Assembly (NCBI GenBank): GCA_903813345.2
Contig: CAIIXF020000007.1
Location: 17,404,714-17,468,713, forward strand
Reading direction: 5' to 3'
DNA length: 64,000 bases
Origin: Owenia fusiformis
Taxonomy: Eukaryota; Annelida; Polychaeta; Sabellida; Oweniidae
The notes below the pieces were generated by a model. It did no database searches and had not been told where the DNA came from. It worked only from the letters and a program-made list of their open reading frames with translations. Each line of letters opens with the position of its first letter. The stretch's first letter is position 1. Position numbers and translations under genes: made by a program. This document shows positions 1 to 64,000 of the stretch, piece after piece.

Positions 1-36
1 TCCGGCGTCCGGCGTCTGGCGTCCGGCGTCTGTAAC
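1..36. repeat. TCCGGCG heptamer short tandem repeat
   Basis: About four copies of a degenerate 7-bp unit (tccggcg/tctggcg) open the window and run directly into the 53-bp repeats. It is probably the edge of a larger repeat continuing to the left. Confidence 0.7.
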
Positions 37-137
37 AATTTCTTACAACTTCCTATAACTTAACAAATACTGTTTAGACTGACTGTAACAATTTCTTACA
101 ACTTCCTATAACTTAACAAATACTGTTTAGACTGACT
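31..137. repeat. 53-bp direct repeat, two copies
   Basis: The unit beginning tgtaacaatttcttacaac and ending tttagactgac occurs twice head to tail with essentially no differences. It connects the heptamer run to the following satellite. Confidence 0.85.
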
Positions 138-1640
138 TCAATTTTTTCTAAATCATCTACATGTTCTCAGAAGTTCAAATCTGACTTTAGATTTGACATT
201 TGACCTTCAATGACCTTCTCAAGGTCAAAAAGGTCTTTTTTCAACTTGCTTCACATTGACTAAATTTTTTTTCAAAATCATCTACATGTTCTCAGAAATT
301 CAAATCTGACTTTAGATTTGACTTTAGATTTGACATTTGACCTTCAAATCTGACTTTAGATTTGACATTTGACCTTCAATGACCTTCTCAAGGTCAAAAA
401 AGGTCAAAAAGGTCTGTTTTCAACTTGCTTCAAATTGACTACATTTTTTTTTCAAAATCATCTACGTGTTCTCAGAAATTCAAATCTGACTTAAGATTTG
501 ACATTTGACCTTCAATGACCTTCTCAAGGTCAAAAAAGGTCAAAAAGGTCTGTTTTCAACTTGCTTCAAATTGACTAAAATTTTTTTTCAAAATCATCTA
601 CGTGTTCTCAGAAATTCAAATCTGACTTTAGATTTGACTTAGGATTTGACATTTGACCTTCAATGACCTTCTCAAAGTCAAAAAAGGTCAAAAAGGTCTT
701 TTTTCAACTTGCTTCAAATTGACTACATTTTTTTTTCAAAATCATCTACATGTTCTCAGAAATTCAAATCTGACTTTAGATTTGACATTTGACCTTCAAT
801 GACCTTCTCAATGTCAAAAAAGGTCAAAAAGGTATTTTTTCATCTTGCTTCAAATTGACTAGATTTTTTTTTCAAAATCATCTACATGTTCTCAGAAATT
901 CAAATATGACTTTAGATTTGACATTTGACCTTCAATGACCTTCTCAAGGTCAAAAAGGTCAAAAAGGTATTTTTTCAACTTGCTTCAAATTGACTAATTT
1001 TTTTTCAAAATCATCTACATGTTCTCAGGAATTCAAATCTGATTTTAGATTTGACATTTGACCTTTTATGACCTTCTCAACGTCAAAAAAGGTCAAAAAG
1101 GTCTGTTTTCAACTTGCTTCAAATTGACCCAATTTTTTTTTCAAAATCATCTACATCTTTTCAGAAGTTCAAATTTGACTTTACAAGTTCTTAGAAGTTC
1201 AAATCTGACTTTAGATTTGACCTTTGACCTTCAATGACCTTCTCAAGGTCAAAAAGGTCTTTTTTCAATTTGCTTCAAATTGACTAATTTTTTTTCAAAA
1301 TCATCTACATGTTCTCAGAAGTTCAAATCCGACTTTAGATTTGACATTTGACCTTCAATGACCTTTTCAAGGTCAAAAAGGTCTTTTTCAACTTGCTTCA
1401 AATTTACTTAATTTTTTTTTCAAAATCATCTACATGTTCTCAGAAGTTCAAATCTGACTTTACATTTGACATTTGACCTTCAATGACCTTCTCAATGTCA
1501 AAAAAAGTCAAAGAGGTATTTTTTCAACTTGCTTCAAATTGACGAATTTTTTTTTAAAAATCATCTACATGTTCTAAGAAGTTCAAATCAAACCTTCTTA
1601 AGGTCAAAAGGTATTTTCCAACTTTCTTTAAATTGACCAA
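138..1640. repeat. Tandem satellite, about 11 units of 126-182 bp
   Basis: The anchor tcatctacatgttctcag recurs near 149, 276, 458, 594, 742, 878, 1010, 1146, 1300, 1426 and 1561, giving unit lengths from 126 to 182 bp. Each unit contains a small inverted repeat, tgaccttctcaaggtca, with aaaaaggtc copies. Length variation comes from internal duplications of 'gactttagatttgac'. The block ends in gtggtgacattttgtcatg..., a sequence that recurs in an intron of the first gene near 13366. Confidence 0.9.
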
Positions 1641-3001
1641 ATTGTTTTAGGTGGTGACATTTTGTCATGTTAATGCCTTGTATTATCCATACAGAACATT
1701 TAATCTAAAGTAGAATAATAGATGGCACACACATATTTTTAAATAGAATTATCCAAAATATCAGTTTTTATGTCAACACCAAAAAATGGTGACATGCAAT
1801 TAATTGTTATGGTCTTTTTTTGTGTCGGTGCTGTTGTACAGTGATATCCCTTACAATAGCCATGTCATGCATGACCGTGGTCATTCTCAATATTCTCAAT
1901 GTCCCATCCTAGATCAGGGTGTGCGTCAGCCTCAATAAAGCATGCCAGTCGTTCAAGGCTAAACGAATAATTGCCTGTAAATGAAATTTATAAAAAACTT
2001 CCAAATGAGGCCATGTTATTCACCATATAAGGTATTCACCGTAAAAGGTATTTACCACTATAAGGTTTGAATCATGTTAATCACATTTATTTATCCCATG
2101 GACCTATATTGATTTAGGTCCATATTTATCTCAATAGTAATAATTATGAATTTATAATGTATTTATATTCATGGTATATATCAACTTTTCAATATCAAAC
2201 TAACTCCATAAAAATATTTTCAGCCCTTTGACCATTCAGTTCTTATGTCTATGTCAAACGGATTATAAACGCAAAGGGCAACATTAAATATAAACGTAGA
2301 TTCCAAAATGCTTCAAATCGAAGCTTTAAGAGATGCTCGGAAAGCTTTACGATAAACACCAAAAACAAGGAAGTCGTATTTAATGTGAATCCCCCCGGTC
2401 TATTATTACCCTACCTTTCTAAAGGCAAACTTGTGTGTTTCAAGAGAGTGTGAATATGTATTTGTAAAATAAAATTCTTTATTTATATCATCCAAACAAA
2501 AGTAAACTAGCATGAATACTTCGTTTAACCTTTAAGTGTTTAAATTTTAACAAAAAGCTTTTATATTTTATAAACTAAAGGCGTAACAAACGAGTCTTTT
2601 ATATTGAATAGAATTATCATGGGTCACACCCATTAAGACTATTACTCATATTTCCGATCACGATTCTTATAAGAATTGGGCCTTGTCCGCTTTGTGCACT
2701 TTCCAAATCAATATTTGATAAGGTCACTTAAACCCATAGGAGCTTAACAAGTCAGATTTGTTCATGGGATTTATTTAAATGCACAGTTTATAAGTTTATA
2801 ATCAGTGCACATATAGTCCAGCAGGTCACTTTTCGTGCGTTTGCCAACATTTTGATCAGAACAACCAACACGGAAAAGCTTATCTAAAATCAGTAGGTGC
2901 TACCGGACTACGGGAAGACTTGTCACGATACGATTAAATTGTCATGATAGTTGACGTATGAAATAACTCGGAATATCTCATCAGAAATGGAACATTCGGC
3001 A
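1641..3001. other. Upstream intergenic region of astacin gene 1
   Basis: No coding region is recognised. The region must contain the promoter and 5'UTR of gene 1. AT-rich TATA-like strings (for example ttatttaaat near 2768) are present, but in DNA this AT-rich they cannot be assigned. There is no obvious similarity to the sequence just upstream of the two paralogues. Confidence 0.5.
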
Positions 3002-3497
3002 ATGCTTCTAGGAACATTTCTGGTCTTTATATTGGCCACTGTCATCCAAGCTAATCAAGATAACTTTCAAAATGTACAAATAGCGTTTGCTACTCCCCAC
3101 GCTATCGAAGAAAATTGGATATCTAACGACCACAATGACATTGCTGACAATATCTTAAGTGAACTCACCGACGCTGAGCTGGATAGTCTGTTAGAAGAGT
3201 TACACATTCCCAAACAGCAAGGTGATATCATATTGAACAAGAAACAACTTGTACAGAAGATAACGAACATGGAACTTAGGGATTACAAAAACAGAAACCT
3301 ACCAAATGAAGTGGATCTAAAGAATCGACCCAAAGGAAACAATCACGAGGGCGAACACACAACAGATTTAATAAGGAAATACAAGGTGCAACATTTAGAA
3401 AATAAATCGCAAAAGAATCGTGTTAAAAGAAAGATGAAAACGGGCTATGTTCAGGAGTGGATCTTTCCCATAAGATTTAGTTTCATATCTTCATACA
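3002..3497 (+). CDS. Gene 1 exon 1: signal peptide, propeptide and mature N-terminus
   Basis: The exon encodes a hydrophobic start ([17 protein letters not shown]), an acidic propeptide and a dibasic site RVKR at residues 140-143, where a furin-type protease would release the enzyme. Asp75 lies in QQGDI, the position and context of the astacin 'FxGD' aspartate switch that blocks zinc in the zymogen; the usual Phe is Gln here. After [13 protein letters not shown] matches the astacin mature N-terminus (usually WPNGVIPY). The exon ends in phase 1 at ACA|gtaagt. Confidence 0.85.
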
Positions 3498-6400
3498 GTA
3501 AGTTTTCAAATGACTGATTTAATACAAGGTCTTATTCAAAACATTGGAATTTTTAATGAATATATTCAAAGGTAAATATCCGCGTGTGGTTTTCGAGAAG
3601 TGGGGCTTTTACGTGACTGTCTACGTTCAACGATTTGAATGACAGGTTTAATAATAGGCCTTGGGTTTGACCAACAGTAAATGTTTAACTGGATTGCACA
3701 TTATATGACATGTACTGTGTGCAGTATTCATTATAAAGAAAACACAAAGGGCAACACTTTACATCCTTCTTCAAAGGACTTCATTTATGCTTATATTCAT
3801 ATTATATATATAGGGGTTATGCACTGGGAGGTTTTGGATACAGGGAATATCCCGAGGGATATACAATATATCTTCCCGAGGGACCGAAGGGACCGAGGGA
3901 AGATGTATAGTATATCCCAAGGGATATTCCATGTATCCAAACCGACCGTGCATAACTGGTGTATCTCATACTTGAGTGGGTTTAGGGTAGATATAACCTT
4001 TTCCACCTTTTTCAAATGACAAGATATTTATATTTAACATTTTCGTAATATTATTTTTGTTCAATACAATGAAATTGTAACATTTAAACTTAAAAAAATT
4101 AAATTTTAAAATTAAAAAATAAAAACTTTTGATATTTAAACTTTTGAAAAATTCCCGGGAGCGGGATGGATATATTATATCTGCCCGCATTTGGCCTGGA
4201 GCGGGACATATACAATATATCCTGCCCGCTCCTCAGATACGATATATATTCCCGGGTGATATCTACCCCAAACCCACTCAAGTATGAGATACGAAATACT
4301 ATATACCCTTGCTGCAAGGATGCCACTTTAGGCCGTGTATGTTTTTTCACATGACGCCCTAAGTTAAGTGAACGTAGATACCTGTACTGTATACTGTAAT
4401 ACAGTGAACAGAGCAACCAAATATACAATTTGCAATTACAATTTTATCTAGCATGTAATTTATCATTCCATAACAAGACAACAGAGAGCTAGTACATCAC
4501 GAAACATATCATTTTAACGTTTATAATATGTTTAAAATTCAGTTTTTACGAGATTTTTGTATCCATTTTGTGACAGATCTTCATTTTATTAAAGCGTTTT
4601 AATTGGGTACTAGCTAGTTCTTACCGAGCCTATTAAAGGGTTTGGTTTATTGAATATAATACATTGTCGTATTACAACTTATAGTAACAACAATCGGTTC
4701 TTTGAATTGTTTATTTACGTATCGGGAAGTAACATACTAGTATGTGTACACAATATGTTATATTATAGGCGACGAACAGAAAACTGAAATACGAGGGGCG
4801 CTCCAGAACTGGGAAGATGCTACGTGTGCAAGTTTTACAGAATCAAACGACACAACTGCCCCAGCGATGTTCTTTGAGCCTCTTCAAGGGTAACATCATA
4901 TTAATCCAAATTCACCTCATTCAAACCAGACAATCAGAATTCTGAAGTGTCCAAGTTACTATATACGTAAATGGGTTGTAATGAATATTACAGAAAGTTA
5001 AATAGGCCCCAGTGACAATGAACGATGACCGTGAAAGACACATGAATAGGCTCCAAATAAACACGACAGGTGAATAATACGAATAACAAAGGTAATGATA
5101 GACATTGCTTTAAAAGACTGAATCATCATCTAAAAATGTTTTTATGTTTCAGGTGTTATTCTAATGTGGGTCGGGACCCTTCATCAATCAACACAGTGTC
5201 GCTTGCAGAATCGTGTTTTACGGTAAGTTCAATTCATTAAGTCGTCTTAACAGTATAACCTCAATGAAATATATTTTATCAATTTTTAAAATGTAATTCA
5301 ACTTTAATTGAAAAATTCGCAATGGAATACATGTTTGCATCTTATGGTTTTTGTATGTTCAGTGCCGTATGCATTCTTGTAGCAAGTTTCAAATAACGAC
5401 TTGAATATACGGCACATGGATGAGATAGTCCATGCTTAGTATTCTTAGAAGATCAGTAAGATAATGTCTATAATTTTTTGTTCAGAAATTGATGATGCAA
5501 TGAATACTATATTAGTAGCTATGTGTTAATATTCTATTTATCTATTCGCTAGACCGCTACCATTGAGCACGAGATCGGGCACGCCCTTGGCTTCTACCAT
5601 GAACAAAGTAGACCAGATAGGGACTCGTTTATCACCGTGAATATCTCAAATGTCGATTCAGAGAAGTCAAGTAACTACGATATATTATCTTGGGACGAGG
5701 CTCTAACATACAATATAGAATATGACTATGGCTCAGTCATGCAATACGACAAACGAGTAAGTTTGATTTCAACATGCAACTGATTCTTCATTCTAGTTGA
5801 AAAATAATTCCGATCACCTTATTGGTGTAGCCACCCATAAATGCCGTCGTCCCATAGATTGCATAATATTAATAATTACTTCCAATAAAAATATGATCTT
5901 TAATTAAATGCAGGCGTTTACAAGCAACGGTGGGATGACCATGGTCGCAAAAGATGGCGCTTATGACAATACACTTGGACAAAATGTCGGCCTATCGTTT
6001 TCCGACATAAAACTATTTAACACAGAATACTGCAGTGGTACGTAAATCTATAAAATGGTTTTATACATATTTGTAAACTATGATATATTATGTGTGGACT
6101 GGGAGTCTATTGAAACATATGCAAATATTTTTAATGCAACAATGTTATTGACATTGGCCATGTACGTATTTGATCTGTTTTCATACAAAATATAAAACCG
6201 TGTTGTATCTTTCTTAAAGGTTCCTGCAATGGGTATAGAAACTTAGAGTGGAAAGATTGTCAACATGGAGGATATAGGGACCCCAATAATTGTAACGTAT
6301 GTAAATGTCCGGATGGATGGACCGGAGCTACATGTAATACAACAAGTCCCCCTGTCAATGGTAAATATTTTTGAAATATATACATGAAGTTCACAATAAT

Positions 6401-9400
6401 GATAAACGTGCAAAATTATTTCTTATTTCCGAAAACACAAAAGAACAATTAAAAGTTAAGTGGAAACAAAACAAATTATTGAAACTGTTTGGTATTTCTT
6501 TATTAGCTGTATGCGGAGCTGAACTCAGTGTGACAACACCAGGGGAGTTAATGACTCCATCTTACAATGTAGGATACACCAAAAATACTTCATGTACATG
6601 GCTACTTACTGTAAGTATGCGCACATAGCCATAATATCATATACTAGTAAATGACTTAAATGTAGTTCTTAACTTGAAATGAGCAGAAACCCATGTATGT
6701 GATCTAAGGTACAATAGGTTTCCGATTAAAACTGTTTAATAAATTACATCTTTACGATATTCAGAAACATATCCATCATCATTCATACACATAATTATAT
6801 TATCGTTTTTTATAGGCAGATGAAGGTTCCCAGGTGACAGCATCATTCGTTGGGGATTTTGGCATTGATTGCTTAAATGATGCAGAGTCGGGCTGTGATA
6901 GAGATTGGGTGGAAGTCAGATACAATGATTTACAACATACTGGACCAAGGTGATACTTTTAGACTTGCGCTAGTAGTTTTTCTTATACGGTTGTTTCATA
7001 ATTTAGTAATAAATTTAAGTATCCTATAGTTTTTAAGAATTAAAATTGGTTCGAGTCAGATCTTCTAAAATCCCTAATTCCTTTGAATTATGTGAATTAA
7101 AAATCAATTTAAAATAAAGGCCCGACCATTAATGTTTTTTTTATACTTTGATACAACGCCAAGTGAACCACAGTCCAATGTGCTTCCATTTGTTTACTTT
7201 AAAGATTCTGCTGTGGCACAACACCAAGTGGAACATTTGTATCCAAGGGCAACCAGATGATGATTCTATTTCGCTCGAATACAATATTTAGTGGATCGAC
7301 ACCTATCCCGAATAATGGATTCAAACTACAGTACTCTTTAACTCCAAGTAAGTAAATTATTTTTGGATTGTGAATATGGTTCCTGAACTGTAGAAGAGGT
7401 TTAGGAGGGGGAGTTAAATATTGAGTACTCTTCAAAGTAAATCAGACGATCCTAGCATGTGGTTAGTACAAGAGCCTCTCCAAACACACAATTAGTTTAA
7501 ACGGTACAGTTGATAGGGAATGGTCACTTTTCAATTATACTTTATCTTTCAAATATAGTAAACTTTATCACTTGATTAAACCTGAGACTAATAGATTAAA
7601 CACCGCTGTATCAAAGTGATTAACGGATAAGAAGACGTAGACGAAGCTCTCTTTTAAGAGGCTAAGCTAAACGAATGCAAAGGGTACTATTAGTTACAAT
7701 ATTTTGAGTATACGATAAATAAAGATATACAAGTATGGGTGATTGGACTAAATACGCTTGCTTAGTGTTAACCTTAATTAATTAATAAATCCTTAATTGC
7801 TATTCGTTATTTAGGAGTTGGGAGTCTCCCATGTGAAAGTCTAAAACTGTCTGGTTTGTCACAGTCCCCCAAGCAACTATGGCGAACAGGAATCTTCAAA
7901 CTGCAGTCGATGCCATGGAACTCCAGACCAGTTTACAAACACCTAGTTGAGCCAGTGTTCATGTTTTATGACAGTGGATATTGGCTCATAGGATCAACTA
8001 TTGGGGAAACTCAATCAGGGATACGAGTGCTCAGTTCAGCGTTGCAACCACAAGACGTAACAGGGGTTTGGGAATCTTTTAGTGGCACCTCTTGGGTAGC
8101 TGAGTCAGGTCTGGTTACGTCATGCTCAGCTATATGTGACAGGATTTGGTTTAGTGGTGTTTCAAGAACTGGACCACATGCCTACTTGTTAGGAGCCTAT
8201 AGTTTTTCAAATAATGACTCGAATGGATCACCTATCTACAAGAAACAAGATGCCACAAGCAGTGGTGAAATAACAATTAGAATGTCTGGTGGCAACAAAT
8301 GGAGTATTGTATCCGAGTCTGAAACTATAACCACAACGTTCACGACAACCATCACAAACCCAGTTGAAGTTCCAAATGTATGGACTGTGTCTTCTGGTAC
8401 GATAGTCCTGGAATGCTACTTTGGTAAGTATGACGGAAACCAAAGAAACAATTTACAGATATATTGGCATAATCCTTAATCGTTGTTTCGACCATATACA
8501 GTGTGGTCAAAAAATGGAAACCTTGTATTTTCCTAATATCTTTGTCATTTTAAAGAATTACTCCCTGATATTTCACATATTTGTACATCATTCAATTTCC
8601 CACGACCCTACCATATTTCATGACCATCAGACTGATAGTCACAATTTAACAGCACTTTGAATAACATGCTTCAAGTTTGGCTATCATCGCGCTGTAGGCA
8701 AACCTGCACAGTTATCAATGGGCCGAATGCATTCCTTAGCAGGTATGGCCTGAATGATACGAATGATCTCACTTTTGAGGTTTGTGATTGTCCTGAGGTA
8801 ATTCTCATACACTTTTTCCTTGCCATATCACTACAGGTAGGGACATTTTGGACGGCGAGTGCAGGTGGCCCGACAGCGTAATATTGGCCACTATATATGT
8901 TTTCTTACATCATCATGATAAACCATGACATCTCTTTTGGTTTTCTTCTTTGTAGGTCCAGAAGAAAATTGTGGTGACGTCATGTTAGATGGTGGTTCTG
9001 AACAAAGATCAAGACAGGGCATCTACTCATTGTATGGTTCACTTCTCAATGGAAGACCTGTATATATTCACGAAGATGGAGTAAACTTTCTGTTTCACGT
9101 CATTATTGATCAGGCGTCGAGGTTCTGGTACATTTCTACTGATATTGGCAATTCCCTAATAGGCGCCATACGTGTCGAGGACTCAGCTATGTCGGCTGAA
9201 GGCATTACTGGCACATGGGAAGCATACATGATACAGGACTGGGTAGTTGAAACAGCAATGGCCACATCATGTATAACTAGTATGTTGCTTTTGATATCCA
9301 TCTGAACAATGAACTAAACAATCGAAAATAATTTCCTCTTCATGTATGATAGACTAATCAGTTTAGAGTTCCATATCTGAATTCGGAATTTCAATTGATC

Positions 9401-12400
9401 AGATCATGCTTACTATTGCATCATGAGTGTTATGCAAGGTGATTTTATGTAATCGTCGCAATATGTAAGAAGTAGAGAGCCATATATCTGGGGGATTCCT
9501 CTTAATTCATTGTTCCTTCAGTATCAATCTTTCTGTTTCTTATTATGTATGTTAGTCCATGTAGACTTCTTTTCTTTTTCTTACCTTTTCTTTTCACCCT
9601 TTTTAGGAATATATGCCCTAAATAAAATGTTTATAACTTTCCAGATAACACTGCCCCAAGCGCAACTTTGTATATCGGTGGTGTGATCACATCGTCTACT
9701 CCACAAACCGTCAGGCTAGGACTATACACTATACACGGAGACTATCATAATTCTAGACCAGTATATATTCATGAATCAAACAATAGTTATCTGTACTACT
9801 ATAGTGGACTTTGGGTGATTGGCGCTACTATTGGTGAAAACCAGTTTGGTATAAAGACATCTGCAGCATCCCTTCTACCTCAGGAAATAACGGAGCCCCT
9901 ATATGGATTTGTTTCATCTACTGGCTGGACATTGATGGACGGAATCACTATTTCCAGCTACATGGATACAGGTAAGCAGATAAGATATACCTGACAATCA
10001 AACAAACATGTACATGTAAAAGTAACATCCACAGTTAGAGAAACAGACAAACAAAAATGAAACATAGACAAAGAAGGGGTGGGGCAAAGATTCACAACGC
10101 AGCTTTGCGAATTGGGTAAATTGCGTGTGGGAACGTTAACCCGCAAACCGAAACGCTACTTTGCACATGCTTCCGAAGCCGTCCGAAGCTTTCTGAAAGG
10201 TTACTTCAACATACGAACACCCAAATGATGTAAAACGTACATACTCTAATGGGAACGAATTTTACTCAAAGTCCTATTCGCCAGTACACGCAAGTTGACG
10301 TCGGGGATTTTCGTCCACATGTGAGAGGGGCTTTACAATTCCTATCTTATATTCTTCTTAGGTGATGGGTCTTGTCGAGAGCTCCAGCTGTCTGGCATAG
10401 GGGATTCTGCGTTCAATGGTCTGTATGAAAATAACGACCAAGAGGTCGGGAGTAGACCAAGTTACAAAAAGTCTGGTGGGGGTCTCAACCTTTATTTCAG
10501 AGCATCGAGTGGACAATGGGTAATTGGAGCAGACCCTATTAATATAGCTGTTGGTTATTTTGCTTATACAAATGATCCTGCTGTGGATCCAACTAAAACA
10601 AGTAATTGGAACATGTACGATGGTAGTGGTTGGGTACCCCAGCCTGAAGTAGTGTGGAGCTGTCTAGATGGTAAGCTGATTAAAGATCATTAAGTTATTA
10701 CATTCAAGGCATTATTATAATTTATCAATATTGCTGTGCTCATCTTATTGCAGTTATTAGTGCATAGTTGACACGGTTACTTTATTCATTTGTATTAATT
10801 TCAGTGACAACTAGTACCACAGCTGTACCAACTACAACAGCACCTGTTCTAACAACTACCCCACCTGTTGCCATGACTACTACCACACTTGTACCAACTA
10901 CTTCTACAACTGTTTCAACTAATAGCATACCTGGTGCAATTAGTACCACATCCGTAGCAACTAGTACCACAACTGTAGCAACTAGTACCACACCTCTAGC
11001 AAGTACTACCACGCCTCTATCAACTACATCCACACATTTACCAATTACTATTGCAGCCGAAGCAAGTACAACCATACCTGTAACAGCTACCTCAACACGT
11101 GTGACAACTACAACCACACCTGTAGCAGCTAGTACAACTGTTTCAACTACAACCACACATTTACCAACTACTACTGCACCTGAAGCAAGTACAACCACAC
11201 CTGTTTCACTTACGACCACACCTGTACCAACTACAACAATAACTTTAGCAACTACTACCATATCTGTAGCAACTAGTACACCACCTTTACCAGCTACTAC
11301 CACATCTTTAGAAGCTACTACTACAGCTGCACCTACTGCTTCCACACCTTTACCAGCTATCTCAACTCCTGTAGCGATTAGCACCACACCTGTAGGAACT
11401 ACTATCACACCTAGTACACCTACAACTAGTACCACATCTGTAGCGGCTACTACCACACCTGTAGAAACAAGTGCAACAGCTGTTCCAACTTCTAACACAC
11501 CTGTGTCAACTACTTCCACACCTTTACCAACTACTTCAACACTTGTAGCAACTAGCACCACACCTGTATCTACTACTACATTTATACCAACATCTACCAC
11601 ACCTATACCTACTATTACATCTGTACCAACATCTACCATACCTGTACCAACAACTACGACACCTTTACCAACTACTACCACACCTGTAGCAACTAGTACA
11701 TCACCTGTAGCAACTACTTCCACACCTTTACCAACTACTACCACACCTTTACCAACTACTACCACACCTGTACTAACTAGTACCACATCTTTAGCAACTA
11801 GTGCACCACCTGAAGCAACTACTTTCACATCTTTCCCTACTTCTTCCACACTTTTACTAACTACAGCACCTGTACCAACTAGTACCTCATCAATAACAAC
11901 CAGTACACCACCTTTACCAACTACTCCCACACCCTTACCAACTAGTACCTCATTTGTAGCAACTAATACACCACCTGTAGCAACTGCTACCACTACTCTA
12001 CCAACTGCTTCTACATTAGTAGCAACTAGTACATCACCTGTACAAACTAGAACCACAACTGTAGAAACTTCCATCGCACCTTTACCAACTACTACCATAC
12101 CTGTACCAACTACTACCACACCTTCATCAACCACCTCAAAACCCGTAGCAACCAGTGCCACACCTGTATCAACTAGTACCACTCCTATATCAACTAGTAC
12201 CACATCTGTGGCAACTACTTCCACACCTTTACAAACTACTTCCACACCTTTACCAACTACTACTACACCTATATCAACTACTACCACACTTGTACCAACT
12301 GATACCTTACCTTTACAAACTACTTACACACCTTTATTAGCTACTTCCACATCATTACCGACTACTACCACACCTTTACCAACTAGTACCACACCTGTGC

Positions 12401-15276
12401 CAACTAGTACCACATATGTACCTACTAGTACCACACATTTACCAACTAGTACCACATCTATAGCAGTTACTACCACCCCTGTATCAACTACTACCACGAT
12501 TGTAGCAACTACCACCACATCTGTTGCAACTACTATCACATCTTTACCAACTACCTCGATACCCTTATCAACTAGTACCATACCTTTACCAACTAGTACC
12601 ACACCTTTACCAACTAGTACCATACCTTTACCGCCTACCTCAACACCTGTGCTAACTAACACTTTAACTGGGTCAACTACTACCACAACTATCTTAGCTC
12701 CTACTACAACTGTTCACACGACGGAAACAGCCACATTGACATCTGGATCCATCAGTACTACACTGAGTCTCCCGACTACAACAGAAGACGTCACTACATC
12801 TGTATCAAATAATAACACGACTGTTCATACGACCAGTTTGACATCTGAATCCATCGGTACTACAATGAGTGTTTCGACGACAACAGAAGCGGTCACTACA
12901 ACTGAATCAAATGCATGTGGAAGAACAACTTGTCCTCCTGGTCGAGTAAGCGATAATTGTGCAAAACGTAAGTGGACGTATGCCTTCAATTACCAAGTTA
13001 GCTTTCATGTTCGCATCAAAGAGATGTGTGAATTCTGAATGACCATGCATCAGTGTTTATATAAATGTCTAATATTTTGATGTATTTAGGTGGATATGCA
13101 TTTTCGAGTGTTCTCCGATTAAACGATGAGTTTTCACAGACATTGAAAGATGAGGAATCAGTTGAATATAAAGACTTCGAGGAAAAGTTCCTGTGCACGG
13201 TATGTACCACACATTAGTATTAAAGTAAAAGTATAATTTGGTGCTATATTCATCTGCTGTTAACTAGTAAATGAACAACACTATCAATCATTTCAAGTGT
13301 TGACATATTGTTGTAACTTTTTTATTGGCGGTGTTCGGAGGTTGGAATTCGACGTTCAGCGTCTGTATGGCAGGTGGTGAGATTTTGCATGTTGATGCCT
13401 TGTTTGAATGGCCAGGAGGTGTTAGATATCGTTATATGGACGTTATATCATTGATTGAAATGCTGGTATTTGTTCAGGACTTGTGATTGATTTATTTCAA
13501 AACAGTGCTATATGATATTTTCGACTTGACCTTTTGTGCCCACATACTGATATGTTTCTGTCCATTTTAGGCTAGTGAAGGCTATAAAAATGGTGGTCTT
13601 ACGAACAAATATCGACCATTCTTGAAGGTGGAGAATGTAACCAGTGGATCTATCTTGGTAGCGTATTCCCTGACTTTAGAACCATTGTCAACAGATGACG
13701 TTAACGATCCCCCAACAGCTGATTTGGTGAAGGCGTCATTCAATGTCACAGCTGCAAACCAATTTGGTTTACTTAACTACACCGCTCCACCCGAATCAAC
13801 AATAGGTACCATTTTCATATCAATCATATTGTTATCATTTTTTCAACTTTTTAATCGTTATGTGTGAAGACAAATATGGATACAGAAAAAATGCATATGG
13901 TTGACAATACAATTGAGTTGATGCTTCACACAGTGATAGGGAAAATCAAATACTACATTTCTTTTTCTATCTCTTTTAACCATTTAAAGAAAAAGAATAC
14001 TGAAATCAAAAGATATTATACGCTGATGCAGCAATGACGGAAATAGACATATTCTGTTTTTGCCACTTCGTAAAACATCGTTTTATCAGATGAATACAAA
14101 TGCGCCTTCTAATTTGATGTTTCTTAGTATTTGGAAAGCAATATTTTATGTTATTCTACAGATTACGACGAGTGCTCAACGCAAGATTCCAATGATTGCC
14201 ACACAAATGCTTTGTGCACAAATCAGATTGGATCATACACATGCGCATGCGCCTTTGGGTTTGTTGATGAAAGTGCTGACTCTACCTTACCAGGCAGAAT
14301 TTGTAAAGGTTGGTTTCGGATTTTGAAATATTAACATATACATGTGTTTCTACAGAATGTTGTACTTTTTCACATTTTAGGTTATATTCTATCATATTTT
14401 ACTACACTTTATCATATGTTTTGTATTGTATTGTATTGTATTGTATCATTCATTATAGATTCAAGCATGGGCTTTCAACTTCTAGTTGAAAGCCCATGAT
14501 TCAAGTTACTAATACTCTGAACATTTTTTTCAGCTCAAAGTGTATTTAGCAGTCTGGAGCTGATCTTGATCATCGTGGGTGGGTTCCTAGCTGTCGGTCT
14601 TATTTTCGTAATCATAGCAATATGTTACTGTATGAGAACAAATTCATCTCGTAAAGATAATCTGAAAGAAGCTGAAATCAATCGTGCACATTTAGGCGAG
14701 GATGTATCAAGGAAAGAAATCGTATACAATGCGAATGAAGAGCGTGTTCCTCGTGAAGTATACGGTTATGATAAGAGAGATACTTCAGTACCAAACGTCA
14801 TAATGGCGCCAAACATTGATGATGAGGAATACGGACAAACATACGAATATATCCAGCCTGAGAACCAATATACGATTCCGCGATTTACAACTTCTCTTGC
14901 ATTTAACAGCAATATTTTAGCTGTTAAGAGGGATCTTCCTGGTCCTGCGAGGGGTAATGGGGAAATCTACAGCCGCGGCGCCAAGGAGGACGCAAGGCGA
15001 CCAACATTACCGCCACCTACAGCGAGAAATACCAACATTATACAAAGAGAAAATACTTATTTCACAAATGGAAAATCCATGATAAATCAAAACAGACAAA
15101 GTCAAGTTTATGTGAATGGAAATTCAAATGACCAAAACAGACAAAACACTTATCTACAGCCTATGTCTGGTCCTAGTAGATCAATGGCAACTGGCGACAA
15201 TCAACGAGTGTTTAGAACCAGTGCAAATGTTAACCCCAAAAGGCAATCAGATATAAATAATGCAATTGTGTATTAA
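3002..15276 (+). CDS. Astacin gene 1: membrane-anchored astacin-CUB-mucin-SEA metalloprotease
   Basis: The coding exons are 3002-3497, 4769-4889, 5153-5222, 5553-5756, 5914-6037, 6220-6360, 6507-6610, 6816-6949, 7205-7347, 7815-8423, 8956-9279, 9645-9971, 10362-10670, 10805-12967, 13090-13199, 13571-13805, 14162-14308 and 14534-15276. All junctions use GT-AG and join in phase to 6504 nt, predicting 2167 residues. Domain order is signal peptide, propeptide, astacin (zinc motif near residues 235-246), EGF (~340-385), CUB (~386-512), five RPVY repeats (~519-1034), Thr-rich mucin (~1036-1738), Cys module, SEA (~1757-1871), EGF_CA (~1872-1920), transmembrane helix (~1930-1953) and tail to 2167. 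By family knowledge this is a secretory-pathway zinc endopeptidase; anchoring through mucin, SEA and EGF is not meprin-like. The start at 3002 is chosen because the paralogues begin MLL at the same place; an in-frame ATG at 2987 is the alternative. The substrate is unknown. Confidence 0.88.
3498..4768. other. Gene 1 intron 1
   Basis: 1.27 kb, longest of the gene 1 introns together with those flanking the repeat exons. It contains the two-hairpin element (3812-4310); the remainder is AT-rich and unremarkable. Confidence 0.8.
3812..4310. mobile_element. Two-hairpin foldback element in gene 1 intron 1
   Basis: The first hairpin (about 3815-3955) pairs gttatgcactgggaggtttt, ggatacagggaatatccc with gggatattccatgtatcc, aaaccgaccgtgcataac. 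The second (about 3960-4293) pairs gtatctcatacttgagtggg with cccactcaagtatgagatac. Small ORFs here are shadows of the palindrome. Confidence 0.75.
4769..6037 (+). CDS. Gene 1 exons 2-5: astacin catalytic domain
   Basis: Exons 4769-4889, 5153-5222, 5553-5756 and 5914-6037 encode the catalytic core. Exon 4 carries [12 protein letters not shown] (zinc ligands His235, His239 and His245, general base Glu236) followed by the family signature SRPDRD. The Met-turn reads SVMQY, with Met292 and the zinc-proximal Tyr294; most astacins have SVMHY. Four cysteines (DATC, GCYS, ESC and EYCS) fit the two disulfides of the fold. All catalytic residues are present, so activity is expected. Confidence 0.92.
6220..6360 (+). 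CDS. Gene 1 exon 6: EGF-like module after the astacin domain
   Basis: The exon encodes a six-cysteine module ending [12 protein letters not shown], with [11 protein letters not shown] in the middle. This is the cysteine pattern that links astacin and CUB domains in many invertebrate astacins. Both boundaries are phase 1, so it is a clean shuffling unit. Confidence 0.85.
6507..7347 (+). CDS. Gene 1 exons 7-9: CUB domain
   Basis: Exons 6507-6610, 6816-6949 and 7205-7347 encode about 127 residues with CUB hallmarks: VCG start, [20 protein letters not shown], a [19 protein letters not shown] strand pair, RFCCG and the closing GFKLQYS. CUB domains in astacins usually mediate substrate or partner binding. 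Exon 9 is unusually similar to exon 9 of gene 2 (26794-26936). Confidence 0.85.
7630..7686 (+). mobile_element. TACCCT/AGGGTA mini-element, partial, in gene 1 intron 9
   Basis: The right part of the short repeat (acgaagctctcttttaag ... cgaatgcaaagggta) is present; the left end is degraded. Complete relatives lie at 40740-40811 and 62984-63066. Confidence 0.6.
7815..8423 (+). CDS. Gene 1 exon 10: RPVY repeats 1 and 2
   Basis: One exon encodes two ~95-residue units. The first starts at Cys519 and shows SRPVYKH, a YWLIG strand and VWESF, ending at TSC. The second is more divergent ([22 protein letters not shown]) and ends at LEC. The pattern suggests a small beta-rich module closed by one disulfide. 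I recognise no named family. Two stretches of this exon are almost identical to gene 2 exon 10. Confidence 0.85.
8956..9279 (+). CDS. Gene 1 exon 11: RPVY repeat 3
   Basis: One repeat unit in a single phase 1-1 exon: [37 protein letters not shown] and a closing SC. It corresponds to gene 2 exon 35322-35648. Confidence 0.88.
9645..9971 (+). CDS. Gene 1 exon 12: RPVY repeat 4 (no counterpart in gene 2)
   Basis: The exon encodes [18 protein letters not shown], a [16 protein letters not shown] core and a GWTL strand. It lacks the flanking cysteines seen in the other units. It is phase 1-1, so gain or loss keeps the frame. No matching exon was found between gene 2 exons at 35648 and 36900. Confidence 0.87.
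10362..10670 (+). CDS. Gene 1 exon 13: RPVY repeat 5
   Basis: The exon encodes [20 protein letters not shown], then GSRPSYKKS, a [18 protein letters not shown] core and [11 protein letters not shown]. It is the same length (309 nt) as gene 2 exon 36900-37208 and is the last globular unit before the mucin domain. Confidence 0.87.
10805..12967 (+). CDS. Gene 1 exon 14: Thr-rich mucin domain and Cys module
   Basis: A single 2163-nt exon encodes about 700 residues of Thr/Ser/Pro/Val/Ala sequence, a dense potential O-glycosylation stalk. Most of it is a degenerate 7-residue repeat ([14 protein letters not shown] and similar) from a ~21-bp minisatellite. Two ~33-residue repeats (TTVHTT ... TTTEAVTT) follow, then a module with three cysteines, [15 protein letters not shown]. 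The open antisense frame is a by-product of the composition. Confidence 0.9.
10830..12660 (+). repeat. Coding ~21-bp minisatellite in the mucin exon
   Basis: Units resembling acacctttaccaactactacc repeat many tens of times and stay in frame over about 1.8 kb. Copy number is expected to vary between alleles. Confidence 0.85.
13090..13805 (+). CDS. Gene 1 exons 15-16: SEA domain
   Basis: Exons 13090-13199 and 13571-13805 encode [27 protein letters not shown] and then [12 protein letters not shown]. The G-S-I-L-V core at Gly1819-Ser1820 matches the SEA autoproteolysis motif (G|S-V-V-V in MUC1). SEA domains of transmembrane mucins cleave themselves here and stay associated non-covalently. Position just above EGF and membrane fits this role. 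No named-family search was possible. Confidence 0.8.
13310..13430. repeat. Remnant of the left-edge repeat in gene 1 intron 15
   Basis: The stretch ggcggtgttcggag ... gtctgtatggcaggtggtgagattttgcatgttgatgccttg resembles both ends of the 1-1670 block (ggcgtctgtaac; gtggtgacattttgtcatgttaatgccttg) without the tandem units. Confidence 0.5.
14162..14308 (+). CDS. Gene 1 exon 17: calcium-binding-type EGF
   Basis: [13 protein letters not shown] opens a six-cysteine module with [14 protein letters not shown], the EGF_CA pattern (D-x-D-E-C, then G-S-Y-x-C). It lies between SEA and membrane, as EGF modules do in several transmembrane mucins. It is 147 nt and phase 1-1, identical in length to gene 2 exon 39274-39420. 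Confidence 0.88.
14421..14446. repeat. (TTGTA)n microsatellite in gene 1 intron 17
   Basis: Five near-perfect pentanucleotide units. A diffuse relative lies near 46380-46490. Confidence 0.8.
14459..14505. mobile_element. 33-bp perfect hairpin flanked by 7-bp direct repeats
   Basis: Positions 14466-14498 form a perfect 15-bp stem (CATGGGCTTTCAACT and its complement) with a TCT loop. Direct repeats ATTCAAG lie immediately on both sides (14459-14465 and 14499-14505), as expected of a target-site duplication. It sits in gene 1 intron 17. Confidence 0.7.
14534..15276 (+). CDS. Gene 1 exon 18: transmembrane helix and cytoplasmic tail
   Basis: A helix [20 protein letters not shown] is followed by [11 protein letters not shown] and about 210 polar residues. 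The tail has many tyrosines ([13 protein letters not shown]), a proline run (RPTLPPPTA), Asn/Gln-rich stretches and the C-terminus AIVY, which resembles a class II PDZ ligand. These motifs suggest intracellular partners, by inference only. Stop TAA is at 15274-15276. Confidence 0.88.
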
Positions 15277-15999
15277 TGATGTATACCTTATCTTAGGCCT
15301 ATATAATTATAATTATAATTAGACTTGTATAACAATCGCAATTAGAGTAACAATCACATAAAGCAATACAAATCAGAAAGGTGTTGTAAAAATGAAACAA
15401 ATAAGAACACCGGAAGCATCCGTTTTACTCATCCTCCTTAAGGTGTCCAGAATCCATACCTCCAAAAAGAAAGAATGTATTCTGGATTTTGGAGCCCTGC
15501 GTACGGAGGATGGTTTTACTAGGAAGCTCAAAGTATCCCTGTGCAGAGGCATATATAACATATATAGCATTTATAAGACATATGTCTCTGCCCTGTGGAA
15601 ACACACCGATTCAACCAATTGAGAAACCATCGAGATTTAATGCATAGAATACGCGACAATCCAGAAACACAAGTACACTTACATATCTAGCAACAATATA
15701 CATCCGTATTACATATCTAGCGAAGCATTTGTATGGAAGTCAATGGGAAAGTTAGCTCCCAAGGTCGGCCTATATTGGGAGAACTCAGGCATATTTCACG
15801 TCATAGTGACATAACCTCTAATTATAAACCATCTATCAAAATGTAGCCTAGCTTTCAAAATATTCTTATGCATTATGTCAGTAACTGCTGAATGGTGGAA
15901 TGACGTTTCAATTCATTAAAAGTTGAAAGAAAAACATCCCATGTTACATTCTATACGGAAAGCTAATGCTGCTTATTGAATTGTTTTCAGCCTAATTAT

Positions 16000-16237
16000 C
16001 ACCCCATACGAAGAGATCGCACCGATTTCTACATGTGTATCCAATTCAAAATGCATATTTACTGGTGATCAGAATTTCGATGACGAGAAATGGCTTTAAT
16101 TTATGAAGAGAAATGGCTACGTGTATGCACTGAGCTATACTACATTACTTCTAAGCTGGTCAGAAAAAGTAAACTTTAATCGTCTTTACCACTATCATTC
16201 GAAATCGGTACGATCTCTTCGCATCTACAGGGTGATT
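16000..16237. mobile_element. MITE-like element with long inverted termini
   Basis: The left arm cgaagagatcgcaccgattt (from about 16009) and right arm gaaatcggtacgatctcttc (16201-16220) are reverse complements with one mismatch. Similarity extends outward to an ATCACCC / GGGTGAT pair, giving termini of about 35 bp. There is no coding capacity. Confidence 0.6.
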
Positions 16238-16509
16238 ATGTTCATCAAAATAGACCGCCATTGGCCATTCTACAGTTTAAGAAATTATACATCTCTTATT
16301 TTCTATTTTTCTATAATAAAGATATCAATAATATAAAGGATCTTCTGTTTAGATTTTTCAAAGAAATTGTGCCCAAGGAGGATTGGCTCCTAGAATGCAA
16401 TCTCGATATTTTCCAACAATGAAAATGTCCAGTGTAGTTAGTTAATAGAGAGATTTTGCAACTGTTAAGTATACCAACGAATGAAGTTCGGTAGGGATAT
16501 AGTGAAGCC

Positions 16510-16526
16510 CTCCGTCCGTCCGTCCG
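16510..16526. repeat. (CCGT)n microsatellite
   Basis: About four tetranucleotide units, tccgtccgtccgtccg. Confidence 0.75.
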
Positions 16527-17903
16527 GAAGATAACTCGAAAACTATCTATTGGATGGATTTGCTTCAAAATTAGTGGAAAGATGCATATTGGTGAATAGT
16601 TTACGTAATAAAATTTTTCGGAAAATCTTTAGTTTTTCATTTTAAACCAAAGAAATGAATATTATTATTTTAAATTTTAATAGTATATTCATTAAATCTA
16701 TCTATGTCACATATATTCCAAGTTTTTCAGTCTGACCCCCAGGGACTGTGTACAGATCTTTTGAGATTTTTCTTTATTATACTCAAATGAAAGCCAAATT
16801 AGAGTATATTGCAAATGTTGTATCGTTTTTCTAATCTGGGCCTCATAAAATTTAAAATGGCCGTCTCATTTCGCAGTAATTTTCTGATCTTTTCAAAATA
16901 TGGCTATATTATACCCTCAAATTGAAGGAAATTTAGGGTAGATCACAAATATGGTATTGTTTTTTGATTTGTGCCTCATAGAGCTCAAGGAAATTTTCAG
17001 ATACGCCGTAGTTAAGCTGTTTCCTCCTATTGATTTAGCACTCGTTTTGATACTTTTAAATGTTAAAACACATATTCCTACATACGTTTTCACCTGTTGA
17101 GCACCTGTCAACATTACCGTTTACTCATTAATGAAGGATCTAGCAGGGGTCCATAAAAATTAAAAAATATCAAATCTTGATAATTTTTGAAGTTAACAAC
17201 TGAATTACTAATGATTTGTTCTTTTGAAAGGTAATTAGCATGATATATTTATTTTATTTATTAAATTGAAAATGATACCCTGTCCGTTTTTTGTTCATAT
17301 TTTGAAAAATAGTTAACACATTTATTTCAACTTCATTGTACATCTTTGATCTTCTTCATGATTTGACAAGTAAGAGAATACTATAGTACTTATTTAATGT
17401 GAAATCCAAGCTTTTTAAAGAATTATCTTCATCATTGGTGTTCCCCAGGGTTGCATTTATAGCCACATCTATTTTGATTAATTATCTTGTGATTTTTTGA
17501 TTCATGGTCTAATTGGCAATAAAAGTTGAATCTATGTGCATACATAAATGTACAGATCCGTCGGATGGGGGACGGGGTGTGTTGGCTGGGATTGCATCCC
17601 CTATGGGACCCCCGTCACTGAAATTGGAAAGGAAATTTTATTATATTTTCTAATTGACTCGGACACTTTGAAAGTGCGTAGAAATCACTGAATAACATTG
17701 TACCCTTGTACCCTCCTACTAGAAAACAGTAGAATTAAATAGTTTATACTTTTTATTGTCTCAAACACATAAAGTGTCAAGAAATCATCAAATAGTACCC
17801 CTCCCAAAACTATTGAAAAGTAACAATTCTAAAGTATTGATAAAGGGATCTGTCGAGTGTCATCATCAATTACGATTAAATCCAATATATGAAATTTTTG
17901 AAA

Positions 17904-18021
17904 TGATTGACTTAACACAAGAATATCATCGTATATTGATACATGATAATATCCCCTTGTTAAGTCAATGAAGCCAAACAAAAAATAAAAATAAAGGACG
18001 TGAACCTTTGCAAAGGTTCAC
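17904..18021. repeat. Two adjacent palindromes
   Basis: Positions 17904-17970 form a hairpin with arms attgacttaacacaag / cttgttaagtcaat. Positions 18000-18021 are a perfect 22-bp palindrome built on gtgaacctttg. Their origin is unclear; they could be the ends of a small foldback element. Confidence 0.6.
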
Positions 18022-20136
18022 CTACTTTCCAAGGTCAGGTCAAGGTTTTCTTAACGATGTTCTTTAATAATTTTTCATATTTTCACATTTTGTAATCATT
18101 TTTTTATAATTAATGATTTTGTAAATTAGACCACTGCTGAAATCTCAAATTAATAAAAATATATTATGTTGTTACGTAACTCAACAAATTTAGAAATAGT
18201 CGATGGTGTAATTTCAACTTATATAGACTACTGTTATTTAAATCGTTAGACTGGAACAATAAATTAAAAAAATTAAACTGTAAAATAAGTTATACTGTGA
18301 GTGTGAAATCCATTTTGATTTTTCAATTGAAATTGTATAAAATGTTCTCGATGTCAAAGAGTTTATGATATCTTTACTTCTTCACTATCTAATTGTGACC
18401 CATGTAAAGCCAATAGGAATATGTGAAACAATTTGGAGATGTGTAATAAATTATAAAATTGTACCTGTGTATAAAATCAGCAAGTAAAACCAAATGTACA
18501 AAAATACAGCCCAAGTAGTTACCACTTGGCCAGCCTTATCCAGAGTGATACCAAACATGTACAGCTAAGGCAAAGAAAAGATAATTGGCTCGATTGCCTT
18601 GAATTCACTTGGCTATTGAACTGTACAATAAAATTGACTGGCTCGCCTCCAAAGCATTTAAAGGCTAATGTTTTAAACCATTAAACAAATTTTATAACAA
18701 ATCATTTAATATTGAACTTGTATTAGATCTCAAGAATCGATATTAATTAGCTTCGCAATACAACTATTAACCCTTACGTTAACGTATCAATATGCTGATG
18801 AAATCCTTCAATAATATATAAATGCATCTCATTCATCTTTTTTATAACAAATCATTCAGTATTTAACTTGTATTACATATCAAGAATCTACAGAGATTAC
18901 TTACTCAGTAAAATGGGTGGAGTCAAAAAGTAATGTAAACATCTCTGTCGCTCGGTACCTGTATACATAGGACTTGTATGGCATTAAACACAATAATTGT
19001 CATCTTCTAGACAGTCCAGTGTACACAAAAAACGATGAGAGACTGCCAATTAAAAGTACACCTTTTCCCCCTTGATCAAAAACGGATGCGTTTCTATCCC
19101 CTGATACACATTGAATACAGATAAAAAGAAACAAAAAGGGAAAAGATAAAATATTACAAAACACAAAAAGAAACATGGAATTGTAACCAAATAAAAAGGT
19201 AGACAAAACATCAATAAACTAGAATGACAAAGATGGTATATATTACAGGAACCATTATCACAGTAAAACAAAGAAGAAAAAAGAATAGAAGATATCTAAT
19301 ACACCTGTCATTAAAAACGATTCGTAGATACTGATATTCATACAAATGTGCACGCCAAAGAACCAATTGGAAAAGGCCCAAAAATGTAACAAATATCTAA
19401 GCACAATTGCCAAAGGAAGAGAACCAAAAGCTGTAAAGAAACCTAGCAAATAAAGCAAACTCTAAGTGTAAACTTGTCATAAGAAAAATAGACCCTATAG
19501 CCATGATATATCGTGTAAAGAAAGAATGTCTAACAGCACCTTCCCCCATCCATCGAGAGCCAGTATCTCAATTCAGAACCAGAAAACCAAGGAACATTTC
19601 ATTCATACTGGATTCATTACAATGCATGTTGACGAGAACATAAAGAATTGATAGACAATGCTCATAACATCAAAAATAGTTACTGATACTAGAATTCATG
19701 AAAGTCTCAAATAAAATCCAGACGAAATCCAGTCTCGATTTTCATAGGCAATTCAAAGGCTCAACATTCATTCGCAAACCGTCGCCATAATCCATAAAAC
19801 ACCAAATTCACAATGATCACCAGGAGAGATCTATGGCTGATTTCGACCCCCATTTCTCACTTTTGACTTTTGTAGAATTCAGGTACTCTAAGGTAATTTG
19901 ATATCAGATTCAATATGCCCTTTTCTTTTTCTTTTCATGTATTGAACAAAATGTATCGACTGGGATTTGAAGAGTTCTATGAAATCCCAATACAAATACT
20001 TTAAGGCTTTAAAATCATTGGTTCTTTTGAATGGAGAAAAATATGTGTTTGCGTTTTTTAGAAGAACTTTGAGTGTACACATCGTGTAAACGTCCGAACA
20101 TTATCAGCTCATGGAAGGAATGTTGAGCGCTCAAAG

Positions 20137-20647
20137 ATGCTTCTTCGAACAGTGCTTAGCGTCATATTTGCTACATCTGTCCTTGCAAGTAAATATAAAG
20201 GACGATTCGGGCATTTAGGTTTAAGCAGATACGACCCTCCTCGTCCCGGCTCAGGTAGGATATTAAACAATAAGGATATGACCAACAATATTCTTAGTGA
20301 ACTTACTGGCACTGAGTTAGACAATCTACTGGAAGATTTACACATTTCGAAAAAACAAGGCGATATCATATTGAACAAGAAACAACTTGTACAGAAGATA
20401 GCGAACATGGAACTTAGGGAACATTTCAGCGATCAAAAGTACAGAACCCTACCTAATGAAGTAGACCTTAATAACAGAGCGAAAGTGATGCATCAAAAGA
20501 GCGAACATATCAAGGAAGTGCTCAAGAAATATAAGATGCAACATTTTGAAACCATTTCGCAAAGAAAACGTGTTAAACGGAAGATGATAACTGGGAACGT
20601 GGAGAAATGGGTCTTTCCTATTCAATTTAGTTTTAACAATACATACA
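20137..20647 (+). CDS. Gene 2 exon 1: signal peptide and propeptide
   Basis: It starts MLLRTVLSVIFATSVLA, then gives an acidic propeptide with KKQGDI (candidate switch Asp76), the furin-like RVKR at 145-148 and WVFPIQFSF. About 57 nt around the GDI motif are almost identical to genes 1 and 3. Confidence 0.85.
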
Positions 20648-23600
20648 GTAAGTTTAAACAACATTTTAACCTCCACTGAGTGATTGATTGCATATAGGCA
20701 TATGCAAGTTGATATTTAAATAATGAATGGGTGTAATTTTGACTCTATTATTTACTTTATTATAATACATGAACAGGAGTTTCAGATTTTGTAAAAACAT
20801 TCGTAATTTGCGCTAAGTAAATTAAGCTATCATTCGACAAGCAAACATAATTTGATATATTTTAGCCGAGGAAAACAAAACTAAAATACGTGAGGCGCTT
20901 CAGAACTGGGAGGATGCTACTTGCGCAAGTTTTATAGAATCTAATGTCACCGCGGCACCTGCGCTGCACTTCGATCCTCTCGATGGGTAAGTACTGATTC
21001 ACCGGCAATAAGAACGTAATTTTCATGACTTTTTGGCATGGAAGGCTCGACGAAAACAAGATTTAAGATGCAAGATTTTATTGTGTTGCAAGCTAAAACA
21101 ATTGGCTTCCTCACAAAATCAATAACAAGACATAGTTATACAGTAAAATGCAGTGTTAATTATATAAACAAACCTTTAATTATGACCATCTTACAAATTA
21201 GTGTATTCCTTTTTCAAATATGAGAACTTGACAATAGAAAATATATCACATATGAAAGTATTTCACTTGTATCTCATTTGTCAAAACAATCCCAGAAGTT
21301 GTCACCAGTTTATTTGTCTCCGTTTGAATTATAATAATTTTACTAAAACGTAGTTTTATAAACCATTCTATGTTTGATTGAATTGATATATAAATACAAA
21401 TGAAACACAAATCAGTCCATGAGAGCTACACTGATTCTTAATCTTAATAAATATGCAAAATATCTACATGCAAAAGCAATGTTTTTAGTTGCTATTCGTA
21501 TGTGGGGCGTGAACCATCAGCTACCAACATAGTGTCACTGGCAGAGGGATGTCTTACAGTGAGTTCAATTCACATTGTTTGGACGAGTCATGAACTTGCA
21601 ATTGTATACATTTAGTTTATTGCTAGAATGAAGAAAAGAGTTCTTCATCCTAGGTTAATTGACAAGATATAGTTTAATAGTATAAGTAGATTTGATCTTA
21701 TTGAATAGATATGTATTTCTTACTTCACTTATTCAATGACCGATTGATTGGCTGATCAAATTGATTGATTGATTGCAATTGATTGGTTTACATTTCTTGT
21801 ACTGAACGAAATAAACATCTCCTAAAATAAATGACAAAGTATAGGCTTGCATTGCTGGTAATACATCTAAGTTGTACTAAATTAACATATTTGGCGTTTT
21901 GATAGACAGGTACTATTGAACACGAGATCGGCCACGCCCTGGGATTATTCCACGAACAGAGTCGACCCGATAGGGACTCGTTTATCACCGTGAATATCTC
22001 CAATGTGCATCCGGATCAGGCCAGTAACTACGATATATTATCCTGGCACGAAACTCTTACGAACAACATAGAATATGACTATGGCTCGGTCATGCAATAT
22101 AACAAACGGGTGAGAATGTTTCAAAGATATTTGGAGGTCATTTGGCTTATCAGAATTCACAAAAATATTTATAAAATAGCAAACTTCAATATTTTGTAAC
22201 CTATGCACCTCTGATCATGAATGCTTCCTGAAATCTTATTGTTAAAATAAGATGTTATAATGTGTTTGTTGTAGGCATTTACAGGTGATGGTGGTATAAC
22301 TATGATCGCAAAGGATGACATGTTCGACAATACAATGGGACAGGATGCCGGCCTTTCTTTTTCCGACATCAAGCTATTTAATATAGAATACTGCAGTGGT
22401 GAGAATAAGATAACAATTGACCATATTATTAGATTTGCAAAAACTTATCGGGAAGTATTCCAAAAAATTATTTTATTTGTCCCAATGGCCACAATCATAC
22501 ACACTACATGCCTGATTACTCAGCAAGAATGTCTTTGAAAGACCGTAGTATGAGGAAATGTTACTGTATTTCATAATCTTGTCACATTCACCTTTTTATT
22601 ACTTAAAATTACTGTAAAATTGTTATTTATACCTCGAAACTGGGAATAAGCATTCTATTACCTAAACTTTTACCAGCAAAATATTTAAAAAGTCTACGCA
22701 TTATAAAAAGACGTTAACTATATTACAAAATAAAAAATATGTCTTTTGGCTCCTCTGTACATATTACAGAAAATAAAACCAAATATTAGATGCAACCTTG
22801 AAGTGACTTGTGCAAATTAAGATGTAAGAATACTCCCCTTAAATGTAAACATGTTTGTCAATACTTTCATATTTAAGGGTGGAGTGAAGTTTAAATTGCT
22901 GTCAAGTTTGTGTAAATACCAAATTATTTAAATGAGAGTAAGGACACGGATTTTATAAACATGTTTGTAATAATATTAGAATAGGATATTTTTACTGGGA
23001 TAGCGTGACAGTCCATTACTATAATTCTATGTCCCATGCTTTTGGTTTTAGAATTATTTCAATAGCATTTTGCCCATGAAAAGAGTTCTTCATCCCATAA
23101 CCTTTGCATTCGTTTGACTTCACTTCTTAAAAGAGAGCTTCGTAGTTTAACTAGACTCTGCGCGCAGGGTATTCATCCAGTCAGATTCATCCTAGAACCT
23201 GGCTCTCAAATCTTAATAGTCAATTACGATTCGCGGATATATTTCCATTTCTCGATTTTCGTCAATCTACGATGTTATCGTAGAACTGTATATTGTACAT
23301 ACCTTATTCATTGCTGGTGAAAGCATCAACAATGCATTTCAAGGTACTATTGGGTGCGTGGCAGTCATGATCTTCCACTGTTTCAAAAGAAAATAAATAG
23401 AGGTTATTTATTCCATAATACTACTGTTTTCCCAGGGAAATATGAAGGAATAAAAATCGTATTGAATCGTATTACATGAAAAAATCGTATTGTCCCCGGG
23501 AAAAAAATCGTATTGGAGCGTATTACATGGAAAAATCGTATTGTCCCCGGGACAAAAATCGTATTGGAACGTATTAACCTATTTTTGGTTTTCCCGGTTA

Positions 23601-26600
23601 TTTTTAACCTTGACTAATTGATAAAAGCATTATCCAAATGTAACATTTTAAGGAGGAATGTTATATGGAATAAATAGGTTATTTCTGGTCGGGATTGAAT
23701 ATGGGTTTTATTCCTCGGAAAATATGATATTGACCTTGGGAAATATGATATTGACACTCGGTCGCTGCGCTCCCTCGGTCAATATCATATTACCCTTCGG
23801 TCAATATCATATTGTCCCTCGGAATAAAACCCATATTCAATCCCTCCCAGTAAATAACCTATATATATTTAATGGGCCGAGAGATTGAATATGAGTTTTA
23901 TATATATATTTATCCCATACTATTTTTCTGAATTTTGTTCATTTTCAAGTTGATTCAATTTGATTCATCATATAAAATCTTCAACTTTTAGTAACACATT
24001 TTTGTGAATGTAAAGTAAAAATCGAGAGAAATTCCCGGGGCGGATAGATGTGATATGGGATCTGATTTTTGGATGATACGAGATCCAATACGGGATCTGA
24101 TACGGGATTTTTTAAATATCGATTCTATTCCCTGTTAAACATCCAATGGAATTATGGAATTATGTTAAGTGACCTTACCCTCGTCCAACCTATTCTTTAA
24201 GATGATAGATTATAGTGTGTAAAACTGCTGTATACAATTTCTGATCTTTCGAATACATGGCAGATATATTCTGGCTGGAAAACATCAATGTTTAAACTTC
24301 ATTTATGAGAACTTCCACGCGTAAGGGAAGATGTATTGTCTGTTTTAGGGCAATTCAATCTCAGATATTGTGTTTGAATGACTATCAAGGCAAATCTTAT
24401 GATACTCAATTATTTTGAACTATTCTTTACCAGAACTTTTGAATCCACTTGTGCACTTGCCAAATGACAGATTTTGTACTTCATTTATGAGAACTTCCAG
24501 GTGTAAAGGGAAGATGCATTATCTGCCGTGATACAATGACGTTTCGGGTATTGTGTTTAAATGGCTATCAACCAGTTTTGATGATTCAGTTGGACAAAAG
24601 GAGCGTTTGCGTAATTTTTCTCTAATCGACAGAAAAATGTGAACAAATTGAAGCCCTTTAATTTTCACGTTAATATGTATAACAATTTATGTCAACATTT
24701 TGAGCAAATATTTTCTTTCATTATGTTTTATGAATAATGGATGAACTAAAAGTACTGGTTTTAAGGAGGAATATTAGTTCTCCTAAGACCAAGTACGAAT
24801 GGTTTATCTAACTTAAACCTCACACTGACTCTCATGAAAGGTAAATGGTCCATGGTCCAATTTGAGGAATATTTATGCATTGCATGTAACAGGCCAGGTA
24901 CGGTTCAAAATTTTATTTCTTTTGTGTGTACTATTCAACTATTGAATTAGTGAAAAAGGTGTAATTAGTAAGTTTAGTTCACCTCATGTGACATTTAATC
25001 GTTTTTTGTGCAACACTGATTTTGAATAGCTTGCCAAGTGTCAATTCTTTAAAAAAGAATAGAAAAATGATGCACTCAACCACAGTTCATTCTATTTTGC
25101 TGCTAATAAGTGGAGTTTAACAATGTCATAGTACATCAAGAATAAGATAATTAAAAGATTAATTGTGCTATGAAAATGATTTCTAACATATTTACTGATC
25201 AGCTTCAACGTTTGGCATTGGTAATAATTGTACATTTTCACCTTTTACTCTAACAATTCAAGGTGATAGAAATTTTGATATCAAATCGCATTTAATCTCA
25301 ATTATAAAAATTACTAGAATAGTATGACAATAGTATAGTGCTTACCCCAAAATTGCATTTGGACGTATCTGTTAAAAACCAGTTAACATCAGTTAATTCA
25401 TCGCAAACAGCGCCTTTTGAATATCAATGTACAAATAGTACTTATATCGTAGAAAACTAAAATTGTCAATCCGCGAATAGTAATTGACGATGTTTTCGAA
25501 AAACGGACTCCAAGTTTTGTACGAGCAAAACTATTTTCGAGACAATTCAGTTATATTCCGACTTAATTCAATAATGAAAATCGTTTCAATTAGGTTCTTG
25601 CAATGGATATAGAAAGCTAGATTGGACCGAGTGTCAACATGGAGGATATAGGGACCCCAATAATTGTGACGTGTGTAAATGCCCGGATGGATGGACTGGA
25701 GCTACATGCAGTACAATAAGTCCATCTACTAATGGTACACATTTTGGCTAATATATTTCCGCTTTTCGCGTTTTAATTATGTTTAAACACTGTTCCATTA
25801 GTACATATTATGTAAATTATAACTATGATTTTGGAAATAATATTCAAACAATAGTTTACAAAACTGACATTAGTTCAACTGTGCATTCGAATTTATCTTT
25901 ATTAGCTGTATGTGGAGGTGAGGTGAATGTGACTACCATACCAGGAGAGTTAATGACTCCATCGTACAATGTTGGATACATCAAGGATACCTCGTGTACA
26001 TGGCTACTTACTGTAAATATATTTCCAATAAAGATAATAAATGCTTCAATGGTGTCATCTAACCAAAGTGTAATTAACCTTGTATTCGCAAGTGCAATTA
26101 ACGCCTGTCGGCTAACGGATTGATCTACTGTTTTATGGCCAACTCATTTAAATATGAATGGAATAGTTGCAGGTACTATTCATATTTAAATACAATAGTA
26201 AGCTAATCCGGTAGCCGACAGACGTTAGTTGCATTCGCGAATACAAGCTACAAGTAAATGTTCTGGTCATATTCTGCATTTTACTAAGTGGGCCAATTAA
26301 ACTCACACATATGTTTTTATCAATGTTCTATATACTTTTATTAATTAACAGGCAGATGAAGATTCGCAAGTAACAGCGTTATTTTTGGGGGATTTTGGCA
26401 TTGATTGCTTAGATGATGCATATGAAGGTTGTGATAGAGACTGGGTGGAAGTCAGATATAACGACTTACAACATACTGGACCAAGGTAAATTGTTATACG
26501 GATAGAATGTTCAAAAATAATATTTTATTCTTTCTATATGAAATCACAATCCAGTATTGAGGGCTCATACATTAATAGGTCAGTATCGCTTAGGTACAAA

Positions 26601-29600
26601 CTTTAACTTGATGTCCTTGTAGCAGCTGTGGCTTTCGCATTCGTATACGTTTTGCGTTTTCCTCTTACATTCCGTTTTTTTTCCTTGTTTCACTGTGTCA
26701 ACATATTCATACGGTTACTAATCCCTAAAATACAAAACTGCAAGTGAAACATGATCCCATTATGCTTAGATAACCGCATCAATTCCTTTGTAGATTCTGC
26801 TGTGGCACAAGACCAAGTGAAAAATTTGTATCCAAGGGCAACCAGATGATGATTCTATTTCGCTCGAATACAATATTTAGTGGATCGACACCTATCCCCA
26901 ATAATGGATTCAAACTACAGTTCTCTTCAACTCCAAGTAAGGATGTTTGATTAGTACCTGTGATGATGTACCATGGCAATCGGGTTTATTGAATATTCCT
27001 AAATGATAAGGGGGGGGGGGGGGTTCGGATGAGGTAAATAGAATCAATTGTATTTACATCAATTTTGAATTTTGAATTTGTCAATTCTGACAATTCTATA
27101 TTTTTTATATTTGTACTTGCTAATGATACTCGTAGGCTACTTTATAGGAATTTTCAATAACTTTGAAAATACTCAAAAAGTGATTAACCTCTTCAGGACA
27201 CCCGATATATAATTAATTAAAACTACTTTTGCAAGTTTAAGTTTATAATAGGCGGGCAGAATTGGAGGTCCAAAAAAAAGTTTAATGTACAGTTGCAACA
27301 TATTCTCGAATTTGGTACCGTTGGAAAGCTTGTGGTGCCTAGATTTGAGATCCACTTGTTAGCAATTATGAAATGTGGGCCGAATGTGTCTAAAACGCCC
27401 GTTTCCATGGTAACCACAAAAATATGGTGTTAATAAGCAGAAAATTGTTTTTATGCATAACTTTACTAATATTGCTCCGATTTTAATGAAATTGGTATCA
27501 AATTAAAGAGAATTAAAACTCCCATTTTTGAGATTTACTTTTATGCAAATTAGCTCATTTGCATATTGATTGTGACGTCATCACTGCATTATTTTGCGTA
27601 TTTTTTGATAAACGAGTATATTTATTTCAGTGTAGTAATGTACAGTGGCAACATATTCATGAATTTGGTACCATTGGAAAGCTTGTGGTGCCTAGATTTG
27701 AGATCCACTTGTTAGCAATTACAAAATGTGGGCCGAATGTGCTAAAATGCCCGTTTCCATGGTAACCACAAAAATATGGTTAATAAGCAGATAATTGTTT
27801 TTATGCGTAACTTTACTAATATTGCTCCGATTTTGATGAAATTGGTATCAAATTAAAGAGAATTAAAACTCCTATTTTCGAAAATAACATTTATGCAAAT
27901 TAGCTTATTTGCCTATTGATTGTGACGTCATCATTGCATTATTTTGCATATTTTTTGATAAACGAGTATATTAATTTCAGTACAGTAATGTACAGTTACA
28001 ACATATTCATGAATTTGGCAATTATGAAAAGTGGACCGAATGTGTCTAAAATGCCCATTTCCATAGTAACCCTAAAAATATGGTGTTAATAAGCAGAACA
28101 TGTTTTCTCATGCAAAACGTTACTAATATTGCTCCGATTTTGATGAAATTAGTACAGGGTGTTCAAAAAAACGCAACCCAAAGAAATCGCGATATCTTGG
28201 AAAATACTAATCCAATTATGTTCATATTTTCAGGAAAGAAAGAAAACAAGTTTAAATTTCAATATTTATTCGTATACATAAAGTGAGTTCGTATTCTCTC
28301 ACTGTAATTGTAAGACTGCTTGATACTTGTGTTGGAATGGAATACTGACCAAGCAGTCCCCTCCTTCTCATTGGATAACCCTGTGTTACTATGGAAACGC
28401 TCAGACCACAAAACCCCTTATCGGCATAAGTGTAGAATATGTATGTATAGCCCCTGTTGTTAGTTAATTGTAAAACATGATGTCTTGGACACTTGCTCAA
28501 AAGACAGTTGTATAGCAAAATACGAAAAATGTGAATGGAAAATAACTATATCTTGGAAAATACTAATTCAATTATGTTTATTTTTCAGGAAAAGAAAGAA
28601 GAGACTGTACAATGTATAGCTCCTTGTCAGGAAGTTGTAAAACATGATGCCCATGGACACCTGCTCAAATGACAGTTATACTAGGAAAATATGAAAACGC
28701 GGACAGAGGTGACTGCCACAGCAATAAAACCAAATAATTTTCTAACCATGGTGTTTTGGCACTTCAGATTTGGCACAAATTATCCTTATTCAATGTGTGG
28801 TGGATTTGTGAAGTTTCATTAAAATCACTTTAGGGACTTTATAGTCATGGTCAAAATGCCTTCTTAAGTCTCCCTGAACCAGGGCGTTTGACTGCGATTT
28901 CAAAGCATTTCAACCATGACAGTGAAGTCCCTGAAGTGATTTTGATTTATCTCTACAGATTTATCAAACAGTGAATGAAGATGGTTTGTGCCAAATTTGA
29001 AGAGCTAAAACACTATGGTTAGGAAGTTATTTAATTTTTTTGCCGTTGCAGTCACCCCTGACTGCGTTTTTCGCATTTTGCTAGTTCAACTGTTTTTTGA
29101 GCAGGTGTCCAAGGCATCATGTTTTACAACTAACCATTGACAGGAGCTATACATACACAGTCTCTTCTTTATTTCCTGAAAATATGAACATAATTCAACC
29201 AGTATTTTTCAAGATATAGCAATTTCTTTGGGTTGCGTTTTTTTGAACACCCTGTATTAAATTAAAAAGAATTTAAAGTTCTAGTTTTGGAACTTACTTT
29301 TATGCAAATTAACTAATTTGCATATTGGTTGTGATGTCATCACTCCATTATTTTGCATATTTTCAAATAAATGAGTATATTTGATTCAGTACGGTACTGT
29401 GCAGTTACGATATATAAATTAATTTTGTACCGTTGGAAAACTTATAATGCCTCCTCACCCGCTCGTTACAAGGCATATTCGCAAGCACTCCACAACACAA
29501 CGCAATTTTTGCGAATTACAATCAGGATTTGTATCATCCTCTAAGCCTGTAAGCGCAACGCAATCGCAAATTGAAAGATGTTCCAATCGCAACTGGCCAA

Positions 29601-32600
29601 AAAGTTGCGATAGCTCTTACCCTGCCACAAATCAATCGCAAATATCACTCATCTTTAAGACAATTGTTATCTATCTCAAATGTGTCAATCTAGGAGTTTC
29701 TTTATTGAGCGTAAGTATGTTCTTTTCTTAAGGCGACTGTGTAATAAAAAGTTAGTTTATATTTTTCGAAAGTGCCTAAATCAACGGAATTGTTAATGGT
29801 ATGAGGGTTGTTTAAAACCTTCAAATTTTATAATCAAATCCAATTTCTGATTGCAAATGTAAGAAAACGAAACACTACATGTACGTTCATTTTGGCATCG
29901 CTAAAAATGGACATAACTTTGATGTTCTTTGCCCCAGTCAACTGACAAATGAAAAATAGGGACTCATTTGGAATAACCTAGGTATCTGTCTCGAGGTGGT
30001 GGGAGAGGTGTCCACTATTATGTCAAGGTCACTGTTCCACAGCTGGATGACTCTAACTGCAGTTAGCTTCATTCAAGATGGTTGCCGAAATTCTTTCGTT
30101 TTCAACAAACCCCGTTTCAGCTAAACTAAGTTGAATCTGGATTCCAAATGTTTCGCCATGCAAATTAATAAAGCTACGGTGGTAAATAACCACAAATAAA
30201 TGCTCAAACAACCGCGATTCTGGGGAATTAAAAAATGGCTTCACTTAGAATGACTCTAACTGAAGTCGATGATGATGTAATGATGACGTAGATTATCAAC
30301 TTCAGTTAAAGTCATTCTAAGTGAAGCCGTTTTCTCTAAAATCCTCTAATATTGCAGGTATTTGGGCATTCATTTGTGGATGAATACAATTGTAGTTTTA
30401 TTAATTTGCATGGCAAAACTTTTGGAAGTTTGAAATATGAAAGTGTATAGTCACACATCATTAAAGGAATATCGTGAGCGGGAAAACGTCGTTGACTATC
30501 AAAACACCATCTCACCAGAGTGCACACTCCTCAGTCATTACACGCTCTCATCCGAGTGTACACTCCTGTCAGTACACCCTCTCATCCGAGTGCACACTCT
30601 TCAGTCAGTACACCCTCTCATCCGAGTGCACCTTCATCACAAGTAAAGTTTCGTCTGTACAGGCACTCATCTGAGTGCATCCACCTCAGTACATAACAAG
30701 CAGAATATTGAATGTTATGCAAAGAAATTGGTCTCGCATTGTTATCCATAGATTTTTGATTATTTACATAAAAATTGAGCTGATTACATGTTATAATAAA
30801 GGATATTTTTGGAGGGTTCTGCTTATGGGTCACAGTTAGTCACCAGATCCTCATAACGGCTAGTACTGAAGTACTGAATTCAGCTGCTTACTTGATATCT
30901 ACAAATGTTCCATACATCCACATATTCTGTTTGCAAGTCTGTAAGTTATCAGCTCCTGTTGTATCAACCAGGACTTGTTGTTATCCCTAAGTTGACATTT
31001 TCTTGCGAGAAATCAGAATGGCGGTTTGGAAAGAAATGTACAAAGTAGGCTAGGCTAGGCCTAGTATTTAAAATCTACATGCAGTGATTTCCGTGTAAGC
31101 AACCAGATTTACAGCTATTATTATAGTTCCTTCAAAAATCACATATTTTAAAAATCAATGCCTTATAATCAAATATTGCATGGCATATTGCATGGCACAA
31201 TTTAAAAATAATTTACCAATTTGCAGTTCCTATATAATTCAGGCCTGTCAACTTGGAAACACCTAACATGAGTGACTTGGAAATGTTGAACACCTCCCCT
31301 CAAAATGTGGACATCTTGGTCCAAATCTGAACACCTTGATCCAAATTTTGAACACCTTGGTTTAAATTTTAGGACATCTTGCCAAATTTTGAACACCTCA
31401 AATTTTTCGCGCTCGCGACGCTCGCGTTTCAAACATCCGTCAACGGGGGGGGGGGGGGGGGGGGGGAGGTAGGTACGAAAAATTTCGAACGGAATGCGTG
31501 ACATATACGTAATTCGCGTGAAAAGTCCGAACGAAATGCGTACGTTTTTTTTCCGGCGTTCGTATTTTTGCTGTGTAGACGATCTTTTTTAGAAATTTTT
31601 CTACAGAAATATTTTTGCTTGACAATTACCAGGTAAAATGCGTATTTGTGTGACATTTTCTGTCACGCAAAAATAACTGGCGTGACTTCAAATTCTTCAG
31701 CAAATGCGTGACAAATACACAAATTGCGGGACAGTTGACAGGCCTGAGATGGTTGCCAAGATTCTTTCTTTTTCGATAAACCCCCGGTTTGAGCTAAACT
31801 ACGTTGAATCTTGATTCCAAAAGTTTCGCCATGCAAATCAATAAAACTAGGATTGTATTCATCCACAATTGAATGCCCAAATACCTGCAATATTAGAGGA
31901 CTTTAAAGAAAACGGCTTCACTTAGAATGCCTCTAACTGAAGTTGTTACGTTATCATCAACTTCAGTTAGAGTCATTCTAAGTGAAGCCATTTTCCTTAA
32001 AATTCTCCAATGTAGCGGTTGTTTGAGCATTTATTTGTGGTTATTTACCATTGTAGCTTTATTAATTTGCATGGCGAAAAACGAAAGAATTTCGGCAATC
32101 ATCTTGAATGAAGCTAACTGCAGTTAGAGTCAAAGGGACGATGCCTAAATGAACGTACATGTAGTGTTTCAATTTCTTTGATTAGCAATCAGAATTTGGA
32201 TTTAATTATAAAATTCTAAGGTTTTAAACATCCTTCATACCATTAACGATTCCTTTGATTTAAGCACTTTCGAAAAACAGTCGCCTTAAGAAAAGAAACC
32301 CCTAGATTGACACATTTGAAATTGATAACAATTGTCTTAAAGATGAGTGATATTTGCGATTGATTTGCGGCAGCGTAAAAGTTATCGCAATTTTTTGGCC
32401 AGTTGCGATTGGAACATCTGTCAATTTGCGATTGCGTTGCGCTTACAGGCTTAGAGGATGATACAAATCCGGATTGTAATTCTGATTGCGACGAGCGGGT
32501 GAGAAGGCATTGTAAGTTTTCCAAAGGTACAAAATTAATATATATGTCGTAACTGCACAGTACCGTACTGAATCAAATATACTCCTTTATTCGAAAATAT

Positions 32601-35600
32601 GCAAAAAATGGAGTGATGACGTCACAATCAATAGGCAAAATACCTAATTTGTATAAAAGTAAGTTCCAAAACTAGAACTTTTAATTCTCTTTAATTTAAT
32701 ACCAATTTCATCAAAATCGGAGCAATATTTGTAAACTAATGCATGAGAAATTATTTTCTGCTTATTAACACCATATTTTTGTGGTTACTATGGAAATGGG
32801 CATTTTAGACACATTCGGTCCACTTTTCATAATTGCTATTAAGCAGATCTTAAAACTAGGAATCATGAGCTTTCTGACCGTACCAAATTCATTCATATGT
32901 TGTTACTTCAAATTACCGTAATGAAATAAATATACTCATTTATCTAGAAATATGCAAATAATGCAGTTATGACGTCACAATCAATATGCAAATGAGCTAA
33001 TTTGCATAAATGTTATTTTCAAAAATGGAACTTTCAATTCTCTTTAATTTGATACTAATTTCATCAAAATCGGAGCAATTTCAGTAAAGTTATGCATAAA
33101 AGATATTTTCTGATTATTAACACTGTTATTTTGTGGTTACTATGGAAACAGGCATTTTAGACACATTTGGGCCACTTTTTGTAATTACTTTCAAGTGAAT
33201 CTCAAAACTAGACACTATAAACTTTCACACGGTACCAAATTCATGAATATGTTGTAACTGTAGATTACTATACTGAAATTAATATACTCGTTTATCAAAA
33301 AATATGCAAAATAATGCAATGATGACGTCACAATCAATATGCAAATGAGCTAATTTGCATAAATGTTATTTTTAAAAATGGGAGTTTTAATTCTCTTTAA
33401 TTTGATACCAATTTCATTAAAATCGGAGCAATATTAGTAAAGTTGTGCATAAAAACAATTTTCTGCTTATTAACCATATTTTTGTGGTTACCATGGAAAC
33501 GGGCATTTTAGCACATTCGGCCCACATTTTGTAATTGCTAACAAGTGGATCTCAAATATAGGCACCACAAGCTTTCCAACGGTACCAAATTCATGAATAT
33601 GTTGCAACTGTACATTACTGCACTGAAATAAATATACTCGTTTATCAAAAAATACGCAAAATAATGCAGTGATGACGTCACAATCAATATGCAAATGAGC
33701 TAATTTGCATAAATGTTATTTCCAAAAATGGGAGTCTTAATTCTCTTTAATTTGATACCAATTTCATTAAAATCGGAGCAATATTAGTAAAGTTATGCAT
33801 AAAAACAATTTTCTGCTTATTAACACTATATTTTTGTGGTTACCATGGAAACGGGCGTTTTAGACACATTCGGCCCACATTTCGTAATTGCTAACAAGTG
33901 GATCTCAAATCTAGGCACCACAAGCTTTCCAATGGTACCAAATTCGAGAATATGTTGCAACTGTACATTAAAAAGTACTTTCCTGGCACTTTTGAGCCAC
34001 CATTCCGACTACCTATAATGCTAATATATGTCTGTCATGTTTTAGGAATAGCTAATATCCCATGTGAAAGTCTTAAAGTAGCCGGTGTTTCACAATCCCC
34101 GAAACAAGTTTGGCGAATAGGAATCTTCAAACTGCAGTCGATGCCATGGAACTCCAGACCAGTTTACAAACACCTAGTTGAGCCAGTGTTCATGTTTCAT
34201 GACAGTGGATATTGGCTCATAGGATCAACAATTGGAGAAACTCAATCAGGGATACGAGTGCTCAGCTCAGCATTGCAACCACAAGACGTAACAGAGGTCT
34301 GGCAATCTTTTAATGGTACAACGTGGGTGGCTGAATCAAGTATTGTTACTTCATGCTCTTCTTTATGTGACACTATTTGGTTGAGTGGCGTTTCAGGATC
34401 ACAAGCTTATTTATTGGGAGCCTACAACCATGTAAATGATGATTCAAATGGTGCACCTATTTACAAAAAGCAAGAAGATAAACCAAAGGGAGAAGTGACA
34501 ATACGCATGATTGATGGCAATAAATGGAGTATTGTATCCGAGTCTGAAACTATAACCACAACGTTCACGACAACCATCACAAACCCAGTTGAAATTCCAA
34601 ATGTATGGACTGTGTCTTCTGGTACGATAGTTCTAGAGTGCTACTTTGGTAAGTATGAGAGAAACTACAATATAGAACAAAAGTATATATATATATTATA
34701 AATACAAATATAACTTAAGGTGTATGCGCATATTGCTTGGTGAAAAAATCGATGCTCCATTAATATATAAGGGTTATGTACTGGGAGGTTTTGGATATGG
34801 GGTTTATCCAGAGGGAGATATGCATATCTACCTGAGGGACCGTAGGGACCGAAGGTAGATGTGCATATCTCACGAGGGATGAACCCAATATCCAAACCGA
34901 CCGTACATAACTGCTTTATCCTATACCAAGTAGAGTTTTCAGGGGCATATGGCCATTTCAATAGTACAAGGTGTAAAAATAAACAAATCATTCATATGCA
35001 AAGTCATTTTATTGCATTTCCACTACTTACCTGAAGCGGGAAGATATGCACCGAAGCGGGAGATATGGCGGGAGATATGGAGGTTCTGGATATGGAAACC
35101 TCAAAATCAGGATACGGGATATATCTTACCACCTTATCTCCCTAAAACTCTACTTGGCATAGGATAAAACTGTATTTCTCTGCAGTATACTGAAATTCAC
35201 ACTTACGACAATATTGCATTGAAAAAATACATTCAAATAGCAAAACATATTTCCATAATGGAAATGGAAGTCACAAACACAATGTCCAGCTATTTAGGGT
35301 GTTGTTGTATCTCGTTTCCAGGTCCGGTTGCTTATTGCGGTCAGGTCATTTTAAATGGTGGAACTGAACAATGGTCAAGACAAGGTATTTACGCATTGTA
35401 TGGTTCACTCCTCAATGGAAGACCTGTCTATATCCACGAAAGTGGAGACAACTTCCTGTTTCACGTTGTCGTCGACCAGTCATTGAGGTTCTGGTACATT
35501 TCTACGGATATAGGTAATTCCGATATAGGTGCAATACGTGTTGAGGATTCGGCACTTTCTGCTGAAAGGATAACAGGAACATGGGAAGCGTATTCTATAC

Positions 35601-38600
35601 AGGATGACTGGGTACTGGAACCAGGAATGTCAACATCTTGTAAAGCAAGTATGTTTCTTTTATCACTGCATGAAATATAGCATTCTTTTCAAATACGTCC
35701 GTTTTGAACCTCATTTATTGTCTTATTTGTTAGCCTATAATTATGAATACAATATGTGTGAAAGTGCCATTGCACATATGTATGCTTTCAGATAACTGAG
35801 AGAAACCTGAAAAAACAATGATTATTTCGAAATGAGACAAAATAAATTTGATATGATTTAGTTAATTTCAAATAATAGGGTGAGCTAAAAAGGTAACCCA
35901 AACAAATGTTAATGATTCAGTCATCCAGTATGAGTTTTACTTCATATTTGGCACAATTGGTCCTTTGTTCAATGTTCTTCCATTCCACTAACTTTCACTG
36001 GTCTAATCTAAATAGTCATGATTGTATGGCCATTTACAAAACGTGCTTTAAATGGGTAAATATGCCTAAATCACACAATATAAACCCTTACTCCCCTTGA
36101 TTTTTCTTTGGGGCTATTTCAAATATAATGTCTACACTAGCAACCCTAGAAACATCAGAGAACTAAAAGAACAGAGATTAAAATGGATGGGTGTTGTTAA
36201 TGAAATAAAAGGTTTATCTTGATTTTATTTGATCTATTTTGGGGGATTTTGTTTTAATTTTTTGAATACTTTTTTAAAATCCACCAAAAATTCCTTTGTA
36301 TAACTGTAATATTTAGAGTTCTAAAACATGTTGTATATGCTATTTTGTTTCAACAAGGTCGGAAAGACAGTCATTTTATTTCATTCTCAAGAAATGGTAG
36401 AAAGGAGCAAAAACAATTGCACAAAAAATGATAACAAAAACATTTATATAAAATATTTCTAAATAATTTTCGCATTAAATTGTTGTCAGTCAGTCAACAT
36501 TACATAAAATACCGTGTTTTTACAGAATGTTTTCAATAATTTGATTAAGAAAAAAACATTGTTGAATTTAGTTCACCGTATCGATACCTATCCTTTAGTA
36601 GAATGGAAATAACATTATTGAACAAGGTTCATTTGTTTGTGCCAAATATGAGGTTAAAACTGAATGCCTGAGTTATTAACATATTTGGCTCGCCCTGTAG
36701 CTGAGAATTCAGATGGGAAGATATGGAATTCTGAACCCCCTCGTTTTTAATTCCCCTTTGAAGCTCATCATGTTTGAACGAACGACGCAGAACACAATGG
36801 GTGTTTAATTGCAGCATTTATGAATTCAATTCATGGTGCATCATTTTTGGACCAACCCGTATAGTCAATAAACGCTAAAATCTCTGACATCATTTTCAGG
36901 TGAATCATGTCGAAAGCTCCAATTATCTGGGATAGGGGATTCTGCACTAAATGGTCTCTATGAGAATAATGACCAAGAGGTTGGGAGAAGACCAAGTTAC
37001 AAACACTCTGGTGGGGATGACATATTCAACCTTTACTACATAGCGTCGGATGGAGTATGGGTTATCGGATCCGATCCTATAGTTATACAAGATGGCTATT
37101 TCGCTTACACATATGATTCTTCTGTGGATCCAACTCAAAGTAGCAATTGGGAGGTTTACGACGAAGGTTGGATACCAAAGCCAAATACACTGTGGACTTG
37201 TTTAGATGGTAAGCATAATCAAAAAGAACGAAACACTCCTGGGCAACTGGCTCAAATTGAGGCATGGTTGTATTTAATCGATCTGATTATTATTTTTTTT
37301 CTAGTCACTACAACTGTACAAACCACAACAACTGATGAAATTATAACTGTACCAACCTCAACATCAACTGTCCAAACCACTGAAACTGATAAAACGACGA
37401 CTGCTGTACAAACCACTACAACTGAGGAAATTACTACAACTGTACCAACCTCAACATCAACTGCACAAAACATAACAACTGATGGAATTACAACTGTACC
37501 AACCTCGAAAACAACTGTACAAACCACAACAACTGATGAAATTATAACTGTACCAACCTCAACATCAACTGTCCAAACCACTGAAACTGATCAAACAAAG
37601 ACTGCTGTACAAACCACCACCATTGAGGAAATTACTACAACTGTACCAACCTCAACAACAATTGTCCAAACCACGACAACTGATGAAAACACTTCAGCTG
37701 TACCAAAGACAACAACTGATGGAATTACAACTGCATCAACTTCAACAACAATTGTACAAATAACAAAAACTGATGGAATTTCTACAATTTTGCCAACCAC
37801 AACATCTGATAAAACTTCAACTACAGTTCCAGCTACAACATCTGATCAAACTATTGTAACTGTTCCAATGACTACAATAACTAATACAACATTTGCATCC
37901 TCTACCGTTATTACAACGGCAAAAATGGTTACCAAAACAGAACCATATTCATGTGGTAAAATGACCTGTCCTCCTGGTCGAGTAGGCAAAACGTGTGCTG
38001 AAAGTAAGTACATTATTCGAATTATTTGTTAACATTCAACTGCTATTCAACTGCTGGGCAAGGTATGTCCAAATTCCGCTAAGAAGACAGAATTTTGAAA
38101 TAACAACCAAGCAATATATGGCTATTTTTAGATTTAGTGAAGTTGATTCCATTTCTTGATTTTAGTGATGTTGATCAATTAAATAGTATCATAGGGAATA
38201 ACAAAACAGGTGTTCATGCAGGTCAAATGATTAATGTTGACCTAGTTTTTAATATTAAACCTTCTTAACCCTTGAAAGAAATCTTCTTGAAATGATACTG
38301 GACAAAATCTCTTTGACCGTGTGAAAATAATTTAAGCACATTATTGCAACGCTCATGCAAAGTCTGGAAACAACATACCACGTTGTTAAATCAATACACA
38401 ATTCATTAAGGCCTTGGCTTAAATCCCTTAGTACATATCAAACTGATCAGCTAATCAATCTCGCTCGATGTTTATGTTCAATAGGTGGATATGCATTCTC
38501 AGTTGTTCTGCGACTGAATGAAAGGTTTTCAGAAGCACTCAAAGATGTGGAATCCGAAGAATATAAAGATTTCAAAGAAAAATTCTTCTGCTCGGTATGT

Positions 38601-39705
38601 GTTTATAAAATGTATTTTCTTTTAATTCATCGTTAGATTTTAAAGCAAATAGTTCACTTCTTTGTCAACTCTTGATCTATGTCAACTGTATAATTCTCTT
38701 TAGCATTTATTGAAAATCTATTTATATCATTAGGTCAGTGAGGGATATAAACAAGGCATTCTTGGTCACAAGTATAGAGCATTCCTAAAGATAGAGAATT
38801 TGACCAGTGGATCCATCTTGGTAGCTTTCTCCCTGACTCTAGAACCATTGTCGATAGATGGCGCCAGTGATCCTCCAACACCAGATTTGGTGGAGGCGTC
38901 ATTCAATGTAACAGCTGCGAACCAATTTGGCTTACTAAAATACAGAGGACAGCCTGAATCAGTGAAAGGTAAAATTCTTAAAGCTTTTTTTTGCGCAATG
39001 TGTGCGAATGCAGAAAATGCTATTGAAAAGTATAGCTCATATTTCACACAATGATAGTTAAAACTAAATGTCAAGCCTAATAATCATGGGAAATAGAAAG
39101 TTGATATTAAATTACATTTCACATTAGAATTTATCATTGATATAAATAATAAAGTAACTAGGTACGCTTTATTTATTTAGTAACATTTTTCGCAAAATCA
39201 GTTCACAGTTTCGGATACAATTTATAAGGACTTATTTATAAGGAATTATAATAGTATCTCACTTATTTCTCAGATTACGATGAGTGTTCAACCCATTCTT
39301 CCAACGATTGCCACGCAAATGCGTCATGCACGAATCAGATAGGATCATACACATGCGCATGCGCCACTGGGTTTGTTGATGAAAGGACTGACACTATTTT
39401 ACCAGGGAGAATGTGTAAAGGTACAACTAGGAATACACTTATGTTGAGTTATCGAAGTTATCGTATCATATCAAAGATTTCGTATTTCAAGGATAAGTTT
39501 ATACTTTTTATTTATATATAAACCAAATAGTGTTTTAATTACATTTTCAGCTGAATATGTATTGAGCAGATTGGATTACATTCTCATCATTGTTGGAGGG
39601 TTCGTTGCAGTTGGGCTAATATCAGTAATTGTTACAGTTTGTTGCTATGTGCGAAATATGGCTTCTAAAAGAAAAGAAATCAACCGTACCTATCCAGGAT
39701 TATAA
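20137..39705 (+). CDS. Astacin gene 2: paralogous membrane mucin-metalloprotease with short tail
   Basis: The coding exons are 20137-20647, 20866-20986, 21489-21558, 21906-22109, 22275-22398, 25594-25734, 25906-26012, 26352-26485, 26794-26936, 34046-34648, 35322-35648, 36900-37208, 37305-38003, 38485-38594, 38734-38968, 39274-39420 and 39551-39705. They join to 4140 nt, predicting 1379 residues, with all splice phases as in gene 1. Order is signal peptide, propeptide, astacin, EGF, CUB, four RPVY repeats, mucin (~210 residues), SEA, EGF_CA, transmembrane helix and a ~19-residue tail. No frameshift or stop interrupts it, so it looks functional. The gene is longer than gene 1 because intron 5 (3.2 kb) and intron 9 (7.1 kb) are filled with repeats. 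The single ATG at 20137 opens a signal peptide. Confidence 0.87.
20866..22398 (+). CDS. Gene 2 exons 2-5: astacin catalytic domain
   Basis: Exons 20866-20986, 21489-21558, 21906-22109 and 22275-22398 match gene 1 in length. The zinc motif is [12 protein letters not shown] (His240, His244, His250; Glu241) followed by SRPDRD. The Met-turn is SVMQY (Met297, Tyr299), again with Gln. The cysteines are conserved. It should be catalytically competent. Confidence 0.92.
21730..21790. repeat. GATT-rich microsatellite in gene 2 intron 3
   Basis: Interrupted gattgattgattg units over about 55 bp. Confidence 0.65.
23098..23171 (-). mobile_element. TACCCT/AGGGTA mini-element in gene 2 intron 5
   Basis: A 74-bp copy, taacctttgcattcg ... 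gcgcgcagggta, in the opposite orientation to the one at 40740. The left terminus has one substitution. Confidence 0.7.
23451..23572. repeat. ~55-bp tandem repeat (aaaatcgtattgtccccggg)
   Basis: About 2.5 copies of a unit containing aatcgtattgtccccggga and cgtattacatg. It lies just before the palindromic element at 23673 and shares the 'gtcc' and 'atattg' vocabulary with it. Confidence 0.7.
23673..23862. mobile_element. Palindromic foldback element bounded by ATAGGTTATTT, copy 1
   Basis: The left arm ataggttatttctggtcggg, attgaatatgggttttattc and the right arm gaataaaacccatattcaat, ccctcccagtaaataacctat are reverse complements. Internal copies of 'tcaatatcatatt' alternate in both orientations. 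A second copy is at 54882-54986. Confidence 0.75.
25594..26936 (+). CDS. Gene 2 exons 6-9: EGF-like module and CUB domain
   Basis: Exon 25594-25734 encodes the EGF module (SCNGYRKLDWTEC ... [10 protein letters not shown]). Exons 25906-26012, 26352-26485 and 26794-26936 encode the CUB domain. Exon 7 is one codon longer than in gene 1 (VTTIPGE). Exon 9 differs from gene 1 by only a handful of bases over 143. Confidence 0.86.
26080..26248. mobile_element. Palindromic MITE in gene 2 intron 7 (family with 47391 and 48187)
   Basis: The left arm tgtattcgcaagtgcaatta, acgcctgtcggctaacgg and the right arm ccggtagccgacagacgtta, gttgcattcgcgaatacaag are reverse complements. The centre holds a second inverted pair, catttaaatatgaat / attcatatttaaat. 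It is non-coding. Confidence 0.75.
27010..27023. repeat. Poly-G run of 14
   Basis: An uninterrupted G14 near the start of gene 2 intron 9. The length is likely unreliable in the assembly. Confidence 0.85.
27290..28100. repeat. ~352-bp tandem units, left arm
   Basis: The motif gtttccatggtaaccac occurs near 27400 and 27752, with a degenerate copy near 28056. Each unit also carries gtgacgtcatca and the inverted octamer pair atgcaaat / atttgcat. The units are the mirror image of those at 32780-33970. Confidence 0.8.
28154..29259. mobile_element. Mariner-type foldback element nested in the left arm
   Basis: The termini are tacagggtgttcaaaaaaac and its complement gtttttttgaacaccctgta, flanked by TA as for Tc1/mariner insertions. 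Homology between the arms continues inward (cttggaaaatact, acatgatg...cttgg, gattttgat), so nearly the whole element folds back. No transposase is encoded. Its insertion interrupts the sequence that is continuous in the right arm, so it is younger than the large inverted repeat. Confidence 0.8.
30505..30690. repeat. ~35-bp minisatellite (catccgagtgcacactc)
   Basis: Four to five units of ctctcatccgagtgcacact with cagtcagtacac spacers lie in the loop between the two arms. Confidence 0.75.
31240..31746. mobile_element. Element with CAGGCCTGTCAACT termini and a G22 run
   Basis: The left end CAGGCCTGTCAACT and right end AGTTGACAGGCCTG are perfect inverted repeats of 14 bp. The interior has repeated 'gaacacctt' phrases, a CG-rich cgcgctcgcgacgctcgcg and 22 consecutive G at 31445-31466. 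It is non-coding. It lies between the arms of the large inverted repeat. Confidence 0.7.
32600..33973. repeat. ~352-bp tandem units, right arm
   Basis: The phrase gtggttac[ct]atggaaa recurs at about 32781, 33133, 33484 and 33836, a period of 351-352 bp. Each unit has tgacgtcacaatcaatatgc, aaatgagctaatttgcata and aaatcggagcaat. The outer two units are the least degraded. Confidence 0.85.
34046..34648 (+). CDS. Gene 2 exon 10: RPVY repeats 1 and 2
   Basis: The exon mirrors gene 1 exon 10 but is 6 nt shorter. The segments 34124-34300 and about 34530-34648 are near-identical to gene 1, while the middle (VWQSFNGTTWV ... KPKGEVTI) has diverged freely. It lies just 72 bp beyond the end of the large inverted repeat. 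Confidence 0.87.
34765..35175. mobile_element. Two-hairpin foldback element in gene 2 intron 10
   Basis: The first hairpin pairs gttatgtactgggaggtttt with ccaaaccgaccgtacataac. The second pairs tcctataccaagtagagttt with aaactctacttggcatagga. The same two-part architecture, with homologous sequence, occurs at 3812-4310. Confidence 0.75.
35322..35648 (+). CDS. Gene 2 exon 11: RPVY repeat 3
   Basis: The exon encodes [44 protein letters not shown] and TSC. It is one codon longer than gene 1 exon 11. Confidence 0.88.
35878..36700. mobile_element. Foldback element in gene 2 intron 11
   Basis: The left part tagggtgagc ... ttcatatttggcacaa and the right part ttgtgccaaatatgag ... ggctcgccctgta are imperfect inverted repeats, including the inner pair caaatgttaatgattcag / ctgagttattaacatattt. 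It is non-coding. It occupies the interval where the equivalent of gene 1 exon 12 should lie. Confidence 0.65.
36900..37208 (+). CDS. Gene 2 exon 12: RPVY repeat 4 (equivalent of gene 1 exon 13)
   Basis: The exon encodes [45 protein letters not shown] and the closing LWTC. Length and phase are identical to gene 1 exon 13. Confidence 0.87.
37305..38003 (+). CDS. Gene 2 exon 13: mucin domain and Cys module
   Basis: About 210 Thr-rich residues are built on a repeat (TTVQTTTTDEIITVPTSTS and variants) that contains Asp and Glu and differs from the 7-residue unit of gene 1. The exon ends with CGKMTCPPGRVGKTC, homologous to the gene 1 module. The flanks are homologous but the repeats are not, so the stalk has been replaced or has turned over. 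Confidence 0.9.
38485..39705 (+). CDS. Gene 2 exons 14-17: SEA, EGF_CA, transmembrane helix, short tail
   Basis: Exons 38485-38594 and 38734-38968 encode SEA with [12 protein letters not shown] (Gly1227-Ser1228). Exon 39274-39420 encodes EGF_CA (DYDECSTHSSNDC). Exon 39551-39705 encodes the helix [20 protein letters not shown] and a tail ending KRKEINRTYPGL. Gene 1 reads [11 protein letters not shown] at the same place and continues for about 200 residues, so gene 2 has lost the long tail through an early stop. Confidence 0.88.
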
Positions 39706-42700
39706 GTGATAGACTAGAATAGGATAAGGATGAGCAATGTCTTGGTGCGAGATAGTCGCTGCGAGAATAAGCCGAACGTAATGAGAAATCAACCAGCGGT
39801 ATATATTTGGCCTGCGTGATGCATACGTAGTACCTGAACACGCTAGGTGTCAAATGGATATATGGCCGTGGTGTTAGCGAGTAAACAGAATGATAGAAAT
39901 CTTGCCCGAAATTCGTTTTTCGCGGGGTCTTTTTGCTTTACTTCCGGTAAAATCTATAGGTGCATAAACAGTGGTTAAAATCCCCCTGAAATGAACCATG
40001 AGGAACAATCCTCCAGTGTCCTTCTTAATAAGGATGAATCCAAGAACATTTAAAGCTATACAAGTTACACACAGGCCTTGTGCGAACGAATGGTAATGGT
40101 GGTCGATCAAGAATGAAAACATCCTTTTTTGAAGAATAACAACAGATTTTTGTGGATTTCGCTTGAATGTCAAAATACAATTAAACAATGTAATCTTTCA
40201 ATGAATTCTAGCATTTGACTATTTAGCAGTTTCAAAGTTCCAAATATTCAATATAATAGAGATCCAATCATAGACCTCTAAATCATACCATAGCGATTTC
40301 CCGCTTTAGACAGCCATTTTGAATATCATGAGGAAGAGGGGGAGACGCCCCGGGATTCAGAGAAGACACATGTCTATAAATCCTATTTTACAGGAAGTAC
40401 ACCAGGGCGGGGTTCCTTTTATGCTTTTCTACCAATTGTACATCTCCGATTGGCACATTGCTGCAAGCTCATATCGGTGCATCCGTAGCAAATACTCGTA
40501 TCATGTTAGATCATGGTTTTGGGATATATGTGATTTGTTTTCCTATGACTGGTATACACTTAAAGTTTGCCTTTTCTTACCAGGTTACATAACGACTTTT
40601 GATCCTTTCCCTTTGGCACCTATGCTTATATATTCGTATATAGGTACGTGTATGACATTGCAAACCCTTCTAAATCATCTCAAAGATGACAGCAACAAAT
40701 AGAGGTACCAAATTCAGTTTGTATCAACCATTTGAATATTACCCTGCGTGCAGAGTCTAGTGAAGACGAAGCTCTCTTTTAAGAAGTGAAGTCGAACGAA
40801 TGCAAAGGGTATTTGAATATTGGAGGTGAAGTAATTGTATAAACAGACTGTTGGTATACCCATGTCATCCAATAATGAGATATCAAAATATGTTATACAC
40901 CAACTGGGGTGTCGAAGCCCGTATAGTTTTGAAATTTTGTAATGAGATATGAAATAAAAGTATTTTGAAATTGAAAAATGTTGAAGAAAGGTGTTCGTTC
41001 CATGTATGACTTTTGCTGCCCTAATTGTAAATCATCAGCAAAAGGACATTGAAACAATTGCAACGGGATGTTGGACGTAGGATCCAATCCTCGTCTAAGA
41101 CGACGAGTCATTCCATCTCAACCGTGATCCTAAGTTGGTTAGACAATGAATTGCATGTTGATTTTTGAAAATGATGTTCTTGTGGAGTCTTAACCAGTTG
41201 CCATATAAAAATGCAAACGATTGCTCGTAATTCGATTAACAAAGTTTTCAAATTAAGGTTTTGACAGTACCAAAATGTTCTCTCTCATGAATGTGCTAAG
41301 GTATATGTAATTAGGTTTTAAAAACACTATATACAGGACATGTTAGACAGTAAAATTGTGATAAGCAGATTCATGGAAAATATGGTTTCGCCCAACTTTA
41401 TAGAGTGACTGCTCAAACAATCATGTATAACAGCCTTACAGAATGCACACTATAGAAAATACAATAAGATTGTTATACTAGGTGTTATATATTTATTAAA
41501 TTGCCCCGCCACATAATATACTATTTATCGGCAAGAACTTATGACATGTTTTGCGAAGAGCACAATTTCCTGTTTTTGAATGATACAATTCTTGAAATAG
41601 ATATTATACTAGTACCTACTGTCATTTCACTTCTAAAAAGTCCATGGTATGAAATATCTAGGACGTCTAATAAAGAAGCTGATAGCACACTATAGCGCAG
41701 CGATACTTGACCTAACTGCATCAGAAAACTTGATGATAGCCAGCAGTAACGTCGAGGAAGAATTGTAAGGTGTTTGATTGCATATGACTCTAATTGATTA
41801 TATGACATGCCCTTGGAATATTTGAACATTCCAATACCTCTGTAACATTTAATTAGATATAAATCTTACCTATTTGTTATTGTATTGTGTTTTCTAAAAC
41901 ATGGATAATAATTTGTTGTTTGACCCCTTGTGATTATATAGAAAAATTCTGGTAATAAAATGTTTTAAATGGTAAGAAAACTAATATGTTCCCAATCATA
42001 GATTACCTAAATATTCCACACGATTTTGTTGAATCTGCTCTTGGCTCATATTTGAAAAATCAAACAATATCTGAAAAACACACTTGCGTAATTACACTTA
42101 TTAAACACCGACATCTATAGTATACAGTGAAATTATAGTATATTTTTTTACATTATGATAATCTATTTTTTGTTCGTATGCTTAAATAACGGTCTGTGTC
42201 TTATAAAATGTATAAAAGTTCGAATAAAAATATTTACGTTTTTTGACCCCTTGTGATGAAAGACATTTTTCGACCCGAAAGCCGGAAGTTTTTTCAGCAA
42301 ATGGTATTTTAAAAGAATCAAGACATATGCACCTCCATAAATATTGCTTCAAATGTTGCTAAGTGTGCTACGGATCCTTTATATTCGGAAGTCATACCAT
42401 TGACTAAAAGGACTTGTTGAACACACGCGATTATGGCTAACTCCTTTGCTGTATAACTCCATGTGACTTCAGAGCATTGGGATTGCCTGCGGATTTACAT
42501 CAGTTACGTGTGCTTATGTATACAATATTTGTTGTAAAATATACATTTATTTTTTACTTTATTTTGTAAAAAACATAACTTCTATCTCCATTGAAATATG
42601 GGCAATAAAAATATACAATACAATACAACACATTTACAATAAATATGAGCAGATATATTTTTTCAATTTGAGTGTAATATAGCTATAAAGATATATAATA

Positions 42701-43639
42701 CAATTAATTACGTAAATGTGATCTACTCAAACAATTCCTTCAATTTGAGTATAATCACTGTTCCACAATGTAACAAAATTGATGAACATCCTGGTTGTGG
42801 AACAGTCATGATAACACACATACAAAGGTAGCTTTGAGGAGATCGGGAAATTATTTCAAACTCCCACATGAAGCAGCCGTTTTTTGTGTTTTTTATCCAT
42901 GAAATATAATTAATATCGAGTGTTACATTTACACGCTAGATACCCACAGGGGGTATATCAATTTGCATTATCAAAAATTGGAAAAAACATAAACTAAATT
43001 GCCTTTTATAATTGAGTATAATAAAGATATAACTAAAAAAGATCTCAAAATTAACGAAAAATCCTTTTTTCTCGACCCCCCATACACGAACCCTTGGGGT
43101 CAAGCTGAAAAACACGGAATATAATCAGTTAAATTGATATATTTTGTGAATATACTACAAAAATTTCAGAGAATTTCAAGTGAATTCTATTTTTACATGG
43201 ATATATTGCTACCTATAGCTACAACCAATGACATCATCAATCTTGCCTATATTCCATAGTTTTTATGATTACAATGAAAAGGTGGCAGAGCCGTGTTTAT
43301 TGAAATTGTCTATTAGAACGATATACTGTAGGAGCATAAAAAACTTGTCAGAGAAAAAACCAAAAATGCACTGTACTGATTTACAATACCTATAGGTACT
43401 TTTGTATATACAAAGTGCTTGAAAAGACTATGAATTGGTTTTGGAAGGTTTCTGTTTGTTCAAATGTTGGATGCAGTTTGAATCACAAAGACACAAAGTT
43501 TAAGGGCTTGGTTTTTTTTCATATTAAATTCAACGATTTAATAACTTATTTTTATTGAAAAATACATTTATAAATATATATGGTATGGCACGTCCTTGAA
43601 TACTCTATATTGTACACAAGCTGCCTGGTCATATACAAC
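39706..43639. other. Intergenic region downstream of gene 2
   Basis: 3.9 kb containing the gene 2 3'UTR. It holds the TACCCT mini-element at 40740-40811. A 127-codon frame at 40319-40702 has no recognisable domain. The rest is AT-rich with no supported feature. Confidence 0.6.
40740..40811 (+). mobile_element. TACCCT/AGGGTA mini-element, 72 bp
   Basis: taccctgcgtgcagagtcta ... gtcgaacgaatgcaaagggta. It has six-base inverted termini and a conserved core gacgaagctctcttttaag. Relatives are at 7630, 23098, 62446 and 62984. Confidence 0.75.
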
Positions 43640-44520
43640 CAGAAGCACTTACTACATCAAATGACTTATCAAAGATCAACAAGTCATCGTGGATGCTGAA
43701 TTTTAAAAGTGTAATGGATAAATTAGAGGTAGTATCATTTTCAGGAAATACTCCCAGCAATATCAATAATACTTTAGATGTAAAAGAATATACTATTGAC
43801 GCATCCGAAGTTGTTTGTAAATCAAAAATTAGTTTTGAAGATTATTGGCGAAATCAATTGAATTCCGACCAATGTCGCAAACTGAATACATACAAAATAT
43901 TTAAAAGCAATTTCAGGTTCGAACCATATTTAGATTCAATTTCAAATGGGCATTTACGACGAAGTCTAACAAAGTTTCGTATCAGTAACCACAAATTAAA
44001 AATAGAAACGGGTAGATACGAACGCCCAAAATTAAAGATCGATGAAAGAATTTGCGAGGTTTGCAATTTAATAGAAAACGAAAAACACATAATGCGTTCA
44101 TGTAAAAAATACAGTATATATAGAAAGAAAATGCTCGATAAACTTGTATCACACGGCAACCCAATTAAACACCTTTTCAACATGGAGGACGATTCACTTT
44201 TTTTCCAATATTGTATGTCTTGTGAAAATAAAGAAATTAATATTGTAGCAGAATTTATTCATAAATGTAATATAACATAGAAGGGTGTGATACATGACAT
44301 AAACAATGGACGCGTATCACAATCACCATTCATGTGCTTATCCATGATGCATATTTATTTGTTCATTTATTTACTTATTTATTTATTATGAAGTGTTAAT
44401 TTTGTGTGTTGTTATATATACTGTTTTCTGTTGTATTGATATATTGTAAAATTAGTGTTTACTTTGTGTACACTTAACCTTTTATGGGTATGAATGTGTA
44501 ATAAAGTTCATAAATCTAAA
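43640..44520 (+). pseudogene. LINE ORF2 3'-end fragment
   Basis: The open frame 43693-44280 (195 codons) encodes the end of a non-LTR retrotransposon polyprotein: LRRSLTKFRISNHKLKIETG, then CEVCNLIENEKHIMRSC, the Cys-Cys-His-Cys motif typical of the ORF2 C-terminus. The reverse transcriptase and endonuclease are absent. A ~230-bp 3'UTR ends in taataaagttcataaatcta. It is 5'-truncated, as is usual for LINE insertions. Confidence 0.75.
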
Positions 44521-44524
44521 TCTA

Positions 44525-45200
44525 TACACTCCCCTCCAGAAAGTTGGCAACCTTAGCTCCCTCATTGAATTACGTCTTAAAGCCTCTTTATGTTTGAATT
44601 TTTATTTACATAACCTGCGAGGTAATAAATGATGAAAATGTAACTTGACTTCATTTGCAATGCCTCCAAATTTTTCCAATTTTTTCCCTCAATTACAACA
44701 GGTCGAACATTGATGATGAATTTTTGAAAATCGTCATTCCCATGTAAACAAATGGGAAATGAAGGGTTCGCGGCAAATCTGATTTCAGGATATCTATCCA
44801 GTAAAAGATTCACAAAAATATTTTTGTATTGACAATTGAATTGTCTGACTTCTTTTGCACGTTAAGTGTAGTTTATGAGAGCTTCAAAGTCACTTTTGAA
44901 AATCATTTTGCGCCTCTTGTGTTTTTCAATGGGAGGAGTTTTTGAAAAATAATTTGACTCTGAAGACCTATAAGTTTTTTGAACCTGAATTTCTTTTCTT
45001 TGTTAAATAAAGTCATTTGACTTGCGACATATTTCCATTGCTTTACATGGGAATGTCGATTTTCAAAAAATTATCAGATTTGTCATCCATTTCTGATCCG
45101 AAAATTGGAGGTATTGGAAATGATGTCAAATGTCAATTCATATCTCCGTACGTACTTTAATGAGGGAGCTGAGGTTGCCAAACTTTTGGAGGGGAGTGTA
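44525..45200. mobile_element. Mariner-type MITE with TA target duplication
   Basis: The termini CACTCCCCTCCAGAAAGTTG and (C)AACTTTTGGAGGGGAGTG are inverted repeats that extend about 40 bp inward to tccctcatt / aatgaggga, flanked by TA. Inner segments also pair (tttttgaaaatcgtcattcc with ggaatgtcgattttcaaaaa). It is non-coding and inserted directly at the 3' end of the LINE fragment. Confidence 0.85.
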
Positions 45201-45794
45201 CATTATTTTATTAGTATCTTAGGTACGTCTCTTTTTACGGAAAACTGAGCAAGTTCATTTGGGGTAGCGAGGACAGCGACAGGACACTAACTACATGCTA
45301 AGAGGATACCAATTATAACTTTTTGACTGTGTACGGTTGACTGCCTACATGTGCCCTTCGTTCAGCGACATTCATTTTACACTGTACATGTTGTTGATCG
45401 CATGCATTTATTGGAGTATTTTTTGTTTCGTTTGTCGGATGGACGCGACTGAAAACAATTATGATGCCATTCAATGTACAAAGAGGCATCTTTGAAAGCT
45501 GTCCCATTACTCGAGGTGTCTCTAATTCTCCCACCCATATTAAGTAACGTGTAAGCTTGACATATCATCTTGGCATCACATTTATATGCAGTTGCCAAAT
45601 AAGTAAGTGACCTCTTAATGTGATTTTTCGAAAGCCAATAGTCTTTTGAATTGACCTGATCGAGCAAGTGTTCAAAAGGTTTAATAAACACAAGTACATT
45701 ATACATCTAAGGATTATATTAACAAGTTTAAGTTATATGTTATCAAATATAGTTGGATGGATTAAAAGAAATCTAGAGGAATAAAACTTTAAAA
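45201..45794. other. Region upstream of gene 3
   Basis: It should include the gene 3 promoter. No coding feature and no clear similarity to the upstream regions of genes 1 and 2 is visible. Confidence 0.5.
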
Positions 45795-46884
45795 ATGCTT
45801 CTTCAAACGTTAATGGGCATCGCCCTTGTTTCATCTGTCCATACACGAAAAAAAAGTAATCAATATGGCAACTTTGATGTACCTGTAGCTAAATATACTC
45901 CTCATGAAGACGTCGAGTGGTTAGCGAACGACAACTACGACACGGCCGACAATCTCTTAAGTGAACTTACCGACACTGAGTTGGACAGTCTGTTGAAAGA
46001 CCTACATATACCCAAACAGCAAGGTGATATCATATTGAACAAGAAACAACTTGTACAGAAGATAACGAACATGGAACTCATAGAGCTTTACAAAAACAGA
46101 AACCTACCAAATGAAGTCGACCTACATGATAGACCCAAAGGAAAAACTCACAGGGAGGACAATTTTATACGAGAAGTTGTCAAGAATTACAAGGTCAAGC
46201 ATTTAAAAAGGAATTCCCATAGTAGGAAACGTGTTAAACGAAAGATTAAAACCCCTTTCCTAGAGCGGTGGAGCTTTCCAATAAGATACAGTATAGACAC
46301 TGTGTTCAGTAAGTTGCAATTTTATCGCTTTTCTTATTTATCATTTTAAATACATGAAGCCCTGGTTTCAATCATATTGTTTCGTATCGTATCATATCAT
46401 AGTCTCGTATTGTATTGGTGTGTATTTTATTCTATTGTATTGTATCGTATTGTATAGTATCGTATCGTTTTGTATTGTATCTATTTCATGGTTTGTACAT
46501 ATAAATGTTTAATGTTTAAGATTAAAGGTTAAGTATAAATTTTATCACATTTAGTTGTCCATTTTTATCGTGTAGCTACGCCCTTCATGGCAAATGCACG
46601 TGTATTACGTTCATGAATTTTCAAGTGACACCCATTGCATTGGGTTATCAGAATCTCACAAAAATAAAACATAATAAGCTTTTCAAATTATTTGATAACG
46701 TTTAAAGTTTTAATTTTTAAGATTTATACATGCTATGCTTGTATTAGCTTGATATATGTTCAGGTGACGAAGAGAAAACTAAAATACGAGAGGGTCTTCA
46801 GACCTGGGAGGATGCTACTTGCGCCAGCTTTAAGGAGTCGAACGACACAACTATCCCTGCTTTGTTTTTCATATCAGAATCTGG
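45795..46884 (+). pseudogene. Astacin gene 3: exons 1 and 2 only (partial or truncated)
   Basis: Exon 1 (45795-46308) encodes signal peptide MLLQTLMGIALVSSV, propeptide with KQQGDI, furin-like RVKR and WSFPIRYSI. Exon 2 (46764-46884) encodes DEEKTKIREGLQTWEDATCA, with the same 121-nt length as the paralogues; its donor is gttagt. In genes 1 and 2 exon 3 follows within about 0.3-0.5 kb, but here I find no exon 3, no HExxH exon and nothing further in the remaining 17 kb. Both exons are open and undamaged. Either the gene is truncated or an enormous intron carries the rest beyond the window. Confidence 0.7.
46380..46490. repeat. Degenerate (TATTG/TATCG)n microsatellite in gene 3 intron 1
   Basis: About twenty imperfect five-base units such as cgtat, tgtat and catat. 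Confidence 0.75.
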
Positions 46885-46970
46885 GTTAGTATTTGATTCT
46901 AAACAATTTCACTCACATGCTACCTTAAGCTTGTATACATGTATTTCATGTTTAAGAAGGAAGTTCAAGA

Positions 46971-47361
46971 TTAAAGGAATATTCCTTGCCAGACCCTTTC
47001 TCTCTTGATATGGTAGCTATAATCATATATATAGTTTCCATATTTAGCAAAATATGGGAAAATGTTTTAATATGGTCAATATTGATCATTTAAAAATCTA
47101 GTGCTTATTTCTTGCAGGAATTGATGTCATCAACTCTCAACTTCTATAACCTTGCCCATAACAGTATAGGAAAGTAGCACAAAATCACTTCTAGACAAGT
47201 GATCATTACTTTCTGTGCAAAAATATCTATCCATCACATTACTAAGTGATCAAATTTGACCATATTAAAACATTTTTGCGTGTTTTGCTAAACATGGCAA
47301 GCATATATATGGTTATAGCTACCATATGAGAGAGATGGTTTGGCAAGGAATATTCCTTTAA
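46971..47361. mobile_element. Foldback element with TTAA ends downstream of gene 3 exon 2
   Basis: The left arm ttaaaggaatattccttgcc and right arm ggcaaggaatattcctttaa are perfect inverted repeats. Pairing continues inward (atatggtagctataatcata / tatggttatagctaccatat). TTAA at both ends is the piggyBac-type target duplication. It is non-coding. Confidence 0.75.
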
Positions 47362-47390
47362 CTTTTCAATTATCTTAGCTCTCCAATGCA

Positions 47391-48183
47391 ACTAACGCTT
47401 GTCGGCTACCGGAGTAACCTACTATTCTATTGGAAACTCATTTAAATATCAATTCCACCCGCTATGGCTCAGTGGCAGAGCCAAGGTTACCAATATCGCT
47501 TGGCCCCGGTGTTAAAGAAATGATGGTCCCCCCGGGATTATGGTGCCCTTTCTCAACGGCCCTTATTGGCCCTGATTGCGTATACGATAATGAGGGAAAG
47601 AGTTGTATTTAGGTCACCATAAAAATCAATGGAGAGTAGGACCATAATTTGAAAGGACCTCCTACCCTTTTACACCGGGTTCGATTCCCGGTTCAGACAA
47701 GTTTGTTTGTGCGTTATGTAATTCTGGGTGTTTGAGTGGTTCACGACTCGTATAAAAGGCTGTGGTGTGTACCTGTGCACACAAAAGAACACAGGGCTCC
47801 TCCAAGAAGGCTCTATCTTCGAGTGTAAAATACGTAAAATACGGAATAGCAATAAGGTATTGCTCGCCAAATATGACGGTAACTATAATAATCATATTTA
47901 AATGAGTTGGTCATAAACTAGACTAAGTATTAAACCTGTAGCAACTATCGAGGTGTTCGGAATTATAAATAGCGGAAGCAGACATCGGCGCATAGACGCA
48001 AAGCACATGTTTTAATATAGGTGTGTTTGTTCATGTGACAATGAGATGAAAAGTCACATGATCACTGTTACTTGACACACGGGTTGTTCGTAAATTACAA
48101 CTTCAAACTGACGGGTTAATTTAAGCCAATCAATGAGTTAATTCGGTAGCCGGTAGCCGTTATTTGCATTCGCGAATACAAGC
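47391..48183. mobile_element. ~790-bp element with MITE-family ends and tRNA-like internal sequence
   Basis: The left end aatgcaactaacgcttgtcg, gctaccgg and right end ccggtagccgttatttgcat, tcgcgaatacaag match the palindromic MITEs at 26080 and 48187, including an inner catttaaat / atttaaatg pair. Unlike those short copies, it carries about 500 bp of extra interior with A-box-like and B-box-like motifs. Confidence 0.65.
47465..47690 (+). ncRNA. tRNA-like pol III promoter segment (SINE-like or interrupted tRNA)
   Basis: TGGCTCAGTGG (47465-47475) matches the A box and folds as a D arm (GGCTC/GAGCC). GGTTCGATTCC (47678-47688) matches the B box and folds as a T arm (CCGGG TTCGATT CCCGG). About 200 nt separate the boxes, too far for a normal tRNA gene (30-60 nt). 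A tRNA-derived SINE or an interrupted tRNA pseudogene fits best. The acceptor stem does not pair. Confidence 0.4.
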
Positions 48184-48186
48184 TAA

Positions 48187-48370
48187 CCTTGTATTCGTGA
48201 ATGCAATTGACGCATGCCGGCTAATGGGTTAACCTACTGTTTTGAGGCCAACTCATTTAAATATGAATGGAATAGGTGGAGTGTACTATTCATATACTAA
48301 ATGAGTTACCAATAAAATAGTAGATTAATCCGGTACCCGACAGGCGTTAGTTGCATTCGCGGATACAAGC
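48187..48370. mobile_element. Palindromic MITE, third copy of the 26080 family
   Basis: The left arm cttgtattcgtgaatgcaat and right arm gttgcattcgcggatacaag pair, as do tcatttaaatatgaat and attcatatactaaatga. It abuts the preceding element end to end and lies next to the 1100-bp tandem duplication. Confidence 0.75.
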
Positions 48371-48800
48371 TTAGTCTTCTCTTGAGCTTACTCTTGTGCA
48401 AGATTATCAACTGCGTAGCAATTATTGAGCATTGAGTTATTGAGTTATTGAGTGATTTGAAGTGCAATATGGGATATATTCTGCTCGAGAAATTCTGTAT
48501 TGGAACGAGACAAAGTCGAGTGCCAATACAGGATATCGAGAGCAGATGTTTCTAATCAATTAGAAAAAAACAATTATAACAACCCCACCACCTCTTCAAC
48601 AGAGGGTAGGGGTAAATATGAAAAAAATATTTTGTGAGTGTATAATTTGTGCTCACTCTTTTTTTAGCATGACTAAAATGGTTGATTAACATACAGTTTA
48701 CTATTTATTAGACATTTTGCAAGTTATTTTGAATCTATTTGTGATTTTAGCCTTTTTACTAACCCCCATATCCCATGTTTAGACTAGTATATCTTATTTC

Positions 48801-49440
48801 ATGAAATCACTCAGAGTTTTTTTTATTGTATTAATGCAAATGAAAGAATTCCACAACATTATTAAAGTAGCATTTGCTAGATCAAGAAAGTATGGCATTG
48901 GTGTGTCCAATTGTTGTGGAGAAAAAAACACAAGAACCCCACCACTTATCCAACATGAGGTAGGGGGTCAATATGAAACATATGATTACTGTATTGATTC
49001 ATTGACTTTGCGTTCACGGTTATGTTGTGAAAAACATCGCCAGCTTAAAGTCTCCTCTGCTAACTGGAGGTGGAGCTCTTATGACAAATTAAAAGGTAAT
49101 CGCGTAAAATCAGATTTGTGTATGGTATGTAAACTGGCTCCAGAAACTTTACCGCATTTGATTCTTGATTGTTCAGGTCATGATAACGAACGCTTGGAAA
49201 TATCAAATATTTGTAAAAAGTTATTTCCAAATCAGCCTCTCCCCCTAGTGGTATATTGTTGCCAATACTATTTGGTGCGGATTCTTTACTTGGTGATAAA
49301 GAATATGACAGAGTATGTAAATCTTTGTTTAAAATGTATTTAAATTGGCCTAAAAAAGGTATTTTAAATACTTCACAGATCGCCAAACCCCTTATTTTTT
49401 ACAGATTTCATAAAATGTTTTTGATTCTTTTAAAAAATAA
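48801..49440 (+). pseudogene. LINE ORF2 C-terminal fragment, copy 1
   Basis: The frame encodes SDLCMVCKLAPETLPHLILDC, homologous to NDLCLVCGEAIENLVHLVLEC of the LINE at 56298-61969. A shift near 49245 moves the rest (LPILFGADSLLGDKEYDRV, matching LPILFGENNVLTEDQYIKI of the other LINE) to another frame. There is no catalytic domain. Confidence 0.75.
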
Positions 49441-49900
49441 AAAATTGATTTTTCAAAAGAATTTCTGTTTCCATAATTTTCTTGAGCTTACTCTTGTGCA
49501 AGATTATCAACTGCGTAGCAATTATTGAGCATTGAGTTATTGAGTTATTGAGTGATTTGAAGTGCAATATGGGATATATTCTGCTCGAGAAATTCTGTAT
49601 TGGAACGAGACAAAGTCGAGTGCCAATACAAGATATCGAGAGCAGATGTTTCTAATCAATTAGAAAAAAACAATTATAACAACCCCACCACCTCTTCAAC
49701 AGAGGGTAGGGGTAAATATGAAAAAAATATTTTGTGAGTGTATAATTTGTGCTCACTCTTTTTTTAGCATGACTAAAATGGTTGATTAACATACAGTTTA
49801 CTATTTATTAGACATTTTGCAAGTTATTTTGAATCTATTTGTGATTTTAGCCTTTTTACTAACCCCCATATCCCATGTTTAGACTAGTATATCTTATTTC

Positions 49901-50540
49901 ATGAAATCACTCAGAGTTTTTTTTATTGTATTAATGCAAATGAAAGAATTCCACAACATTATTAAAGTAGCATTTGCTAGATCAAGAAAGTATGGCATTG
50001 GTGTGTCCAATTGTTGTGGAGAAAAAAACACAAGAACCCCACCACTTATCCAACATGAGGTAGGGGGTCAATATGAAACATATGATTACTGTATTGATTC
50101 ATTGACTTTGCGTTCACGGTTATGTTGTGAAAAACATCGCCAGCTTAAAGTCTCCTCTGCTAACTGGAGGTGGAGCTCTTATGACAAATTAAAAGGTAAT
50201 CGCGTAAAATCAGATTTGTGTATGGTATGTAAACTGGCTCCAGAAACTTTACCGCATTTGATTCTTGATTGTTCAGGTCATGATAACGAACGCTTGGAAA
50301 TATCAAATATTTGTAAAAAGTTATTTCCAAATCAGCCTCTCCCCCTAGTGGTATATTGTTGCCAATACTATTTGGTGCGGATTCTTTACTTGGTGATAAA
50401 GAATATGACAGAGTATGTAAATCTATGTTTAAAATGTATTTAAATTGGCCTAAAAAAGGTATTTTAAATACTTCACAGATCGCCAAACCCCTTATTTTTT
50501 ACAGATTTCATAAAATGTTTTTGATTCTTTTAAAAAATAA
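49901..50540 (+). pseudogene. LINE ORF2 C-terminal fragment, copy 2
   Basis: The translated sequence and frameshift are the same as in copy 1, so the lesion predates the duplication. One substitution changes the second-frame CKSLFKMY to CKSMFKMY. Confidence 0.75.
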
Positions 50541-52049
50541 ATAATTGATTTTTCAAAAGAATTTCTGTTTCCATAATTTTTTTGATTTTAGATAAAAATG
50601 TTGTGAATTTTCATAAGTTTGTTGAAATTTAGAACTTTTTTTTTTCAAAATTGTAAAAATGTCCCTTTTAAAGCTTCGTATAAGAGTGAACATACTCAGA
50701 ATGTAAAAATCAAGCTTTTCATAATTATTCAACAAAAAAGTCTTTTAATCAGTATCACTGCTGGAATCTAATTCAAGATTTCATTTCTTTAAAGCCCCCA
50801 TTTTAAGTTTAAACCACTTTGGCTTATTAATAAATGTATTCTTACCAACTATTATCAACGTTTGATAGGTGAAACTTTTTTTATTTTAAAAAGGTGTTAT
50901 TTGAAGGATTTTTTTATTCGAAAAATCATTAATTTATTTAAAACTTACTTTAAGAGGCGCGTATCTTTTAATAAGTGATAATTCATACCAATCATCGCAT
51001 TCATCATACTCAAGTGTTTTTTGCCCAAAATAATTAAGAAAATAAGCGAGAAATAAACCCACCCAAGCATGAAAATGGTTCAGATAAAAACGCATTTCAA
51101 CATTTTAGTTATCATAGAAACCAATGGTACAATAATATCTAAAACATAATGTATTCTTCCTTTTAACCTGGTTAGACTATTAGAATTGTTTTATTTTTGA
51201 AGTATAGCATATTTAGAAAAGATTGACATGGAAAAATCTTCTTCAATTTAAAAAAAAAAGTTTTTGCTACCAGTGATGTCACGATGAGGTCACTTAGGTA
51301 GCAACGTATTTTGATATGCAAAAACATCGAAGTGGCACATTGGATATGATATGACATTTTATTATTGAAATAGTGTGTCCTTTGTATAATATTTGCATGG
51401 TTTTAAAAAAGCAACGTTTGCACTGTATAGTTGAAAATTTGATGATTAAAATATTTCAACTTTTATTTGAAAATGGCGGGAAATTTGAATATTTGTGAAA
51501 TGAAAAGATGACAACTTTTTTTCAAATTTTTGTCCAAAAATCTCCAAAATAATTAACAAAAAGTAAATGAATGATAAAAACGTATTTTCAAACTTTATAC
51601 GGGGACTTTAATAAGATTGTTCCCCTGTTTGGCCAGCTTAACTTTTTTATCGGAGGATAATATTTTTTCTTCCCCATCTAAACTGTACACTGTACATTGT
51701 AACTGTACTTGAAAATATTTCTGATTATACATATTGAGAGTCACATATCATTAAAATTGTAATTTAAAATCTGCATATACTGTTTTGTACTTAAAAGCAT
51801 TAAAGGCCAAGTATGCACTTAAAAATGTATTTTACAATGGTAACGTGAAATCGCAGATACAGTTATTTGACACTTTAATTAATCAAACAAATTGCATTTT
51901 ATGCTTCTGATGTTTTGGCTATAGGCGAGTGGGAGCAGGGTCAAATATGGAACTTTAATTAAGATTGACTGCAACCGCTCAAAACATGCTGTACTTTCAT
52001 AATATTGATATGTAGATTCCAAATATGACAATGAAAAGTTTTGAAAAAT

Positions 52050-52270
52050 GGCCCGTTACCATGGAAACGGATGCAAAGTGCCACGCCCACTTTTCATTAG
52101 CCATAAAGAATGATAAACACAATATTGGCCATAACTTTTTTAATTTTTAACTATTTTTAATGATATTGGTACCATATTGAAGGTAATAAAATGTCCCGTC
52201 ACCCTATGTATTATTTAGTCGGTTTCAATTGTTCACCCGGCAATTATGACGTCATAATATCCTTAAATTC
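52050..52270. repeat. Degenerate relative of the 352-bp repeat unit
   Basis: It contains cgttaccatggaaacgg, then ggtaccatattgaaggtaat and tatgacgtcataat in the order found in the intron 9 units. This suggests a dispersed family rather than a local satellite. Confidence 0.5.
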
Positions 52271-52619
52271 CCATTTTAAGGTATATTTAACGAATTGCTC
52301 CACATCAATGTCAATTAAATACCTTAGTGAATATTCTTATCAAATAAAATGAGATTATTTTTGTTCACGTTAATGTGCTCTTTCCAGTGATACCTTTGAT
52401 GTTACATAACACTAATACACTTTTGTTCTAGAGCCTCTTAAACCCATGGCTACACTATGGTAAAATGCTGAATCCATATTTAATCGCATTTTACTACAAT
52501 TTACTGATTCTCTGTGTGTGTATGTCTATGCCTGTTTGCTACCAAACCATTTAGACGTTAGAAAACAAAACGTGGCGCATATGTCCAGTATAGTACCCCC
52601 CTCGAATATAAAGTGGTTA

Positions 52620-53020
52620 AGAACTTATGATGTCATCTTGTTGCCTAGCAACCACTTAGGAATGGATTAAAACGCCTTATTATGGCCATTTTGCCATAGT
52701 TTCATCATTGTATAGGCACTAAAACATCTAGATATGGAGAAAGAATCACCCCTCAGCATTGACCCTACAGTATATCACTGTCTTTGTACACTGGTTATTG
52801 TGATGTCATCTGTGTTGCCTAGAAACCACATAGAAATGTTCTAAAGTTTGCCAAGTTCATTCAGTATTCTTCCATTTACTCACAGGTTATGTTATCAAAA
52901 CACTCATTTAAGATTAAGACACTAGTATTATAATCTAAGAAATACCAATGTGTGTGTTCAAAACGGGCACTCTGCAACAAAATAAAATGTACCTGCCTAG
53001 GAACCACCTAAAAACGGTCA
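52620..53020. repeat. Degenerate tandem array with gttgcctagcaaccac
   Basis: The phrase tgatgtcatcttgttgccta, gcaaccac recurs near 52628, 52800 and (more degenerate) 52990, a period of about 170-190 bp. Each ends in 'cac(t/a)taggaatg'-like text. Confidence 0.6.
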
Positions 53021-54881
53021 AAAGCTAATTTACAATTTATGCAACCACAAAACACATCTGAGCTTCATAAATACAATGTACAGGGCATCAAATAAGTCAG
53101 TTTTCCATCCCCCATAATTTTTTAATTTAGAACTAACATAGGTTTACTACAGATATTGTAAAAATAAAAGACAAAGGATGTACTTTTAGACAATTTATTT
53201 CCATTTGAGAACTTACACAATAGATATTGCAAATAGGTATTACGTGTCAATAATAACTACAGTAACTTGTCAACACACTTGGTGAAAATGTGATTCTTTT
53301 CAGATTGGAAAATACGAGAAAATGATATTTTTTAGAATATGAATAATTCTAAATAAACTGCAATCATATTTTTGGATTGACGAATACGACCAAATAATAT
53401 TAATTGGCGCAAATAATTCTAAAAAAGAATATTACAACGGGAATAATACATCCTGCTACATTTTCTTATTGAGATAATTGGATTTAGGAAATGTGTATAT
53501 GTACAAATGATATATATTTGGATCTCACTTATTTCTAAATTTCTATACAATATAGTATATTATGCTGATCATATTTTTTCCTTCATAATATAATATAATA
53601 ATTACAATACTGAATGGAAAAACTGTATTATTACGCACTTTTTACCCATAAATCAATTTTATATCTTTCAACTACATCCTGTTAAACATTTTAATTTTAC
53701 TGTTTACCAGCTTGGCTTACTTGATTTGAATTTTGATGACATGGTGTAAATTCAAGAGTATATGCACCTAAATTTAAAACAACTTATAAAGAATTACAAC
53801 TTAATGATATGCAATTTAAAATGTTCTCGCTTGTGATAAGCCATACACCCCCTGGGGTGTCTTTATCATTATTATGTAAATATGCTAATATGATTTTAAT
53901 AGATAAATAAATAAAATAAAAATATCCGAAAATGAAACATCTTATAATATATTATTTTATCGATTTCACCAAGTGGAAAAGCCGGAATTGGGCAGATACC
54001 CGCTGCTCATTAATAAATTAGTTAGTACTTTAAAATTTTAGATTCACATAAAAATCACCAGTTGATTCATATTCATTATTTTTTAGTAAACATGAAGAAG
54101 ATTTACATGAATCGGGAAATTGGAGCTTCTTTTGAATTTAGAAGATATAAATTAGTAAAACAAGCATAGTAGAGAAAGTTATCTCAATTTACAGAACTCC
54201 ACCCATAGACATATAGCTAGGCACGGTTACCAATGCAAAACCTCCAAATTGAACGCGGTCGATACTTAAAAGCAGAAAAATCATTTCAATTTGCTACTTC
54301 TGTAATTAGAAAAATATAATAGCCGATGTGGAGAACAGGAGAACACGTTTTTTATTACATTCTAAACTAGAACTTAAACAAACTCGATCTCTGTATGTCA
54401 TTCAAATGAATAGCGTAAATAATATTTTTTCTCATTTCAATACAAGTAGTTTATTCTTTGCTATGATAATACAAGAGTTCATAATATTACCAAAGAGCTG
54501 TTAAACAAAACTGATGTTAAATCATTTTATGCTACTTAAACGGCAGAATCAGATCTAAAGGGGTGACAAAAGTAAAATAGTCTATCTACGTATTTTTCAT
54601 AACACTAACAGACAGGGGGGTCAGATGCATTTAAAATTGAAATTGAAACAGAATTATTTCAGAATTACTTTAATTTGATTGAACTATTGAAACTATTGAG
54701 CACTTTCAATAAGCTAGTATAGCTCTATCTGTCAATGTAACTAACAAAACGTCAGGTACAGACGCCAAATGATCAAAGAGACATTGTTTTATTTTATTTT
54801 TGTGCAATGCAATGTGCATTTATTAATATTATGTTTGCATTATCCAAATGTGACATTTCAGAGGGATTTATTCTTGAATAA

Positions 54882-54986
54882 ATAGGTTATTTCTGATCGG
54901 GATTGAATATGGGTTTTCCCTCGGTCAATATCATATTGTCCCTCAGAATAAACCCCATATTCAATCCCTCCCTGTAAATAACCTAT
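54882..54986. mobile_element. Palindromic foldback element bounded by ATAGGTTATTT, copy 2
   Basis: A shorter copy of the 23673 element: ataggttatttctgatcggg ... ccctccctgtaaataacctat. About 50 bp upstream (cattatccaaatgt) are also shared with copy 1, so the true element starts earlier than the palindrome. Confidence 0.75.
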
Positions 54987-55974
54987 ATCTCCTAGACGAC
55001 AGGCGAGGAAATGATGAAAGGAAATGCGTAAAAAACAACATTTTTCAACCAACCAATTATATGAGTAGATTAACAACGAAAATATCGAGCACTGTTTGAA
55101 AATCTTTTAACGTTATTAGAAAGTGAAATGTCTTCCCAAACGAATACACACGAAATCAAACTTAAAATCTTGTATGTATTGCGCAGATATTTTTTTAAAA
55201 CCTACATCAAATCTACATCATTGTCTTTGCTTCAAATGGATTAAAAGTGACATCGTACAGTACGACGAAGAGTTTTGTCACTGTACGTTGTCGATGGTTA
55301 GGCGTGACTATTATGTTTTGCCATACATGTACATGAACGTTATCTTTGCTTCTTACTTGCTTCTATCGCGATGCACCTTAAATGTGTTCAAGAGACCAAT
55401 AGACTTATTAATAACTAATAATTGCGGCATTCATGAAACCAATTTAGAACAGCATTTTATTATTCAAAAGCGTTGATTATCTGTCTTTTCCAGCCCTTTG
55501 AAGTTTGAAAAATAAATATATCTGGGTTTTAATCCATAGATAATTTTTAAAAATGAAAAATATTTTTTGGATTATATGGTGCAGTCTTATAGTTATTAAA
55601 ATATTTTAAAGAAAGTATATTGATGTTTCTCAGATGAAGAACATAAACGAAATTATGAAAAATTTCCCTACAAGCAATATCGTGGAGCTTTGAAAACAGT
55701 GTAATTTTCCAACATTTAAATATACCATATCCATTTTCAGATGTTTTTCGTATATTGGTCCCATAGGCATATATGAAAGGATTAACTTAATATCGTTGGC
55801 GAAGAGAGGCTGTGTACAGGTGAGGATGGCTTTATTTATTTATGTTTATTTTATCCACCAGACTTGGTGTGTTTACATGTGTTATATAAAATATTACATA
55901 AGGGGTTGAGATTATTATGTTACATACAATAATAAGAAAAACTATTAAAATGTTTATGTACAACCAATCCCTGG

Positions 55975-56205
55975 TGTTGACGGACGTCAGGCTACCGCGT
56001 TGACGCCGTCAAGTTACTACTATCTGTTACATGCAATAAGAAAAACAAGTTCTCCACCTAATATTTGCTGTTGACGGACGCCAGGCTACCGCGTTGACGC
56101 CGTCAAGTTACTACTATCTGTTACATGCAATAAGAAAAACAAGTTCTCCACCTAATATTTGCCGTTGACGGACGTCAGGCTACCGCGTTGACGCCGTCAG
56201 TTAAC
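55975..56205. repeat. ~94-bp tandem repeat in the LINE 3' region
   Basis: About 2.5 copies of a unit starting ttgacggacgtcaggctacc, with an internal inverted pair ttgacggacg / cgttgacgccgtcaa. They are nearly identical. Confidence 0.85.
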
Positions 56206-56297
56206 CTACACTTTACCTATTACCCTTTAGCTACAATATGATATTGTCCACCTATCATTTATCAAACCAAATCTCATTAAAAATTATGGTTAACTAA

Positions 56298-57956
56298 TCA
56301 AAAATCTACATTTGGTCTTGCCTCATACATTCCATAAATTGACAGAGCTATCTTAATATATTGATCCTCTGTCAGTACATTATTTTCGCCAAATAAAATC
56401 GGTAATAACACGTCATTCGGTGGGAGAGGGGTATCAAGGTACATCTGAATAAGAATATTCTCAATATCCTTTCGTTTTGCCTTATGCCCCGGACATTCTA
56501 GTACCAAATGAACTAAATTCTCAATAGCTTCGCCACATACCAAGCATAGATCATTTATCTTGCCACCCGACCACCGTTTACAGTTAACCATTAGATTTCC
56601 TTCACCCGTTAATAATTTAACCATGGTTCTACATGGTTTAAGTAGCATGGGATTACATTTTGCTAGGGTCCACCATACAAGGGGATATATCTCTTTTTGA
56701 ACCATTCTGAATAAAGACAACTTTTCAAACAAAATACACTGTACTCTCCAATTGCTTAATTCCCGTTCATACACAACATTTTTCACACGTCTTTTCCATT
56801 GCAATTTTGGAATAGTTCCAACATTGAGCATTTCATATACATCACCCAGAAGTCCAAATGATCTAGCTATCTTAAGACAATCTCCAATTGGGGACAGTTT
56901 ATGAAGGTTATAGTGCGTTGCAAAGGTTAATCTTACTATGACCAGTTTCTTATACACATTTGTGATAGGAAGTGCTAACAGCTGCCAAAGTAGCATCAGT
57001 TTACTAATGAAAATTCTACTTGATATTGAGTGCCACCCTAGTGTTGCTGTGCACGCGGGATTACAAGTTTTTGCTGAAATTCCTTGAATCTTTTTAGCAA
57101 TTTCTCTATGCCCTCCTTCCAGTTTACTCAATGCTTGCTCGTTCACAGAAATTAGTTCCAGGCCATATGTTAGAGATGGCATACATATCGACCAGTACAA
57201 TCTTGAGGCAGTTAAGGGGTTCGTGGGGTTGTTGATCGTTGATGTCACACCAATATAGGCATTCATAGTACGCCTTCCTTTAGAGACGGCATTGTCTACA
57301 TAGCTTAAATCTGATTTTGGTGTAAGGTGTAATCCTACATGCTGCATTGAATCAACTACCTGTAACTGTTTCCCCCCGAGTAGTAAGTGGGGTTTATGCG
57401 GATCCCTTTGATTACTAAAAACGACTGTTTGGCATTTGTCTGGGTGATATTGGAATCTCCATTTAACACTGTATCGATACACCTTATCCAATAGTTGCTG
57501 CATTGATTTGGCATGATATGCAATTAAGACAGTATCATCTGCAAATGTGGGGCTTGTTGAGTTAATACAACATATAGTGCTACCAATGTTACATTTTTGT
57601 ATTTCATTTAGTAATTCATTTGTAAATCTGGCATACAATTCCATAGAATAAATTCCGCCCTGGTGGACCCCCTTTTCAACAACAAAAGGTTCAGACATGG
57701 GACAGTTTGGAGAAGCCTTAATTGTACATCTGTAGCCATTATATGATAATTTGATTAACCTCCATAACTTGCCATTAATACCTTGATTGTATAATTTATA
57801 TAATAGACCATCGTGCCACACACTATCGAAGGCTTTTTTAATATCTAGTGACGTCACGATGACGTCATTGCCTAACTCAAGTCCATGGGATATAGCCTCT
57901 CTGGCTAGAAGTGACGTGTGTATGCTTGAGCATTTTGGAAGACCAACACCTTGCAT
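56298..57956 (-). pseudogene. LINE ORF2, reverse transcriptase part
   Basis: 552 codons. Motifs in order are SLDIKKAFDSVWH (palm Asp), GVHQGG, FADDTVLIAY (the Y/F-x-D-D catalytic box) and the C-terminal CLVCGEAIENLVHLVLEC knuckle. All catalytic aspartates are present. The fingers N-terminus is separated from this part by about 0.5 kb of intervening DNA, so the protein cannot be made whole. Confidence 0.85.
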
Positions 57957-58497
57957 TTCAGACTTGGGTTCAAGACAATTGATGATTTGCGATCACCGAA
58001 TGGATTCTGTCTTTTAGTGACGTCACAATTAGGTCACCCAGCTTTAGATGCTTGATTTTGAGAGATTATCTTCTATATTTCGTGCTTTATTGATTTATTT
58101 TTCACGAAAGCGTTCTAATTGACTAGATCAACATTCATGCTAAGCACATACCAAGTCTAAGGTCTTACTGACATGATTTAGATAGCGGTTTAGCGCCCCC
58201 CGATTTTGACAAAAACGGGGGGCGCTTATAGGCATCGATGTTTAGTATGAATTTCACCCAAACTTCGCATATATATAGACATACTCATGATCTAGTCAAA
58301 TAGGCATACCTGGTAAATATCCGACCCATGGTTTTTATATAAGAAACGACAATATTTTTAGCTCAAAACTGCCACGTGTCCGCCATTTCGTGATTCCATC
58401 ATGTCTAATATCATTTCTATATGACGTCATACCAATAAGACGAAATACGTGACAACAGTATCCATAAACAAAATTCCTGAATTCTGATCGCAAAAGG
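57957..58497. other. ~0.5-kb interruption of LINE ORF2
   Basis: The reading frame stops after MKIMERLMMIRSEQCN and resumes near INCLEPKSEMQGVGLPKCSS, segments that are normally close together in reverse transcriptases. The interval has candidate inverted ends (tttgcgatca near 57985 and tgatcgcaaaa near 58485) and a central 11-bp stem palindrome agcgccccccg / cggggggcgct (58192-58228). It looks like a small inserted element. Confidence 0.5.
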
Positions 58498-60381
58498 TCA
58501 ATTGCATTGTTCACTTCTTATCATCATTAACCGTTCCATTATTTTCATGTATGACGTAATCAGTGTGATGCCCCTGTGGTGATCCTTATTTAGGGGATCT
58601 TTTACACCGCCTTTAAATAACGGAATCAAGACACCCAATTTGAAATTCTCAGGGATATGTTCCAAAGATATTATACAATTAAATAATTCTACAAGTACGT
58701 TTAAAACGATTGTACCTCCTTTGTTTAAATGTTCTGAGCATATTTGGTCCCAACCAGGGGCTTTATTTTTTGAAAGCTTGGAAATAACCTTTTCAATTTC
58801 TGCTACAGAAACAGGTTGTTCGAATGCTAGATCATTGTTTAGAAAGCTTTCATGCTCCATTCTGGCGATATCATTATTAACATTTTGAAAAAACATATTA
58901 TCATAGTCATCTTGATCACTTCCATGAGCAGACACCAATTTCATAAAATAAGATCTCCATTCATTTGTGACGTCGTTATCATCAGTCAATATAACTCCAT
59001 CATCTGTTTTGATTGCAATATTCGGAGCTGATCGTGGCTTCCGTTTTTTAACCAGATGCCAGAATTGGTTTAAAGATATTTCTTCTAGCTCGTCAATCTC
59101 CTTCTGACATCGGATTTCATAGTTTTGCTCACATTTTCTCAATTCCCGCCTAAAACATCTTTTTGCATCCTTATATGCTTCCCAGTGAACATTTCCCGGA
59201 GAGCGCGGTTTTCCATGCATAATCCATTGATTCCACGTGGATTTCTTTTGAATTACTAGAGCTTTCAATGATTGATTCCAGTACGGTTTTAAATGTTTAC
59301 AGTATTTGGTTTTAGGGAGAGTTTTATTTGCTGCCTCGTGAAATATCGAAGTTAGCAGATTAAAACAGTCGTCGATAAACCTTTTATCACGTAACTCACT
59401 CGATCTAGCTAGCACAGGCATAAGGCGCTCTTCTACTAAGCGATGAACTTCATTGGAATAATCATTTAAATGTTCTAAGGATGATTTTTTCCACGAGACT
59501 CGTTCTGTTTCATTCTTTTTAACAGGTTTGTTTTTGAAAAAGACTTCTTGCTTTTGACAAACGGTTAATTTAATCGGGAGGTGGTCAGATAGGTTTAACA
59601 TTTCATTATCAATAACATTCACGTTAACACATTGACCTATTGCATGTTCGGGTACTAAAAAATGGTCTATGTAGGATTGACCAGTGTAGTCTCGAAAAAA
59701 TGTATAAACTGGTCCTGTACATTGTGGGAACATATCAATGGGAACGAGATTTGTCCTTGTGCACATGTTGAGCAAATGAGTGCCATTTTGTGTGATTTCA
59801 CCCGACCCTCTTGTTCCCACTGTATTCCCAAAATCTGCGTTAAAATCTCCAGTGATAATTACATCGCCATCATTCTGCAATTCCTCGGTTATTATTTCAA
59901 GTCTATCTAAGACTTCTAGGAAATTTGCATTTTTACAATTTGCGTGAGGCATATAAACACTAATTATGTGTAAGTCACGACAGCCAGGCTGCAGAACCTT
60001 AATGACTATGTATCTATCACATCTGAATTTCTTTACATTTACAATATTCAGGTCTGGCGATTGTCTCCAGAAAATAGCAATTCCTCCATTCCCAATAATG
60101 TGACCTTGGTTTAAGGGATCAAGAGAGTTGCTACTTTCAGCAATGCATACGAAATCTGGATGGGCTTTATTTAATACATTTAAGGCACCAGGGTAGAGCC
60201 AATGTTCACTCAAACATAGTATATCAGATTTGCACAGTAGGTTAAAAAGGTATGGGCTCGAGGCATTGAGCCCATTTGCATTCCAAGACGTTATAACAAT
60301 GTTACGTGTTTCTGGCCCTGTCATGAACATAGGCCGTAACAACCGTGTTACAAGGAACAGTACTAAAGTGACAAAAAGCAT
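58498..60381 (-). pseudogene. LINE ORF2, endonuclease part
   Basis: 627 codons from the ATG at 60381, just after the ORF1 stop. An APE-type endonuclease shows SWNANGL, SEHWL, GDFNADF, SYIDHFL and SDHLPI, the metal-binding and catalytic motifs. A hydrophobic N-terminus (MLFVTLVLFLVTRLL) precedes it. Then come a linker and the reverse transcriptase fingers (GITLITSYMKIMERL), after which the frame stops. It could still give an endonuclease-only product. Confidence 0.85.
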
Positions 60382-60412
60382 CACAAATGTTAACTGACTT
60401 GAGTTGTAAAAA

Positions 60413-61969
60413 TTAATATGAACAGTTATTCTCTGTTGCTCGCAGAGAGTATTTATGTAATCGTGACTCGTAATTTTTAGTAGAGTCGCGTATGTCACTA
60501 TAGTAGGCATCGTCGTTGTTAATGTAATCTTCATCATATGCATATGAGCTTGGGTCCTGTTCGTCACGATATCTGTTTGACCTGTATGTGATTTGGGGAG
60601 GGATGCGTTTTCCACGTGAGCTCGGTTTATATTCCCACGGACGGCACGTTACAGGATGTGGCCATGCATCAGATTCTATCGCCTTGTTGGCTGCAGATTG
60701 GGGAACTATGAGTTTTATCCCTACGCGAATCGTCGAATATTTATTTCGCACAACATACATTTTCGTGACGTTTATGCCAATGTTTGATTTGATGTGTTCC
60801 ATAACGAGGTCTTCAATTTCACTATCCGTGTCACCATATTCAACCCCTACATTTTCCAAATATAGGGTCTGAGTTTTTTCATACGCGATTCCTTTAAGTG
60901 TGCGAGTTTTGGATGTGTTGAGCGTTTTAGCGTTAGATGTGCTTCTTTGTTTCAAATGCCCTAAGGATTGAAGATTAACTTGTCGCCTTTCACCAAATCT
61001 TGTAACAGAGTCTTTCCGGTTCCGTCCTCGTTCTACGAGCGTGAACCCTTCATCATCATTGGGAACCGTGTCATTGGGTACTTGAGCAGGTTTATGGGTT
61101 TCATTAACAGATGACTTTGAAGAGGAAATGGGACCTATGGGTTTGTCATTTTTTGAACACTCTGTATTTGAGCCAGTTTCATTGTTATTGTTTTTCTCGG
61201 GTTTGTTATTGTTTGTTTCAAGTGCAGTTTCTCTTCCAGCTGATTTCTTTGTTATTACATTAGCATACGTCTGGACGGGCTCGGAATTGGCTCTAGGTCG
61301 CGTATTTGACTGTGAGAGTGGCTTATTACCCGAAACAGAGTCCGAACTAATTGGCATTTTTCCGTACCGTGGGCTTAGGGACATACATGTGTGTTGACCC
61401 AATTCAATTTTTAACTTGTTTACCGTTATATTCAGTCTATCAATTTCCACTTGATGATCCCTTTTTATCTCTTTTAACTGCTTGCGCATTTCAACCACTT
61501 CAGCAGTTAATTCAATAACCTTAAGATTCGTGCCCATTTCAAGCGCATTTGGCGGGGGTTGAGCTTTTCTCTTTAACTCTGGAATATGGCTTGCTTGAGA
61601 GGTGACGTTCCTGGGAAACGATTCAGTATAATCCATTTTATAGCAATAGAGGTCATAAATGTCATTTGCTAAACTAACATTTTTTCTTTCACCGGTGCGT
61701 TTTCTAGGTTTAACCTCTTCAATTTGATCATAGCCTCTTGCGGCAATTGGCCCGTATTCCTTCGTGCATTGTAACGACAGCTTCAACTTCGCAAGATCAA
61801 ACAACAAATTCCTGGATTCATTTAACAAAGTTTCATCAATATCTAGCACTAGTTGTTCCGTAACCTCATGTCTTGGCATACAGTCAGTATTAGACAAGAT
61901 ACGAACCACGCAAATATCTAAGTCACTTATTGCTTCATGGGATACGTGGGCTCCATTTACGGACGCCAT
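60413..61969 (-). CDS. LINE ORF1 protein
   Basis: 518 codons, open throughout, starting MASVNGAHVSHEAISDLDIC. A heptad-rich segment (LKVIELTAEVVEMRKQLKEI, residues ~150-195) predicts a coiled coil. A basic, polar middle follows, then a C-terminal region (TLYLENVGVEYGD ... TKMYVVRN ... IRVGIKLIVP) with an RRM-like strand pattern. LINE ORF1 proteins bind element RNA as multimers. The sequence is intact, so the insertion is fairly young. Confidence 0.8.
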   Translation of the reverse strand: MASVNGAHVSHEAISDLDICVVRILSNTDCMPRHEVTEQLVLDIDETLLNESRNLLFDLAKLKLSLQCTKEYGPIAARGYDQIEEVKPRKRTGERKNVSLANDIYDLYCYKMDYTESFPRNVTSQASHIPELKRKAQPPPNALEMGTNLKVIELTAEVVEMRKQLKEIKRDHQVEIDRLNITVNKLKIELGQHTCMSLSPRYGKMPISSDSVSGNKPLSQSNTRPRANSEPVQTYANVITKKSAGRETALETNNNKPEKNNNNETGSNTECSKNDKPIGPISSSKSSVNETHKPAQVPNDTVPNDDEGFTLVERGRNRKDSVTRFGERRQVNLQSLGHLKQRSTSNAKTLNTSKTRTLKGIAYEKTQTLYLENVGVEYGDTDSEIEDLVMEHIKSNIGINVTKMYVVRNKYSTIRVGIKLIVPQSAANKAIESDAWPHPVTCRPWEYKPSSRGKRIPPQITYRSNRYRDEQDPSSYAYDEDYINNDDAYYSDIRDSTKNYESRLHKYSLRATENNCSY

Positions 61970-62445
61970 CTTGTTTTCAAGAGTAAAGGATAACTTACAG
62001 TTTTATCACCTTCGAAAAACGACGATAATCCATGTTTTGTCTTAAGATATCGGTAGTCCTGTTAATCCATGTATGTTCATGAATAAGTACATTCATACAA
62101 AAGACGTTTACATGTCCACGTTATTTAGATAATCGACTTTTTTGTGGGAGCCTTTGTTATAAAAAACAACAATATCAACTGCCATCTATCTTCAAGCTTT
62201 AGTTTATTACTTCTAAGTTTAGAATGAATTGTGACATGTTGCCTATATCTTTTTAAATATTTAAACATACATACGTCGCAAAAATGTCGCACATGTTTTG
62301 TTAATTACGACACATTTTGTGGCGTAATCGGTTTAATTTTACTTCGAGACAAAAGAAAGGGAGTTCATCACAAGTGCTCGTAGGGAAATGTTGAGGCGAT
62401 GGCATGTTTGCATCTAATGAATCAGTGGAATGTCAATATTTAACG

Positions 62446-62535
62446 TACCCAGCGCGCAGAGTCTAGTTATCAACGAAGACGAAGCTCTCTTTTATCTTTG
62501 ACGGTGAATAAAATTAAATGTCAAAGGAATGCGTC
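62446..62535 (+). mobile_element. TACCCT mini-element with altered right end
   Basis: It begins tacccagcgcgcagagtcta, includes gacgaagctctctttta, then diverges into tctttgacggtg and ends in a tcaaaggaatgcg-like remnant. The terminal AGGGTA is missing. Confidence 0.55.
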
Positions 62536-62983
62536 CTCTTTATCCATTGTTCCTTTTAATCCCTGAGAAGTTGGCGCAAGTCAGATTTCACATGAGTCAA
62601 AGAAACCTGTCCTGTGTAGTGAACCACGGAAGGATTTTAAATCTGCTGATGTCAAATTAATCGAGAGTGCTTAGTCTTTAAGATATCAATCTATTTTTCT
62701 AATCACTGATCTAACATTATCAATTGTAATTATATGGAAAACAGTCTTTAACAATTTGAATACAAGGTTAAAACATCGACTGGCGCAATCAGTCCTCCGC
62801 ATGCCTAAACTTTCATGTAGGCGTGATACTCGATAAATCTAATCTTGTATCTGTTTTCACTTCTGTTTATGGTGACTCACACTAATGTGTGCCTTTCCAC
62901 AAAGGAGCAAAGGCTTAATGCAACTATATTTTGGTTGTTATAGGAGAGTAATGTAATTTTTTTTCAAGGAAGTGGCATGTTAC

Positions 62984-63066
62984 TACCCTTTGCATTCGTT
63001 CGACTTCACTTCTTAAAAGAGAGCTCCGTCTTCAGTGTAGTTTAACTAGACTATGCATGCAGGGTA
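62984..63066 (-). mobile_element. TACCCT/AGGGTA mini-element, 83 bp
   Basis: The longest complete copy: taccctttgcattcgttcga ... gactatgcatgcagggta. It contains the full middle ccgtcttcagtgtagtttaa that is shortened in the copy at 40740. Confidence 0.75.
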
Positions 63067-64000
63067 GCATGTTACGGGTGGTCCCCCTTTTCTTCCATTT
63101 GGCGTACATGATTTTGTTTGTAGATACACAATGTCGACTATTCTAAAGGGCATCCATAAAAAAGCATATCCAACTTCAAAGCCAAGATACTAGAATTCTG
63201 AGCAACTTTTGAAAAATACGAAGGTAGCAGTAAAAGGCCGGCCTAGTTGTTCTCCATCAATGGTACTTAGATCATTATGTAACTACCATGGATGGCTTAG
63301 CAATCATGACTTTAATGAAAGGTAGTAAAATCAGCACTGTGCCAATTTAAATTCAAGTAGGAATGACGCAGGTGATGTTTTTTTCTGTTCAAAACATAAT
63401 TGATGTTCAAATTCAAACGTGTTCCATGTTCTTCACTATTGCATAATTTTCCATAACTTTTTATATCTACCTCCCTCTCGGAAGATTGGATCTGAAGAGC
63501 CTCTTGATCAGCAATGAAACTTCTACTTGCTGATATGCAGCTTTGAAGTAAAATGTATTCCCATGTAAAGTCAATAGCCCTTGCTGAAATCCTCATTTTC
63601 TCAGAACTCGAGTTTATTGAGTCTAAACAAGTAAAATGTTGGACGGTATTGTTAGAATCCATTTCAATAGTAAGGATAGGGGTTCTATAAACAGTACATT
63701 TGACTTGCTTTCTAGAACTTTTTGTTGGCTCTACTGCTCAGGTGTCAGTTGGACCACTTTGGACCTATTTTAGAGTAAGTTAAGCTTTTTGTCAAAGCTT
63801 TTTTCATAAGAGAGTTACTCAGTCCCAAGTCCAGTTCAGTATGGAAAGCCTGTCGTCTTACATAATGTAACAGAAAAATAATACTACACATCAATCGGTC
63901 ATAATTATAATGGTTAAGATAACATAATGATCTAGGTATCACTTGATGGAAAATAAATCAGGCCTTTTAATTCCACCTTTTTATTTTCAAAAATCTGCCC

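Follow-up and report, generated by a model that had tools for sequence, protein, structure and literature searches.

Gene content of the window

The window (the whole 64-kb stretch of Owenia fusiformis DNA analysed here) contains two tandem copies, and part of a third, of a predicted gene on the forward strand in which an astacin protease is joined to the membrane-proximal parts of a transmembrane mucin. The G+C content of the window lies between 31 and 41% by 4-kb blocks, and scans of the window with Rfam (gathering threshold) and for tRNAs returned nothing.

The coding region of copy 1 (2987-15276, +) was re-derived from splice sites and reading frame and comprises 18 exons. All 17 introns are of the GT-AG type, the exons join in frame and the sole stop is the last codon, while the remaining two frames of the joined sequence contain 118 and 154 stops. 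With the ATG at 2987 as start the protein has 2172 residues, and with the in-frame ATG at 3002 it has 2167, the latter being the 18-exon product proposed in an earlier note on this DNA, which was recovered. From the N-terminus, the order is signal peptide, prodomain, astacin domain, EGF, CUB, five unnamed repeats, stalk, SEA-like domain, EGF, transmembrane helix and tail. The exons and features of copy 1, all on the forward strand, are as follows.

2987-3497, 4769-4889, 5153-5222, 5553-5756, 5914-6037, 6220-6360, 6507-6610, 6816-6949, 7205-7347, +: exons 1-9
7815-8423, 8956-9279, 9645-9971, 10362-10670, 10805-12967, 13090-13199, 13571-13805, 14162-14308, 14534-15276, +: exons 10-18
2987-3430, +: signal peptide and prodomain with GDIIL, ending in the furin-type site RVKR (hydropathy and motifs; homologous in copies 2 and 3)
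3431-6037, +: astacin catalytic domain, end of exon 1 to exon 5 (Pfam PF01400, E 9.5e-57)
6220-6360, +: first EGF-like domain, one phase 1-1 exon with six Cys (Pfam EGF_2, E 2.5e-4, 21.8 bits against a cut-off of 22.1)
6507-7347, +: CUB domain, three exons (Pfam PF00431, E 2.4e-13)
7815-10670, +: an unnamed domain, about 100 residues long, repeated five times, R1 and R2 in exon 10, R3 in exon 11, R4 in exon 12 and R5 in exon 13, all phase 1-1
10671-10804, +: intron 13 (134 bp), separating R5 from the stalk, with ATTAAA at 10679 and, if retained, an in-frame stop at 10691-10693
10805-12967, +: mucin stalk exon (701-residue stalk, by composition), then a Cys linker
13090-13805, +: SEA-like domain, two exons (Pfam SEA, E 0.028-0.034, below cut-off), with the Gly codon of GSILV at 13646
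14162-14308, +: calcium-binding-type EGF beside the membrane, one phase 1-1 exon (Pfam EGF_CA, E 4.4e-9)
14534-15276, +: transmembrane helix and a 216-residue tail with several tyrosines (hydropathy)

Among the domains named in the earlier note, astacin, CUB and the second EGF (as EGF_CA) were recognised in Pfam scans of pieces of the joined protein; SEA and the first EGF (as EGF_2) fell below their cut-offs. Seven exons of copy 1 (6, 10-14 and 17) are of phase 1-1, and skipping of these could yield other forms.

The astacin head

The signal peptide of copy 1 has a hydrophobic peak starting at residue 4. RVKR is found in copies 1, 2 and 3. By offset, the residue following it corresponds to the start of the meprin beta chains 7aq1, 7auw and 4gwn (query 10 / chain 10), which presumably begin at the mature end of meprin beta. 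For the crayfish astacin chain the offset differs from that of the query by three. The motif FXGDI is given as common to the prodomains of animal astacin orthologues (PMC9848320); here it reads QQGDI in copies 1 and 3 and KQGDI in copy 2, with GDI kept and the Phe replaced.

The catalytic domain matched PF01400 with 192.2 bits in copy 1 and 191 bits in copy 2, against a cut-off of 22.5, and its best match in the PDB was meprin beta (E 4.4e-25). HEXXHXXGXXH followed by EXXRXDRD is present in copy 1 ([19 protein letters not shown], from 5568) and in copy 2 ([19 protein letters not shown]), with the zinc-site residues, the Glu and the RPDRD after the zinc motif all kept in both. The Met-turn is SVMQY in both copies (from 5733 in copy 1) as opposed to SIMHY, retaining the Met and the Tyr and differing at the other two positions. 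Copy 1 is predicted, with high confidence, to encode an active enzyme.

The repeat domain

The earlier note had described five RPVY repeats. Five repeats were found, of which only three read RPVY; the other two read RPSY and SPIY. The five match one another in phmmer searches (E-values for a database of five sequences), R2 being the most divergent. RPVY-like motifs similar to these occur in algal proteins.

The repeats showed no significant similarity to Pfam, the best match being DUF4183 (E 0.046, 13.9 bits, cut-off 25.1), and no family was found in NCBIfam. PHROGs gave two families, each in one of nine members (E 0.076 and 0.21). Against PDB sequences, three chance-like matches were obtained at E 0.91-1.3 and none in a second search. 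Of the 28 viral_contigs matches and 24 genome_contigs matches returned by pattern searches for relatives in viruses and prokaryotes, tblastn confirmed none, and the pattern had no match in phage records.

An AlphaFold2 model of R4, with the nine repeats of the window as input, was obtained at a pLDDT of 91.3 and a pTM of 0.85 and is mostly beta with one short helix. Foldseek comparison of this model with the PDB gave 182 matches at E <= 10, none at E <= 0.001, with a top TM-score by query of 0.41 among the best 50 of the 182. Against viral predicted structures, 235 matches were returned at E <= 10 and again none at E <= 0.001. The top neighbours there were a calpain-like protein of Aureococcus anophagefferens virus (probability 1.00, TM by query 0.56, E 0.057, identity 12%) and a protein of Clandestinovirus (probability 0.99, TM by query 0.58, E 0.076, identity 10%). 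These giant-virus folds are a lead for the modelled domain, not a demonstrated relation. The position of the repeats and their repetition suggest a binding function. With a confident fold prediction and no significant match in Pfam or the PDB, the domain is a target for study in its own right.

Stalk, SEA-like domain and membrane anchor

The stalk of copy 1 consists of 54% Ser+Thr and 14% Pro without Cys, and is based on a 21-bp repeat whose array occupies 10808-12658. The linker behind it carries Cys 1745, 1750 and 1759. In copy 2 the stalk is 215 residues long with 51% Ser+Thr and just 5% Pro, and its repeat units are longer than the 21 bp of copy 1.

SEA was the only Pfam match in the region following the linker in copies 1 and 2, at E 0.01-0.034 and 14.7-15.8 bits where printed, against a cut-off of 26.4; the scan of copy 1 in six pieces gave E 0.028 and 15.0 bits. 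In Smith-Waterman alignments, GSILV falls on the GSVVV of the MUC1 SEA domain, GS on GS. The human MUC1 SEA query was confirmed against solved MUC1 chains, which end or begin exactly between G and S. The alignment score was reached by none of 2000 shuffles for copy 1 and by one of 2000 for copy 2, where the real score was 55 and the single higher shuffle scored 60. When the SEA-like domain was shuffled 20000 times, GS with a hydrophobic triplet behind it came up in 127 cases, so that the motif is weak by itself. It is kept in copies 1 and 2 inside a stretch differing at 28% of residues.

Searches of the PDB with a two-copy SEA profile returned no SEA chain, the sole match up to E 10 being guanylyl cyclase C (E 0.65). 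The MUC1 SEA query itself matched, beyond MUC1, three proteins at E 0.056, 0.13 and 0.15, which we take to carry SEA domains. The second SEA exon, modelled by itself with AlphaFold, reached a pLDDT of 44, too low to locate GSILV relative to the strands. It is likely, though not proved, that the domain with GSILV is of the SEA type, and self-cleavage of it is predicted as the probable outcome. The four Cys of linker and SEA-like domain (1745, 1750, 1759, 1797) all precede G1824, and the six Cys that follow belong to the EGF. If pairing is within domains, no disulfide need therefore bridge the halves of a split SEA domain.

The transmembrane helix was placed at about residues 1934-1956 (14557-14625, ends chosen by hand), where a hydropathy of 3.21 over 19 residues is the maximum of the protein. 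EGF_CA adjoins it near the C-terminus of copy 1, an arrangement that also belongs to the definition of a meprin. The tail after the helix counts 216 residues in copy 1 against about 20 in copy 2, and this difference in length means that any signalling by the tail would not be common to both copies.

Tandem copies and selection

Two further copies were located by tblastn downstream of copy 1, on the same strand.

20137-39705, +: copy 2, tandem paralogue with 17 exons and 1379 residues, same domain order (in-frame join, no internal stop)
34046-37208, +: repeat-domain region of copy 2
37305-38003, +: Thr-rich stalk exon of copy 2
38485-38594 and 38734-38968, +: SEA exons of copy 2
39274-39420, +: EGF of copy 2
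39551-39705, +: transmembrane helix and short tail of copy 2
45795-46884, +: copy 3, partial, exon 1 (45795-46308) and exon 2 (46764-46884), open and with splice sites

The exons of copy 2 have the same order and phases as those of copy 1. The two copies have 15 internal exons in common, of which 11 show no difference in length and four differ by multiples of three, all with equal phases. The R4 exon is absent from copy 2, as no R4 match up to E 5 was found at its place in the 1251-bp intron 35649-36899. Because copy 2 repeats the exon order and phases, a chance assembly of the architecture is untenable. For copy 3, a search to E 5 of 46886-64000 gave short chance-like matches only and no convincing later exon, which leaves either a disrupted copy or one that extends past the end of the window; exons 1 and 2 of copy 3 have a dN/dS of 0.30-0.32.

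Comparison of copies 1 and 2 by the Nei-Gojobori method (500 bootstraps) gave the following dN/dS ratios.

Prodomain 0.26, astacin 0.15, EGF 0.26, CUB 0.20
R1 0.23, R2 0.28, R3 0.18, R5 0.33
Cys linker and SEA 0.27 (0.17-0.45), EGF2 0.29 (0.11-0.88), transmembrane part 0.28 (0.11-0.58)
Stalk 0.51 (0.36-0.73), alignment unreliable and value unused

With ratios of 0.15-0.33 and 95% upper limits that stay under 1, all domains that could be aligned between the two copies are under purifying selection. A reading of the copies as pseudogenes was rejected on the open frames and on a dN/dS of at most 0.33 in all segments but the stalk. Outside the stalk, dS varies from 0.33 to 1.20. Synonymous change is low at residues 482-506, 557-606 and 684-708 of copy 1 (pS 0.0-0.17 against copy 2, elsewhere mostly 0.2-0.85), with 25-codon windows at 0.06 from residue 482 and at 0.0 from residue 684. 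This pattern suggests gene conversion between the copies, and each dN/dS ratio thus averages over stretches that differ in age.

Other sequences in the window

Satellite-like arrays of about 350 bp lie at 27283-28018 and 32514-33970, in the 7.1-kb intron between CUB and repeats of copy 2. An identical open frame of 186 residues occurs twice, 1100 bp apart, at 48783-49343 and 49883-50443 (+); one of the two was scanned and was weakly zf-RVT-like (E 0.0065, below cut-off). Pieces of a LINE-type retrotransposon are found at 56298-62002 (-), with matches to RVT_1 (E 2.2e-22) and Exo_endo_phos (E 1.6e-11), and the frame 60413-62002 (-) had no Pfam match.

One gene or two

Either half of the copy 1 locus by itself would be an ordinary protein, and the locus could be read as two adjacent genes, one for a secreted astacin-EGF-CUB-repeat protease and one for a separate transmembrane mucin. 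The ATTAAA and the in-frame stop within the 134-bp gap of copy 1 would suit such a reading, and a tandem duplication could have carried two neighbouring genes along. However, the gap between the halves measures just 134 bp in copy 1 and, at 37209-37304, 96 bp in copy 2, and in both copies phase 1 is found at the end of the last repeat exon and at the start of the stalk exon. The gap of copy 2 has neither AATAAA nor ATTAAA and is open in frame, such that one open frame (36872-38032) spans R5, the intron and the stalk. No Met lies just upstream of either stalk in the open frames, so a signal peptide for a separate mucin would need an unseen exon, and the exon order is duplicated between copies 1 and 2. 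Two separate genes are thus very improbable. The same features of intron 13 could instead make the secreted protease the main product of a single gene, by an early end or by other splicing, with the membrane form as a minor one; meprin alpha also loses its EGF and transmembrane part and is secreted, though by cleavage (PMC4545420). Against this, SEA, EGF2 and transmembrane part are under purifying selection between the copies, which means that the membrane form matters, and the intron of copy 2 has neither the hexamer nor the stop. We consider a mainly secreted product improbable, if somewhat less so than two genes, although a shorter secreted form of copy 1 ending early in intron 13 is possible. 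The first AATAAA or ATTAAA past the stop codon is at 15915 in copy 1 and at 40180 in copy 2.

The copy 1 locus is very probably a single gene with the architecture given above, as judged from the genomic sequence. The claim of the earlier note that a complete astacin enzyme and the membrane-proximal parts of a mucin are combined in one gene gains backing from the two tandem copies. The main argument for this architecture is that enzyme and anchor are both selected, in one order, in two copies.

Comparison with known proteins

Meprins alpha and beta (MAM-MATH/TRAF-EGF-TM) likewise tie an astacin to the membrane by a type I anchor, with an EGF close to the membrane. They differ in that CUB, unnamed repeats, mucin stalk and SEA-like domain are found here instead. 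No MAM or MATH domain was detected at E <= 10 in Pfam scans of six pieces of copy 1 outside the stalk and of copy 2 up to CUB. The contrast with the MAM, MATH and EGF of vertebrate meprins drawn in the earlier note stands as far as the absence of MAM and MATH is concerned, but meprins are not strictly vertebrate, being reported from Ciona as well (PMC4545420). The protein is not a meprin and is an apparently new architecture inside the astacin family.

The order of astacin, EGF and CUB is shared with echinoderm astacin-EGF-CUB proteases of the BP10/SpAN type and with BMP1/tolloid. The known proteases of these types are secreted. In the present protein, CUB is followed by repeats, stalk, SEA-like domain and transmembrane helix. 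MUC1 and its relatives have in common with it a Ser/Thr-rich tandem repeat, a SEA-like domain with GS and a hydrophobic triplet, a transmembrane helix and a tail, and some transmembrane mucins carry EGF domains. They differ by the enzyme head found here and by the weak recognition of SEA in the present protein. Matriptase and the other SEA-bearing type II transmembrane serine proteases resemble it as membrane proteases with a SEA domain. Matriptase also has CUB domains; it is a serine protease of opposite membrane orientation, with no mucin stalk. Its SEA domain is cut at Gly-Ser in GSVIA and stays attached non-covalently (PMC3799725).

A combination of astacin, mucin stalk and SEA was not found described in the open-access papers searched; a SEA domain in a helminth astacin, or database entries with this architecture, are possible. 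The legend to Figure 1 of a 2023 astacin review (PMC9848320) lists 31 domain abbreviations, among them 'LC' for low complexity and 'C' for cytoplasmic tail, with no SEA or mucin, and the word 'mucin' is absent from its main text. A helminth astacin survey is cited there for over 100 partner domains. The mention of 'astacin' together with 'SEA domain' in PMC10381214, in the portion concerned, relates to different proteins.

A proposed model for protease-bearing mucins

The genes probably form a tandem family that encodes type I membrane proteins, namely protease-bearing transmembrane mucins from which the enzyme can be released by way of the SEA-like domain. The precursor would enter the secretory path, and a furin-type protease would cut it after RVKR, at the expected start of the mature astacin chain, thereby freeing the active site. 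An O-glycosylated, stiff stalk would hold the enzyme far above the membrane, in glycocalyx or mucus, with CUB and the repeats binding substrate or matrix glycans. The SEA-like domain would cleave itself at G-SILV during folding, after which the part with enzyme and mucin would be held non-covalently on the SEA-EGF-TM anchor and come off by shear or another trigger. SEA domains with GSVVV or GSIVA are described as cleaving themselves in the loop between strands 2 and 3, with the halves staying associated and shear as the likely force that separates them (PMC6954182). We infer release by SEA autoproteolysis, as we do the other steps after translation. Whether regulated release of the enzyme is the main point of the protein is a more tentative matter, and we lean slightly against it.

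The same membrane protein could also remain whole, with the SEA-like domain serving as a spacer or folding uncleaved, and the enzyme working while tethered, as a cell-surface ectoenzyme like meprin beta. This would agree with the weak SEA match in Pfam, with the description of meprin beta as a membrane-bound sheddase (PMC9848320) and with the membrane-adjacent EGF that is also found in human and mouse meprins (PMC4545420). It is at odds with GSILV, which occupies the position of the MUC1 site in both copies despite the divergence around it, and we regard a permanently tethered enzyme as unlikely, though clearly less so than either alternative to the gene structure discussed above.

If release from the SEA-like domain is pursued further, the proteins might be self-splitting protease mucins: an astacin atop a mucin brush, freed mechanically at a pre-cut SEA-like domain by flow or contact, with the enzyme still bound to its own mucin and aimed by a carbohydrate- or matrix-binding repeat array new to structure databases, while the tail of copy 1 signals to the cell that the head is gone. 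Taken as a whole, this picture is speculative and unlikely.

Astacins of other metazoan phyla that bear MAM and EGF domains are, according to a passage of the 2023 review, apparently not membrane bound (PMC9848320). Two copies with selected transmembrane exons would counter that statement, with an astacin placed at the membrane otherwise than in the meprins. If the SEA domain is confirmed, the protein would be the metalloprotease counterpart of matriptase, and release of an enzyme by force could be tested on it.
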